From: Bryum argenteum
Taxonomy: Eukaryota; Streptophyta; Bryopsida; Bryales; Bryaceae
Length of the DNA: 64,000 nucleotides
Assembly (NCBI GenBank): GCA_037043015.1
Contig: CM073321.1
Span: forward strand, 15,931,001 to 15,995,000
Direction: 5' to 3'
Below, one piece after another: positions 1-64,000 of the stretch (position 1 is the first letter of the stretch; each line of letters opens with the position of its first letter). The notes under the pieces are model-generated. The model was given only the letters and a program-made list of their open reading frames with translations, had not been told where the DNA came from and made no database searches. Made by a program: the position numbers and the translations under genes.

Positions 1-180
1 TCATGAGCAATACACAGGTGGACGAAATTGTGTGCACAACTAGTTCAGCTTCCTCCCCCTCTTCTTTCTCGTTCATTGGTCTCACTCTTACAATGACCTG
101 CACACACAAATTGCATCAGTCCAGCTGAAACCTCATGAATTTCCTGACCTGAGCCTCAATTCTCCTAATAATGGGATGAT

Positions 181-459
181 CTAAGGGCCAGTAGGATTCC
201 TGTTCACCTTGACACCACTGTCGGCTGCAGAAGTTTCCACAGACGTATGCACGTGATCATTCGGTGCGTCCCAGTTAATTTTCCGCTTGATGTTGCTGCC
301 CTGTTCATGGCCATGGCTGACATTGCTCAATGCCGTTCCCATACGGGCTGGGGAAGGCCTCGGCGGCTTCGGCGGAAGCGGAGGGCTGCTGTTGTTTGAA
401 GGAATTTTAGGCGCCTTCGACATCCCAGCCTTGGACGCGGGCGACATCACCTCAGCCAC
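181..459 (-). CDS. Terminal exon of an unrecognised gene
   Basis: I do not recognise this gene. On the minus strand a clean acceptor (TGTAG before GTGGCTGAG) opens a 92-codon exon ending in TAG at 181. The product is Pro/Ser/Lys-rich (SPPLPPKPPRPSP near its middle) with no catalytic motif, so it looks like a disordered tail. There is no in-frame ATG at its 5' edge, which fits an internal-to-last exon rather than a whole gene. The exon at 845-1022 lies upstream on the same strand and ends in a GTAAGT donor, so the two are probably spliced together. The acceptor sequence recurs near 1176-1196 within a local duplication. Confidence 0.4.
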   Translation of the reverse strand: MAEVMSPASKAGMSKAPKIPSNNSSPPLPPKPPRPSPARMGTALSNVSHGHEQGSNIKRKINWDAPNDHVHTSVETSAADSGVKVNRNPTGP

Positions 460-780
460 CTACATTGCCAACGCAAAGACTTATCACTTAAGCAAAGGCA
501 CCAGCGCCAGAAAATTCTCCACTTCTCTGATCTCGAACAGGTCCATAGAAGACGACTACTTCGACCTCGCATACATTGATCACTCGCTCTCAACCAAAAA
601 CCCTGGCCACCTTCCATTCACATTTAGCCTTGAACCTAATTCTGGACGGTAAACCCGATGCATTGTGATGCGAACTAATTCGCTAAACTCAAATCGTCCC
701 GCCTAGGGTTCCCATAGTCACAGACTCGCTTGCTTGCACATCAGAGATCACACTCTCATTCGGAGCTTCCAGAAAGCCGA

Positions 781-1350
781 TGACAGGCTTGTGATCAGGG
801 AATCAGAGTAAAATGAATGCAAATATTTGAGGATGGAGACTTACATGGCAATTGTTGGTATCAGGCGGGACATTCTCGCTGTTCCCACGGGGCTTCAGCC
901 CTGGACTTGCACTCTTGGAACGATACGGCCCAACATAGAAAGGCTCCTTCTCTTTACCAACAGCATCGCCTCCTCGAAGGTTGCTACGAGCCCGACTAAG
1001 AACGCCCTTCATCATAAACCTCCTGCTAGTAAATCAAGATCGAGCTAGAGCCCTACAACGAGCTAACAACGTACGCGATAGTCTTGGCTGCGCACGGTCA
1101 TCCCTCTTGTCTCCCCATCATAGTCCAATTCCTCTCTCAAGGCTCAATGGAACAGTCAAGAATGAGAAATTCATCACCTCAGCCACCTACATTGCAAACG
1201 CGGAGACTCATCGCTAAAAGCAAAGGCTCTGGCGCCAGATCAGGCTTGTGATCAAATCAGAGTAAACTCCATGCAAATATTTGAGGATGGAGACTTTCAT
1301 GGCCATTGTTGGTATCAGGCGGGACATTCTCTCTCTTCCTACGAGGTCCG
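781..1350. repeat. Local segmental duplication containing an exon/intron boundary
   Basis: About 110 bp starting at 781 (CAGGCTTGTGATCA..., ...GGCGGGACATTCTC) recurs from 1241 with scattered substitutions. The block with CCTCAGCCACCTACATTGC at about 450 recurs at about 1176, and AGTCAAGAATGAGAAATTC occurs near 1156 and 1381. The copies are direct, diverged and interleaved, so the exon-bearing segment was duplicated in place. One copy keeps a GTAAGT donor and the other has lost it. Confidence 0.7.
845..1022 (-). CDS. Internal exon of the same unrecognised gene
   Basis: On the minus strand this exon lies between an acceptor (TTACTAGCAG) and a perfect GTAAGT donor at 839-844. It encodes a basic, low-complexity segment containing RARSNLRGGDAVGKEKEPF and ending PPDTNNCH. 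I recognise no domain. A diverged second copy of its 3' end lies near 1281-1350, where the donor reads GAAAGT and can no longer be used. The exon probably joins the terminal exon ending at 181. Confidence 0.4.
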
Positions 1351-1605
1351 CCCTGAACTTCCACTCTTCGCTCAATGGACAGTCAAGAATGAGAAATTCT
1401 TGGATGCAAAGCAGAGATGGAGATAGCAGGAGAGAGGGAAGATGCATTCGCAACGAGATCGCGATAATAGGTAGAGGTCTAAGAAAGGAGTGCATACAGG
1501 AACAAATGTACATACCCTCTAGGTCCACATTCACGTCAATGTACAATAGACTAGACTGCAATAACCATTGTAATCATCAGGACCGGCTACAAATTGAAAT
1601 AGTAC

Positions 1606-1611
1606 TTTATT
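1606..1611 (-). other. Polyadenylation signal (AATAAA) of the RPA-like gene
   Basis: AATAAA on the minus strand, 63 bp beyond the stop codon of the RPA70-like gene, is the expected spacing for a poly(A) signal. Confidence 0.5.
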
Positions 1612-1673
1612 CATCAGTATAATAAAGTACAATGTTAAACATTACTATACGCTTCATAAACATAAGGCAAATA

Positions 1674-3026
1674 CTACTTGCTAATTTTCTTCGCGGATGC
1701 AGCTTCAGGGGTTGCTTCATTCTCATCAAGTCGTCTTTTAGGTGGGGTTTGGACCAAGTGTTCACTTTCTAGAGTTCCACTAGTCTCCACATTACTGCTC
1801 GCACTAACTTCCATGTTTTCTTCATAACCACAAAGCATGGCCATGGGTGTTAGGAGATAGGTTCCTTTTATCTTCAATGTGGACAACATCTTTATTTGTT
1901 GTCCACGTGAAAGAGAAAGGAATTTGTCCTCACTCATTCTTACCAATGACGCAAGCCACTGCCCTTCAATAGTAATGGAGTGTTCCCCATTTGCGTTAAC
2001 AACTTTAGCACACAAATGTGCTTTTCGCACAACATCTTGTACACCATGACAAATGTTACAATAGAATCCCCCCTCTAAGACAATGAGATTAGAATGAGAA
2101 CATTTTGTACAATGATTCTTGAACGGCGCAACGGATGGCCTTTCGATAACCAAATTTCCTTCCACCTGAACAACAAATGATCAATTCACAAACAATGAAA
2201 TCATCAAATGCGATAAAAGGATTAAATATATCATCATTGCACTTACAGTTTTGCAAGTTGCTGTGGTTTTCTTGCCCATCTTCTCAAAAATGCCTTGCAA
2301 CACCTTTTTGGTACTCTCATCCGTGACAGGAGTGACAATGGTGTGATTTCTTGTGATAAGATATTTATCACCGGATTGGGTGGTCGAAATGTTCTTGAAT
2401 AGAACCGTAACACACAATCCATTGTTAAATGCTTCCACAACTTGCTCATACTCTACCTTGAATTGATCGGTAAATGCTAACACATCATAGTCTCCATCTG
2501 TGATACCATCAGCAACTAGGATTTGATAGAGACTCCCATACCTTCCTTCATATTTTCCCCTATTCTCCAAGACACACACAGCTATACTTCCACTCGCCCA
2601 TTGTTGGTGCGAGCGCGCTCTAATATCGGATATGGTGTCAGTATGATAGAAGTTTGGCCTAAAGCCTAAAGGTGTAGGTTCCACCACATTCACAACAGTA
2701 GAACTCATTGCTTTTATAACATAAAGCAAATCCCCCTTCTCATGGGACTTTTTAGATTTCTTAGACACTCCAAAATTCTCTACTCTCACTACATGACCGA
2801 CACATAGTTTTGGAGCATGTTGTCTCATTTGATCCTCCTTCATGCTCAAGGTCACGGTTGTGAAACCGTGCCTATCTATCATGTTACAATGAAGGTACTT
2901 GAACTCTGTAATTTTTTCAGAGTCAAAGTTTCCATACCGATTCAGTATTTTCCCTTCAAAAGCAACATCTCTCATTCCCTCCATTATCTCATCGACCGAC
3001 ACCACTCGTCTAACTCTCCCAGCCAT
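1674..3026 (-). CDS. RPA70-like single-stranded DNA-binding protein, two exons, intact
   Basis: Probable large-subunit replication protein A relative that binds single-stranded DNA through OB folds. Exon 1 is 3026-2247 (ATG, MAGRVRRVV...) and exon 2 is 2165-1674. The 81-bp intron 2166-2246 has a perfect GTAAGT donor and a TTGTTGTTCAG acceptor, phase 0, giving about 423 residues. Two OB-fold-like segments occupy roughly residues 15-250. A zinc ribbon follows at about residues 278-300 with spacing C-X2-C-X13-C-X2-C, close to that of RPA70 DBD-C. The N-terminal protein-interaction domain of canonical RPA70 (normally 600 or more residues) is absent. The Lys-rich C-terminus (PPKRRLDE) looks nuclear. 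No disabling mutation is visible. Short RPA1-like genes are known cargo of plant Helitrons, so this may be transposon-borne rather than the housekeeping gene; I found no Helitron ends or Rep/Hel gene. Confidence 0.8.
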
Positions 3027-3214
3027 ATCTCACTTCTAACAACCAAATATCCACTTCACAACATAACATCTCATCACTTCACACAATGCAAAAAACGAAG
3101 TTACTTCCCTGCTACTTATAGTAGAATGTTACTTGCTTCGCCATCTTCCGGGACTGCACATTAAATGAAAGGAATGCCATTATATTCTCACTAACAAGAA
3201 TCTGCGTTCATATC

Positions 3215-3238
3215 TTTGACTTTGACTTTGACTTTGAC
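3215..3238. repeat. (TTTGAC)4 microsatellite
   Basis: Four perfect head-to-tail hexamers TTTGAC upstream of the RPA-like gene. Each contains a TTGAC W-box core, but a regulatory role is only speculation. Confidence 0.8.
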
Positions 3239-3248
3239 TACATATAAA

Positions 3249-3446
3249 CTAATCTGCCATTAGATATCGATCCAGGCACCCATTCGTTACTACAATACAA
3301 GATATTTTCTTATACATATTTTCACCATCAAGACAAATATTAAAATTTTCAAATGAAGCATATTCATTATTTAACCAAAAGGTGATTAACTTCAGCAAAT
3401 CTTGGATCTTGAAAATATCTAGCTCTCCAATACCGGCGTTTTTCAA
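3249..3446 (-). CDS. Orphan ORF fragment, unrecognised
   Basis: A 65-codon minus-strand ORF with a protein-like hydrophobic/charged pattern (LLKLITFWLNNEYASFENF) but no recognisable domain. It stands alone: the surrounding 3.0-4.5 kb holds no other supported gene. It may be an exon remnant. Confidence 0.2.
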   Translation of the reverse strand: MKNAGIGELDIFKIQDLLKLITFWLNNEYASFENFNICLDGENMYKKISCIVVTNGCLDRYLMAD

Positions 3447-3449
3447 ACA

Positions 3450-4490
3450 GGTTCATTAGGCAAAGGATATTACAACGGCTTTCACGGAGGAGTCCTTCAC
3501 TACTCCCATCATGACTCCGAGCTAAGGAACAGAAGATTCAGATAATGCTCACAAAAGTACCAATAATACCAACAGTAAGACTTTCCTACCTCAACGGTAG
3601 AATCACAACGATAGACATTACAAAGCTTCCCGATCCACGCATGCGTCCACTACCTGCAGATTGTCGATTCATGAGCAGAGTTCACCAGCTTTAGTTTTGT
3701 ATTTACTCCTGGACATTGGTGTTTCCTATCTTTTACATGTCTGAATGTAAATCGCATTGTCAGATCAATACACATAACAAGATTGAGACTGGACAGTCTG
3801 TGTCATCCATAACGAAAGGTAAGATGCTAGGTATTCTAATGCGCACTGTGTAGACGTATTCGAGAAGGGAAGTTTGACCTCGAGAACAAAGCGAGCTCGA
3901 TTTTCAACACTCCCACCGTGCACTCGTCACTTCGCAGTTGGTCTTTTTCGCCATAAACTGCTGCAGATTCCCGTTTCCTATATACGCACAACACAATAGG
4001 ACGATTAATCGATGCATTTTTTAACGATAATCAATCGACGCTTAAGCGAGTCGGCGATGATGATGTAGAAGATGCCCCGATTATCACTATCCAAATGTTG
4101 GTTTTAGAACCGCAAGGTCCATGTCTTGAACTATGTAGCCTGCTCATAATGAGTGTATGTGTACCTACTCGATCGCAACTTTTATTCTCGAGAACAACTA
4201 CCGGTCAATAAGCATACGTCACCAATTCATGAGAAGTCATGTATTAAGGTCTCTTTGGGTTCATATCTCTCCGCCACGCACTCGCAAAAGTCTATGAACG
4301 TGAATATGTGATACATGTATATACAAATGATTTCTCTATCCCGCAAGGCTTGTGAGTTTCGAAAAATATAGTGACCGTACTTCCCATGACCAAATTGGAT
4401 AGGTTTTTACGAGAAGACAACAGATATGAATATATGAATTCTGATTCATTATTTAGCTATGTGTGTAAGTCTTTGCAGATTCAATCGTGA
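3450..4490. other. No supported gene
   Basis: Mixed-composition DNA between the RPA-like gene and the OPR fragment. I see no ORF above background, no RNA gene and no clear repeat. Confidence 0.5.
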
Positions 4491-4504
4491 GGCGGTGAGA
4501 AAAG

Positions 4505-5140
4505 GTTGTTGGCGATCGGACCTCTATGAAGTTCGATGCCGTCAAAAACCAGAGTCAATTGCGTTCTTGGCGGCATTGACAAACCGAGCGATGATTCCCG
4601 GAAGTTCCTCCTTTTCCAAGGGACGGGGTTCTTCGTAGGGTACCTAAAGCGTGTACGAATGGAAGATCAATAATGACAACACATTAATCCAGTCGATCGC
4701 GATTAGGTTGAAGCAATGGAAGCATATGTGTAGTGACACATAGAGAAGACTCAATGAAGAATGATACCGACTCGATTTGTTATGTGGCTCTCATCTTGTG
4801 GCGGTGGATTGAGACTCACCTTCCCGGTGGCGGCGTGGATCAATCCTGCCATCTTGACGGGGAGGGAGCCACAAGCGGTGGGAGTCGGGCGGAGGGACGA
4901 ATGAGAGACCGCTGCCGCGTGCATAAACCGGCAAAACAAGCGCACCCCTTTGCGGTGTACCTCGGCTGTCACTTTCTTCCATCCCTCCATGTGGGCATTT
5001 GTGTACACTCCGGGCGCGCGAATGTAACCCCTCGCGTGAGCTGACGGTGCCACCCTTACACTCACACACATTGCCTCAATCACACACATTCCGGCCATCC
5101 ATCCCTTCTCGCATCGGATCTTCAGATCCTCTTCGATCAT
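4505..5140 (-). pseudogene. Old Yellow Enzyme / 12-oxophytodienoate reductase (OPR) gene fragment
   Basis: This is a two-exon fragment of an OPR/OYE flavoprotein, the FMN-dependent enone reductase family that includes the jasmonate-pathway enzyme. The upstream exon (about 5140-4820) encodes the segment matching GLLI-EA-vs...GY--tPGvYT and then EGWKKVTAEVHRKG, followed by a degraded F-Q-wH-gR-sH stretch. It ends in a GTGAGT donor. After a 176-bp intron with a GCTTTAG acceptor, the exon from 4643 reads YEEPRPLEKEEL...FVNAAKNAIDSGF and then DGIELH, the family's (A/D)AGFDGVEIH region. Phase breaks between GF and DG at a T-run, consistent with one extra T. The FMN/substrate residues that normally follow GFDGVEIHGA-GYL are missing, as are the N-terminal strand and the rest of the barrel. 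It is a truncated, inactive copy, probably a captured or duplicated gene fragment. Confidence 0.75.
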
Positions 5141-5313
5141 TAAAACAACAGGTCAGATTTCTATCACTCCGCCAAGTGATTGCAGCAATCAAGGTGAAGA
5201 GCGGAGCAGGGCGCGCGTTGCAAACGAAGAGCAATAGAAGGAGATTGTTAAACTGCTCCTCAACTCGCTTCTTTATATTGTCTTTCAACGGCAACACCCC
5301 CAAACAGCTGGAC

Positions 5314-5370
5314 ATGAGCTCGGCGCGCAAGCTCGGTGTGCAAGCTCGGCGCGCAAGCTCGGCGCATCGG
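5314..5370. repeat. 13-bp GC-rich tandem repeat
   Basis: Units of the form GCAAGCTCGGCGC repeat about four times with minor changes. The surrounding 5.14-5.67 kb is GC-rich, with long overlapping ORFs on both strands that show no recognisable domain, so I annotate no gene there. Confidence 0.6.
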
Positions 5371-5670
5371 CGTGCCACCTCTGGGTTCGCTGGCCCTCGC
5401 TTTACCCTACCCGGCGAAGCTCCGTGAGCAGCTCGCTCCACCTCTCTCCACTTCTTCAGAGAAAAAGTCTTAAAGGGGACAGCAGGTGTGAACGCGAAAG
5501 TAGATAGGTCATTGGACCTTTTAGAAATCGTTGCTGGACCCACTACAAAGACTCTGTCATGATGACAGAGCCAACAAATTTACGAAAGGAGAAAGGTTTA
5601 TTGATTGAAAAATCTACGAAACAAATTATTGGTGTAATTGTAGACCTCCTAAAGTAAAGCCCAGTCAAAT

Positions 5671-7600
5671 CTAAATAGTACTACGTGGACGTGCATCACC
5701 AAAAGCCTCATTTTTGTCACGCTTCCCAGCAACTCGGGGATAGTCTCCATCAAAGTAGAGTCCCACACGGGCGATTGTAGTTGGCAAAGGATCATTTAGC
5801 TTCACGGTAGCTAAATTCCAAGGTACATCTAGGTCCGCGGAATGAATTGGGGTGTCAGTAATCGGTGCCACGATGCCTGTCGTCGTAACCGGGATGTTAT
5901 CACGTGAAGCCGCCACAATTCGATTTGGTACATTGACGTAACTATCAACGACACCATCATCATAATCATCCATGACGTCTTTGGTGTAGTCCACAGCAGA
6001 TGCGTCATCTCGAGCAGGATATATGTACCGCCCTCGCTGCAACTCTCAGAGTGTCCTCGACCCCTCACTATTGTAAGAGGGATCTGACATCGTAGAGGGA
6101 CCCATTGGGAGAATATCATCCAGAGAAGCACTTTGTTGTCCATCGCTGAAAACCTGAATATCATAAATACAAACACTAAGTCTTTAAAAGACATTCTAAT
6201 GGTACACTCACCGGAACTATTGAAAGTGTTCTAATGCGTGGTCAGATCATCACCGTTTCCTAGTCATGGATTTGCAAATTGCCACAAAGTCAAGCAAAAA
6301 GCAAAAAAAACAAATTTAAACCAATACCGTAAATGAAAGTAATCACGACATAGTTTTTCCATTTAGTAGGAGCTGGTTCTACACGTAGGGCAAATTCCGA
6401 GACATAATGTCGTACAACTCGGAGTCCTTGGACAAGTCATTGTGAGAGGGTCTACTAGTCATAACTTGATGGGAGTTTTGCGGACCTCTCAAATGTACGG
6501 CAAAACAACACTCGTGGATTAATTTCAGTGGATAAGAGTCTGAGGGTGGACCCAGATGTGAATGGACCCAAGGATCAGGCAAGAGAGTGTTCAGTGGAGA
6601 AACAACCATACAAGCGGCACGATTGCTATCGACCATAAAAAAGTTCTGGGCGTTGAAATTAGCATCCTTTCTAGTCAAGAGATGTCGACGCGGATATTTC
6701 AGTAAGATAGGATTAGTCGTGCCAGATTACATGGCCTTCGTGTAATTCTTTAGCAAGAGTCCATCGCACGAATTTGAGGCTAATATAATTTGCGGATCGG
6801 CTTGATAGAGAAATGACGATATTTAGCGCCAAGAATGAGGAGAATGACGCGGACGCAGTGCAGACACAACTGATAAAATAAAAAATCTTCATTTTATTGA
6901 ATGATGTCACTACATGGTACTATCTACAAACTTGGCACACCATCCAATAATTCGAAGACTAACTTGCAAGACCTACTCGCCGTCTTCAATGCCGGACTCC
7001 TGTAAAACAAGGAGCGCCGGCTTTAAGATTATTTCGAAGATTAAACATCATACAAGCAAAGCAATAATATGAGCAAATGCCCATCAATTAGTCAAAGAGA
7101 AATTTAGGTCGTCCCGAGCTAAACGAGTTTTGCTACAATTGATAAGAAGCTCACCGTGGAATTAGTTGCGGGTACTGAGTCAGGTATGTCGTTCGCAGAG
7201 TCAAGGGAAATAGGGTCACCCTGAACCGCTGTCTCTGCATCTTCCTGCAAGTCTTTAACACCCTCGGAAACCTCATGCGCGGAGGTTGCATCTGTCGAAA
7301 CGGAGGTCACCACAAGTGAGGAAGCACCGTCAGGAACAATTTCATCTGCTTGTCCGTGGTCGCTAACTTCGTAGTCCACATTGTCGTTTCGGTGGTCTCG
7401 CGCCTCGAGCGTATGAACGCCATCGTTCTCTCCCTCATTGGCGATATCAGCTTTCGAAAGAGATGCGACAACAATAATCTCCTCAATAACAACGTCGGGT
7501 ATTGAGGTAGACGGAGCAAGAAGAATGCAGGCACGAACTGAAGGAATTGAAGGTGCTAAGCGTTTGGGTGGAGTTTGGGTGGTGGAAGTCAAAGAATCAC
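5671..7600 (-). pseudogene. Degenerate multi-exon gene of unknown function
   Basis: I do not recognise this gene. Several minus-strand blocks have splice-like edges. The 7600-7146 block (TPPKRLAPSIPS..., then a long acidic/Ser/Thr stretch) ends in GTGAGC. A tiny block near 6967-6999 has a TTTTACAG acceptor and then a stop. A block at 6882-6720 contains KYRHFSIKPIRKLY but is interrupted by stops. The 6678-6379 block contains NFFMVDSNRAACMVVSPLN. The terminal block is about 6040-5671 (DDGVVDSYVNVPNRIVAASR, DVPWNLATVKLNDPLP). Reading frames cannot be joined without breaks. The acidic N-terminal composition resembles the other minus-strand genes in this window (28.4 kb, 37 kb), so it may belong to the same dispersed family. 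Confidence 0.35.
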
Positions 7601-7636
7601 AGATAGCCAAAGGAGGCTGATTGAGGGGAAACCACC

Positions 7637-7675
7637 GGTGTGAGCGGTGAGCGGTAAAGTTTGAGCGCTAAGAAA
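7637..7675 (+). repeat. GTGAGCGGTGAGCGG motif, inverted relative to 36185-36225
   Basis: The sequence CGGTGTGAGCGGTGAGCGG, followed by TAAAG, has a near-copy on the opposite strand at about 36185-36225. The two face each other across 28.5 kb. Similarity is limited to roughly 25-30 bp of GC-rich, internally repetitive sequence. Confidence 0.35.
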
Positions 7676-7705
7676 AAAAAAATTTAAAGTTATTGGCCCT
7701 ATTAC

Positions 7706-7983
7706 TGTTGTGGAAGTTCTCGCATCTCCCGGGATGGCTTCCGCACACCCACCGTCTACCTTATCACGAGGATCTAGTTGAGGCCGTTAGCACAGTGAAG
7801 GAGCTCGATATGCGGAGATCATGGGCCACGTGCCGCATCTGTGTAGGGCGGCCGAGCCGCCACTTGCATTGATACCTTGTACCTACTTTTCTCCGAATAT
7901 AAGCTTCTTCTCCCGCTATTCGCGGGCTCTTCTTTTCTTCTTCCATTCTCTGTTTTCGCTTCGGAGCTTGGTCGCTCCTAACA
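7706..7983 (+). repeat. Copia 5' LTR
   Basis: 278 bp, TG...CA ended, differing at two positions from the 3' LTR. It contains an AATATAAG TATA-like stretch near 7896 and a short G/C-rich hairpin-prone segment (CCCGCTATTCGCGGG) likely near the transcription start or poly(A) region. Confidence 0.97.
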
Positions 7984-8762
7984 CGTTATCAGCACGCTAT
8001 CATGTTTTCTTCTCTGAGCTAGTTACTTCCGAAGTCAAGCATGTTTTTCGTCGCGGCAACATGTTTCTCAAAATGCCGCATGCTGTGAGTCTAGTGATGA
8101 TCAGAGTATAGATCTAGAAAGTCCAGCCGCCACTACAGATCGCGCCGCCGCAAGAATGCGCCGACGTTCCTAATTCCCGCCACTAAAATCTACTTCTCTT
8201 TAGCAGCTGAACCCCCTCGTTGTTCATGATCTTCTCTCCCTGACAGAAAAACACTCGTGAAGATCGACCCACTTAGGTCCGGTTAGATTAGCATTCGTCC
8301 CGGCTGCATCCCAGCCGACTAGCTGCACTTGAGCCATCACCGAAGCCGGAGCGCCGCCCAGTCACGGCAGTCACCGAGCTGCTCCGACCTCGCAGTTACA
8401 ACCTTCGCCGCCACTGCAGCAAGTTGATACGCCGTTACTCACCACGGAGACACCGACGTTTCTGACCGTGGATGGCAGATTAAGCCGCAACATCATAGAC
8501 AGCACGCCGTTGACAGCAGCGGCCCTGCGTAATCATCCCCGATACTTCCGGAAGTGCCGTATACTCCGTCCGGGCCTGAACTTCGGCATTTCAGAACGAT
8601 TTCTCATCATTGGTTTTTCTTGACAGGGCCAAAACTCCACATCCCAGCCCAAAGTTCGTCGTTCCCAGAAGTGGCATTTCACTGACAGCCTCGACAGTCC
8701 TGGAGTGCCGGGACCATCACCTCACACCGCAACATCACCGGCTCATGCTCAACCCAGTGATC

Positions 8763-11700
8763 ATGGCAACCATTCGCGAGACACGAACGCAAACCCTGAT
8801 GTTTGATCCGCTTGCGCCAGACGGTACAAACTTCCTCGGATGGAACAACGACGTCACGACGTACCTGTGCGCGGAGGAGTTAGATGGTGCGCTGGATCGA
8901 GCCACAGCAGCCGAGATGACTACGGCATGGCGATACCAGGCGCCAATGATCATCAAACGCCATCTTGATCCTTCACTTCGCCAACAATACATCGAGTGTC
9001 AGGACCCTGCGGACCTCTGGCAACAACTCCAAGAACGCTTCCGTCACGGTACGAGCTTACTACTTCCACAAGCTCGTAGTGAATGGATGAACCTACGCGT
9101 CTTGGACTTCCCTAACATGCAGGGATTCAACGCCGAACTTCACCGAATTGCCGCACAACTCCGGATGTGTGGAGATTGTGTCACCGATGCGGAGCTGATT
9201 GACAAGACTCTATCCACGTTCCCGCCAGCAACTGCGATCCTGTCACAGCAATACAGGAACATGAGGTTCGCAACACACTCCGAACTCATGTCATACTTGC
9301 TAATGGCTGAGAAGCAGCAGGTGATCTTGCTCAAGAATGCGGAATCCCGCCCCGCCCGTGAGGTTCACAGTACCGAGCCAACACCGACGCCACAGCCTAC
9401 GGTTACTTCCGTGCCAGTGCCAGTTAGCGCCGCCACCACGACTACCATCGATCGCGAGGTCCACAGCACGGAGGCCGCGAAGCGCAATCCGCGCGGACAC
9501 GGCGGTCGAGGAGGAGGCCGAGGTCGTGACTCCCAAGGTGAGCACTATCGAAACTATTATCGTGACAACCGCAGGGACGGCCACCGGAGTGACAACCGTG
9601 ATCGTGACTCAAACCAGAGGTACTCACATGACTCGAGGTCAAACTCTCAATATGAGAGGGATGGCCAGTCCAGTAGGTCATCGAAGTCTGATCACGGTCC
9701 CGGTCCGTGTCATAAGTGCGGGCGTCACGGGCACTTTGCCCGGGAATGTCGCACCGCACCTTACTTCGTCGATATGTACCAGGAATTACGAAAACTAAAG
9801 GAGGAAAAGAGGGAAGTGCACACCCTCGATGCTCCCTCCTTTAGCAATGTCGACTTAGAGAACTATATGACACAAGTGAGTCCCGATATCGTGTCAGATC
9901 CGAGTGTTGCACTGCTTGATAGTGCATCTACTCACACTATCCTGAGAAGTCCAGTCTTCTTCGAGTCCTCATGTATGCGCGGACCCTGGCAAGAGTGCAA
10001 GGTACTCACTATCGCCGGAAGCCGGAACTTCAAGTTCCGGGAGGGCCGGGCAATGATTGAATTGCCCGGGGGATTCCCCCTCGTATGTGACCGGGCCATG
10101 TATGCCCCAGACGCACCCCGGAGCCTGATCAGCTACCGGGACTTGCGCAAAAATGGGATCCATATCTCCACCTCGGTGGAAGATAATGAAGGCACGGAGG
10201 TGCTAAAACTCCAACCCAAGACGGGCGCCACAATAGAAGTGAGAGCGACTACGACGGGACTCTACCCACTTCAAGTGAAGGTGCCAACCTCGACCCTGCT
10301 GGAGAGCCACTTCACTGCGTTGCCCAAGGCGCAACTTTGGCATCGGAGATTCGGTCACCCCGGCACCACCATACTCCGCCGGATGTTGCCGATTCTCGAA
10401 GGTCACCCGTTGAGCACAAGCGATGCGGACAAGGCGCCAGATTGCGTTGCTTGCATCCAAGGCAAGTACTCCAAGCACCCAGCAAAGTGGAAGCTCCCCA
10501 CCGAACTTCCACAACCGCTGGAGCGTCTACACGGGGACATTTGTGGACCGATCAACCCTCAATCGGGTCAGTTCTCATACTTCTTGGTCCTCGTAGATGC
10601 CTCTGGTAGCCACGCCGAAGTGTCTTTGTTAACAACCCGTAACATGGCGTTTCCCAAACTCCTAGCCATGCTCATTAAGTTTAGAGCACACTTCCCAGAT
10701 AAACCTATAAAAACCTTGAGGATGGATAACGCCATGGAGTTCCGCTCACATTCCTTCGAGGATTATTGTACGGCGTCTGGAATCGCACTAACATACGCGG
10801 TTCCATACGAACACGCACAAAATGGCCTTGCTAAGGCCTACATTAAGAAGATTCAGTTAGTAACCAGACCCTTACTAATCCATGCTAATCTTCCTTCAAC
10901 TATGTGGGGACATGCAGTCTTGCATGCCGCCACATTACTTAGATTCCGCCCAACACTAATAAATTCTCAAACGCCCTTAGAACTAATCTCGGGACGAACT
11001 CCAAATGTGAGACACTTGCGTGTCTTCGGGTGCCAAGTATTCATACCGGCACCCGAACCTCAAGTCAAGACAATTAGCGTCCATCGAGTTGAAGGTGTAT
11101 ACGTGGGCTTTGATAGCCCAAGTATCATTCGTTATCTAGACCCCAAAACCGGGGCCCTTCATAAGGCCCGGTTTGAGAATTGCCGCTTCATAGAACACGT
11201 CTTCCCTTTGGTTCCTAACCAAGGGGAGAACAAGCCCCTTCTATTTCGTGCCACTCAGAGTTTCACAATGAACCCAGACCCTAGAACCGCAATTTCTGAG
11301 ACTGAAGTCCAGAAATTGCTTCAGCTTCAAAGTATTGCTAGTAGGGTGCTAGATGGATTTGACTCCGGTCCCAGAATTTTACGTAACCCCATCCCGGGCG
11401 CCGGAAATCCCAAACCGACACCCGGAATGAAACCAGTCAAGGAAACCAACATCCCAGGTCCTAGTAACCCCAAACCTTCAAAACAACCTAAGATACCCAA
11501 GGTACCTAAGGCACCCATAGCAAAACGAGCCAAGGTCACTAATGGTAGTGGTTCCCTCGAAAAACTAACTGATCCTCCTTCACAACTAGCGCCCCAACCA
11601 CCTAAAGAGCTTCATTTTTCTCAACCTGAGGAATTGAACCTCACGTTAGGGCCCAATCACCCAGTTGAGGTGATGGGATCACACCAAGGCCACTACACCC

Positions 11701-13415
11701 GATCCCATCGGAACTCGGAAGTGGAGCACACTCCCGAAGTTCAAGTATCCATAGAACTCGAAGTTGAAGCATTTGTAACCTAGCTAACATCTCTCGATAA
11801 TGATCCTCTAACTCTTGAACAAGCACAGAAGCGGCCAGATTGGCCACAGTGGAAACTCGCGCTTGAGGCCGAGTACCACTCTCTCCGCAAGCGCGAGGTG
11901 TTCGGTTCCCTACGAACAGATCTTAAGACTAAGCCAACCGGTTACAAGCTAGTGTTCACAAGGAAACGCAATGAGCATGGGCAAGTGACACGATACAAAA
12001 TACGATGTGTCGCCCAAGGCTTTAATCAAAGACCGGGGGTGGACTTTGATCAGACTTACTCCCCGGTCATGGATTGCTCTTCTTTTCGTTTCCTCCTGGC
12101 TCTAGCTGTGCAGATGACTCTCACCACGAAGCTCCTTGATGTCGTGACCGCCTACCTCTACGGCGAGCTTGATGAGGAGATATTCATCAAGCCACCACCG
12201 CAGTTCTTGGACACAACTCCAACACCCCTTGCGGGGAAGTACAACGGCCTTCGCTTGCGCAAGGCGTTGTACGGGCTTAAACAAGCCGGGAGGGCGTGGT
12301 ACCATCACCTCCGCCGTTTTCTAACTGAAAATGGCTTCACCTGCAACCAGGCACTTCCTTGCATTTTCGCTCGGGCCACACAGGGTGAGTTTGTCATTTT
12401 AGCTGTTTATGTCGATGACATAAACCTCGTTGGATCACCAGACTTGTGCCAGGAAGTTGAGCAACTTCTCGTAGCCCGCTTCGAGATGAAGCTTCTCGGG
12501 CGGACGACGTTCTGCCTAGGACTTCAGGTTCACCACTGCCCCGATGGCAGCATTCTCTTGCACCAAGAGACATACACGAAGAAGCTTCTCAAGAGCTTCA
12601 ACATGGCGGACTCGAACTCAGTATCAGCACCAATGATAGGACGGAGCAAGACCGGCGACGATCCCTACCGACCTTGCGAGGAGGAGGAGGACGAGGTTGA
12701 TAAGACCAAGTACCTCGCCGCGGTCGGTGCCATCTTGTACCTCGCCACGCACACACGCCCCGACATTGCCTTTGCGACGAGTGTTCTTGCTAGACATAGC
12801 AAGAAACCAGCTCAACGCCACCGGAACGCGGTGAAGCATTTGCTTAAGTACCTCCGCGGCACGGAGGACTTAGGCCTTCACTTCACGAAGACTGCCGACT
12901 CGAACATAACTGGCTATACTGATGCAGGTTACAAGACCGATGAGACGAGCGGCAAATCCCAGACTGGCTACATCTTCATCAAGTGCGGAGCTCCCATCTC
13001 GTGGCGCTCAGTGAAGCAAACCGTGACGGCCACTTCAACAAACCATGCCGAACTCATAGCACTTCATGAGGCTGCACGCGAAGCCGTGTGGCTCCGCACC
13101 ATGGTGAGCTCGATTTCTGAGATGTGCAGGTTCCAACAGACTCCAGAAGCAACACCGATTTATGAGGACAACGCCGCAGCCGTTGCCCAAGTCGGCGCGG
13201 GCTTCATCAAGGCAGACAGAGTCAAACACATCAGCCCGACGCTTTTCGGCTACATGCAGGACTTGATCGAGAGCGACCAGGTGAAGGTGCACAAGATAGA
13301 GTCGGCCCGAAACATTTCCGACATGTTAACCAAGGCCCTGCCTGCTTACAAACACCGCCAGCTCGTTCATGCCGCCGGCATGAGAACACTCCAAGAGCTC
13401 GAGACTTCCACTTAG
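8763..13415 (+). CDS. Copia Gag-Pol polyprotein, interrupted by one TAG and lacking the integrase Glu
   Basis: One frame of about 1,550 codons. I favour the ATG at 8763 (MATIRETRTQTLMFDP); an in-frame ATG at 8745 is also possible. Gag carries a CCHC knuckle CHKCGRHGHFAREC at about residues 316-329. The protease motif reads LLDSASTHTI. Integrase keeps the HHCC finger (WHRRFGH...CVACIQGK) and two acidic residues (HGDICGP, RMDNAMEF). Where Copia integrases have QNG-A-E, this one reads QNGLAKA: codon 10833-10835 is AAG, so the catalytic Glu is Lys. An in-frame TAG at 11781-11783 separates integrase from RT. RT has YVDD at about 12408-12419 and the LYGLKQA region. RNase H motifs (GYTDAGY, NHAELIA, YEDNAAAV) are intact. 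Both lesions are explainable by single transitions. As read, the element cannot integrate on its own protein. Confidence 0.95.
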
Positions 13416-13498
13416 GTGCGAACAGGGAGAAACTCTTTTCTCCTCCCGAGACCTTCCGGGGAGGAGTTTTTAGTGAGTCTCCCTCGTTCGAGGAGGAG

Positions 13499-13776
13499 TG
13501 TTGTGGAAGTTCTCGCATCTCCCGGGATGGCTTCCGCACACCCACCGTCTACCTTATCCCGAGGATCTAGTTGAGGCCGTTAGCACAGTGAAGGAGCTCG
13601 ATATGCGGAGATCATGGGCCACGTGCCGCATCTGTGTAGGGCGGCCGAGCCGCCACTTGCATTGATACCTTGTACCTACTTTTCTTCGAATATAAGCTTC
13701 TTCTCCCGCTATTCGCGGGCTCTTCTTTTCTTCTTCCATTCTCTGTTTTCGCTTCGGAGCTTGGTCGCTCCTAACA
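13499..13776 (+). repeat. Copia 3' LTR
   Basis: 278 bp, preceded by the purine tract GAGGAGGAG and followed by the target duplication ATTAC. It differs from the 5' LTR at two sites. Confidence 0.97.
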
Positions 13777-13781
13777 ATTAC

Positions 13782-14576
13782 CATGGTATGTGTGGTGCTG
13801 AATTTTTGAAATGGTTATTATTAGGCATAAAAGTACACAAAACCGTGGATATAGGTCCTTTATCCATTTATGGTATTGAGGTTATACAATATTTCATAAA
13901 TTATCTACATTTGCAAGTTTAAATAAAAGTTAATTAAATTAAGGCTGTCATCATCATGTGTAACCCATACAATTCAAATCATATACTGGCCCCGTTCACT
14001 CAGAAATACAAAACTTTAACCAAAATTTGGGAGGGCCCATTAGGACAACCATAAAATCACTTTAATGATTTTAAAATTTAGATTATAATTAGGGCTGACG
14101 TCAACAATTACCTATAACACTTGTCATAATTATATGTAAATGATTCGAGATATATCATCTGAAGTTTATAACTACAAGTCGTCTTTCCAAGTCTCCTTGT
14201 AAGGTGTACACAAAGACATTCACGTAGCATTGTAGTGGTCCGAGTTCGATTCTCCTCGGGCTCGTTTGAGCGTTGCAGTGCGTCATAAAGCAGCTATCCT
14301 GAGCTATACAAATACTAAACTAGAGCCTCTACCAACATTGGCTAGATTCAATCACTCCAATTGAATATAAAGAAACGTTTTGAAACTTTTAGTTTGCATT
14401 AAGTTTAAAACTTAAACATTTAGATATTAATTAAGAATGCATTAAACGTTAATGATTAATAGGTAAACGTCATATATAGATATAAAAACGTATAATAAAA
14501 TCACATGTATGACCAATGACGTAGAGCAACTATATAACCCTACATAGTCCAAACCAAAACAAGAAAATAAAAACAC
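13782..14576. other. AT-rich non-coding DNA, no gene
   Basis: Before Copia inserted, this stretch was continuous with sequence left of 7701. No supported ORF. A TψC-arm-like GAGTTCGATTC near 14239 is not part of a foldable tRNA. Confidence 0.5.
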
Positions 14577-17500
14577 CTACGATGCTGATGGTGAACAACC
14601 ATTAAAGTGTTGGTCACACTGATCAGCCTCATCGTCTATAAACGCAAGCACTCTCGAGCTAAAGCGTCGACGTGTACTACTGTCCGATAAGACGGGAGAA
14701 GGGGCAACGACAAATTCCTGAGCTATCCGCTCCGCATAAGATGGTAGGGTGAAGGTTTGTGGAGGACTGCTGTAGAGACTTCCGTCGCCAATCAAGCGTC
14801 GATTGGAACCTGCGATCCTAAAAGTACAGAAAAAGTCAATACCAATAAATTTCTAACAAGTGAAGGTGACAGTAGAAGGGGGGAAAGTAAGAGATAAGTA
14901 CGCACAAAATATTGGGCGTTGCTTCTTCTGAAGTGGTTCAGAAGTGTCACTGTCGTAGTCATAAACTAGAACCGAATCGCCGCTTTCTTCCTCAAAAACG
15001 GTACTATCCACGCATGCCGATAGAAGTCCGTCATATATCTCTTCATAAGCTTCAACAGCAATGAGATGACGGTTTGATCGCGCGCAGGCAATCACGGAAG
15101 CACCTACATACCAGCAACCAACATCAGAACTACAATACTGAATAAGTGGAATGAGAGTTGGTATAAGCAACAACTAACCTGTACTAGGGCTCCAGTCAAA
15201 GGCAATTCCCCGCTCGTGTGTGAGAGAATCAATAAAACACTGGATGAAGGAGGGACCCTTCTCTCGCGAGCCATGCCACGGAGTACCATCTTCCTTCACC
15301 GCGCCACGCCACGCCACGCCAATGGAGTCATTGCTCGCAAAATTGAAAACATGGTCCTCCTCGTCGGGAAGAATGGGTACACCTGCGTACTCTTTCACAA
15401 CCTGTCTTATAGAGAATCTCGTGGCAGAAGACTTCCGAACAAAGACCTTAATGTGAAAGTTGTGAGTCTGCAAAATTCAATAGATGAGAGAGATTTAACA
15501 AAACGTTGTAAATAATCATGAATTATGATTTGAATGCAGAATGAAGACCATACCGTTTTCACGTGGGGGTTCGTCGAGGCCATTGGCATGGGATTATATC
15601 CCCACCAATCTCGCACCATTCGGAGTTCGAAAGCCTTTGACTCGGCATCCAGAGCTTTCTCGACTCGACAATCTTTGGGATGCATAACAAGTATCGCACC
15701 CTCGTCTGTCAAGTTGTAGAAAGCAAAAAAGAACACATTCTTGAAGTAGCTTTTCTCTCGCTTGTTCCATGAAGGGATATCGACGGGCGACACGTCAGGC
15801 ACGGGTAAGTTCTCGGGAACGTCTGCGTAGATGAGATCAATGCCGGGATGGGGGTGTTTTGTGCCCATCTCCTTACATGGGTACTTCTTGTCCTTGCCAA
15901 TCTTTGGAAATCACAAAAAGTTAGACATGTTGTAAACGACAGGTTCCAAACAGAATTTCAGAAATAAAAGAATGTAATAAGAGATTTAAGACATAATACC
16001 TTTCTAATGTGGTTAATGTTGTCCATGACTTGTGTGTCACAATCTTTTGTTTCATGAGCTGCCTTTTGAACAGAAGCTCTCATATCCCCTTTTTCCAAGT
16101 ACATTAGGAGAGAAATAGTAATCTCAGAAGACAAGCACTCTCCAACATGCTTCGGTTCAAGAAATGGTAGTGAAGCAAACTTATTTTCGGAGCTGTGGTC
16201 GAAAGTGAAAGATTGAGGAGGGGACCCCGCATTCGTAAGAGCGCCTACAGAAATCTGAGTCAATGGTCGACCGCGTCTCCTTCCATTGTTGGTTGCTCCA
16301 TCTGAAGCCTGAGTCAAATCAGCTTCTTCTGGACCTGCAACGTCTTGATGGAGCGGAGCGATTTCATCGGGTTCTTAATCAAGATCAACGACAGGCTGCG
16401 CAGCGGCGTTGGGTCGCATTCTGTTTGCTCGGGTTCTAGGTTGTACAACCGGTGAAGGAGGTTCGGAGGGTGAGACAATTGCGCTTGGTAAAATGGAGAC
16501 GTCTTTGTCGTCATCGTCATCGATCTCTATAGCTGCATTGCCTGGTGCGTTTGAAGTGAGGTTCCGAAGCAGATGTCTCTCTTCCTTGTGCACAAAGTTA
16601 TCGTTGCACTCTAGGAACCAACCACCGGTCAGCAACTGTGAGTTGGAGAACCGTCTCTGTTGGGCTTCGGAGAAGATGCTGGATGGATCATTTGAGACGG
16701 CTAAGTCCTTGAGCTCAGCTGGAATGGACCAGGAAGCCAAGGCTCCTTTGCCAACAAGCTCCTGTTTCAAGTACCTACAATAAAGAGAACATAGTACAAT
16801 GACAGAATTCAATAGGTCGTAGTGATTTTGGAAATCAGCAAAATGAGTAGGAAATTTAAAAGCTAAGTGAATACATGCCAGAATAAGAGCCGATTAGTAG
16901 TAACCTTGCCACCATTAAAAATCTGAGTATCGGATCCTTTGATGAACTTGGGGCTGGCATTTTGAGCGAGGTAGTTCTCGAATGCCTTTTCCCATAAAAG
17001 CAATCTCCATTTCTCAACATACGCGGATGGTTTTAGTACCGCATCCGTCCACTGAATGGAAATTCTGCCATCCTCCAGAAGTTGTTGTTTTCCACTTTCG
17101 AGGGTTTGTTGTAACTGCAATGAGATAGAACTCGTAAGAAAAAGTAGATAGTGGATGACGGGAGTACAGTAATTACAGAAGTCCAGTACAATATACCTGA
17201 GCCCAGAGAGAAGCGCGATGCAAAAAGGCAAGCAATGTTTTATCCTTCATAGGGCGCTCTACTGGGAAGTGGACAGATTGACGTACATCATCCAGCGCAT
17301 TCCACCAATGGAGCCACTTTCCCTTAAAATCGAAGTGGACATTGGTGGTGGCTACCATGTGCAACCGTTCGATTGTCATATCGGGCTTCAGGTTTTGGCT
17401 GTAGTGAGAATAGATTTGCACATAGAACAAATCGAAGTAATAAATTTCAGTATTGATCAATAACAATATTAAGTCTCTTTAGAAACTAAGTAAACAGAAT

Positions 17501-17875
17501 TATTTACCTCTTTTGGGAATACTTTCCCAATTTTGTTATTGGCGACAGCAACCATCTTGTCGAACTTTTTGTCACGAATAGATTTGATTTCCGCTTTGAT
17601 GGCGTTATCCATGGCACTCCACACTCCTAGCCCTGTTTGCTTTTCTTTGGGGGTAGTGGTGTAGTAAGTAGCCTCGACATAATCCGATGCTTTCGCTAAC
17701 CTCCTCTACATTGCACAGAAGTAGTAGTAAGAAATTGTAATGAATACAGTACAAGATAGAAGTGTTTAGTACGTATTCAGAAGTCTTACCTCGTATAAGA
17801 ACTTGACGAAGACGTCTACTGTGACAGGATACCATGTTTCTTTCTTTGCTTTAGCGTTTTTGCAAATTTGATAAT
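14577..17875 (-). pseudogene. ParB-methyltransferase fusion gene, 3' part: helical middle, AT-hook, DNA N4/N6-methyltransferase-like domain
   Basis: Downstream half of the gene whose 5' half is 27361-28389, separated from it by Gypsy I. Exon blocks, 5' to 3' on the minus strand: 17875-17790 (remainder of the split exon), 17705-17508, 17398-17197, 17114-16875, 16774-16000, 15901-15554, 15467-15179, 15103-14898 (GTACTT donor) and 14817-14577. Most edges are canonical; the 17508/17398 and 16875/16774 junctions do not keep phase. The long exon holds an AT-hook core (GRRRGRPL) and an in-frame TAA at 16375-16377. The 15.9-15.1 kb exons look like PF01555-type methyltransferase. HPGIDLIYADVPENLPVP sits where DPPY is expected, with DVPE in its place. 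Downstream come WHGSREKGPSFIQCFIDS and then FDWSPSTGASVIACARSNRH at the AdoMet (FxGxG) motif, followed by IAVEAYEEIYDGLL. Motif IV precedes motif I, as in beta-class enzymes. The predicted role is DNA base methylation or a degenerate derivative; activity is doubtful. Confidence 0.65.
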
Positions 17876-18680
17876 TGTTACCCAACTGACGTCACACGGT
17901 AACCACGGCAACCAAGGCGGGAGCAACAGCGGCAACAGGGCAACCGCGGCATACTTAACGGAGGATATAGCTGCAGAAATAGGGGATCAAGGCGACCGAG
18001 GCAGGAGACAAGTGCTGACCAGGGATACCACGGCAGCCAAGATAAGGGCGCCGCCAGATTTGTAGGATCTCCGAGCAGTGCCGTAGTATTTAAAAAGGTA
18101 GAAAATAGGAGAGAGGACTCTCAGTAGTCACCATAGAAGCTAACGTCCGGCATAGACACCACTCGCCATTGTATTATGATTGATCACATGAATGCAAAGG
18201 CCGTAGAGCCAACACTCTCTTTTATTTTTGTTTCCTCTCATTCGGCACTTCACTTGTCCTTCTACCGTGATTGCATGGATGCCGTGAATACCTAACTGCC
18301 CCCCCTTGGGCTTTACAAGCTGTCTCAATCTGCACAAGGACTCCGCGGCATCTGGACAGTCTCAGTTAGGTCTCCTGCACTCAGCACTTGAACCCCGGTG
18401 AACTTACACTGCCTCGGGTTCCCGATCCACAGTACCTCACCTTCTTTCCGTTAGACACCGCTGGTGCAATCAATTCCCCCCTCGGTATCCCTGTTCACAC
18501 ACACACACAACCTCGCAGGGGGATAAAAGTATGACTTCGACTTTCTAAAGACTTCCTCAAGGTCAACTCCTTGCTATTTATGGGACTAAGTTTACTCGGT
18601 CCTACTGCTGTCCTCGCTATCCTACAGCAGACCATCGATGAGCTCGTAAAGCATTCCATCCTCGCTAACCCAGGCTATCA
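17876..18680 (+). repeat. Gypsy I 5' LTR
   Basis: 805 bp, starts TGTTACCCAAC and ends CTATCA. It contains a (CA)n run near 18500 and a TATTTAAAAAGG TATA-like stretch near 18088. Confidence 0.93.
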
Positions 18681-18754
18681 TTTTGGCGACCATGCTGGGG
18701 ATGGAATGTTGAGTCATCCCAAAAAATAAGTGAAATCATAAACAGACAAAAAAC

Positions 18755-21700
18755 ATGCCTTTACGAAAAGCAACAGAGAAGAACGCATAACCTGAAGAGG
18801 TCACACCACAAGATGACCAAGATACCACGAGAGAATTGCTCCAATGGAGGAAACAACAAATGACCGATTTGTCGGCAAAAAATGATGCTACCAATGCCAA
18901 GATTGAATTACTAAATTCTCACTATCTCCAGGGAATGGGAACGTCTACAACTGTTTCAAATCCACCCATCGTCACCATAGCTAGACCATCAGGACTGCCG
19001 TCCATCAATACCACAATGGCCGCTTCCATGGCATCCAGAGAACGAGACCGACTCATCAAGTTACCAAAAATACCTTACCCAGTCTTCGATGACTCTGGTG
19101 ACCCAGATTGGCACATGCGCAAGTTTAAAGTGATAGCGCGAACCAACGGTGTCACCAGCACAGAGGATTTGCAGAATATCTTCGGGACCACGCTCCAAGG
19201 CAACCACATCAATTGGTATATTGATTTCGAGGCCGAGCACCTATTACCAACATGGGAAGAAATGGAACGTAGTTTTTTGCAAAAATTCAGAAAACTAAAA
19301 ACAAGCTCCGAAATCCTCCGAGCTTTAGGAAACATTCAGCAGGAGAGAAACAAACCCGTTGACAAATTCTACGACGGATTCAAACAATTGGCGGACAAAC
19401 TCAGTCAACGACCCGAGGAAGACTACCTATGCGAATGGTTCAAAAAGAGATTACTACCTTGGATACAGCAAGGCATAATCATCCGCGAAGTAAAAACACT
19501 ACAAGACATACTAGCCGCTGCCAATGATATCAGCAGGGAATTCAGCGTCATTGATAAGACTCAAACACCATTGTTGCCACTTCCAACAATTCGCGTAACC
19601 ACCCGCCCAACACTCACACCATGCGCCACTTGTGGAAAACTCCACGCGGGGCGTTGTTGGTTTTCCAATACGGCAACAAAAGCAGAGGATACCAGGCCTA
19701 CACGGACCAAGGCCGCTTCCATGTATCCAGAGGAAATCGATGTGGATGCATTCCAACCTGGCAGAAATGATGGCTGTTGGGAATGTGGATCCCCTCATCA
19801 CAGACGGGGACAATGCCCGGTTTTAAAACATCGCTGGGCCAACACCCGCACTTCCGCAGACACCTAGGCACACCACGACAGCAACGAAACGAACTCCAAC
19901 AACAGGAGAGGAGGGGTCACTCTTACCGAAGTCCATGGTACCAACGTGGCTACTATAAGCACCGCGGCGGTAACAACCAGGTCAAAGGCCACCGTGGATA
20001 ACCATGTCGTCAAACACCGCAAACCTTTCGCGGAACAGCATTGGAAAAGACTACACAACCTACGGACAGAAATCCAAGCTGACTTGGAAGCCGCGGTAGC
20101 ACCAGACCTGCAACAGTTACTAGAAAAGACTGACGTAAGAATCACGTTAGCTGATCTGTTAAAAATAAGCCCGGAACTACAAACTTATATACAAAACATA
20201 CACAAAACAGCAACTATAACCACGGCAACCGTGGTAATCAATGCAACAACCATAGACACCGATGCAGCAGTTATACATGTCCGATTGGGGCAGCACCAAT
20301 TAGAAAATGTGCTGGTCGACGGAGGTTCCGGGGTCAATGTAATTAGCGATCACCTCAGACAACAGTTAGGACTCCCACGGCCAACAACAGCACAGTTCGT
20401 CCTACGAATGACAAATGATGCCCCGGTGACTCCATTGGGAATCCTAGCCACTGTGGCTATCACCACTCACGGCATTTCTACACCGGCAACTTTTGTTGTC
20501 ATTGATATGCCGGATAGCAGCAATTTCCCTATGATATTGGGGCGACCATGGTTACGTGACATGAATGCAATTCATGACTGGGCCAGGAATCAAATAAGGA
20601 TCCGAAGATATGGGAAAACCATGATAATTCCCGTAGACAGTTGCGTCACCCGAGAAAAAATCAAACAAATACGTCATCAGGCTGGCATGGCATGGGGCAA
20701 AGGGCTGACACATGAACAAGAGGCCCTGGTTTTCCACGCCGACCCCGATCTAATCCCGCTAGCAGAGATTCACTTAGCCAGCGTGGTCTCACAGGAGGAC
20801 ACACTCGATATTCCCCCAAGGTTTACCACCAAAGTCGCCGAAGGGGTCGTCATTGACAACACTCCGGCAACAAAAGCATTAAGTAAGCAAGTAATAACTG
20901 GGTGGACACATGGGTCCAAAGAACAAGTACAGCTCGTTAATCTTGGTACGGAACAGGAGCCAAAAAATGTCAAAATAAACGCCGACGCCCCCAACGACAT
21001 CAAACAAGCAGCTATAGCACTATTCAAAGAATACCATGATATTTTCGCATGGACGCATGAAAATTTGAAACGGATACCAAGGACGATAGCTGAACACACA
21101 ATAGACCTGGTACCAAACGCTCACCCAGTCCAACAGCGCAGATACCGAATGAATCCCAACTATGCTACCAGAGTCAAGGCAGAACTAGACAAGCTGCTCG
21201 GTGCCAAATTTATATCCCCGGTAGACTCGGCACCATGGCTGTCTCCGATGGTAATCATCCTTAAGAAGAACGGCGCATTACGAATCTGTGTGGACTTTCG
21301 CAAACTCAACGCAACAACTAAAAAGGATGACTATCCTTTACCTTACATGGAAGAAATCATAGATGAAGTTGTAGGACAGGAAATGTACTCCTTTCTAGAC
21401 TGTTTTTCAGGATATTATCAAGTCGCCATGGCAGAGCAAGACAAGAACAAGACCGCGTTTTCCACGGAGTGGGGTCCATATCAATACGAAAGAATGCCAT
21501 TTGGGGCCAAAAATGCACCTATGACATTCCAACGTGTCATGGAATTGATTTTTTGCCCCTACTTAAAGAAATTCTTCCGGATTTACCTAGACGACGGCAC
21601 AGTGTACGGGCGAATGCAAGATTATGTTGACCAGTTGAGACAGATCTTTCAGGCTTGCAGAGAAAACGGGATAAACCTCAATGCCGACAAATGTATGTTC

Positions 21701-23722
21701 CTATTCTTCGCCGGAGTCATCTTCGGATATATCGTCTGCAAGTATGGCAAACTCCCAGACCCGTCTAAAATCCAGGATATCCTAGATATGACCCCACCCA
21801 AAGATCAAAAAGGCGTCCAAAGACTACTTGGCATTTCACAGTTCAATAGAATGTACATCAATAAATTAGCTCATCTAACGGCACCGATAGCTGCCTTAAA
21901 TCATGCAGGGTATTCATACCCACGAGATTGGACTCCAGCAGCACAGATGGCCTTGGACAAAATCAAACAAGCTCACTCGGAGGCACCAATTCTTCTTGCA
22001 CCCAACTGGGCCAAGCCATTTCACGTACACATAGACGCATCCAAAATCGCCGTGGGAGTGATGCTAGCACAGAACGTCAATGGTAAACACGACCAACCGG
22101 TGGCATACGCTAGCAGGTTGCTAAACCAAGCAGAACGGAATTATTCCACGACGGAACAAGAGGTGCTGGCCATGGTTTATGCGGTAAAGAAATTCCGACA
22201 TTACTTATTAAGAAACAAATTTCGATTTATGGTAGACCACCACAGCTTGTCTTATCTAGTAAACCAACCGTTAGTCACCGGAAGAGTTGCTCGATGGATC
22301 ATGATCCTCATGGAATATGACTTCGAGGTAGTTTTTGTGCCCGGAAAACGACAAATTGTAGCAGATTATCTCTCCAGGGACACCAATGCTACCGAAGAGG
22401 GCATAGATGACTCCTTTAACGAGCCGTATATTCAAGCTGCCTCGCTGCAACCCAATGTCATCGGCACCACGGAAGTCCAAAAAGATTAGAGACATGACAT
22501 CATGGAATACTTAGGTCAGGGCAATATTCCGGAAGGGCTGACAGGCTCCCAAAAAAACAGCTTTGTAAGGACCACATTCCCATACACTATTGGTGACAAC
22601 AGGTTGTACCGAAAAGGCACCGATTTAGAGACTAGACTCTGTGTGACCACCAAGGACCAGCAACAGATCATTACCACACTCCATGCTGGCCCCGCAGGCG
22701 GACATCAAGGACCGGAGACCACAGTTTAGAAAATATTTGCTGCCAAATATTGGTGGCCCACGGTGCACAAGGATGTCAACACCTATATTAAAAACTATCA
22801 CGTATGCCAAACTGCAACCACCAATTTTCAGCATCAAGGAAGAGTGCCACTCAAATCGATACCGCCACTGGGACCATTTCAAAGATGGGGGCTCGAATTT
22901 GTGGGACCACTAAAACCAGCAACGAAACAAGGATACAAATACATTTTGGTGGCCACGGATTACACCACCAAATGGGTAGAGGCAAAGCCTTTACGCAACA
23001 ATACCGCCATGGTGACCGCCACTTTCCTCTACGAGAATGTCATCACTCGTTTTGGGTGTCCCTTGGAAATCATTTCAGATCAAGGCACGCATTTTGTCAA
23101 TGCAGTCATCGAAGATCTCATGGACAACCATCTCATCAAACACAGGACCAGTACAGTCTATTATCCCAAAGGGAATGGACAAGCAGAATCTACAAACAAA
23201 ACTATTCTAACCATGTTGCGCAAATTCGTGATAGCTAACCAAGTCGACTGGGATGACTGTTTGCCTGCAGCCTTGTGGGCCTAAAAGGTGGCTACTAAAG
23301 CAGCCACCCATTTTAGCCCATTCAAACTTGTGTATGGCACACAGCCGTTGTTACCGACAGAATATATTGTGCCAACCCTTAATTCCATGCAGCCACGTCA
23401 TTACCAACCTCATCGTATCCTCGCAGCCCGCATGGACGATTTACACAGGCTTGAAGAATTCCGTGGAGAGGCAAAACTGAATATCTTACGAAGACAAGCA
23501 CTAAGTGCAAAATATTTCCAAGGCTCTAAACCTCCTTGGGTATTCCAAAAAGGTGATCAAGTGCTATGGTGTCCAGGAGACCCAAAAATCAGGAAAGCCA
23601 AATTCGGGACAATTTGGCATGGACCTTACAGGGTGCAGTTAGTTTCACTGAAAAACACAGTACTTTTGGTAAATAACGACAACTACGATACCCAGGCCAC
23701 CATTGTTAACGCGGAAAATTGA
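18755..23722 (+). CDS. Gypsy I Gag-Pol polyprotein, one frame with five in-frame stops
   Basis: All parts lie in one frame from ATG 18755. In-frame stops are TAA 18788, TAG 19865, TAG 22487, TAG 22727 and TAA 23282. Gag has the ERSFLQKFRKLK...ERNKPVDKFYDGFK retrotransposon-gag core and two short zinc knuckles (CATCGKLHAGRC, CWECGSPHHRRGQC) near 19621 and 19771. The protease motif is LVDGGSGVNVI (about 20311). RT has DFRKLN, FSGYYQV and YLDD (about 21584). RNase H has VHIDASKIAVG and DHHSLSYL. Integrase keeps ISDQGTHF and KGNGQAESTNK, but the first catalytic Asp of the usual W-G-x-D-FVGP is Glu (GAA at 22895-22897, WGLEFVGP). The 22487 stop falls where a Trp is common, consistent with TGG-to-TAG. 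The element is defective in cis. Confidence 0.93.
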
Positions 23723-24317
23723 AAAAATACCATTCAAATGCTACAAACCAACACCCAACTATTAGTTTAGGACAATTACAAAGCCTACTGTCCACGGAAG
23801 CACAGGAACAAAAACCGTCGCAAGGCATCAAAGGCTTCACAGAGTCCATGGAAAACGAGGATACCACAGATGGCAAGGATAGCGGGGAGACAACTACCCC
23901 ATTAATATATATGAGTCACATACAAGTGGCCTATAATGACGACCAAAACAACCAGTGCGGTCATCCTCGAATGGACACCAAAGAGGCAAAGACATCAGGA
24001 AAAATGAGGGAGACCCCCTCGAGTCACACACACAGGCCATCATGGGTAATCAAGGGTCTACCACAGCCGCCGAAACAGCCCTTGGCCGATGGCTACTGAC
24101 AATACTTACACCCACTCCACCGACTTTTACTCCCACCACCGCGGAAACCACAGCTTACTTAAATTCACCACCGCCGCTCTGTCCTTATTCTCACTCTTAT
24201 ACACTCCCACACTGCCTCACTGCTCACTCTCTCCCCTTGCGCCGTCAATACTCTCTGCCTCGGCCCTTTTTGGCGATTCTCTTGCGTGATCTCTCAGTCA
24301 CACATTCCACGGTTTCG

Positions 24318-26515
24318 ATGGCCGCTCGTAACTTCACTCCGCAGAAACCGAAGCTGGATGCTCCCTTCTTCATGCCGAAGCAACTCCTCGATTGGCGCAG
24401 CAGAATCGATGGAGTTTGGACACAAAACACACTGTTACATCGTTTTTGGGAGGACATAAAAACCTAGAAGTTCAACATCAATCACTGCAGGCAATTCGTG
24501 GATACCATGGCACCTCAGAGCTGCGGAGGGAGCTATCCCACCGGTACTGTGGATGGCGTGCAGGTGCAGTTTTCCGCGGCGTACCTATATCTGCAGTATG
24601 GGTGGGACGGCACAGGCCTCACACAATGGACAGAGAACTGCGGCTTCCCAAAGCCGGACATCGCACAGAGGTTGCCAGGGTTAGAGCAGAAGAACAAGGC
24701 ACGCTACGATACCTATACAGTCGGCGCAATGCTGAAGGAGCCGTGGTTCGCTTGCATCCGCGGTATCATGAGCCAGATTTATTGCAGGTGCAACTGCAAC
24801 AGCATTTTGCCCACACAGTTAGAGTTGCTTTTTCTGGACGACGCAGGAGCGAAGTGAACTGGGGAATGCTCTTCGAGGACCACCTGCGTGTCGAATTGCA
24901 AAATCATCAGCGGTACGTGGATTATTCAAGTCCCATTGGACCATTTCAGTCCACTTACATCCAGCGATACCTGCGGTACTACAAGGAGCACAGCAAATTA
25001 CCGCCGATGTCAAGCTTCGTGGAAATACAGCGGCGGAAATTGCCATCGCCAGCAGAGCCGATCAAGGATGCCGCGGCACCAAGCGTTAGTAAGAGGCCAC
25101 GCACAAAGTACGAGGACATCGTCGGTGACACACAACAGACACTGGCAGACGAGCTCGACCAACAAGCCGCAGCCATGGCAGCATGCATGGAACAGGTGGT
25201 GCAACACTTACAATCTTCGGAGGGACAGCATCGGCACCTAAGAGTAGAAAATGAGAGATACACCAAAACCACGCAGGACCTGCACACACAGCTGCGCAAA
25301 AAAGGTGAAGAATTAGGTCAGGCGATACAGAAGGTGGAAGAAGCAAACCGTGCAGCCCAGACTCTTCACAGTCAACTCGCCGCAAAGCAAATTGACCTAC
25401 AGGAAGTGACATCACAGCTTAACGGGGTCGCCAAGGAGAGGGATAACGCAAGAGAACAATTGATATTCTTGGCAGCACAGAATGACGAACTCCGGCAGCA
25501 ATGCCGGAACCTGATCGACACCAATCCCTCAAATCCAGGGGCACAGAGTTTGGAGGAGCGTCGTCAAGCCTTAGCTACCGAGGCAGAAAACTTTGAAGCC
25601 AACAAACAGGCTTGGGTTCATGATGCCGCAGCTGTTTTGGGCGAAATACTTTTCAAAGCTATTCGCCAGAATCCCCCACAGACAGATGACATCGCAGTTG
25701 ACATGGTGGCAGCTTGCATTGAGGAAACGCTCACAAAGTTACAATTGAATGCCGATTATGATGTAGAGTGGCAAGAATCCAGCCACGAGGGCACCAGTTT
25801 TCCTACGGACGCCGCGGTTACCGAGGGAGAACAGCCACCAGAGCAGGTCCCAGCATCACACCATCTTCCCGAAGACGTGGCCAAGGTTGTCACAGCAGAA
25901 GATAGCAAGGGGGCGCATCATCAGTATCAGAGTATTGTCTTGATAGACGAACAGCTGCAAGATCGAGTGCATATTCCCGAGCACCTAACCAACACAGACC
26001 AAATGCCCCGACCATCACCGACGGCAGCTGAGGACAGGGATCGATCGCCAAACCGCCCGCCTTTGTCTTCGACAACATCCGCGGCACAGCCATCCTCACC
26101 GGTAACCCTTAAAATTTCATTCGCATCTCATCGACAGGCTTTAATACAGTTATTAGATGATAACACATGGCATGTGGAACCTGAGGATGACAGCGATGCC
26201 GATGAGGAGTACCAAGATGCACACGATGAAGTACAGAAGAACTTCAACAACCACCCCGATCTTGCACAACGTTTCGCGGACCACACAGCTAGCGATGTCC
26301 AGTGCCCGGGTTGTAACAAAATGCTTGGCAAAACAGTCCATGAAGTCCACGAACACGCCAACACAATTTGGAACCGACGCTCATTACACAGGGGCATTGC
26401 CGCAGCCATCCGATCGATGTATGACGATCAGCCTCCGCCAAGCCGACAACAACAGCTACCACGGGAACAGACTTGTCCCGACAGGCGACCGGCCGATCGA
26501 CGTGCCAAGCACTAA
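24318..26515 (+). CDS. Gypsy I extra ORF (ORF3): coiled-coil protein with C-terminal CCHH-like finger
   Basis: About 730 codons in sense orientation between integrase and the 3' LTR, the position where some plant Gypsy elements carry an env-like or accessory ORF. Start chosen at ATG 24318 (MAARNFTPQKPKL). The first part reads to about 24845 with one TAG (24465-24467, context IKT-stop-KFNINH), then slips one frame and continues openly to 26515. The N-terminal third is globular (FSAAYLYLQYGWDG, CNCNSILPTQLELLFLDD, then VNWGMLFEDHLRVELQNHQR). From about 25130 to 25530 it is a long coiled coil (LADELDQQAAAMAACMEQVV, LHTQLRKKGEELGQAIQKVE). The C-terminal half is acidic and disordered and ends with CPGCNKML...HEVHEH, a possible zinc site. 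I find no transmembrane segment, so it is not an obvious envelope protein. I do not recognise the family. Confidence 0.8.
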
Positions 26516-26555
26516 GAAATCCGGGGACGGATTGCGCTCTCACAGGGAGGGCAAA

Positions 26556-27360
26556 TTTTACGCAACTGACGTCACACGGTAACCACGGCGACCAAGGCGG
26601 GAGCAACAGCGGCAACAGGGCAACCGCGGCATACTTAACGGAGGATATAGCTGCAGAAATAGGGGATCAAGGCGACCGAGGCAGGAGACAAGTGCTGACC
26701 AGGGATACCACGGCAGCCAAGATAAGGGCGCCGCCAGATTTGTAGGATCTCCGAGCAGTGCCGTAGTATTTAAAAAGGTAGAAAATAGGAGAGAGGACTC
26801 TCAGTAGTCACCATAGAAGCTAACGTCCGGCGTAGACACCACTCGCCATTGTATTACGATTGATCACATGAATGCAAAGGCCGTAGAGCCAACACTCTCT
26901 TTTATTTTTGTTTCCTCTCATTCGGCACTTCACTTGTCCTTCTACCGTGATTGCATGGATGCCGTGAACACCTAACTGCCCCCCCTTGGGCTTTACAAGT
27001 TGTTTCAATCTGCACAAGGACTCCGCGGCATCTGGACAGTCTCAGTTAGGTCTCCTGCACTCAGCACTTGAACCCCGGTGAACTTACACTGCCTCGGGTT
27101 CCCGATCCACGGTACCTCACCTTCTTTCCGTTAGACACCGCTGGTGCAATCAATTCCCCCCTCGGTATCCCTGTTCACACACACACACAACCTCGCAGGG
27201 GGATAAAAGTATGACTTCGACTTTCTAAAGACTTCCTCAAGGTCAACTCCTTGCTATTTATGGGACCAAGTTCACTCGGTCCTACTGCCGTCCTCGCTAT
27301 CCTACAGCAGACCATCGATGAGCTCGTAAAGCATTCCATCCTTACTAACCCAGGTTAACA
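26556..27360 (+). repeat. Gypsy I 3' LTR
   Basis: 805 bp matching 17876-18680 with about 16 mismatches. Its first bases read TT instead of TG. The end TTAACA is followed by target duplication ATAAT. Confidence 0.93.
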
Positions 27361-28389
27361 ATAATTCTCCGGAGTAATGAGATCCTTGAAATCTTCAAGA
27401 TTCAACTTACCGAACTTTCGCATGTGTTGCACCTTTGCACATAAACTGTCTTCGATGTGGTCATGTTCAGTAGACCTATATAGCGGAAAGTTAGACCTAT
27501 ATATGAGAATACGTCGAGATTATAAAAAATTGAAAGAAAATTAATCAAAAAAATGTTTGAAGTACTTACCATTTATGTCATTCATGGCGTCAAGGAGAAG
27601 ATTGCTTTGTCCGCGAGCATCCAGTACGATGCAATCAACTGAGATGTACCATGATGGATCCATCTGGTGGGACCTCTCTATGTGACGCATCCACGCCGTC
27701 ACACGATGGTTACCTTTGTATACGTAGAAGTATTTGCAAGTGAGATGATGAAGATCAGGATCCGACATCAAAGTCTTTTCGAACTCTTCATTTGCATCTC
27801 TCCATAGCGGATTCTCCTTCACACCATCACCTGCATCAACTTTTTTTTCTCTTCATTTTTTATCGAATGGAGATACATACATTACCCGATCTCCTTCTCG
27901 ATAACCTTTGTTGAACTCGTTCTCGAGTTTCCGAATGTCTTGTTCGGAGATAGGCCGAACCTTGGGATAACACACCAAACGGCACAATGGAATGAGCATA
28001 CGAGACTTCTTCACAGGTTTGAAACGAAACCTGTTTATGATTGCTATAAAATCACTTTTATGAATCATCCGCATCTCATTCGCACTTCAATCAAGATCTT
28101 TGTTTTGGAGATGGGGTGGCATGTGCATGATGCCGACGTTGACACTCCCTGGCAAAGAAGACTCTTCGTCATCCGATGGGGGCTTGTGTCCATCGGGATC
28201 TTGCAAAGCCTCCGAAGAAGGTTCAGGTTTGATAGGAGTATGACGCGGAACCGGAGAAGAAATGTGTTCTTCAATTTCCTGTGGCAAGGGTGTGCTATCA
28301 TCTTCTTCAGGAACTGGACTTGACTCAAAGTTTTGAGGGGAGATATCTTCTTCGTCTTGAAGAGAGTGAAGCTCGGATATTCTCATCTG
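27361..28389 (-). pseudogene. ParB-methyltransferase fusion gene, 5' part: acidic N-terminus and ParB-like GNHR domain
   Basis: Upstream half of the gene continued at 17875-14577. The first coding block starts ATGAGAATATCCGAG at 28389 just after an acceptor-like TTGATTTGTCAG, so the ATG could be the start or an internal Met. An acidic Pro-rich stretch leads to an in-frame TGA at 28087-28089. The same frame then reads CRLVCYPKVRPISEQDIRKL, resembling the ParB N-terminal segment (RP-s-edi--L). The next exon (about 27840-27566) holds YVYKGNHRVTAWMRHIERSH; G-N-H-R is the ParB/Srx-fold signature motif. It ends in a donor (GTACTT) that keeps phase with the exon at 27475. That exon (STEHDHIEDSLC...DLITPENY) runs straight into the Gypsy I target duplication, and its reading frame resumes exactly on the other side (QICKNAKAK...). 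Known bacterial and phage proteins fuse ParB-like and N6/N4-methylase domains; finding the pair in a spliced nuclear gene is unusual. Confidence 0.65.
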
Positions 28390-28526
28390 ACAAATCAAGA
28401 AACAAAATGCAACACCGCACCAAAATCATAAGAATAAATCAATAAAGTAATAATATATTAATTGAAATATAAAACCGTTTATAATGTAGAAAAATGTTAT
28501 GAGTATCAAATAATCTTGTGATAGAA

Positions 28527-28850
28527 CTAAATGGATTTGAACTTCGCTGCAAGTCGCGGAGAACGTCTGGGTCCAACTCTAGCTAATGCTTTCGCATCGA
28601 TACGTCTAGCTTTGGCGTCATTCTTTTTAACTCTCATGTTAACCGCTCGTGCAAACCGATCAAAGTCATCACGTGAAGTGTGACTGACAGGTGGGGCAAG
28701 AGGCGGAGTTTCGGGGACTGAGGACAATGGTATTACTAAACGTCGGGACTCTACATAAGCCATAACATCAGCTTTTATAGCCGATAAGTCGCTCTCGGCA
28801 TCAGAAGTCTCGTCCTCTTGAACTGCCTTCACTTTTAATCGGCCCTGCAT
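28527..28850 (-). CDS. Last exon of an unrecognised basic protein gene
   Basis: Minus-strand exon beginning after an acceptor (GTGAATGCAG, then GGCCGATTA) and ending in TAG at 28527. About 106 codons: an acidic first half, then a strongly basic tail (MRVKKNDAKARRIDAKALAR, GPRRSPRLAAKF). The composition suggests a nucleic-acid-binding or nuclear protein. It lies about 140 bp upstream of the ParB-methyltransferase gene on the same strand. It may be that gene's own upstream exon made terminal by mutation, or the end of a separate gene. Upstream exons were not identified. Confidence 0.4.
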   Translation of the reverse strand: MQGRLKVKAVQEDETSDAESDLSAIKADVMAYVESRRLVIPLSSVPETPPLAPPVSHTSRDDFDRFARAVNMRVKKNDAKARRIDAKALARVGPRRSPRLAAKFKSI

Positions 28851-29039
28851 TCACACACACACAACATCCATCGCAAATATCAATCACAATCCACATGAAA
28901 AGAACAGGGCTAATCAGACATTACTTAGTATCTAAATGAGAAAAGGAGTCTTTACAAGTCCAATGCGGGTTGATTAAAACAACAAGGGGTCAAAAAATAA
29001 TCTAAAACACCGACAATCATGACGATCACAAGGAGCCGT

Positions 29040-29300
29040 TCTGATCCAACCCTCCCCTGAATCCTCGAGAATTCTGTCCTGAAGCCCATAGAGTTCAATC
29101 ACAGACGAGCCCCAAAAAAAGAGAAGCAGGGGTCTAATCCAACCCTTCGAATGGAGGGCCAGCCTCTCCCCTGGCGAGGCACGAGGAACGATAACAGGAC
29201 CTCCTCGAATTCAAACACAGACGAAAAAAATGAGAAGCTGGCCAGACCTACGGCACCGCAGCTCTCCCCTAGCGACCACGAGGAACAAAACCACGACCTC
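29040..29300. repeat. Diverged direct repeat of about 115 bp
   Basis: The block CACAGACGA...GAGAAGC...CTCTCCCC(T)...GACCACGAGGAAC-like occurs around 29096-29200 and again around 29211-29290. Part of it also recurs around 29040. The copies are clearly related but well diverged. The remaining sequence between 28860 and 29040 shows nothing recognisable. Confidence 0.5.
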
Positions 29301-29691
29301 CCTGAAGAGAGATCGTGAATTTTGTGCAGTACCACACCTCGAACTCCGCCCTTGTTTTCATTGCTTCACCAGGAGCATGATGAGCCTTGTAATATTCCTT
29401 GTAAAATTCGGCGAAAAGACTTGAATTTGAGGATTGGAAACTCTCATTTTCTAAACCTTCTTGACGTGCTCACTCTCTCCTTGCATTCCCACCTCTTTCT
29501 CTACAAAATCCGCCATGGTTTCTTCTTCCTACAATTTCTTGACAACAATGTTGTGCAACTTCATCAAAAAACTTCCTCCCACAACTTGACAGTATCAAAG
29601 CGCCTCCCATTTTGCCAGTACGTTCTGTTGCTTCTACTAACAATAGACTGCCTGCCGAGCACATCGGCGGTTCCTGCTTTGGCCTATTCAA
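29269..29691 (-). pseudogene. Unrecognised ORF with one in-frame TGA
   Basis: A minus-strand frame open from 29691 to a TAG at 29269 except for TGA at 29470-29472. Protein-like segments include MGGALILSSCGRKFFDEVAQ and FAEFYKEYYKAHHAPGEAM, and the C-terminus is Gly/Arg-rich (LQGGRGFVPRGR). TGA from CGA by one transition would explain the break. No domain recognised. Confidence 0.3.
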
Positions 29692-29759
29692 AAATAGAAC
29701 AAAATTTTATTGTAAACAAATATGCTATTCACATGTCGCTGACTTTGGCCACAGTGACG

Positions 29760-30180
29760 GGGCGGCGCCCTTGGCGCACACAGAGAGCCGGCTCCGAAAT
29801 AAGCAGGAGGGGTCGAGAGAAGATGTACTCCACCGTCGAGGAGGGCCTGCGCCGAAACAGAGCAGGCGGCGTTGACCGGGGGGAGGGCCGGCGCCGCTAC
29901 CGGAACCCGGCCGCTCGCCGGTACCCGACAGCTTGGCGGTAGTCCGGCAGCTCGCCGGTTCTCCGGCAGCTCGCTGATACCCGGCAGCTCGCTTGTACCC
30001 CCCTGCCCAGTCGCAACCTGTCCCTAGCGAGACCCGACCCAAGGTCGAATCTTTCCCGGTCCATGTCGAGACCCGTCCCCTTCAATACCCGTCCCTGCCG
30101 AAACCCGAACCTTACCCTGTCCTTCCAAATACCATAACCGAACCCCCCTACCTTACTTGGTCTCTCCCTGGTCTCTCTTT
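29760..30180. repeat. GC-rich short-period repeats, no gene
   Basis: Variants of CGGCAGCTCGC with CGGT and TACCCG recur between 29895 and 30000, followed by irregular CGAACCC/GACCCG-type words to about 30150. Overlapping ORFs on both strands are artefacts of the repeat. From 30180 to 30572 the sequence becomes AT-richer; an 84-codon plus-strand ORF at 30246-30500 has no recognisable feature. Confidence 0.5.
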
Positions 30181-30572
30181 GCTCCGAACACATTCATAAT
30201 TTAATTTATTTTTACATTCGTTAATTTTGCTTATGAACTTTATTCATGAACTTTAATATCATCTCCAATAGTCTCATATTCAGGAATTACAAACTTGAGA
30301 ACCGGATTTATGTGATTGAGACCCGCAGGTTCAACATAGAGGCCCACAACATGAAACATTGTTTGCACTATAAAATCACTAATAAACATAATCTTTTGTC
30401 TTGGATCCATATATATCATGGAACTCTATACTGTCATAAGTTCAAGTTACATCATATTGAAGAAAGGACTCTCGTTGATTGTGTATTTAATCAACCCTAA
30501 GTCCTCCCAGTAAACCAAGAAGTAGGGTTTCTCATGTACCTCCTCCTCTCATTCTTCAGCGCTTGTGTCCAC

Positions 30573-31184
30573 TTATTTCGCTTCATCATTCTGTGTTTCC
30601 TGATGTAAAGGGGCTTCCGCTGTCTCCCCCACATCAGTGACTCTTTTCTCCTCAAACTTAGTTGTTTTGTCTCCTGATCGATCGTCTTTTTCTTCCAATC
30701 CTCTGCGATCCTGAAGACAACACATGTTGATATTAATCCATACTCGTAATCGGGGATAGTTTAACTTTCATGAATATCAACTTATTTGTAACATATATTA
30801 CTTCATTACCTCATGTGTAGAGTCCACACCTCCATCATCATTCCCATCTGCACAAACTATCTCGCTTGACGTCCTGAACTGCCCTCTACTCCCTTCCTCC
30901 TCTTCTTCTTTAGCTTCGTCAGTCCCGACACTCTCCGGGACACTGTCGAGGTTGAGCAAGCGCATTTTGATAGTCCGTCTGAATGGTAGTAGGACATCAT
31001 CGTCGATCAAGATATCGTACCCGTCTGGCTCCCGATCATCGCCGCTAGAGCTTCTACTATCATACCTGCGCATAGCACTACGCCTCTGTGCTTTAGAATT
31101 AGTGAACTTCGTTCCACCCCTCCGCTTCTTCTTTCTCTGACCTATCTCCTTTCCTCTCTCACTACCGCTAGCGGTTTCGTCCAT
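30573..31184 (-). CDS. Small two-exon gene, about 170 residues, charged nuclear-type protein
   Basis: I do not recognise the family. Exon 1 runs 31184 (ATG, MDETASGSERGKEIG) to 30810. The 99-bp intron has a GTAATG donor and a GTCTTCAG acceptor. Exon 2 runs 30710-30573, and the splice is phase 0, giving about 170 codons and a TAA. The N-terminus is basic with a nuclear-localisation-like GQRKKKRRGG. The middle is acidic (YDILIDDDVLLPFRR) and the C-terminus is Glu/Lys-rich. A TATATAA lies about 100 bp upstream. The gene is divergent from, and next to, the decayed transposase starting near 31736, so it could be the accessory gene of the same transposon. No break is visible in either exon. Confidence 0.6.
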
Positions 31185-31280
31185 GCTGCTTGCAATGAGA
31201 TAGCTTTTCACACGTTCCACTAAACGAGCCCAATTGTTCTCACTACAAATGAAGAGGTTGAACTATGATTTTCAACTCCA

Positions 31281-31288
31281 TTATATAA
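31281..31288 (-). promoter_or_regulatory. TATA box of the small gene
   Basis: TTATATAA on the minus strand about 100 bp upstream of the ATG at 31184, with no competing upstream ATG seen in between. Confidence 0.45.
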
Positions 31289-31735
31289 GTTCCCCCATGC
31301 GGCTAAGAAACCCTAATCATTCAACGCGTATTCCCTAACATCCCGCTCTCACCGTGTCTGACAATCCAAAATAAGCTAACTTTTGAACGCATCTATTATC
31401 CAACTAAATCTCTGACAATGACTGCCGCCGTCACTTTTCCTTCTCCACCTACTTATTTTATGGACGAATCTCATATTTTTAATCGTGACTACTTAATGCA
31501 ATTCTGTTAAACCTAATATTTTAAGTATTACAAGTATTGTGCATTTAAATGTTCCTGCTTACGATTAAGAGTATCAATTACATGTACGTTTTATTATAAG
31601 AAATTTTGTTTAATAAGTATGCAATACGTATGCAAACACCCTACACCAATTTCTCGTATTTGAACATTCAAAACGCACTTCAGACTCTCTTTCTCTGCGC
31701 ACTTGTTGATGTTGTCTTCCTCGCCTCCGTCTGTC

Positions 31736-34700
31736 ATGGCATCCTCCGCTCCCCTGCCTTCCACTGCAGACGTCATTGCCATTAGGTCTGAAGACTTAAG
31801 TCCCCCAATCTGCATTCCTCCGGAGGTGGATGGAGTGGCTGAAGTCACACCATCTTGGCTAGCAATTCGTTTTGGGTTTGATGAGTCCTCTCTCTGGTTA
31901 GAGAAACATGTCTTAGATCCAAACACTAATCTTATCCAGTACTCCGTCCTTGTCGAACCAGTCGACCTAGAGAGTAATTGTAAAATGTATAAGCTACGGC
32001 CTGGGCAATTTCAATTGTTCGGCTTGACAGAGTCCGTAATGAACGCCTCCACTGTCCTTCTCACTCCTCGTAGTTCTTCTACCATCTCCAATGTTCTTCC
32101 AGTTCTTGCTCGTGTCAAGGTCGAACCCGGACTCAAAGTCAGAATTAATATTTCTGATTCATCCGACGATGAAAGGAAATCGTCCATCCAGTCCCGTCGA
32201 CTATCATCAAATCTGCCTCCCCCCTCGTCTCTTTCTGAACACAGTCTCAGAACCACCCCAACTTCTCTTTCTGCCTCCAAAGTTGTAAAACCCAAAAACA
32301 TTCTTTCCTCGCACCGTTGACTAGGTAGTATGTCTCGCAACAAAACTATACTCAAAAAAATAGATTTCCATTCCATTCGTACTCACAGCGTCTCTTTCCT
32401 GCCTCCCACTTTCAACGGTGATGTCCTGTACATTCTCCCTCCCGTTCTACCAACTACTGCTGAGAAGGTAGCCAAATCTATGGAAGGGATGGACAAAAGA
32501 TAAGACGGTCATGTGTGGCCAGGACAATGACAACTAACATCAGTAACAACCTCGGTTTGTCTTTCCGCTACCCTAACTGTATTGGGTATCTTCAATGCCA
32601 CAATGACAAGTGCAGCTTCTTGCTACGACGTGACCGCAGAGCACAAGTCAATGAGGTAGAGTTTGAGGGCTTTACCAAGGATCCCTTCTTTGTCGACCAG
32701 GCGCCTCCTCCTTCTTCAACACTGGTCTGTAAGATCTGCAAAGAACCTCCCGTTTGTGTTGCTATATGTCCTAAAATATTCTACGTATTCGGAGAGGAGA
32801 TTCAAGAGCGAGCGTGTGTGCATATCGCTACGCACGAACATCCTGTCAAGGTCGAAGACTACAAATGTGCACGTAAAATAATTTATGAGTTAATAGAGGA
32901 GCACGTAGAACGTAACCCACAAGCTACCACGTCCAAAATAGTCATGGAGGCAAGCAAGGACTTACTCCGAAACTTACTTCTCCGCGAAGAAGGTGACCCT
33001 GTAACCTCCAAGCTCACCCTCCAGGAGCTAGAACCTATCTTCGATCAGTGTAAAGAGCTGAACTCTTTGAGCGTCAAGAATCGTATTACCACTTTTAAGC
33101 ACTTGCGCAGATACGGTGTTCTTCATGGGATCACCAACCTTCGAGGCCTCAATAACCGGGCTTACATCCAACATAACCAATTCCCGGGCCAAGAAGATGA
33201 AAGTGACAAAGTGTTCATTATCAAGATGTCCGAGGTCGGCCCCGGAAGCGGTGTTGACCTTGTTCGTCGTATGCAGCCCAGAGGCAACCTGTCCCACGCG
33301 TGGATGATGTTTGTCTACGTGAAGCATGTCAAGAACTGGACCACCATGGCGTACCACGTTTATGATTCAAAAATTTGCCGCATTCTAACTATCGCATGCT
33401 GTGATTTCCAGTCTGAAGACGGAGAAGCTCAAATCGTCTTCTACAAGAACCTAAACCACGTCATGGGCAGGAACAAAGTGGAAGCGCCGCAGTTTCAAGG
33501 GTTCATGGCCAACAGTGCGCAAGCCAACTGGAACGCTGTGCGGATCATTTACGGCTCCAGAGACCCTAAAGTGCCCATGTAAGGCCGCGAGCGGACTTGC
33601 TACTTCCATTAGACACAAGCCCTAGAGAAACACACCAAACAATACATTGTGCACGAGCTGCACGATCAACATTGAAATTTTTGTAAGCAATACAGAGATG
33701 CACGCACCATGGCTGAGGCGGAGACAAGATACTGGGCGATCCGAGCGTGGTGGGCGTCGGCGCCTCAGAAGTTGGATTAGGTCACCTCGAACACTGGCTT
33801 GCATTCTGGCATTTCCGATACAGGCAGTGGGGTGGCTTCATGGAATTGGTGAGTCCACAGTAACTGTAGCAATTATGTACACTTGCATTTATGTCTAGTA
33901 AATCTGTAAAATATATTTATTTTTTTAGTATAAAATATTCTGCTTTTTTGAACTTTTTCAGTAACAAGTATTTAAAAAAATATATATAAAAAAATCTACT
34001 TTTAGATCAGACTTGCTGTGAAGCAAGTCTAACCCGCTCTGGATATCGTGATCAACTTTTTTTGTTACTGAGTGAAATTTCTTTGCACCTTGCAGGAAAA
34101 TAAATATTTAGCAGAGGAGCTGGCGGAGATGCCTTCATGTAACCTTGCGGAATCTATTCATAACAAATGGTTGCAAGCGTCCGGCAATAAGGGTGGGGAC
34201 TTGTACGTTGCAGCTGTTGATGATTATGTTCGTGCTTTCTTCCAAGTTGTGGGTTACCAAGACTTAAACGGAGGTGGCAAGGGTGGTAGTGGACCAACAT
34301 CCGAAGAACTATTACTTCGTGTTGCCCATAAAGCTCAACGCACCGGCGATCCATCAGGCCTCACAAAGGCAGTTTCTGACTATCCAGGGTCTGAAAATAT
34401 TTGTACCGGCGACGCCCACCTTGAGGGGGCCGAGGTGTTCAGATCCAAGAAACGTAAGGTTGATGTTCCAATTGGAGCTGATGATGAAACGCACAGACCT
34501 GACACCGTGAGCTACTCACGTCGTCGAATTGGGAGAAGGGTTACTCGAGCTTATACTGAAAATCTAAGTACTATCCATTAAGAGGATGAAGTTGAGGAGC
34601 CACCGACAATACCATCCACTTTTGCTGGACCTAGTATTGAACGTGTGACCGCTGTTCAGGAGACTAAAGTAGACGAGAGGTTGTGGCACATTGCCTGTTT

Positions 34701-35535
34701 GAGGGAGAATTCTGCCAAGGCTTGTTGGCGTATCATGCGAAAGAGTAAAAAAAGATGTGACTCACGAATTATTCAGAAGGGGAAGGCGACCGCAACCCCA
34801 ACTTATACCGGAGTATGGCAACGCCCTCAAGATGGGCCAAGAAAAATTGATCAGTTCTTTTTTTGTGCAGATGACATTGACAGGTGTGTGAAGGGTCATC
34901 GTCGCAAGTGGATGGAGCCATTCTCTATAAGCCAGGATAGACCCCCTATTCCTTCAATATGGCGTGTTAAGATAGGGACTAACTTTATACGTGATGAAAT
35001 GGAGGCGTTAGAGAATGCGGGCTTTCGACTACCACAAAAGGAACAGCTTGCTACGAACCGCACTTTCAATAATGCTGCCCTACCAAGAAACTTGTCCCAT
35101 ATTCCAGTCCCGGAGAAGCCGGACGTGTTTCCTAGGTCAAGGAGATCGAAGAACATGAAACGCATTCCAGCTATGACTTCAAAGCACATGAAGAATATTG
35201 AGTCTGCAACCTCAATGCAGGCCAGAATTCTGAAGGTGACCATGATCCCGCAGCCTGGTTTTGGATGTATCGTAGACTTCGAGTTAGATTTGGATGCAGT
35301 TTATAGACTTTCAATTAGTGAATTCCCGAATTGCTCATGCCCAGTGTTCAAGAAAACAATTTCTTCCTGAGGACGGAGAGATCCATATCGACCGTGCAAG
35401 CACCTATACTTCATCACGGTATTGGTTTGCAAATTTGATCCGGATGCTGACCTCTTTATCTACTCGACCACTCTTAGTTTCAATGAGGTGAAGAAGATTC
35501 TGGAGGGAGGAATCCTAGACCATGCTACAGAGTAG
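31736..35535 (+). pseudogene. Transposase gene with GCM/WRKY-type zinc finger and SWIM finger (MULE-like), decayed
   Basis: The 5' block starts ATG 31736 and is broken by TGA 32318-32320, TAA at about 32500 and a one-base slip near 32515. The next block (to 33582) has a GCM/WRKY-like finger region (YPNCIGYLQCHNDKCSFLLR) and transposase core motifs YDSKICRILTIACCDFQSED and FMANSAQANWNAVRI, supplying two candidate catalytic Asp residues. The same frame continues past TAA 33580, TAG and TGA (CYFH, QALEKHTKQYIVHELHDQH). It then shifts to HLEHWLAFWHFRYRQWGGFM before a GTGAGT donor near 33850. A TTGCAG acceptor at about 34095 opens exon 2 (ENKYLAEELAEMPSCNLAES). Exon 2 is broken by TAA 34579-34581 and TGA 35368-35370. 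A SWIM-type C-x-C...C-x-H finger spans the last stop (FPNCSCPVF...PCKHLYF). The gene is not functional. Confidence 0.8.
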
Positions 35536-35541
35536 AATGCC

Positions 35542-35783
35542 TTAACCCTTAAACGTCATATGCCGTCCTGATACCACACCCAAAATCTCTTTTAAACTCC
35601 ACTTTTAGCATTATTCTATTTTTAATCTGCGTGAGCTCTATTCTAAGAAAGTATAGATCTCTTTAAGGTGCTCAGATTGGAATTTTAATAATTCCATTTG
35701 GTATAATGGAGTGTAAGTTATGAGCAAGATTCTCTAAAAAAAAAACCCAACCCCTCGTGCTGGGTCTGACGTTTAAGGGTTAA
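35542..35783. mobile_element. piggyBac-like MITE (242 bp) with TTAA target duplication
   Basis: Perfect inverted ends: TTAACCCTTAAACGTCA at 35542 and its reverse complement ending at 35783. Reading the outer TTAA as the target duplication leaves a 13-bp terminal repeat CCCTTAAACGTCA. TTAA targets plus CCCTT-type ends are the hallmark of the piggyBac superfamily. The interior has no ORF. The MITE sits just 3' of the decayed transposase gene. It is too short to be autonomous. Confidence 0.75.
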
Positions 35784-36074
35784 ATCTCCTCATCTATATA
35801 CGCTATATGTTAGTCCTATGATTGGGTGTATGTGATATTTTTTCAAAACTTATTAAATATAATTATACTAGTACCTACATGTACAATAAACCTTGCCAAT
35901 TTGTCTAACTTGGAGTACTAGTCACTTAGAAATATTACCTTAGAAACCTCTTGACATTAACAAATTGTCATTTACTGTCAAGTTTATAGCTCAAGTCCGA
36001 CCAAATTCATGGAATTTAAACCTTATTTCTACGGGTTTAGGTCACTTAATCCACGGTAATAATTCAAGAAGATT

Positions 36075-36230
36075 CGAATATTCTTGAGAATATTCGGGAA
36101 TTATTCCCTAATAAAAATATTATAGTATTTTTAGAAACTTTTTTACTAAAAATACAAAGTCAGCCCTAAAAAATCAAAAATCTTACCGCTCACTGCTCAC
36201 CGCTCAACGCTCACACGGTAGCAATGTCCG
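36075..36230. repeat. Cluster of short inverted repeats and the GCTCACCGCTCA motif
   Basis: CGAATATTC/GAATATTCG (36075-36083 and 36088-36096, 4-base loop) and GTATTTTTAG/CTAAAAATAC (36125-36134 and 36146-36155) form perfect stems. They are followed at 36190-36225 by CCGCTCACTGCTCACCGCTC, ending ACACGG, which is inverted relative to 7637-7675. Such subterminal hairpins are typical of transposon ends, but no target duplication was found. From 35784 to 36075 there is nothing recognisable. Confidence 0.5.
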
Positions 36231-36270
36231 GCTGATTGACGGGGTTGTAGGAGGCAAGAGGAAGAGCCAC

Positions 36271-37293
36271 CTAAACTATGTGGGTCAAGAGGACCCTCAA
36301 AACGCTTAAATCGCCCAGAGCTCTGGAATTTGAGGTCTCCAAACTTGACAACTTCGATTCGACTTTGAGTTGATCTTCCCGACGTTGCTCCTCCAACCTA
36401 GCAAGATCTAAAAGTCTTTGTGCCTCTCGTCTTGCATTTACGGCTTCTTCTTCAGCTCGTTTGGCGGCCCTTCTCTCTTCATTTTCTTTCTGACGATGTG
36501 CAGGCTTGGCATCCTTCGAGAGTGGAACGGGACTGTTTGACTCAATCTTCACTCGCAATTGTGAAGGTTCACCCTCCTCTTGCGGACCCAGACGAAGATT
36601 AATGAGCAGATCGACAGCCCCCTTTGCTAGGGTGGGGGAATTCGGCTCGCCCAAAAAATCAAAAAATGTAGTCTCCACCTTCTCATCAGGGTCGTCTGCG
36701 TGAGTATTCCAAACACCCTTCTTCAACAAAGGAAGGTACCGTCCGCTTATAGGGGCAGGAGCAGGTAATGGGTGCACAACAGACGGCAGAGGGGGGGATG
36801 ACTCTCTTGCAAGTGGCGCAGGCGGGGATGACTCTGTTGCAAGTGATAGAGGCGGCGATGGCTCTCTTCCAAGTGGCGGAGGCGGTGTTAATTCCCTTTC
36901 AACTGCTGCTTCCAGCGATGGGGCCAGCATAGGAGCCGGGGAGGGAACGACATCATAGCCCAAATTCATGGGAGAGGGATCAATATTGTTATCCTCGTCA
37001 GACCCTTCAGTACCCTCCTCGGCACCCTCTTTGATGTTCTCCTCGTCGAAACTATCGGAAGTAGCCGCCTCTCTGGGTAATCTCTCTTGCCCAAGAACCA
37101 CCTCCTCATCCGACTCAGACCCGAAAACATCGTTTGTAGCCTTCGTGCGGGTCTCTCGACGATGATCAGAGTTCTCTTCTTCATTATCATCGTCTTCGCT
37201 AAGAGTATTGGGGAGGCCCGTGGAGGCGAGTGTCTCCTCAAGGAGTGTAGGGGGATTTAGCTCGAGTCGTGCTAAATCCCCACCGCCGGCCAT
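36271..37293 (-). CDS. Acidic/Pro-rich protein with charged C-terminal helix, unrecognised
   Basis: A 340-codon minus-strand ORF from ATG 37293 (MAGGGDLARLELNPPTLLEE) to 36271. Residues 20-110 are acidic, 120-190 hold Pro-rich repeats (PPLPLA, SSPP and similar), and 250-320 form a long Arg/Glu helix (ENEERRAAKRAEEEAVNARR). The same frame is open upstream to about 37390 apart from a TGA just before the ATG (LINLSVDDDVDEVDLVVDR precedes it), so the true N-terminus may have been longer. No enzymatic motif. It lies about 110 bp 3' of the Gly/Arg-repeat gene on the same strand. Confidence 0.5.
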   Translation of the reverse strand: MAGGGDLARLELNPPTLLEETLASTGLPNTLSEDDDNEEENSDHRRETRTKATNDVFGSESDEEVVLGQERLPREAATSDSFDEENIKEGAEEGTEGSDEDNNIDPSPMNLGYDVVPSPAPMLAPSLEAAVERELTPPPPLGREPSPPLSLATESSPPAPLARESSPPLPSVVHPLPAPAPISGRYLPLLKKGVWNTHADDPDEKVETTFFDFLGEPNSPTLAKGAVDLLINLRLGPQEEGEPSQLRVKIESNSPVPLSKDAKPAHRQKENEERRAAKRAEEEAVNARREAQRLLDLARLEEQRREDQLKVESKLSSLETSNSRALGDLSVLRVLLTHIV

Positions 37294-37403
37294 GGAGCGT
37301 CAACGGTCGACCACTAGATCAACTTCATCAACGTCGTCATCGACGGATAGATTTATCAGCAGGTTCCTCCGAACAGGATCAATACTCTGTATAGGCTCAA
37401 TGC

Positions 37404-39206
37404 TTAAGCCCGCACGCTAGAAGTCCCACTAGATGCTCGAGCACGACCACGCCCACCACGACCACGACCACTGGATGAACGAGCGCCACCTCGACTGGGA
37501 ACAGCGGATGAAAGACCGCCTTCACGGCCACCAGACGATGGATTACTACCACGAGCACGGCCACCAGACGATGGATTACTACCACGAGCACGGCCACCAC
37601 ACGATGGACGACCACCACGAGCAAGACCAGCAGACGACGGATCGCCACCACCAGCAGACGATGGTTCACCACCACGAGCCACAGTAGCAGAGGATGCCTC
37701 ACCACGACGAGCACGACCACCAGACGACGATGCATCACCACGACGAGCACGACCACCAGACGACGATGCATCACCACGACCACGACGAGCAGATCCGGTA
37801 AACCTAGCATCAGGCGAGCACCCAGGCTTTGGACCATGAACCCAAGCTGGATTCACATAGGCGTCCACACAGAAGTCGTTGGGATCGAGATTAAAACTAC
37901 TTTCTCGAACGGCTATGTACTTCTCCAACTCGTCTTCGTCTTCGTAGACAATATGAGTCTGAAGATTAAGCATCTGCAAAATGAAAACACAAAGTGAGTC
38001 AAGTAAAAAGAATGCCAAGTAAAATTTTAGATTGAGCCGAGCAAAATTGACAAGCAGAACAGAAGAGCAGATGGGAACTTGACAAAAAGACATTTAGGTG
38101 GCATCGACCTAAACGCCCAGATGAATGTCAAACTTACGATTCCTGCAAGCATGGGCTTTGTTCCTGCCATAATCGACAGAAATCTGTTTCCTGGAACTGT
38201 AAACATTCGCAGTACGCAAATGGAGAACTCCAAGCGCAACTATTATCGTTGATGCTAAAATCGAACTCCCTGTAAGCTCTTGGTTTCTACTACGGGGGCA
38301 AATCCAAGGCATAGAATGTCTCCGAAATATCATCAACGAGCTTGGATACCTGGTGGGTTCTCTTCACAAGAAACAAGAGTGGAATGAGGTGTTTGTCCAC
38401 GACCTTTCCCTCCAAGATATAGTTGAGACGCTCATTGTTCGCAGGAGCGTAGTGGACAGTCTTTGACTTGTACTCATCCTTGAACGCGTTGAAATAAACG
38501 ACGACCTGGCAATGCCGATGAGTAGTCTCCGTAATAATAATCCAGACTTCAGGATTCTTTATGGAGGGGTCGAACACCGAATCCTTCCAAACATTCAAGA
38601 AGTCATTGAAGTAGACATTCGACGTATCGTCCACTCTACTACTATGGCCCGGGATGCATCTGAGGTCGGTAATGCCCAACGCGCACCTTCCATCGTCCCA
38701 AATATACCCATTATCCCAGCCAGCGAAACGTCCCAGCATCAAACATTCGTGTGCGAAGTTCCGGAGTTGGCAGCAAAAAGTCCCCTTTCGCTTCCAAAAA
38801 TTTCTTGAAAAAACTCTGCAACGTACTCGGAGATCTCCTCCGAACTCTTGTTCTTGGTCCTCTTCTCGCGGTAGTCGCTGAAGAAAGTGTCTCCGGGCAC
38901 GGAAAGGAGCATCGACATGGTCTGTCGATTGACGTTGTATTTGTACTTGAAAAGGTTCCACTTTTCAACCACAAACTTATCGGCACTGTCAAATAACCCC
39001 TGTGCTGGCTTGATGTTGTGGAGCTCTCTTGCAACACATTTCTTCCTCTTGCGCTTCACCAGCCACATCTTTATCGAAACGCACTCCCAGTAGTTGAGTT
39101 TCGGTTTTTTCAAAGACACCTTGGGATACGGTAGGTCCCGATTCGGAGTCTTATTCAGAAGATGTAGCGCTAGTGTCTTAAAGCCGTGCTCCTCCAATCC
39201 TGACAT
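37404..39206 (-). pseudogene. Multi-exon gene with Gly/Arg/Ser-repeat C-terminus, broken
   Basis: On the minus strand an acceptor near 39206 opens a block with LNYWECVSIKMWLVKRKRKK, VEKWNLFKYKYNVNRQTM and SEEISEYVAEFFQEIFGS. A frame slip near 38750 follows. The reading then continues with GWDNGYIWDDGRCALGITDL, NPEVWIIITETTHRHCQVVV and HLIPLLFLVKRTHQ to two adjacent TAG codons at 38285-38290. The frame stays open beyond them to a GTAAGT donor near 38140. The last exon (acceptor TTTTGCAG, 37974-37404) starts MLNLQTHIVYEDEDELEKYI and ends in about ten GGRARRG-DASSS type repeats, an RNA-binding-like RG tail. The middle has a weak resemblance to the layout of the methyltransferase gene at 15 kb; I treat that as a guess. 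Confidence 0.45.
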
Positions 39207-39302
39207 ACACCTGAAGGTATCGCGAGTCAATAACTGTAAGTGTCATTGGTGACTACAGAATCCTGGGCCCTACTAAGATCGGGACGAGCTAAGAGATCTA
39301 TT

Positions 39303-39950
39303 TAAGTGTTGTGCGTTTAGTAGGCAGCGACCTAGAAGCTGTGCGTTAAGCAGGCAGCTAAATAAATGCTGTGCGTTAAGCAAGCAGCTATTTAAAAGCT
39401 GTGCGTTAAGCAGGCAGCTACATAAAGGCTGTGCGTTAAGCAGACAGCTACCTAAAAGTTGTGCGTTAAGCATGCAGCTACCTAAAACCTGTGCGTTAAG
39501 CAGGAATCTACCTAAAAGCTGTGCGTTTAGCAGGCAGCTTCCTATAAGATGTGCGTTTAGCAGACACCTACCTAAAGGCTGTGCGTTAAGAAGGCAACTA
39601 CCTAAAAGTTGTGCGTTTAGAAGGCAGCTACCTAAAAGCTGTGCGATTAGAAGGCTGAGACCTAAGAGCTGTGCATTTAGAAAGCAGCTACCTAAAAGCA
39701 GTGCGTTAAGGAGGCAGCTACGTAAGAGCTGTGCGTGAAGGAGGCAACTACCTAAAAAGTGTGCGTTTAGCAGGCAGCTATCTACAAGCTGTGCGTTTAG
39801 AATGCAGCTATCTAAAAGCTCTGCGTTTAGGAGGCAGCTACCTAAAAGCTGTGCGTTTAGAAGGCAGCTACCTAAAAGCTCTGCGTTTAGGAGGCAGCTA
39901 CCTAAAAGTTGTGCATTTAGGAGGCAACTACCTAAAAGTTGTGCGTTTAG
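39303..39950. repeat. 30-bp minisatellite, about 21 units
   Basis: Units of the form CTGTGCGTTTAGCAGGCAGC plus TACCTAAAAG repeat head to tail with point variation and constant 30-bp period. Because 30 is a multiple of three, several frames on both strands stay open. The minus-strand frame 40118-39273 gives a ten-residue LLGSCLLNAQ repeat. I consider coding unlikely. Confidence 0.9.
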
Positions 39951-40045
39951 CTCGTGAAATTGGAAATACCTGTTTTTGCGAGCTAAAAGCTGTGCGTTCA
40001 GCTCGTGAAATTGGAAATTCCTGTTTTTGTGACCGAAATGCACAA
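39945..40045. repeat. Two tandem copies of about 60 bp at the minisatellite edge
   Basis: GCTCGTGAAATTGGAAATAC, then CTGTTTTTGCGAGC, is followed by a second copy ending CTGTTTTTGTGACC. Each is joined to the minisatellite word AGCTGTGCGTT. Confidence 0.7.
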
Positions 40046-40256
40046 GCATCGACCTAAATGCACACTGTAACTCTAGTAATTCTATTGATGGAAAATGAAT
40101 CGCAGGGAGAGGTCGCAAAATGCAAGATCAAAAAAAATGCAATTGCGCATAGAATAGCAATTGCGTAAGGAAATGGCGTATCTGATAGAGAGCTTGAAAA
40201 AACTCTAGCGCACTGACGAACACGCTAAGAAACACAGCAAATGCAAGCGCGGCCTA

Positions 40257-40800
40257 TTGCAAATGCAAGCGCGACCTAATTGTTGTGCGAAGGGCGAGCT
40301 TAATGGAAGCAGGAGCAAGAGCAAGAGCAGCAGCAGGATCGCGGAGGACAAGGGCGACAATCGACGCGGCGACATAGCGCGGAGAAGCGGCGCAACAAAT
40401 GACGAAGGAGCGGCGCTGCAAATGGCGGAGAAGCGGCGCAGCAAATGGCGGAGAAGCGGCGAAAAACCAGGAGGGGGACAACGTCAGCAAATGCGAGAGA
40501 CGACACAACGACAGCAAATGCGAGAGGAGCGGCGACACAACGAGCGGAGACACAACGAGCGGCGAGATGTCGGCGACCCCGCCGGCTGCCCTTACATTCA
40601 TGTTGTCGCGTGGCGGCTGCGCGGGCTGCCCGCGGGCTTTAGGCGGCGCGAGGCCGCTGCTCGGGCTGCCCCGGCTGTCCCGGGGTGCCCAGTGCCCCTA
40701 GGTTTTGGGGCACCGCTGCCCGGGGTGCCCCGGCTGCCCCGGGGTGCCCCGGCTACCCCGGGGTGCCCGCTGCCCCTAGGTTGTGGGGCACCGTTGATAA
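40257..40800. repeat. GC-rich short-period repeat tract, no gene
   Basis: First part: GCAAATGGCGGAGAAGCGGC-type units, then GCAAATGCGAGAG and ACACAACGAGCGG units. Second part (40640-40795): CCCCGGCTGCCCCGGGGTGC-type units, with two copies of GCCCCTAGGTTxTGGGGCACCG. The long ORFs on both strands are a by-product of the repeat composition. Confidence 0.7.
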
Positions 40801-43800
40801 ATGTTTTTTTTTTATTTTGCTAAAGTTTGTTAAATTTAAATACTCTAGTTCATAATATCTATTTTTGTATGTTTTTTTTTGCACTTCCATTACTCACATA
40901 ACGTACAGACTTATTAGTTTGCTAACTGTTAGAATCTTCTCTCGACCACTTTAGTACACTATTTGTGACTTATTTAACCTCGAAGAGCCCAATCAAGCAG
41001 ATTATGGTCGAACCTCAATTTTGAAAAGTAATACGTAAATTAAAAAAGTTGCTTTTTTTTTTTTTTTAACATATTCGAAGATTGTTAGGTTCTAAACGCC
41101 ATTCAACTTACAGAACTCTATTTGATTTGGTAGATTGTTCCGAAGTAGCCTTCAATTACAAACACGACAAAATTTTCTTATTGTAAGAATATTCTACGAA
41201 AATTTTAAGATTTCTCATGATTTACTTCTAGTTTATTTCGATTTTATCATATAAAATGTGATTTTAGCCAATCATAATTGTTTGCAATTACTAAGTATAA
41301 AAATTACATTTTAGATTATTTTTTCAAAATTATACACTCCTTAATAAAGTATAAAACATATCTTAATTATTTTAGAAAATTTAGCCGAATAGATACAATT
41401 CGGAATTTTTGATTTTTATACTGTCTTTGAGACAGTACTTTATGATAATTATGTTACTCATATTGTATAAAACATTTAAGTTTTTATTCCAACCACTTGA
41501 GCCTTCAGAGTTTAAACTCTCATCATTGCATATAAATTATCACATATAGTTGCGTTAAACGTCTTGTTTTTTTAAAATTCTATCATTTTTAGGGTTTAGT
41601 CATTATTAGCTGGAACACAACTCACTCTCTTGTTACTAATATATTTGCAATTACAGCTTTAGTTGTATTCTTAATCATTTGAATGTTGTGAATAAAATAA
41701 GGTACATAAATTTATTTTTTAAAAAAACAAAAAAAAAACCATTCATCACATTACTTTAGTTTATTTTAAATATTTTAAGTGTTATGATAACCACATTCTA
41801 CTCTTTCATTACTTATTTATTTATTATTTTTAGTTATAATAATTATTACATTTAGATGCAATATTATCTATTCTTACATTATTTTTTAATATTTTGTTCA
41901 TTTTGTAAACTATTAATCAAGATCCACCGTATAGATTCAATACTTGTATGATTTTATATATTATATTCTATAATTTATACACGCTAATTTTTAGTTTAGA
42001 CCGAATTTTAAAAAATTCTTATTTCTTACTTTCCTATTTTTCTTCTTTTTTTAAAATTTGAATTACTTTATATTATTCGTAGGTAATTAGAGTAAAATAG
42101 CTAATTTATTTTATAAAAGTTTGAATACTTCAATCCCACATTTTCCTAAGATCCTATTTAGATAATTTAATTGCAAAAACAACCAACATTCAGGCTATAT
42201 CGAATATATTTGTAAGCATCGTCAATTTTAAGATGAGTTTTAAATTTAGAAAAATTCTAGAAAATTACTTTTCTTTTTTCCGTGACCCTGACTTTTTAGT
42301 ATTTTTTAAAAAATATATGCAATATGTAGACAATTTGTTAAGTTTCCTATCACCTCTTTTTTGCTGTTATATTTCTAATGACCACCTTTTATCAAATTCC
42401 ACGAATTTTAATATTTTTATGACTGTTAAGTTTAACAAGTAAAGAATTTTTGCATAATTTTACAAAGCACTTTATAACATCGTTAACGTCTTTATTAGCT
42501 TTTACTACTGTTAAGATAACTGCAATCTTTACCTTTATGCTTTATTACCTTATTATTTAAAGATTAAATTTAAATCATGTTAATTAGGATTTTTAACAAC
42601 TTTAAATGTGTATTAGTGTACCGTATAAAACCGCTCGAAGCGCTCTATGTGAATGAAGATTGACTATCAATAACTAGGCTTATTCGCGAGTTAACCAAAA
42701 ATGAATCCGACCGAGCAATCAATATTTTCATCTTCTTTAATAAGATTAATTGTAAGAACTGTTTATAACTGTCAATATATTCTGATACTACAGTATATTT
42801 TCTTTCTAATCACATATATCTTTCATGCACGTGAACATGAAGAAATAACAGTGAAACAAATCAAAATATAAACTTTGAGCACGAACGTTAATCTCATTGC
42901 AATATGACAGATGCGAAGAATCAAATCGCGAACAACTGATAACGTCATGAGCATACTACTCTACGTATGCTTCTAGTGGAAGATCAGTGAATTAGTCGAC
43001 CTTGTCAATATTATAACATTTATGGTAGTATTATGATCTTATAAAAGTTTGATTTAATAAAAGTCACTTAAATAATAAAGTTGAATTAAATAACAAGTAA
43101 ATGAGCAATGATGTTTATCAAACAGAAACCTTGTTTAACTAATCTCAGTCCACAATTTTGAATTAAAAAAAAAAATCGGCATTCACTATCTTCTAATCTT
43201 TCAGAATTGAAATTCGTCTATGTGTATTTGTTGTGACAAAAACACAATCGGAAACTTGGTAGGAAAGAACTCTGTATTTGCCGATTCTACAGCCTCTTAT
43301 CATAGCCGTAGCAGTGTTTCAACAATCCTCAACATAGAAGATTGCAGAATTTTCGAAAGTAATTGCAATCTTTTCGCACCAAGTTGAAACTCAATACAAG
43401 TCGAGTGTCGTGTCTCACTTATTTTAAGAAATGTAAGCAAGTACTAAAAGTGCACGCCACAAGTTAAAATTATCCTAATTGATGAAACACTTATAAATGC
43501 TTTTTATGTTCACTCTCTCAGTATCTTGATCTTTTTGACAGTGCTATAATATAATGAATGTCATTATAGAATATTTGATTGAATTCTATAACAAATCGAT
43601 GAGCCTTGCTAAATTCCTTGCAGCTTGACATGCGTATTGTAACTCGGTCATTATCGATTGATCCGCAAAGTCTTTGCAAATAATATCATTTCTTGCTTGC
43701 ATACATCTGAAGAATGTTCCAATCCAAATCATGAAATTGAGCATTGCAATATTTTTGCATGTTGTTGCTTTGTAGGATAACGAAATCTTTCGTGACGATT

Positions 43801-46800
43801 TTAATAAAAATAATTCAGTCTCAACAACACATATGACTAATTCTTAGAATCTTAACAGGCCCAAAAACATTCTAAACAGTGGCGAATTAAAAAATACAGG
43901 TAACAAGCAGAACATTAGTTACTGACAACATTCTGTACATTGCGTAATTCTAATCGCTGAACGAAAAATGGAGGACAAGCTTCTTCTTTAGCACAACAGT
44001 GTATATCAACAACTGTTCAAAAAAATAATATACACTTAAATAAATACAAACCAAAAGGAGTAAATATAAAAAACATTTGCAAATGATCTTCATAACATTA
44101 CTATGTTAACATATATCTTGCCGATATTGTAATCAATAATTATTGTTATTTATAATCAATTTTTAGTCTACTGATATTTAACGATAAAACTTATTCTAAA
44201 CATCTATCAATCAGTATTAATTTTTTTACATAATTTTGTGTATTTTTAGGCGTATGCAACTTCAGTACATTCAACACATGAGCCAAATTAAGCAGCTATA
44301 CTACCAATATACAACTCACGTATACTGATACACAGATTTAAATAGCCGATGCTCACAGTCTAATTCTCTTACAATGAAACTTTTGTTGCTAACTTTTTTA
44401 ATCATTCACACTTCATCTTGCAATGTGATAGTATGAGATGTTCAATCATAAAAGTCATTCTGCTCAATACAAGCGAAGCAAAAAACAAGTTATTAATCCA
44501 CATATCACTTCAATGTTCGACATCTATCTTGTTTTTGTTGTAAACATCAATGATCCGTTGATGATAAACATATACCGTAACTCTTATTATTATGAAAGAG
44601 TTGTGGACTTGTCTTTATCGAGCAATACGTTCAGTTATATCGCAGACCAAACTTTAACATTATCTTGTAATTGATTATATAAAGTAATCATTAACTTAAA
44701 TATTTTATCGTAAGCACACAAATTTATTTAACATTCTGTTATGAAGCTATTCCTAAATTTAAAATAATATAAGATTATTGTTTTATTCTATTACAGAACA
44801 TCCTTTAAATAATTCTGAAGTTTAAAGGAGTTGGATATAAAACATTTCAAAAATAAGTAACCTAATATACACATGATGCAGATGAATATGTTTGAGTAAT
44901 TTCTAGACGATAAAAATTAATAATTTCAGACATTGTTCTTTACAAATTTTATTTGTGATACCTTTTTAGTTTCACTCTAACATTATAAATAAATTTTACT
45001 TAATGTTGTTTTTCTATAAACTATATGCTTATAAAGTATAGGTAAATATAAATCTACAATGTAGTGTGCCGTCGTTAATGCATAATAATATATTGTGGAG
45101 TACTGTAAGATAGTCTTACAGAGAAACTTATTCATTTGAAAGTATAGTTTGAATAGATGTATTCTGTTTAAAGCGTAAGTAATCTTTACAATCGTTAATG
45201 TCTTAGCAATCAGCGCCTGCGATCATGTCATTTCAAGTTCTTCGAAAGGCAACAACCGTAACATTGAGCATGAAGAGCACTTTGGAGTCACTTTCTCAAA
45301 TTAACAAATAGATGACAATTGAGCTTGAGTACAATCAATTGTACTGTGTAAATACATTTAACTTTAATTGTGTTTAGCTTACAAAATTTGTATATAATAT
45401 TATTATTATGATTTACGTATTGACTAATATTAAAACGTCGAATGAAGTATGACTTTTAAAATTTGTAGTATGAACGTCTTTTAAAAAAAGAAATGTCCAA
45501 TTTTAAGAAGAATACTTAAAATAAATATAAATTATATTATTTTGCATGGAATATAACATAATATGGCGTAAAGAGTTTCATATATTTATGACTCATTACA
45601 ACAAAAACAATATATAATAAAATAAATTCGATTTGATTAAGCTTACGCTTAAGCTTAAGAATGTTCAGTACCAAAAAATTTCATTCCTTTGATTAGTTTT
45701 CATAAATCTTATTCTTATGATTTCACAAGGTCAAATTATTTTATGCATAAGAATTGTATAGGTTCAATTTTCTACATATAGATTTTCTTAAATATTCAAG
45801 TGTATATTTGATTATTTAATCCTAAAGCATGAAAGTTGAAATCTTATATAACTTTGTAAAATAACAAATACTAATGATATGCATTAAATGGATATCTAAT
45901 TTAAAAGCGACGCACAAGATTAATTTTTGTCTCTAGTATAATTGAGAATTTGAATTCAATTTGTTTTAAGGTACCACTGGTTTTTGTTACAATACAACTT
46001 AGAGGTCTTGGGTAATACTTTTGCTATTAGTCATTGTATGCTTTCATTTGTAGGCATGTAACTGCTTTATCTACTTATTCTGACGTTGTGAAGGTGATGA
46101 CATTTTGCATTGCAAAATAGAGTTTGCAAATGTCGACCTTTTACAATAACTAACATTTAGAAAAGTCGAACGAGGTTATACTAAGTATATAGAGAAGTTG
46201 TTCAGAGAGGATTCCATGCAAACAACAAATTCGAGTTCAAATATGACCTAAAAAAAGCAGAATGAGTTATATTAGTGAATGTATATCTACTTTTGTCACA
46301 AATTTTAATCAGGATGTATTCTTTTGTATGGATACTAAAGTTGCCGCAAAGAAGATTACCGTTGCTGCTGGGGTATATTCGACGCAGATAGGTAAGTATA
46401 TATTAACATAATATTATCTTGTAAAATAAGTCGATTGTATAATACGAATGAGATGTATATCTAACTTAATATTTAATAAATATTTATGAAATGTTGATGA
46501 AAATTGTTTATTTCAAATTATGTTTATGTATTTTGTTTATTATTTATCTATACAAATTTGATTTGTCATTTATATAAGAATATTAAAAAATTAAAAAATT
46601 TTAGAATAATATTAGGTTCTCAAGATATATTATAATTTCTTCTTAAATTTATTTAAATTAAAATACTTTGTAATTTATTTATTTTTTTCGTTTGATTTTA
46701 ATGATATTATAGAAAAATTTATCCTCTGTTCCATAATTTATAAATGGTTTATGTATTTGAAATATACATTGAATTATAACTATCATCTTATGAGAACAAA

Positions 46801-46917
46801 TAAGTTTTTTTATATATTTAGAATCTAAAATGTTATATCTATATAAAATTTATATCAATTGATACGTAATAAGCTAAAATATATATTGAAATAAACAATA
46901 TTAGATGAATTCACTTT
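40801..46917. other. 6-kb AT-rich block, nothing recognisable
   Basis: Strongly AT-rich sequence with homopolymer runs. The only ORFs (42233-42442, 44438-44674) are short, Phe/Asn/Ile-rich and without features. I see no tRNA or rRNA, no terminal repeats and no organelle gene. It contrasts sharply with the GC-rich tract ending at 40800. Confidence 0.6.
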
Positions 46918-46998
46918 CCGAAAATATTATTGTTTATTTCAAAGTATTATTGTTTTCCAAAAATATTATTGTTTTCCAAAAATATTATTGTTTATTTG
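46918..46998. repeat. Tandem AATATTATTGTTTTCC repeat
   Basis: Three to four copies of about 20 bp (TTTTCCAAAAATATTATTG), partly alternating with GTTTATTTCAAAGTATTATT, sit at the junction between the AT-rich block and the following repeat region. Confidence 0.7.
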
Positions 46999-47029
46999 TT
47001 TATAACAGAATTATTTAGTAAATTTGGTG

Positions 47030-48480
47030 TGGTAGTGTGAGCCAAAAAACCACCATGGAGTGGTCTTTGGTCACAAGGGGATTGACAAGAACAACACATG
47101 AAGAGAGGAACAAGGGAGAAGAGAAGATGAGAAGAAATGAAGAAGAAACAAGGGGAAGTGAAGAAGCAAACCCCCGTCGGCCTCCTTTTAACCCTCTTCC
47201 GGTTTTTGGCTTGCCATCGCTTCATCTTAGCTCCGATTTGGGCGTGCCATAGCTTTTTGGAAAGCTTAGTCAATTTCGCACTCACCCCCAAAATCTCAGA
47301 AGTATAAGATCAAAACCCAAGGACTGATGGCCAAAATATTGGAGCCTACTTCTTTTAACCGCCAGCGGGAAAACCCTTCAACACCCCCAACTTTGGAGGG
47401 GTGTCTCCCCCTTTCTAAAGATCGGATCTGGGCATACCATATACCCCTGGAAAGCTCTTTTGGAGCTCTATCTACCCTAGAAATCTCAATAGCATAGGGA
47501 AAAAAACTCCGTGTCTGATTGCTGTTTGAACACAGCTGATTTGTTCACTACCGGGGGGAAAACCGTTTTCGACACCCCGACTTTGGTAGCAAATTTCTCC
47601 CTCTCTACAAGTCGGATTTGAGCATGCTTACTGCCGTTAGAAAGCTCTACTTACAAGCTACTTACCACAAAAATCTCAATTAATTTGAAGAAGAATTGAG
47701 CGTTTGATGAGGGAAAAACCGAGAGACATTTGATGGGGATTGAGAGAATTGAGTGAAAGGGGCCCATGGCCTCCTTCTTCTACCATCAACTAATCAATTC
47801 AAGAAGAAATCAAAAGAGATAAAATTGAGAGGGAGGTCCACCAACCTCTCTACTCCTACTCTAACTAAACATTACAAAGAAGAAGAGGTAGACAAACAAA
47901 ATTGAGAGGGAGGTCCAGCTGCCTCCCTACTCCTACTCTAACTAAACATTACAAAGAAGAGGAGGTAGACAAACAAGATATGAGACAAACAAGATGGAGG
48001 AGGAGGCCCATGACCTTCCTTCTCCTACTCTTACTAGATTGAGTGGGTCATGATAGCTTGGAAACAAGCTATTAAGTACAAAATGAGAGCCGCCAAAGAG
48101 GCGGCTCACCCTAAAGCCTAACTAAGGCCTAAGCCCTAACTAAAGCCTCCATGGATGAATAACCGCCACTCCACGCGCTCCGTCCTTGAAGCCTCCATTC
48201 CATCAACCACTTCATCAATGGATGTAGCCTCACATGCTACCACAAGGTTAGATGGATGAGACCTACAACAATCAAATTTCAAACACAACATGGACATCAC
48301 AGACTAGTTGTACAAAGCCCATGTTTAAACGCTCAATTCTAATTTAAGCAACCAACCCTATTTCTAATTTAGGATTCACTAGGGGAATTTTTCCTCCTCT
48401 AGTTCTTCTCCATCATCAATTGGATCCACTAGGGGGAATTTTTCCTCCTCTAGTCCTTCCACACCCTAAAGCTTAAATTA
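47030..48480. repeat. Retrotransposon-like non-coding region with internal repeats
   Basis: Three diverged units of about 170-190 bp (47190-47700) each contain GGGAAAACC...CAACACCCC, TCGGAT.TG(A/G)GC, GGAAAGCTC and AAATCTCA. A 77-bp tandem pair at 47821-47897 and 47898-47974 (GAGAGGGAGGTCCA...TAGACAAAC) follows, with a partial third copy. Then come a GCCGCC...GGCGGC hairpin (about 48088) and a duplicated CACTAGGGGGAATTTTTCCT block (48389, 48429). The make-up resembles an LTR or leader of a large retroelement, but no boundaries, PBS or coding part were found. From 48480 to 49300 the sequence is AT-rich with no feature. Confidence 0.45.
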
Positions 48481-49330
48481 GTCTTAAACGTCCCATCAAA
48501 GGCCTTGCAACAACTAACCCCGAATATACAAATTGTATTCCAAACTAAATCATTGTACATTCATCAATTTACCTCAAGATGTCGTGGTTTGCAAACACTT
48601 CATTAATAAAAGTCATTAGTAACAACATTTAAACAAGAAAGCGCTCTCACGCTCTCACATGTAGTATAAGAATAGGACTAAAACATTCTAAAAGGAGTAA
48701 TCTAATTTTTGTGTACATTTATTTTAAGCAAATTATTCTAACATAAGTATTTGGAAAATTACATTCAGTAACCTACGTATAGTACTAATAAATAATTCTT
48801 CATAGAGGTGTTCTAGGATTAAAATAATTGTAACTGCAATATTCTAAGTTTATTACTTTAGTAGTAAACATGTTGTGGCTGGTTAACTTATTTATTTATT
48901 AAATTTGATGTGGTATACTAAAATAAATATTAAGTAAATGAAATTTGGTATAGGAGGTATAATATTCAAGAATTTCATTAAAAGTTGGTTTAGTAAGATT
49001 AGAATTGAGATATTTCAAGTGAAATATGCTAAGATATTAATTGAGTTATTTGATGTCAAATATTCGGAGATTAGTATCTCGTAAAGTATATCTACTATTC
49101 AAGGTATAGTATTTAGTTATTTTGAATGAGTTATTGTAAAATTCGATTTGAATTATTTAAATTGATCTATTTTAAGATTGATCTATAGTGAATTATTTAG
49201 TTCATCGTTAGAAAGTGTGATAGAAAGATTAATAAATTAATTATCAACCTATGTATAATTAAAATCCTAATAGATGATTTAAAAACAAATGAGCAGGGAT
49301 GTCGATGCGGACGTTTGAGTTTTTTTGGTC

Positions 49331-49750
49331 GGACGGACGTCCGTCCGTCCGGACATCCGTCCAGGGGGTAAATCGGAGTTACTATGACAGTAGTAAATTT
49401 TTTAACCGTCAGATCGTATTGGAGGTCGCATCTTAGCCGTTGAAATTGTGATGTGAGTGTAGGTGGTTACCATTCGATTAAAATGGGCGGCTCAGGACCG
49501 TCCGATCGGCCACGGCCGAGCAACCGATCGACGGCGTCAGATCGGTCGCAACCGACGGATCGGTCGCAACCGACGGATCGGTCACCTCATCGGCCGCAAG
49601 CCATCCGATCGGTCGCAGTTTCGGTCGGCCGTCGGATGGGGCGCAGTGGGCGTCGGCCGTCCGATCCGTCGGGCGGGACGGCCTGCGACCGTCGGATCTA
49701 GGTCGGCCGGTTGGCCATGCGACCGCGGCCTACGGAAGACCGACCGGTCG
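49331..49750. repeat. GC-rich GATCGG island with 18-bp tandem and 16-bp palindrome
   Basis: It starts with the perfect palindrome GGACGGACGTCCGTCC (49331-49346). At 49540-49575 there are two exact copies of GATCGGTCGCAACCGACG plus a partial third. Dense YCGATCGG/CGGTCGG words continue to 49750. A compositionally matching island lies at 61520-61850, so the pair brackets the kinase-like and Gly/Tyr-rich genes. The kinase reading frame starts about 150 bp beyond it. Confidence 0.6.
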
Positions 49751-49906
49751 TCTACTCTCCTCACTTCTTTCCTACCTTTTCAGGGTGCGGAGTGGTTGTA
49801 GGTTGGAATTTTTTTTAATTTTCATCCACTGGCTCCTTATCCTGGGGAGGAAAGATGTTTTTCCGTTTGTAAGGGGGGCGATTTTGCTTTTTTTTTTCAA
49901 AAAGAT

Positions 49907-51397
49907 ATGCCAAAACATGGGGTTGGGGGCAGTAGGGGGAATAAAGGCCGTAGACCAAGGCCTGTTAGACATCTTGAGAAGTGGAAGCACCCATCCAATA
50001 AGTGCAAGAACTTTCTTCGGGAGAATGTAATCGTGCGATTTTATGAGGCTAACAGTCTTTCACGTTTGTTCAGCAAATACGTGAGATACAAAGAGGAGGC
50101 TCAGGCCAAATTCAAGGACGACATGATGGACCTCATGATGGAAGCGCTCCAAGATCCGGTGTGGAGACCGGAGACCGATAAGCGTGGATTTACGGATTGG
50201 ATGGAGGATAGATTAATCGATGCTCTCTGGAACGCTGTCGACATATTGAAGAGGTATGAGAGAACCAGTCGAGCGGGTGATGAGGAGTTTAGGGATGTGG
50301 TATTGAGGGCGGAGGCTTTTCAACAAGCGATGAGGCTGTATTCCAATAATAAAAACTGGGTCGGCTCCATAGGATGGTGGCTCACGGATCAAGAAAGGTT
50401 AATGGAGCTAGATCGCATGAATAATTTGATAGTAATTCCTGTCACGGCCCGTATCATCGAGCTTGAGAAGAGGACTCTAAGGGGAGGATACGACACAATT
50501 TCCAAAGTTCACATAAGAGGGGTTGTGGCCATTGAAGAGTTTTGGGAATTTGCTGCAAAGACTCCCATCCATGCTGTGACACGACCAGACTTGGCCAAGG
50601 TGGAGCATCAGAATGAGGCGTTTGCTGTGAGGATACAACATCCAGGTGTTATTTGTTTTATAGCCATTCATGCAAATAAGTTCGAAGGCTATACGTACTG
50701 GTGGAATGGCGGCACGATTCGATGGATGTTGGCCCTTAATGCAAGATATGGAAATGATGTTAATGGAGAGATCGAACTCACACCTCATTCCGATGATGAG
50801 CGTATTCGAACTCGGCAGTTGGTTTGGTTTCGCAAAAAACGAACAGAGCTTGCTTGGGCTTTAGTGCATTTCATGTGTGAGGTCCACCGGTTGAACTACC
50901 TCTACAACGATGTGTCTCCAGACAACATACTTCTTCAATTCCCTGAAGATGAATCACGAGTGTATATTGGAGTATGCGATTGGGGGCTAACCACGAGCAT
51001 GGATGATAAAATGAGGTCCTTGTACACGTTCACAAAACCCCAAGAGAGAATTGATACTCTACAAGCACGATATTGAGTGGATCCTCGGGTGGCGTACTTG
51101 TACAAACGGAGTGATGACATTGACGTTTTTTCCCTTTTTGATTGCGTTTTGGAGGAGTTTGCTACGGCACGGATAGCACAATAAATCCTCAAGAAGAGCA
51201 TGTCGACAGCCTACGAGAATTGCCAAAGTACAACGGGGCCAGACCGGTGGTCAAATCAAGACTTGGCAAATGCTTTTGACCAATACTTGGAGATGGTCGC
51301 TGATGCAAAGTATACGCTGATCCACGTTCTCAACCGCTTCATGGAATCATTCCATTGGCCGGTGCCAAATGATCATTATCGCACCAAGTATGATTAG
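49907..51397 (+). pseudogene. Protein-kinase-like gene with two nonsense codons
   Basis: One frame of about 497 codons from ATG 49907 (MPKHGVGGSRGNKGRRPRP). Residues 1-190 are a charged helical region with no recognised domain. A kinase-like fold follows: possible Gly loop RTLRGGYDTISKV (about 190), beta-3 Lys in FAAKTP (about 217), catalytic loop YNDVSPDNILLQF with the Asp and Asn retained but no HRD (about 334), and CDWGL in place of DFG (about 357). TGA at 51074-51076 falls in ARY-stop-VDPRVAYLYKRSDD, where a Trp codon changed by G-to-A would fit. TAA at 51182-51184 is the second break. After it the frame continues (DRWSNQDLANAFDQYLEMVA) to TAG 51397. The next gene, on the opposite strand, converges on it. 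The substrate is unknown; as read it is inactive. Confidence 0.7.
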
Positions 51398-52113
51398 CAA
51401 ATTAGTTATGTGCATTTCTTTTAGTTCTTGCGGCTTTATTAGCTTTTTAGATTCTTCATTGAAGTTCTCATGTAGATGTAGGCAAAGTTTTTGTAGTCAA
51501 ATGTATTACATGCCTTCTATATGTAGCGACTTCAAGTACATTCTTGTTTATATATACCTTGCAATGATTCCAATGAATGACTTCTTCTCCATTGTTTGTT
51601 ATTTGATTATATTACTTAATACCTTCAATAGAAATATCTCCAAATCTTCATGAACAATATTTGAGAATATATAATGAATTATGAAACTTCTTCATTATAT
51701 CAACCTTCCGTAGTTGCAATATTAATGGTTTGTCTGAAGTCAAGTCAAGCATAATATGACTTTTCTTACATATGCCTTTATTTGTATGAATTGAATAACA
51801 TATCATATGTTAGTTGAGAGTGTGAATAGTGAAAAAAGGCTTAAAGCCATACAAAAGAAATTATTACCACCAAGTGAACTTATAGTATAAAATACAAAGA
51901 CATCGCGATAAAATCCTTGAGATAACAAATTGCATAGTATATTAATATATAACGATATAGTCCGATAATGGATAATCCATTCGTAAACAAAATATGGATT
52001 TCAGTATCCTCAAAATTGGCCCCTCGCAGTGCGATAATGGTGTAGACATTATCCGTTGCAAAAAACTACATGACCTTCACTATAATGACACTATGTATGA
52101 TGATTTGTCATTC
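51398..52113. other. AT-rich convergent intergenic region, no gene
   Basis: Lies between the 3' ends of the kinase-like gene (plus) and the Gly/Tyr-rich gene (minus). The 94-codon ORF at 51369-51653 is Phe/Ser/Ile-rich and without a recognisable motif. Nothing else seen. Confidence 0.5.
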
Positions 52114-52660
52114 TTAATCCGAGTCTTCATCATCATGTTTACGACTTGGCGCAGCGCCGTAAGAAGGTGGTCCTCGAGAAGATTCTCCAAACAAGTAAGT
52201 TTGCCTAAAGTTTCTTTCGGCTTCAAGCTGTTCAATGTATTCCTGCTAACTTAGAAGTGTGGCTTCTTGCAGATCTCGTTGGTACCTCGCCTCTTCGTCC
52301 TCAAGAGATAGTAAAGGTGCTGAAGGCATGTTGTTCCTTCCGTATGCATTCTGACCATATCCATAATTTGTGTAGCCAACAATGTCTGATCTTCTATCAT
52401 ATTGACCTCCATACTCGTATGTTTCCTTTGGGTGTGATGGCCTACGGTACTCGGGACTTCCGAATGTTGTGCCGTATTGGTTCCCACGATTGTATGGGTT
52501 TATAGGATGAGTTGGGCTTGAGTTGCCTTGAGCATTGGATACGCTACCCCGCTCACCTCCTAAACCATGTATACCTCCTGTATACATTGGAGATGGGTAG
52601 TTCGAACTACATCCACCTCTACCGTATTTGTGTTCAACTCCGTACGTGTTTTGCTGATGG
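52114..52660 (-). pseudogene. Gly/Tyr/Asn-rich protein gene, 3' part (split by Gypsy II)
   Basis: The minus-strand frame enters from the Gypsy II target duplication (HQQNTYGVEHKYGRGG) and is rich in Gly, Tyr, Asn, Ser and Pro (PMYTGGIHGLGGERGSVS, GYTNYGYGQNAYGRNN), prion- or RGG-like in composition. It runs through a helical segment (DEEARYQRDLQEATLLS), an in-frame TAG at 52246-52248, and continues QEYIEQLEAERNFRQTYLFG to a TAA at 52114. The frame is continuous with 60713-60880 across the 8-kb insertion. Family not recognised. Confidence 0.55.
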
Positions 52661-53948
52661 TGTCGCGCACCTCTCCTTGAGGAGTGCCCGCAACACCAAG
52701 GGCCCAAGGGGGACACCGGAGTGACGCCCGGGCCTTGGGGTGCCAAGGTGAAGGGAACCTAAGTGGGCCTAGTGTGGGAGAGGACCCCGGGCGTTGGAGA
52801 CGCCTCTCACCCACGGAGACTAGGAGCCACGAGGGAATGGACATGAGATTATGGAAGCTCATGTTGCCACGATTCCGGGATGCTAAGGAGCACCTCATTT
52901 GGAGGTGTGAGCTAAAAGTTATGGGAGTTGGAAGATTGTGGGACTAAAGGGAGTGCTGTCCAGGGACAGTGCTGGACTGGGAAGCTGGCCCGGGACTCCC
53001 GAATCTTCAGAGGGCATAACTCCCTCAATACTTGTCGGATTGAGGCAAGTAAGGTGTCTATCGGCATCTACTTGACGAGTAGATGTCGATAGAGTGGTCG
53101 CTCGTCGCGTTTGGATGCGGGACGAGGTAGATACGAGCCCTGGAAGGTTCGGGAAGTCTCCCGGGCCTTCCAGCGGCTAAGGCATTGGGAGATTGGGTGG
53201 TCTTCCAAAACTAAGAGGTGTGAGGGTCCAGCCCTTCACCTAGGACCAGGGGCTGCCGAATCCCACAGAGTATACTATGGGGAGGGCTGGTCTCCCTCCC
53301 CACTCCCATGGTGCCTTGGTGGTGACCAAGGTGGGAGTCCCAGTGGTGTGGCTAGTGTTGGGGCCTCACCATGGGGACTCCCAAGCCAAGGTGAGTCCCA
53401 ATGGGTGGAGCTAGTGTTGGGGCTCCACCATGGGGACTCAAAGTGCAAAATGAGGCACGGTGGGTGGAGCTAGTGTTGGGGCTTCACCACGGTGGCTCAT
53501 AAGGACAAGGTGAGTCCCGGTGGGGAGCTAGTGTTGGGGCTTCACCACGGGGACTCATATGGGCAAAATGAGGACCATGAGTGCTACCGATGTGGGGTGG
53601 TGTCTCACCGCCGGCGTTGTGATTACTTGGTGGCCTTGGGGTCACCATGGTGGTCATGGGCGGTGGTGAGGAGACACCACCAAGTGCGGTTAGGCCGCGT
53701 GGTATGGGAGTGCCACCAAGTTGGGCCTTGGACATAAGTGGAAGTCCGCACCTAACCATTGGCTACCTACGAAGGGGTTGAGTCCCGTTGCATGAGTAGG
53801 AGGGATTGATAACCAAGCGGTGAGCTTGGTGGTTGGTATGGAGAGCTAACTTTGTGCATGTGGGGGATGTGCGAGTTAGCGCTCGTGACACTTGCTAGAG
53901 TTGGGAAAAAGTTGGTGTAAGCTAAGGTGAGCTAGCAAGGTTGCGACA
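52661..53948 (+). repeat. Chromovirus II 5' LTR with internal tandem units
   Basis: 1288 bp. Between about 53310 and 53580 it contains four diverged units of roughly 60 bp (GGAGCTAGTGTTGGGGCTTC...GGGGACTC...GTGAGTCCC). ORFs inside it duplicate those of the 3' LTR and are not genes. Confidence 0.95.
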
Positions 53949-54001
53949 CTTGGTATCGTCGAGCGGGCTTTTAGTACCCAAGTGCAAAGTTGTGAGGAGC
54001 A

Positions 54002-57000
54002 ATGGGCAAGAAGAAGACCATTGAGGGTGATGAGCCCGGAGCTTCCAAGCGGCCACGCACGAGGGGAACAAAGACCCCGATCCTACAAGTGAGGCTCATT
54101 CTCATGACTCCAATGAATGAGCAAGTTTGCCACTAGTGAGGGCAATGAGCAAATGGAATTGTCACTTCAAGAGGAGCCCTTGGGTGAAGAGGAGCGCTCT
54201 AGGTCGAGACGCCTAGAGTCTTCCCAAGGGTGGAAAAACAAGATCCTCAATTGGCTTTCCAAATGAGAATGTTTGAGTTCATGGACTCCGTGAATCAAGA
54301 GCTCAAGCGTGGGAAGGAAGAAAGGGATCGCCAAGAGAGGTTGATTGAACACCTCATGATGCAAGGGTCCCGACCTTCATCTTCCACCAAAAAGTTGGCA
54401 AGGTAAACATGCCAAGCACCTTCTCGGGACTTGGTAAGGCAAGGAAGGTGAAGGAATTCCTTCTTGAGATGGATAACTACTATGATGTCCAAAAGCCGGA
54501 TGAAGAGGACAAGGTTTCCATTGCGGTGACATTTCTCAAGGATCATGCTCTTCAATGGTGGACAAGCAAAAAGGAGCAAGAGCCGGAGTTGGTGGCAAAC
54601 TTGACTTGGGGTGGCTTCAAAGACTTGTTGAGTGAACGCTTCACACCGTAGTATCGGGAGTTGAGGAAGGCATGAACTTGGTGCAAATGAGGCACACCGG
54701 GTCTCTCAAGGCCTATGTGCGTGACTTCAATGCCCAAATGAATGCCACACCCAAGATGGATGAGTTCTCTAAGAAGTGCATCTTTTTGGGTGGGCTTCAA
54801 AAGTGGGTGGTGGATGCCTTGTTCAAGTTCCCAAAACTTCCGAGGATGTGGCGGGCATCATCAAGATTGTTGAAAGGATTGAGGCTGATGGACCCGAGAG
54901 GAAGTCAAGTGGCCCCTCTCAACAAAGCGGATCAAATAGGAATGCGGCTCGAGGCAAAGAGCGCAAGAAGTTTGGCTTTGGCAACAAACACAAGGGACAA
55001 GTGGATGGTGGAGCCTCTAACAAAAGGGAACACCAAGGGGGAAAGCCATCTAAAGGGGGAGACAAAGGTGATGACACCAAGGCCAAGAGGTGCCATGGTT
55101 GTGGCAAGATTGGCCACTTCATTGCGGAGTGCCCCGACAAGAAGGTGAGTACCATTGCAAGTCTTGCTTGTGTTGAAGACCGCATACTAGAAGGAGGTTT
55201 TGTGGCCAAGGCAAGTAGCCTCAAGCCAAGGCCGGGCCTCTTGTTTCTTGAGGCCCAAGTGAAGGACAAAGATGTCTCATGTTTGGTTGATACGGGGGCA
55301 ACGCACTCCTTCATGAGTCCCAAACTAGCAAGGGAGTTGGGCTTGCCACCGCAAAAGGCAAGCAAGCCCATCAATGTGCGTTTTGCAAAGGGCGAACCGC
55401 ACAAGACGGAGGAAGTGGCGTTGCAAGTGACCTTGAAGTGTGGGACATTGGAGTTTGTTGAGAATTTCACATTATGTGAGATGGATGAGGTAGACCTCAT
55501 CTTAGGGGATACCTTCTTTGAGGCGCACACGGTGGATGTGAGGCGCAAGCCAAAGACGGTTAGTGGTGCGCCGTGATGGCAAGGAGTTAGTGTTGAAGTT
55601 AACTCGTGGCCCTTCAATAGCGGGGGCAAATTAAACTTGGTCTCTTTAGACCAAATGTTGGAACATCAATTTGTGGTGATGGCTCGTGAAGAGCAACTTG
55701 GGCATGAGGGGAGGGGTGCAACAACCACTTCCCAAAGAAATTCAAGAGGTGTTGGCCAAGTACAAGGATGTGCTTACCAATGAGTTACCCAAAGAGCTAC
55801 CCCAAGAAGAGAAGTGGATCACAAGATCGAGGTGCTACACGGAGCCGAGCCACCTTCTAAGGCACCTTATCGGTTAAACCAAAAAGAGTTGATGGAGCTA
55901 AAGAAGCAACTAAACGACTTGTTGGAAAGGGGTTATGTGAGACCAAGCAAGTCACCATATGGTGCACCGGTCCTCTTTGTGGACAAGAAGGATGGCAAGC
56001 TTAGGATGTGCATTGATTATAGGGCCTTGAATAAGGTGACCATCAAGAACAACTACCCTTTGCCTCGAATTGATGATCTCTTTGATAGATTGGCGGGAGC
56101 TAAGTACTTTAGTCGCATAGACTTGAAGTCGGGTTACTACCAAATCCGCATTGCGGATGCGGATGTGGAAAAGACCGCGTGCCGCACAAGGTATGGGTCT
56201 TATGAGTTCCTTGTGATGCCCTTTGGGTTGTGCAATGCACCCTCAACATTCACAACCCTTATGAACACCATCTTTCGAGAGGAAATGGATGACTTTGTGA
56301 TTGTCTACATCGATGACATCTTGGTGTTTTCCAAGACGGCCGAGGAACATGCAAGGCACCTTGAGGCGTACTCATGAAGCTTAGAGACAACAAGCTTTAT
56401 GCTAACGGGGAAAAGAGTGAGTTTGCACAACTTGAGATGGAGTTCTTGGGCCATGTGGTTACCGGAGATGGAATCAAGCCGGACATGAAGAAGGTGAAGG
56501 CAATTCAAGAGTGGAAGCGGCCTTCTACACAAAAGGGACTTAGGTCATTCCTTGGCCTAGCAAACTACTATCGCCGCTTCATACGCAACTTCTCTAAGAT
56601 TGCCAAGCCTTTGTCCGACTTGTTGAAAAAGGGGTGAACCAAGTATGGGATGAATTTTGCTACCAAGCCTTTGAGGAACTCAAGAACAAGTTGTCATCTC
56701 CACCGGTGTTGAAGTTCCCCGAGTTTGATAAGCCCTTTGAGGTCCACACAGATGCAAGTGACTTTGCCATTGGAGGCGTCTTGATGCAAGATGGTAGGCC
56801 AATTGCCTATGAGAGCAAGAAGTTGGATGGGTGTCAAAGGAGATGGCCAACTCACGAGAAGGAGCTCTTTGCGGTGGTGCATTGTTTGAAGACATGGCAA
56901 CATTACTTGGGGTTGCACAAGACTAAGGTCTACACCGATAATGTGTCTTTGAAGTATTTTGAGACACAAGCACAAATGAGTGCCAAACAATTGAGGTGGC

Positions 57001-58620
57001 ATGATGCTTTGGCGCTCATGAATGTGGACTTGATCCACAAACCGGGCCGTGACAATGTGGTGCGGATGCGCTAAGTAGAAAGGAAGAGTTTCATGCCATG
57101 AGCACCACCCAAGTCGTGCGGCTCATGTATAAGGGTGAAGGCAATTGGGAACGGCGGATAAGAGAGGGGTACATGAAGGACCCCGAGGCACAACAAATGC
57201 TTGGTGATCTTAGGAAGGGCAAGAAGCTCAAGGAGATCAAGTTGGTGAATGGATTGCTCAAGTATAAGCAAAGTAGGGTGTATGTTCCTCAAGGCAAGCT
57301 TAGATTGTTGGTTTTGAAGGAGGAACATGATAGTCCCATAGCCGGCCATAGGGGAGAAAAGGCTACCATTGCAACGGTGTCAAGGAGGTACTATTGGCCG
57401 GGGATGAAAGATGACATAACCCACTTTGTGAAGACTTGTGTGAAGTGCCAACTTAACCGGCTTCATATCAAAAGCAAGCGGGCTTGTTGCAACCATTGCC
57501 AATTCCGCCGGGTCCTTGGCATAGTGTATCTATGGACTTCATCACAAGCCTTCCCGAGTCGCAAGGGTATGATGCCATCTTAGTGATGGTGGATCGGTTT
57601 AGCAAGTTGGCTCATATGGTGCCAACTAGAGGAACTACAATCTAGCGCTTGAGACCGCCAAGATCTTTCTCGATGCATGGTGGAAGCATCACGGGTTGCC
57701 AAGAGTGATTGTGTCAGATCGAGACCCAAAGTTCACAAGTGCATTTTGGAGACACTTCTTTAGGAAGGTGGGAACCAAGTTGACATTTAGCACTGCCTTT
57801 CATCCCCAAACAGATGGGCAAACTGAAAGGGTGAATGGGGTCTTGAACCAATACTTGAGGAACTTTGTGAGTGCGGACCAACGTGATTGGGTAGACTATG
57901 TGGGGTTGGCGGAGTTCAGTTACAATGCGGCCACACACTCGGCGACTAAGGAGTCACCTTTCAAAGTGGCCTATGGAGTGGAGCCACTCCAACCTCGCCG
58001 ACTTAGCTCTCGAGGGGGCACATTCAACACCAGAGTTCAACCAAGATGGTGAAGACTTGGCCAAGAAGCGGGAACATATGTTGGAAAAAACCAAGTTGTT
58101 GTTGGAGAAGGCAAGAAGGCGCTATGAGAAGCAAGTCAATGCCGGAAGACGTGAAGTGGAGTATGAGGTGGGACAAAAGGTGTTGTTGAATGTGAAGAAC
58201 TTCACCATGCCCGAAGGCCTCACTCCAAAGTTCATGTCCAAGTTTGCGGGTCCGTTTCCCATTGTGGAACGGGTGTTCAAAGATGTGTATAAGTTGGAGC
58301 TACCACCCGAGATCAAAGTGCATCCAACATTCCATGTTTCATTGTTAAAGCCATTCAAGGAGGATACCTTGTGGCGGGATCGCAAGCAAGTGATACGGCC
58401 ACCACCAGAGTTGGTTGGACAACATTTGGAATATGAGGTAGAGGCCATCCTCAAGAGTAGGAACCTCAAAAACAAGAGCAAGGAATACCTTGTGAAGTGG
58501 CGAGGATACCACGAGAAAGAAGCAACGTGGGTGGCGGCAAAGGACATGGTGAATGCTAAGGAGGTGGTGGAGAACTTTGAGAAGAATAGGAGCTCCAACA
58601 AGAAGCAACGTAGGCATTGA
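54002..58620 (+). CDS. Chromovirus II Gag-Pol, many single-base frame slips
   Basis: Starts near ATG 54002 ([20 protein letters not shown]). Gag core: [20 protein letters not shown] and HALQWWTSK. Zinc knuckle [14 protein letters not shown] near 55090. Protease [46 protein letters not shown] and YIDD (about 56307). RNase [15 protein letters not shown]. Integrase: HHCC finger ([28 protein letters not shown]), [11 protein letters not shown] and [13 protein letters not shown], so all three acidic residues are present. Chromodomain: [30 protein letters not shown] (about 58430-58600). Frame changes occur near 54660, 54840, 55560, 55630, 55815, 56370, 56635, 57070, 57490 and 58010, plus a TAG near 54650. 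Each slip I inspected is a one-base change, several next to G runs. Confidence 0.92.
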
Positions 58621-59419
58621 TGAGGACATCAATCTCCGTAGTGGGGGAGGATGACTTGTAGCTTGGGCGTAGATCCACAACACTTGTACTTGTTCTTTGG
58701 ATTTGGCAATAAAGTTTGGCTTTGGTGTGTGCAAAGAGAAGAGTATGAGATGGAGTCCTAGTCTTGTACTTGTGCTAAGTTGGTGGAAGAGGGGGAATAG
58801 AGATGTGAAACCGAGTTGGGAAGGCCGAGTAATGGGGACCAAGGCTAGGAGAAAGAGTGGATAAAACCATGAAGTCCCTTGGCCTTGGGCTTGTCCGGGC
58901 GGGGACAAGGTAATGGCGTGTGCTCATAAAAGCGTCACTCCCACAAACTAGTGCAAGCTAGTGCATGGGAGTCATGAACCCATGCCTCGAAAGAGATAGT
59001 GGGATCCGAGTTGGGCGGAACTTGGCATTACCCCCGTGCGATCGAGTCGTGGTGTAAAAGCCATCTTGGGTTTGCAACCAAGACAACTTGGTGGAAGCAT
59101 TGAGGTCCAGCCTAGTAGTCAAGGAAGAAGTGTTAGGCTAGTGGAGCCGAACTTGGAGAGCCAAGGTAAGGGCAATCCAAGAGGGTCTCAAAGTAGGTGG
59201 GTCTAGAGTAATTTAGTTGCCTTGGAAGAGGTCCAGGGTACTAAACGGACCACCTAGTGACGACACCTTTGAGACTTTGCCAAAGTTTGAGAGTGCATTG
59301 TGGGGTCGCGCGCTTGGTGAAACACAATGCCGCACCAATGGGGATGGCAACCCAAGAGTTGGTGTGACCGACTACAAGTATAGTCGATGAGGGCATCGAC
59401 TCCATTAGGTGGGGGTGAG
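58621..59419 (+). other. Chromovirus II 3' non-coding region
   Basis: About 800 bp between the end of the chromodomain frame and the 3' LTR. It has no convincing ORF and ends in the polypurine tract. Confidence 0.7.
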
Positions 59420-60712
59420 TGTCGCGCACCTCTCCTTGAGGAGTGCCCGCAACACCAAGGGCCCAAGGGGGACACCGGAGTGACGCCCGGGCCTTGGGGT
59501 GCCAAGGTGAAGGGAACCTAAGTGGGCCTAGTGTGGGAGAGGACCCCGGGCGTTGGAGACGCCTCTCACCCACGGAGACTAGGAGCCACGAGGGAATGGA
59601 CATGAGATTATGGAAGCTCATGTTGCCACGATTCCGGGATGCTAAGGAGCACCTCATTTGGAGGTGTGAGCTAAAAGTTATGGGAGTTGGAAGATTGTGG
59701 GACTAAAGGGAGTGCTGTCCAGGGACAGTGCTGGACTGGGAAGCTGGCCCGGGACTCCCGAATCTTCAGAGGGCATAACTCCCTCAATACTTGTCGGATT
59801 GAGGCAAGTAAGGTGTCTATCGGCATCTACTTGACGAGTAGATGTCGATAGAGTGGTCGCTCGTCGCGTTTGGATGCGGGACGAGGTAGATACGAGCCCT
59901 GGAAGGTTCGGGAAGTCTCCCGGGGCCTTCCAGCGGCTAAGGCATTGGGAGATTGGGTGGTCTTCCAAAACTAAGAGGTGTGAGGGTCCAGCCCTTCACC
60001 TAGGACCAGGGGCTGCCGAATCCCACAGAGTATACTATGGGGAGGGCTGGTCTCCCTCCCCACTCCCATGGTGCCTTGGTGGTGACCAAGGTGGGAGTCC
60101 CGAGTGGTGTGGCTAGTGTTGGGGCCTCACCATGGGGACTCCCAAGCCAAGGTGAGTCCCAATGGGTGGAGCTAGTGTTGGGGCTCCACCATGGGGACTC
60201 AAAGTGCAAAATGAGGCACGGTGGGTGGAGCTAGTGTTGGGGCTTCACCACGGTGGCTCATAAGGACAAGGTGAGTCCCGGTGGGGAGCTAGTGTTGGGG
60301 CTTCACCACGGGGACTCATATGGGCAAAATGAGGACCATGAGTGCTACCGATGTGGGGTGGTGTCTCACCGCCGGCGTTGTGATTACTTGGTGGCCTTGG
60401 GGTCACCATGGTGGTCATGGGCGGTGGTGAGGAGACACCACCAAGTGCGGTTAGGCCGCGTGGTATGGGAGTGCCACCAAGTTGGGCCTTGGACATAAGT
60501 GGAAGTCCGCACCTAACCATTGGCTACCTACGAAGGGGTTGAGTCCCGGTTGCATGAGTAGGAGGGATTGATAACCAAGCGGTGAGCTTGGTGGTTGGTA
60601 TGGAGAGCTAACTTTGTGCATGTGGGGGATGTGCAGAGTTAGCGCTCGTGACACTTGCTAGAGTTGGGAAAAAGTTGGTGTAAGCTAAGGTGAGCTAGCA
60701 AGGGTTGCGACA
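59420..60712 (+). repeat. Chromovirus II 3' LTR
   Basis: 1293 bp, same sequence as the 5' LTR plus five single extra bases (for example CCCGGGGCC versus CCCGGGCC, and AAGGGTTG versus AAGGTTG). Confidence 0.95.
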
Positions 60713-61500
60713 GATGGGCTGGCATATAATTCACATGACCGCCAAATTGGTGGTTACCATGGTAATACCCCTCACTCTCGTGTGCCAAAGGATACTCGTG
60801 CTTCACAATCGTCATGGTTTGAATCTTGGTTAGTTCCCCCACATGCCCTTGGAGTTCCATATTGTTGAGGGTGGGCATCCATATCAGCTGAACGTTCTGA
60901 ATAAGTAGTATAACAATCGCTTGGTCCCATCCAATTTGTGGGAATGATTCGGTTGCTGCGATCCAATTAATGCACGTTCAAACCTATGACAGTGGTCCAG
61001 TCGATGTCCTTGTGAAGGACTATTTCAGCCCAGACCATGGCCATGGTAGAATACAACATCAGTATGGCCTTGTGTTCTTGATTTCAACCGCAATTGTGAC
61101 TTCATGATATCTGTACGCAAAATGGTCGCTCTTGCAACTCTTCACTGGCCTTTACGACGAGAACCATATTTCTCTGCTTCGTGACGTGGCCATAACTTCA
61201 TTATGTGATACATCTTCATCTAAATTCTTACACATGGTGCAATTCCAAATGTCAGCCCTCTCCTCTCGCCAACCCGGCTCTGCAACACAGTTTGGGTCAC
61301 TCCATGCTTCCCAATCCATTTTTGGAGAGTCGCCCTTTGGTCGTGGAGACTTGGCCTCGCCCCTTGAACGTGAAAACTTCGGCACCATTCTCAGCAGCGA
61401 CAAGTATGCACAGTGTGGGCGTGGGTGACCCACGCGGACCCTGAGCAACGCAGTCGAAGCATCTTTAAAAGAAGCCACAACGTACAGTCTGTTCACCAGA
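60713..61500 (-). pseudogene. Gly/Tyr/Asn-rich protein gene, 5' part
   Basis: Two minus-strand blocks. The first, 61490-61152, contains MDWEAWSDPNCVAEPGW and IWNCTMCKNLDEDVSHNEV, a possible Cys-containing finger without enough ligands to name. The second, 60966-60713, contains TNWMGPSDCYTTYSERSADM, then slips one frame near 60800, then reads ESEGYYHGNHQFGGHVNYMP and runs into the Gypsy II target duplication. Its frame continues at 52655. A TATA-like box lies just upstream at 61528-61534. The gene is broken by the insertion, a frameshift and a later TAG. Confidence 0.5.
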
Positions 61501-61527
61501 GTGAGGGAGAATGAGCCCCTCCCCTCC

Positions 61528-61534
61528 TATTTAT
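61528..61534 (-). promoter_or_regulatory. TATA-like box upstream of the Gly/Tyr-rich gene
   Basis: ATAAATA on the minus strand (context GCATAAATAGG) sits about 35-100 bp upstream of the first coding block and directly downstream of the GC-rich island, a plausible core promoter. Confidence 0.45.
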
Positions 61535-61539
61535 GCCGA

Positions 61540-61850
61540 TCAGGGATCGGACGCCATTGGCCAGCTCGCACTAGCCGTCCGATCCCGGACGGAAGCAGTC
61601 AAATTCCTGGTCGAGCGGCCTGGATCGGACGTACGACCGATCAGGGTCGCACGACCGATCGGTAAATCGGGGCCGCCCAATGGCGCGCGATTAGTCGATC
61701 GGGGCCGCCGATGCCGGCCGAATGATCCGAGCAACCGGGGACCGGTCGGCTGACCGACCTGGCGACCGGCGATTGGCTGTGCGACCGGGCCGGCGTCCGG
61801 CCACCGGCCCGGCGATCGGCGACTCGCCCAGCGTACCTCTCTTCCCCGTA
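61540..61850. repeat. GC-rich GATCGG/CGACCGG island
   Basis: Dense irregular CGATCGG, CGACCGG and GGCCGCC words without a fixed period, compositionally matching 49331-49750. The two islands lie on the outer sides of the convergent kinase-like and Gly/Tyr-rich genes. From 61850 to 62560 I see no gene. ACGGTTGAAAA words near 62469 and 62520 echo AACCGTCAGATCG near 49398 in inverted orientation. Confidence 0.5.
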
Positions 61851-62562
61851 CCTCCCTTCCCCCTCCTCTACTTGCATCTCCCCAACTCTCCCCGTTTGCA
61901 CAATTTCGAGGATTTCCCTGCATTACATATTTGCAATTTCTATAGCACTCTTTTTGGCCTGAATAGTCCACGAGGCATTTAAATATGGATAGGGAATGTT
62001 CTGACAAGGGAATGTCGGGAATATCTTTTAGTCATAGACTGGAATGCTTTATGACAAAGATGCTCTCGGCTTTAAATAAATCTATAATAAGAGACTCTTT
62101 ACAAGAGAAGTGAAGGCCAACAAATCTCCAAGCCAATTCACTCACTTTTTGAGTTATGTTGCCCAATTAGCTTGAATTGGACAAAACATTTAACAATCAA
62201 TATAGTGGAGCCAATTTTCTCATTTGTGAAGTCCTTCGGAGTTGATGCCCATCTCTTGAAGGAGAGCCAAGGCCATGGGGCCAATTCTTATTATTAGCTA
62301 GAGTCCATGTTTTTTATTTGTACTCATTTATTTTTATACTTCTTTTTTTTGAAATATTCTTTCCTAACACCTTAACAACCACGGCCACCGATTCGGCTTT
62401 TACCGTCACGGCCAAAAAATGTTTAATAATCAACTTCAAATGTTATGATCTCGCATCTAGTGATGATCCGACGGTTGAAAATGTCACACTACTACGGATG
62501 GTAGTCTACTCAAGATCCTACGGTTGAAAATATATCAAAAAATATTGGACATAGCCCCTTTA

Positions 62563-62864
62563 TGGTGAAACCACCTATTGTTGTGCACTTAAGGAAAATT
62601 GAGGGAATCTATATACATGGAGTGAGAAATGAGTGGATTCCTATTTTTCACGGATAGGGAATAAGAAAAGACGAGCTAACCCTATTTATGTGCTTTTTTA
62701 AAGCACACACATAATTAGATACAAATTTTAGAAGCAGAAGCCTAAAGGCGGGCACCCTAAATATGTATGCATGAGGTACATACAAGGGAGGTGAGATCTT
62801 TATAAAGGCAAGAATCTTGAGTGCCCGCCTTTAGGTAGGTGCCCGCCTTTAGGTGGTTTCACCA
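62563..62864. mobile_element. MITE (302 bp) with 15-bp perfect TIRs and TA target duplication
   Basis: Left end TGGTGAAACCACCTA (62563-62577) and its exact reverse complement at 62850-62864, each flanked by TA. The right half contains two direct copies of TGCCCGCCTTTAGG (about 62822 and 62840), and an inverted copy CCTAAAGGCGGGCA lies at about 62731. No ORF. The TA target fits a Tc1/mariner-type element; the ends do not match Stowaway. Confidence 0.75.
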
Positions 62865-62866
62865 TA

Positions 62867-63848
62867 GTGGTGAGTGCTAGTATTGCAAGCTCCCATGGAT
62901 TGACATTCATTTCTTGTATCTCCTAAATTTTGTCAAAAATTTATCCATTCTCACTAGGAGATTTTGCCATGTATTGGCCCCCATTCATGGCTTGCCCCCT
63001 AGTGTGTACCCTGAGGTGGCTTTAAATCCTCTCTAATTACATTCCATAAATTTAACTATTCCTTGGTGAGAGTATACTGATGTCTAACATTGGAGAGATC
63101 TAAGTATATATGAAATGCAGGTGAGCATGTGTGAGCATTTACTTTTCATAACTATGGTATTACTGTGTTTGTCAATATTTAGACTTTCTATTTGGACCTT
63201 AACTTTTCCACATTTTATGGTCTATATTATTTGATGTGCATTTGGAAATTAATCCATCGTTGTGTATCTAATTTAGTAGTACTTATTATAAAAAAAACAT
63301 TGTGCTTAAACAATTAATTCTATTATTGGCTATTTTTTGTCTGACACCCTTCAACTAACCTAGGAGTATATTTATAATCTAGTACATATAATTGTAACTA
63401 ATTTGCAAATATACTTTTTTACAAATATACGTTAATTGTAGCATTATTCTTATTGTTTGTATTTGAATAATTACTTATTTCCCTCTTACAAAGGTAATAG
63501 AAATAAGTTTCTATTGTTACTATTTTGCGATCATAAAATAAGAGAAATAAATAAGTAGACAACTAAATTTATGAAAATATCCCACCCTATAAGTTTTTAA
63601 CAAATGGCAATAATGGCATCAACTTCTAAAGTTTTAATCATATTTGATCTTGTACACGTATAGTACATTAGTACTAAGATTTGATGTTAAATAAAATTGA
63701 TTATTCGTATACTTTAATTGATTGATTTGGGAATAGAATATTTTCAAGAGCCATCACTTCTTCATTTACAGTATCTAATGGATAAAATCACTTGTGGATA
63801 GGATTTAAGTTCTTGGTTTAAGATGTATGAATTACTATTGAGGCCTCT
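62867..63848. other. AT-rich non-coding DNA, no gene
   Basis: No supported ORF, RNA gene or repeat found here, and none in the last 110 bp of the window. Confidence 0.5.
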
Positions 63849-63888
63849 AGGGTTTATGGTTCAGGGTTTAGGGTTTAGGGTTTAGGGT
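63849..63888 (+). repeat. Short interstitial telomere-like array (TTTAGGG)
   Basis: About six imperfect AGGGTTT units, three of them perfect and adjacent. The repeat type is the common plant telomere repeat. It is too short to be a chromosome end. Confidence 0.7.
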
Positions 63889-64000
63889 CTTGAGGATTTG
63901 GGATAGATTTTATTTTAATCCTAGTTTTTGTGTTGCAAAGCTTTGCAAACACAATTGTGTGTGGAAGTAAAATAATGGATTTGTGTATGTATGGTGTAGT

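Follow-up and report, generated by a model that had tools for sequence, protein, structure and literature searches.

The question raised by this locus is what is served, in the nuclear genome of a moss, by a gene that joins a ParB-like domain to a DNA-methylase-like domain. The gene lies in a stretch of 64,000 nucleotides of Bryum argenteum DNA (contig CM073321.1; hereafter the window). An earlier note, made from the letters of the window, had described it as a spliced nuclear gene of a horizontally acquired, possibly TE-amplified family, dead in this copy, with intact relatives that could form a host DNA-modification system.

Structure of the gene

Both sequence blocks on which that description was built are real. 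The motif YKGNHRVTAW lies within the minus-strand open frame 27541-27852, and the FIDS...IAVEAYEEIY block lies at 15467-14906 on the minus strand, where it reads FIDS...FDWSPSTG / ASVIAC...IAVEAYEEIY and is cut through by an intron. The exons are as follows.

27570..28386, minus strand: acidic N end and ParB/Srx domain exon, with in-frame stops at 28087 and 27853
27361..27475, minus strand: following exon, first part to the Ty3-like insertion (start approximate)
17790..17870, minus strand: remainder of that exon past the Ty3-like insertion, uninterrupted in copies c6, c2 and c7
16000..17705, minus strand: middle-region exons 17508-17705, 17197-17385, 16875-17114 and 16000-16773, with a stop at 16375
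14906..15901, minus strand: methylase-like domain exons 15554-15901, 15179-15467 and 14906-15103
14577..14809, minus strand: last exon

In c6, c2 and c7 the ParB domain exons are 5' of the methylase exons in collinear order and the second exon is whole, and the order is retained in diverged copies beside c6, with ParB exon identities of about 58% and 38%. As read from the exons, the gene is a predicted spliced fusion with a ParB fold N-terminal to an N4/N6-methylase-like domain, much as first described.

The window copy is dead. To the in-frame stops already pointed out at 28087 and 16375 is added one at 27853, and a Ty3-like element splits the gene inside its second exon. Less damaged relatives do exist elsewhere, but c6, c2 and c7 each have a stop or frame break somewhere, and no copy among those read is fully open. 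The AT-hook noted between the domains is an AT-hook-like RGRP in the window and is not a conserved feature, being RGRQ in c7 and absent from two Ceratodon purpureus proteins. A tRNA scan and an Rfam scan gave no matches.

A transposon with two divergent genes

The ParB-methylase gene is almost certainly one of two divergent genes in an abundant DNA transposon with terminal inverted repeats (TIRs), of which the window holds the following parts.

7625..36229, minus strand: TIR DNA transposon, whole copy including nested retroelements, start at 36229 in gene orientation, with ends common to c6 and c2 and a 10-bp duplication
7615..7624, no strand: target-site duplication GGCTGATTGA, same letters as 36230-36239
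36230..36239, no strand: target-site duplication GGCTGATTGA, same letters as 7615-7624
36183..36229, no strand: imperfect terminal inverted repeat, transposase side
7625..7660, no strand: terminal inverted repeat, ParB-methylase side
31664..35370, plus strand: divergent transposase-like gene, broken (ORFs 31664-32320, 32464-33582, 34072-34581 and 34582-35370)
17876..27360, plus strand: nested LTR retroelement, Ty3-like (LTR identity 98.3% over 802 bp; 5-bp duplication ATTAT)
7706..13776, plus strand: nested copia-like LTR retroelement, within the transposon end

With its nested insertions the window copy measures 28.6 kb, and copy c6 measures 13.9 kb. The TIRs of the family are imperfect and about 30-35 bp long; positions 36183-36216 match the opposite end of c6, inverted, over 34 bp at 100%. 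An inverted-repeat search confined to 13.7-36 kb found no TIR, because the other end of the transposon is at 7.6 kb. The left end of the window copy is present in the genome-wide left-end list. The layout consists of a TIR, the transposase-like gene pointing outward, a non-coding middle, and the ParB-methylase-like gene pointing toward the other TIR. In six copies read at both ends, and selected because both ends were found, the target-site duplications are 9 or 10 bp (one ambiguous up to 12). The gene lies between the ends in all six, on which ground its reading as a host gene is doubted.

A D-D and C-x2-H pattern, which is that of MULE transposases, was spotted by eye in the transposase-like protein. 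Hmmscan against Pfam gave no match to the MULE transposase domain PF10551 and placed the SWIM zinc finger PF04434 under the cut-off (E 0.036); there was no match to PDB sequences. The element agrees with Mutator-like elements in its 9-10 bp duplications and terminal inverted repeats; PMC6446971 gives about 8-11 bp for the duplications of such elements and places the SWIM zinc finger in many Mutator groups.

The amplification of the family by transposition is borne out by the matches scored, namely 150 of 150 for ParB (among 1142 first-look candidates), 150 of 150 for the transposase (1064), 40 of 40 right ends (430) and 40 of 40 left ends (603); the first-look counts (1142, 1933, 1064, 430 and 603) are unconfirmed, and the scored copies alone are confirmed. 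All 150 listed ParB and all 150 listed transposase rows were taken into the linkage counts, while 137 rows were used from another match list, these being, among the matches listed, those beginning near the query start. For 51 of the 150 listed ParB exons a methylase exon is listed on the same strand 2517-2677 bases downstream, and for none at that distance upstream, so that paralogues apparently keeping both domains, whose absence would have told against the earlier note, are at hand. A listed transposase lies within 30 kb upstream and divergent for 62 of the 150; the remaining arrangements gave 5, 2 and 5, and shifted controls 1.5. The transposase is 2.1-2.8 kb inward of 22 of the 40 left ends, and for 13 of the 40 right ends a ParB exon is listed at a distance of 4.36-4.83 kb.

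An inverted repeat upstream of the gene and its possible role

Most copies have the inverted repeat CGG-CA-CCG just 5' of the ParB-methylase gene, often in tandem arrays of varying unit. The window copy has a single upstream site and no array.

29251..29258, no strand: single CGG-CA-CCG inverted repeat, 5' of the ParB-methylase gene

A second match in the window, at 21886, is inside the nested Ty3-like element. Counted as CGGCACCG or CGGTGCCG, and not as every CGGYRCCG, the sites, which are not independent among related copies (L013 and L020 agree in both their sites and the positions of these), number 64 in 30 upstream stretches versus 0.6 in shuffled ones, four of the 30 copies (window, c6, c2 and c7) having been inspected beforehand and the core refined on the same 30. 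The 17 array-less copies have 20 sites versus 0.3 shuffled, and 5 of the 30 copies have none within 1.5 kb; on the other side there are none in 1.5 kb, which is the gene's own body. A separate test is the genome-wide search with a 17-mer holding the inverted repeat, taken from c2 and c7, which occurs 117 times, versus 0 for the reversed control. Eleven of 14 listed clusters (71 of the 100 listed sites of the 117) are located 5' of a listed ParB exon, at a distance of 0.9-3.4 kb, and the other three (29 of the 100) are 12-34 kb from the nearest one.

It is proposed that the ParB-methylase protein would bind the TGCGGCACCGCA-type inverted-repeat sites, or spread from them as ParB clamps do from parS, with the methylase-like domain holding DNA or SAM instead of methylating. 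The protein would mark the element's own non-coding middle, and host silencing would be kept off both genes; alternatively, the marking may direct the transposase to the element's own copies. The role is modelled on that of VANC in VANDAL elements. On the sequence evidence, we lean slightly toward a self-directed DNA-binding role, and the same slight leaning holds for the gene and element structure together with such a role. Anti-silencing in particular is offered tentatively, as something that may but need not follow. It is rather unlikely that the element encodes a full ParB/parS-like system, in which a ParB clamp with a non-catalytic methylase domain loads at the fast-changing mid-element arrays, spreads and wards off silencing, each subfamily recognising its own copies only.

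In the copies read, the arrays sit mid-element, between the two divergent genes and not at the ends, and their unit differs between copies while the inverted-repeat site stays. The location between divergent genes favours a reading of the arrays as promoter elements bound by a host transcription factor, unrelated to the ParB-methylase protein. This is a serious possibility that falls short of being probable, and the turnover of units with the site kept also fits a co-evolving binder encoded by the element. The absence of the repeat from the ends counts against an accessory role in transposition, in which the ParB-like domain would nick or clamp DNA for the transposase, as may be compared with the second ORFs of some Mutator elements. 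Such a role is unlikely, although the transposon has two genes, of which this is the second and divergent one, Mutator groups with antisense second ORFs are listed in PMC6446971, and the ParB-methylase Bce_0392 is reported to nick DNA (PMC5512222).

The two domains and the selection on them

The ParB side has 28 relatives (E 8e-79 to 5e-19), and for its model the matches are ParB, Noc, sulfiredoxin and related proteins. As modelled, the transposon protein has a ParB/Srx fold with a GNHR motif, of which N138 and H139 are invariant in alignment A5 and G137 and R140 nearly so. The lack of any profile match, which would have told against the earlier note, was not the outcome: PF01555 was reached, via the relative P0047 (E 4e-6, 27.4 bits versus a curated cut-off of 26.7), and the ParB fold was obtained by the model; PF02195 gave no match at E 10, HMMER filters discarding most above 0.1. 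Relative P0001 matches PF01555 under the curated cut-off (E 0.0024), and neither PF01555 nor PF02195 was matched in a profile scan of ten raw window ORFs. On the methylase side two Ceratodon purpureus proteins match, at 45% and 43% over 92%. The AlphaFold model of the 803-aa Ceratodon methylase-half protein is poor (pLDDT 42), and the methylase fold therefore rests on sequence profiles.

Both exons studied (the ParB segment and the methylase exon) have low dN/dS, lowest in the methylase exon, at dS of 0.26-0.41, in a sample of 30 copies per exon that are the top protein matches, so that dN is biased down; 5 of the 30 ParB segments and 2 of the 30 methylase exons contain stops.

The methylase-like domain retains motif regions X, I and II, the profile comparison of A3-A7 being one of 56 columns spanning motifs X to II only, but the glycines of motif I are altered (DWSASTGAS versus the GSGTT type in phage enzymes). 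The catalytic motif IV of N4/N6 DNA methylases is (D/N/S)PP(Y/W/F). At the corresponding position, assigned by order in the domain and by eye, 29 of 30 copies have D(V/I)PE and one has NVPE; 12 relatives have D(A/V/T)P(E/S/D), YAPE or DALE, and none DPP(Y/W/F), while the phage enzymes have DPPY/DLPY. By these alignments the catalytic aromatic is absent in every member showing motif IV. The DVPE of the window, once taken as a sign of a dead copy, is a feature of the family, and its explanation as decay of this copy is rejected, since 29 of 30 copies keep D(V/I)PE and dN/dS is low. For the same reason an active base methylase appears doubtful. That the protein is a 6mA or 4mC DNA methylase marking the transposon's own DNA is accordingly improbable, in spite of the PF01555 homology across motifs X, I and II and the lowest dN/dS in the methylase exon, since DPP(Y/W/F) occurs in neither the 30 copies nor the 12 relatives and motif I is altered.

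Gene capture by transposons is described in PMC13317346, and the gene might be a host fragment carried passively and functionless for the transposon. This is very improbable in view of the low dN/dS at the above dS (in a biased sample), the exon order retained in diverged copies and the methylase half retained in Ceratodon.

Pattern scans with the ParB part against viral contigs (11 stretches), and with the methylase alignment against viral contigs (82 stretches) and, as A3, against prokaryote contigs (16 stretches), yielded no relative, and a tblastn search (E 1) with the ParB part gave no match among 50,697 phage records. The reading of the earlier note, a plant system of DNA modification acquired horizontally and serving the host, is very improbable: both domains are bacterial in kind, but no donor was found in these searches, and the gene belongs to a 28.6-kb transposon and lies between transposon ends in six of six copies (chosen for having both).

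Relation to known systems

According to PMC5735166 and PMC10398659, VANC targets are tandem repeats that vary between copies, and the VANC motif is YAGTATTAY (PMC5735166). VANDAL elements share with the present one several genes, 9-bp duplications and element-specific non-coding tandem repeats differing between copies. Their transposase is of SWIM type, a putative further likeness (PF04434 under the cut-off here, E 0.036). They differ in their motif, as against CGG-CA-CCG; anti-silencing is here a proposal. A Pfam scan gave no match pointing to VANC. To our knowledge, VANC is without a ParB or methylase fold, and few transposon families, VANDAL foremost, are known to fight silencing with a sequence-specific protein of their own. 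The ParB-methylase gene and the palindrome-like arrays of the element suggest a self-recognition or anti-silencing system of new make, of which no prior description was found in the open-licence PMC literature, subscription papers and preprints aside. If true, this would be a second, unrelated anti-silencing solution, a bacterial-type ParB fold with a methylase fold lacking the catalytic motif, in mosses.

The sequence of parS is unlike the CGG-CA-CCG site. Compared with ParB/Noc CTPase clamps, the protein is without a PF02195 match, and an HTH or a use of CTP would be conjectural. In PMC5512222, bacterial Bce_0392 and phage polyvalent proteins have a ParB-like domain joined to a DNA methylase domain, as here. 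Unlike the bacterial fusions, the present protein is eukaryotic and comes from a spliced gene on a transposon; its motif IV is altered and its middle region is long.

N4CMT of bdelloid rotifers is a PF01555-type methylase acquired by eukaryotes; it serves the host as an enzyme, keeps its catalytic motif intact and has a chromodomain, whereas the present gene is a transposon gene without that motif, the common element being a PF01555-type methylase in a eukaryote. METTL14-type pseudo-methyltransferases have a methylase fold with a changed motif IV, as here, hold nucleic acid and serve as RNA partner subunits, without a ParB domain or a transposon; nucleic-acid holding is a proposal for the present protein.

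PF01555 is also matched at two further places in the same genome (26.8 and 26.7 bits), which are distant kin of the gene (at 54% with P0047 and at 37% with the gene of the window, E 3e-9). PF01555 matches in such plant genomes need not signify adenine methylation.

Structure of the transposon

The earlier note had suggested that the ParB-methylase-like gene might have been amplified as a transposable element. This is borne out by matches at all 150 scored ParB places, by common ends and by target duplications. The ends were defined by aligning three copies together with their flanks. Apart from minor variation, the element starts with GGAC(A/G)TTGCTACCGTGTGAGCG and ends with CGCTCACACCGGTGGTTTCCCC, and the target duplications are 9-10 bp in all six copies with both ends read, although that at C1:11974895 is ambiguous (up to 12 bp). 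The window contains:

7625-36229, copy of the transposon, with the 10-bp duplication GGCTGATTGA at either side
7706-13776, copia-like element nested in the end of this copy
28386-14577, minus strand, ParB-methylase-like gene
17876-27360, nested Ty3-like element of 9.5 kb, flanked by the 5-bp duplication ATTAT, its LTRs sharing 98.3% identity over 802 bp
29251-29258, the sole inverted-repeat site of this copy
31664-35370, plus strand, transposase-like gene, also found in the genomic copies c6 and c2

The transposase query scored a match in 150 of 150 places (1064 first-look candidates), and 17 of these matches lie in frames that run for 738 aa without a stop. For 62 of the 150 listed ParB exons, a listed transposase lies upstream and divergent within 30 kb, compared with 5, 2 and 5 in the other three arrangements and 1.5 in shifted controls. 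Among the 40 listed left (transposase-side) ends, 22 have a transposase 2.1-2.8 kb inward and 15 a same-strand ParB exon within 40 kb inward (opposite-strand control, 1). Such an exon is found at 18 of the 40 listed right ends, 13 of them at 4.36-4.83 kb (opposite-strand control, 1).

The element looks Mutator-like because of its duplication length, terminal inverted repeats, SWIM-like end and two-gene layout, though in the transposase-like gene Pfam finds no MULE domain and nothing beyond a SWIM finger below threshold (E 0.036).

The gene and its copies

The GNHR motif and, farther along the minus strand, the methylase-like block are present in the window as claimed, and the gene is indeed spliced, most introns having GT-AG borders. 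The window copy is dead, as had been proposed from the in-frame stops at 28087 and 16375; a further stop at 27853, frame breaks and the Ty3-like insertion are also seen. The exon interrupted by that insertion is intact in c6, c2 and c7 (the third genomic copy), and no fully open copy was found among those read.

In the 258.8-Mb assembly (25 contigs), the ParB query matched in 150 of 150 scored places (1142 first-look candidates) with 81-96% identity apart from self, and for the methylase query 150 of 1933 candidates were scored and yielded 216 matches. In 51 of the 150 listed ParB exons, a listed methylase exon follows on the same strand after 2517-2677 bases, and none lies at that distance upstream. 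All named hits come from Ceratodon. Because the Ceratodon gene models begin within the middle region, without the ParB part, the putative joint transcription of ParB and methylase exons rests on exon order and spacing.

Of the 150 ParB exons and 150 transposases listed, 63 and 57, respectively, are on contig C1, which makes up 17% of the genome and could be a sex chromosome or one rich in TEs. Judging from its flanks (L071/L072), c6 seems to be inserted in exon 9 of another, diverged copy, whose ParB exon is ~58% identical; beyond this lies a third copy of ~38% identity. Both diverged copies keep the ParB-to-methylase exon order, as nested subfamilies.

Methylase motifs and selection

The motif IV position, where DPPY or DPPW is expected, reads DVPE in the window, which had been taken as a sign of a dead copy. 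This is not borne out, as D(V/I)PE occurs in 29 of 30 genomic copies and NVPE in the other. Among 12 relatives in all, Ceratodon has DAPE and the others DAPE, DAPS, DAPD, DTPS or DVPE, two deviating with YAPE and DALE; the diverged copy adjoining c6 has DLPE. DPP(Y/W/F) is absent from the 30 genomic copies, the 12 relatives and the diverged copy. DVPE is therefore a family trait. The motif I region (DWSASTGAS) is likewise altered, unlike the GSGTT type of the phage enzymes.

Median dN/dS is 0.091 (dS 0.41) for the ParB exon and 0.042 (dS 0.26) for the methylase exon, with dN biased low because the 30 copies per exon were chosen as best protein matches. Stops are borne by 5 of 30 ParB exons and 2 of 30 methylase exons. 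Long-dead copies would not be expected to combine a dS of 0.26-0.41 with so low a dN.

The relatives nearest to PF01555 are three diverged methylase-end sequences (P0047, P0048 and P0049) on contigs of 170-554 kb; two places in the moss's own genome (L009 and L010) are 54% identical to P0047.

Tandem arrays and the inverted repeat

The middle of the element carries tandem arrays that differ from copy to copy: ~116-bp units spanning 3.0 kb in c2, 15 units of 170 bp in c7, and short repeats in c6 and the window. In 13 of 30 copies, the 1.5 kb 5' of the ParB segment contains an array with a period of at least 40. The c2 and c7 units share TGCGGCACCGCA, in which the arms TGCGG and CCGCA flank CA. 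It occurs 17 times in the c2 array, 14 in the c7 array and 4 in the c6 middle, and does not occur elsewhere in c2, in the genic part of c7 or in the window.

In the 30 upstream stretches, CGGCACCG and its complement together number 64 (shuffle mean 0.6, maximum 4 in 200 rounds), spread over 25 of the 30 copies, the copies being kin and the sites counted as if independent; there are none in the 1.5 kb at the other side, the gene's own body. The 17 array-less copies have 20, against 0.3 when shuffled, and the window copy, with its single site, has no array of it. The 17-mer CTGCGGCACCGCAAGTC is found 117 times genome-wide (reversed control, 0). Among the 100 listed sites, 71 (11 of 14 clusters) have a listed ParB exon 0.9-3.4 kb away and the remaining 29 (3 clusters) 12-34 kb away, always with the site on the 5' side. 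The 30 stretches (L011-L040) also hold 48 occurrences of another repeated word, GATGCCGA/TCGGCATC, part of which may lie in the exon.

Possible function

We take the ParB-methylase-like protein to be a putative self-directed DNA-binding factor. PMC5735166 and PMC10398659 describe how VANC of the VANDAL elements binds a short motif gathered in copy-variable tandem repeats, where DNA methylation is lost. The sequence of the moss element shows a matching layout, built of different components. Anti-silencing would be our first guess at a role, aid to transposition the second, and methylation of DNA the third. ParB domains of polyvalent proteins and Bce_0392 are described in PMC5512222 as nucleases or NTPases; PMC12695648 makes no mention of ParB, moss, bryophyte or land plants.

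Other features of the window

1674-3029, minus strand, two ORFs side by side, RPA-like by eye, one with a weak CDC24_OB3 OB-fold match (E 0.002, below cut-off)
39201-40127, 30-bp tandem array of ~29 units, with a minus-strand open frame of a 10-residue repeat (LLGSCLLNAQ-like)
49802-51076, plus strand, 424-aa ORF weakly matching the protein-kinase family PF00069 (E 0.0027, below cut-off)
52660-60399, further LTR retroelement, with near-identical repeats spaced 6.76 kb and, by eye, reverse-transcriptase-like frames
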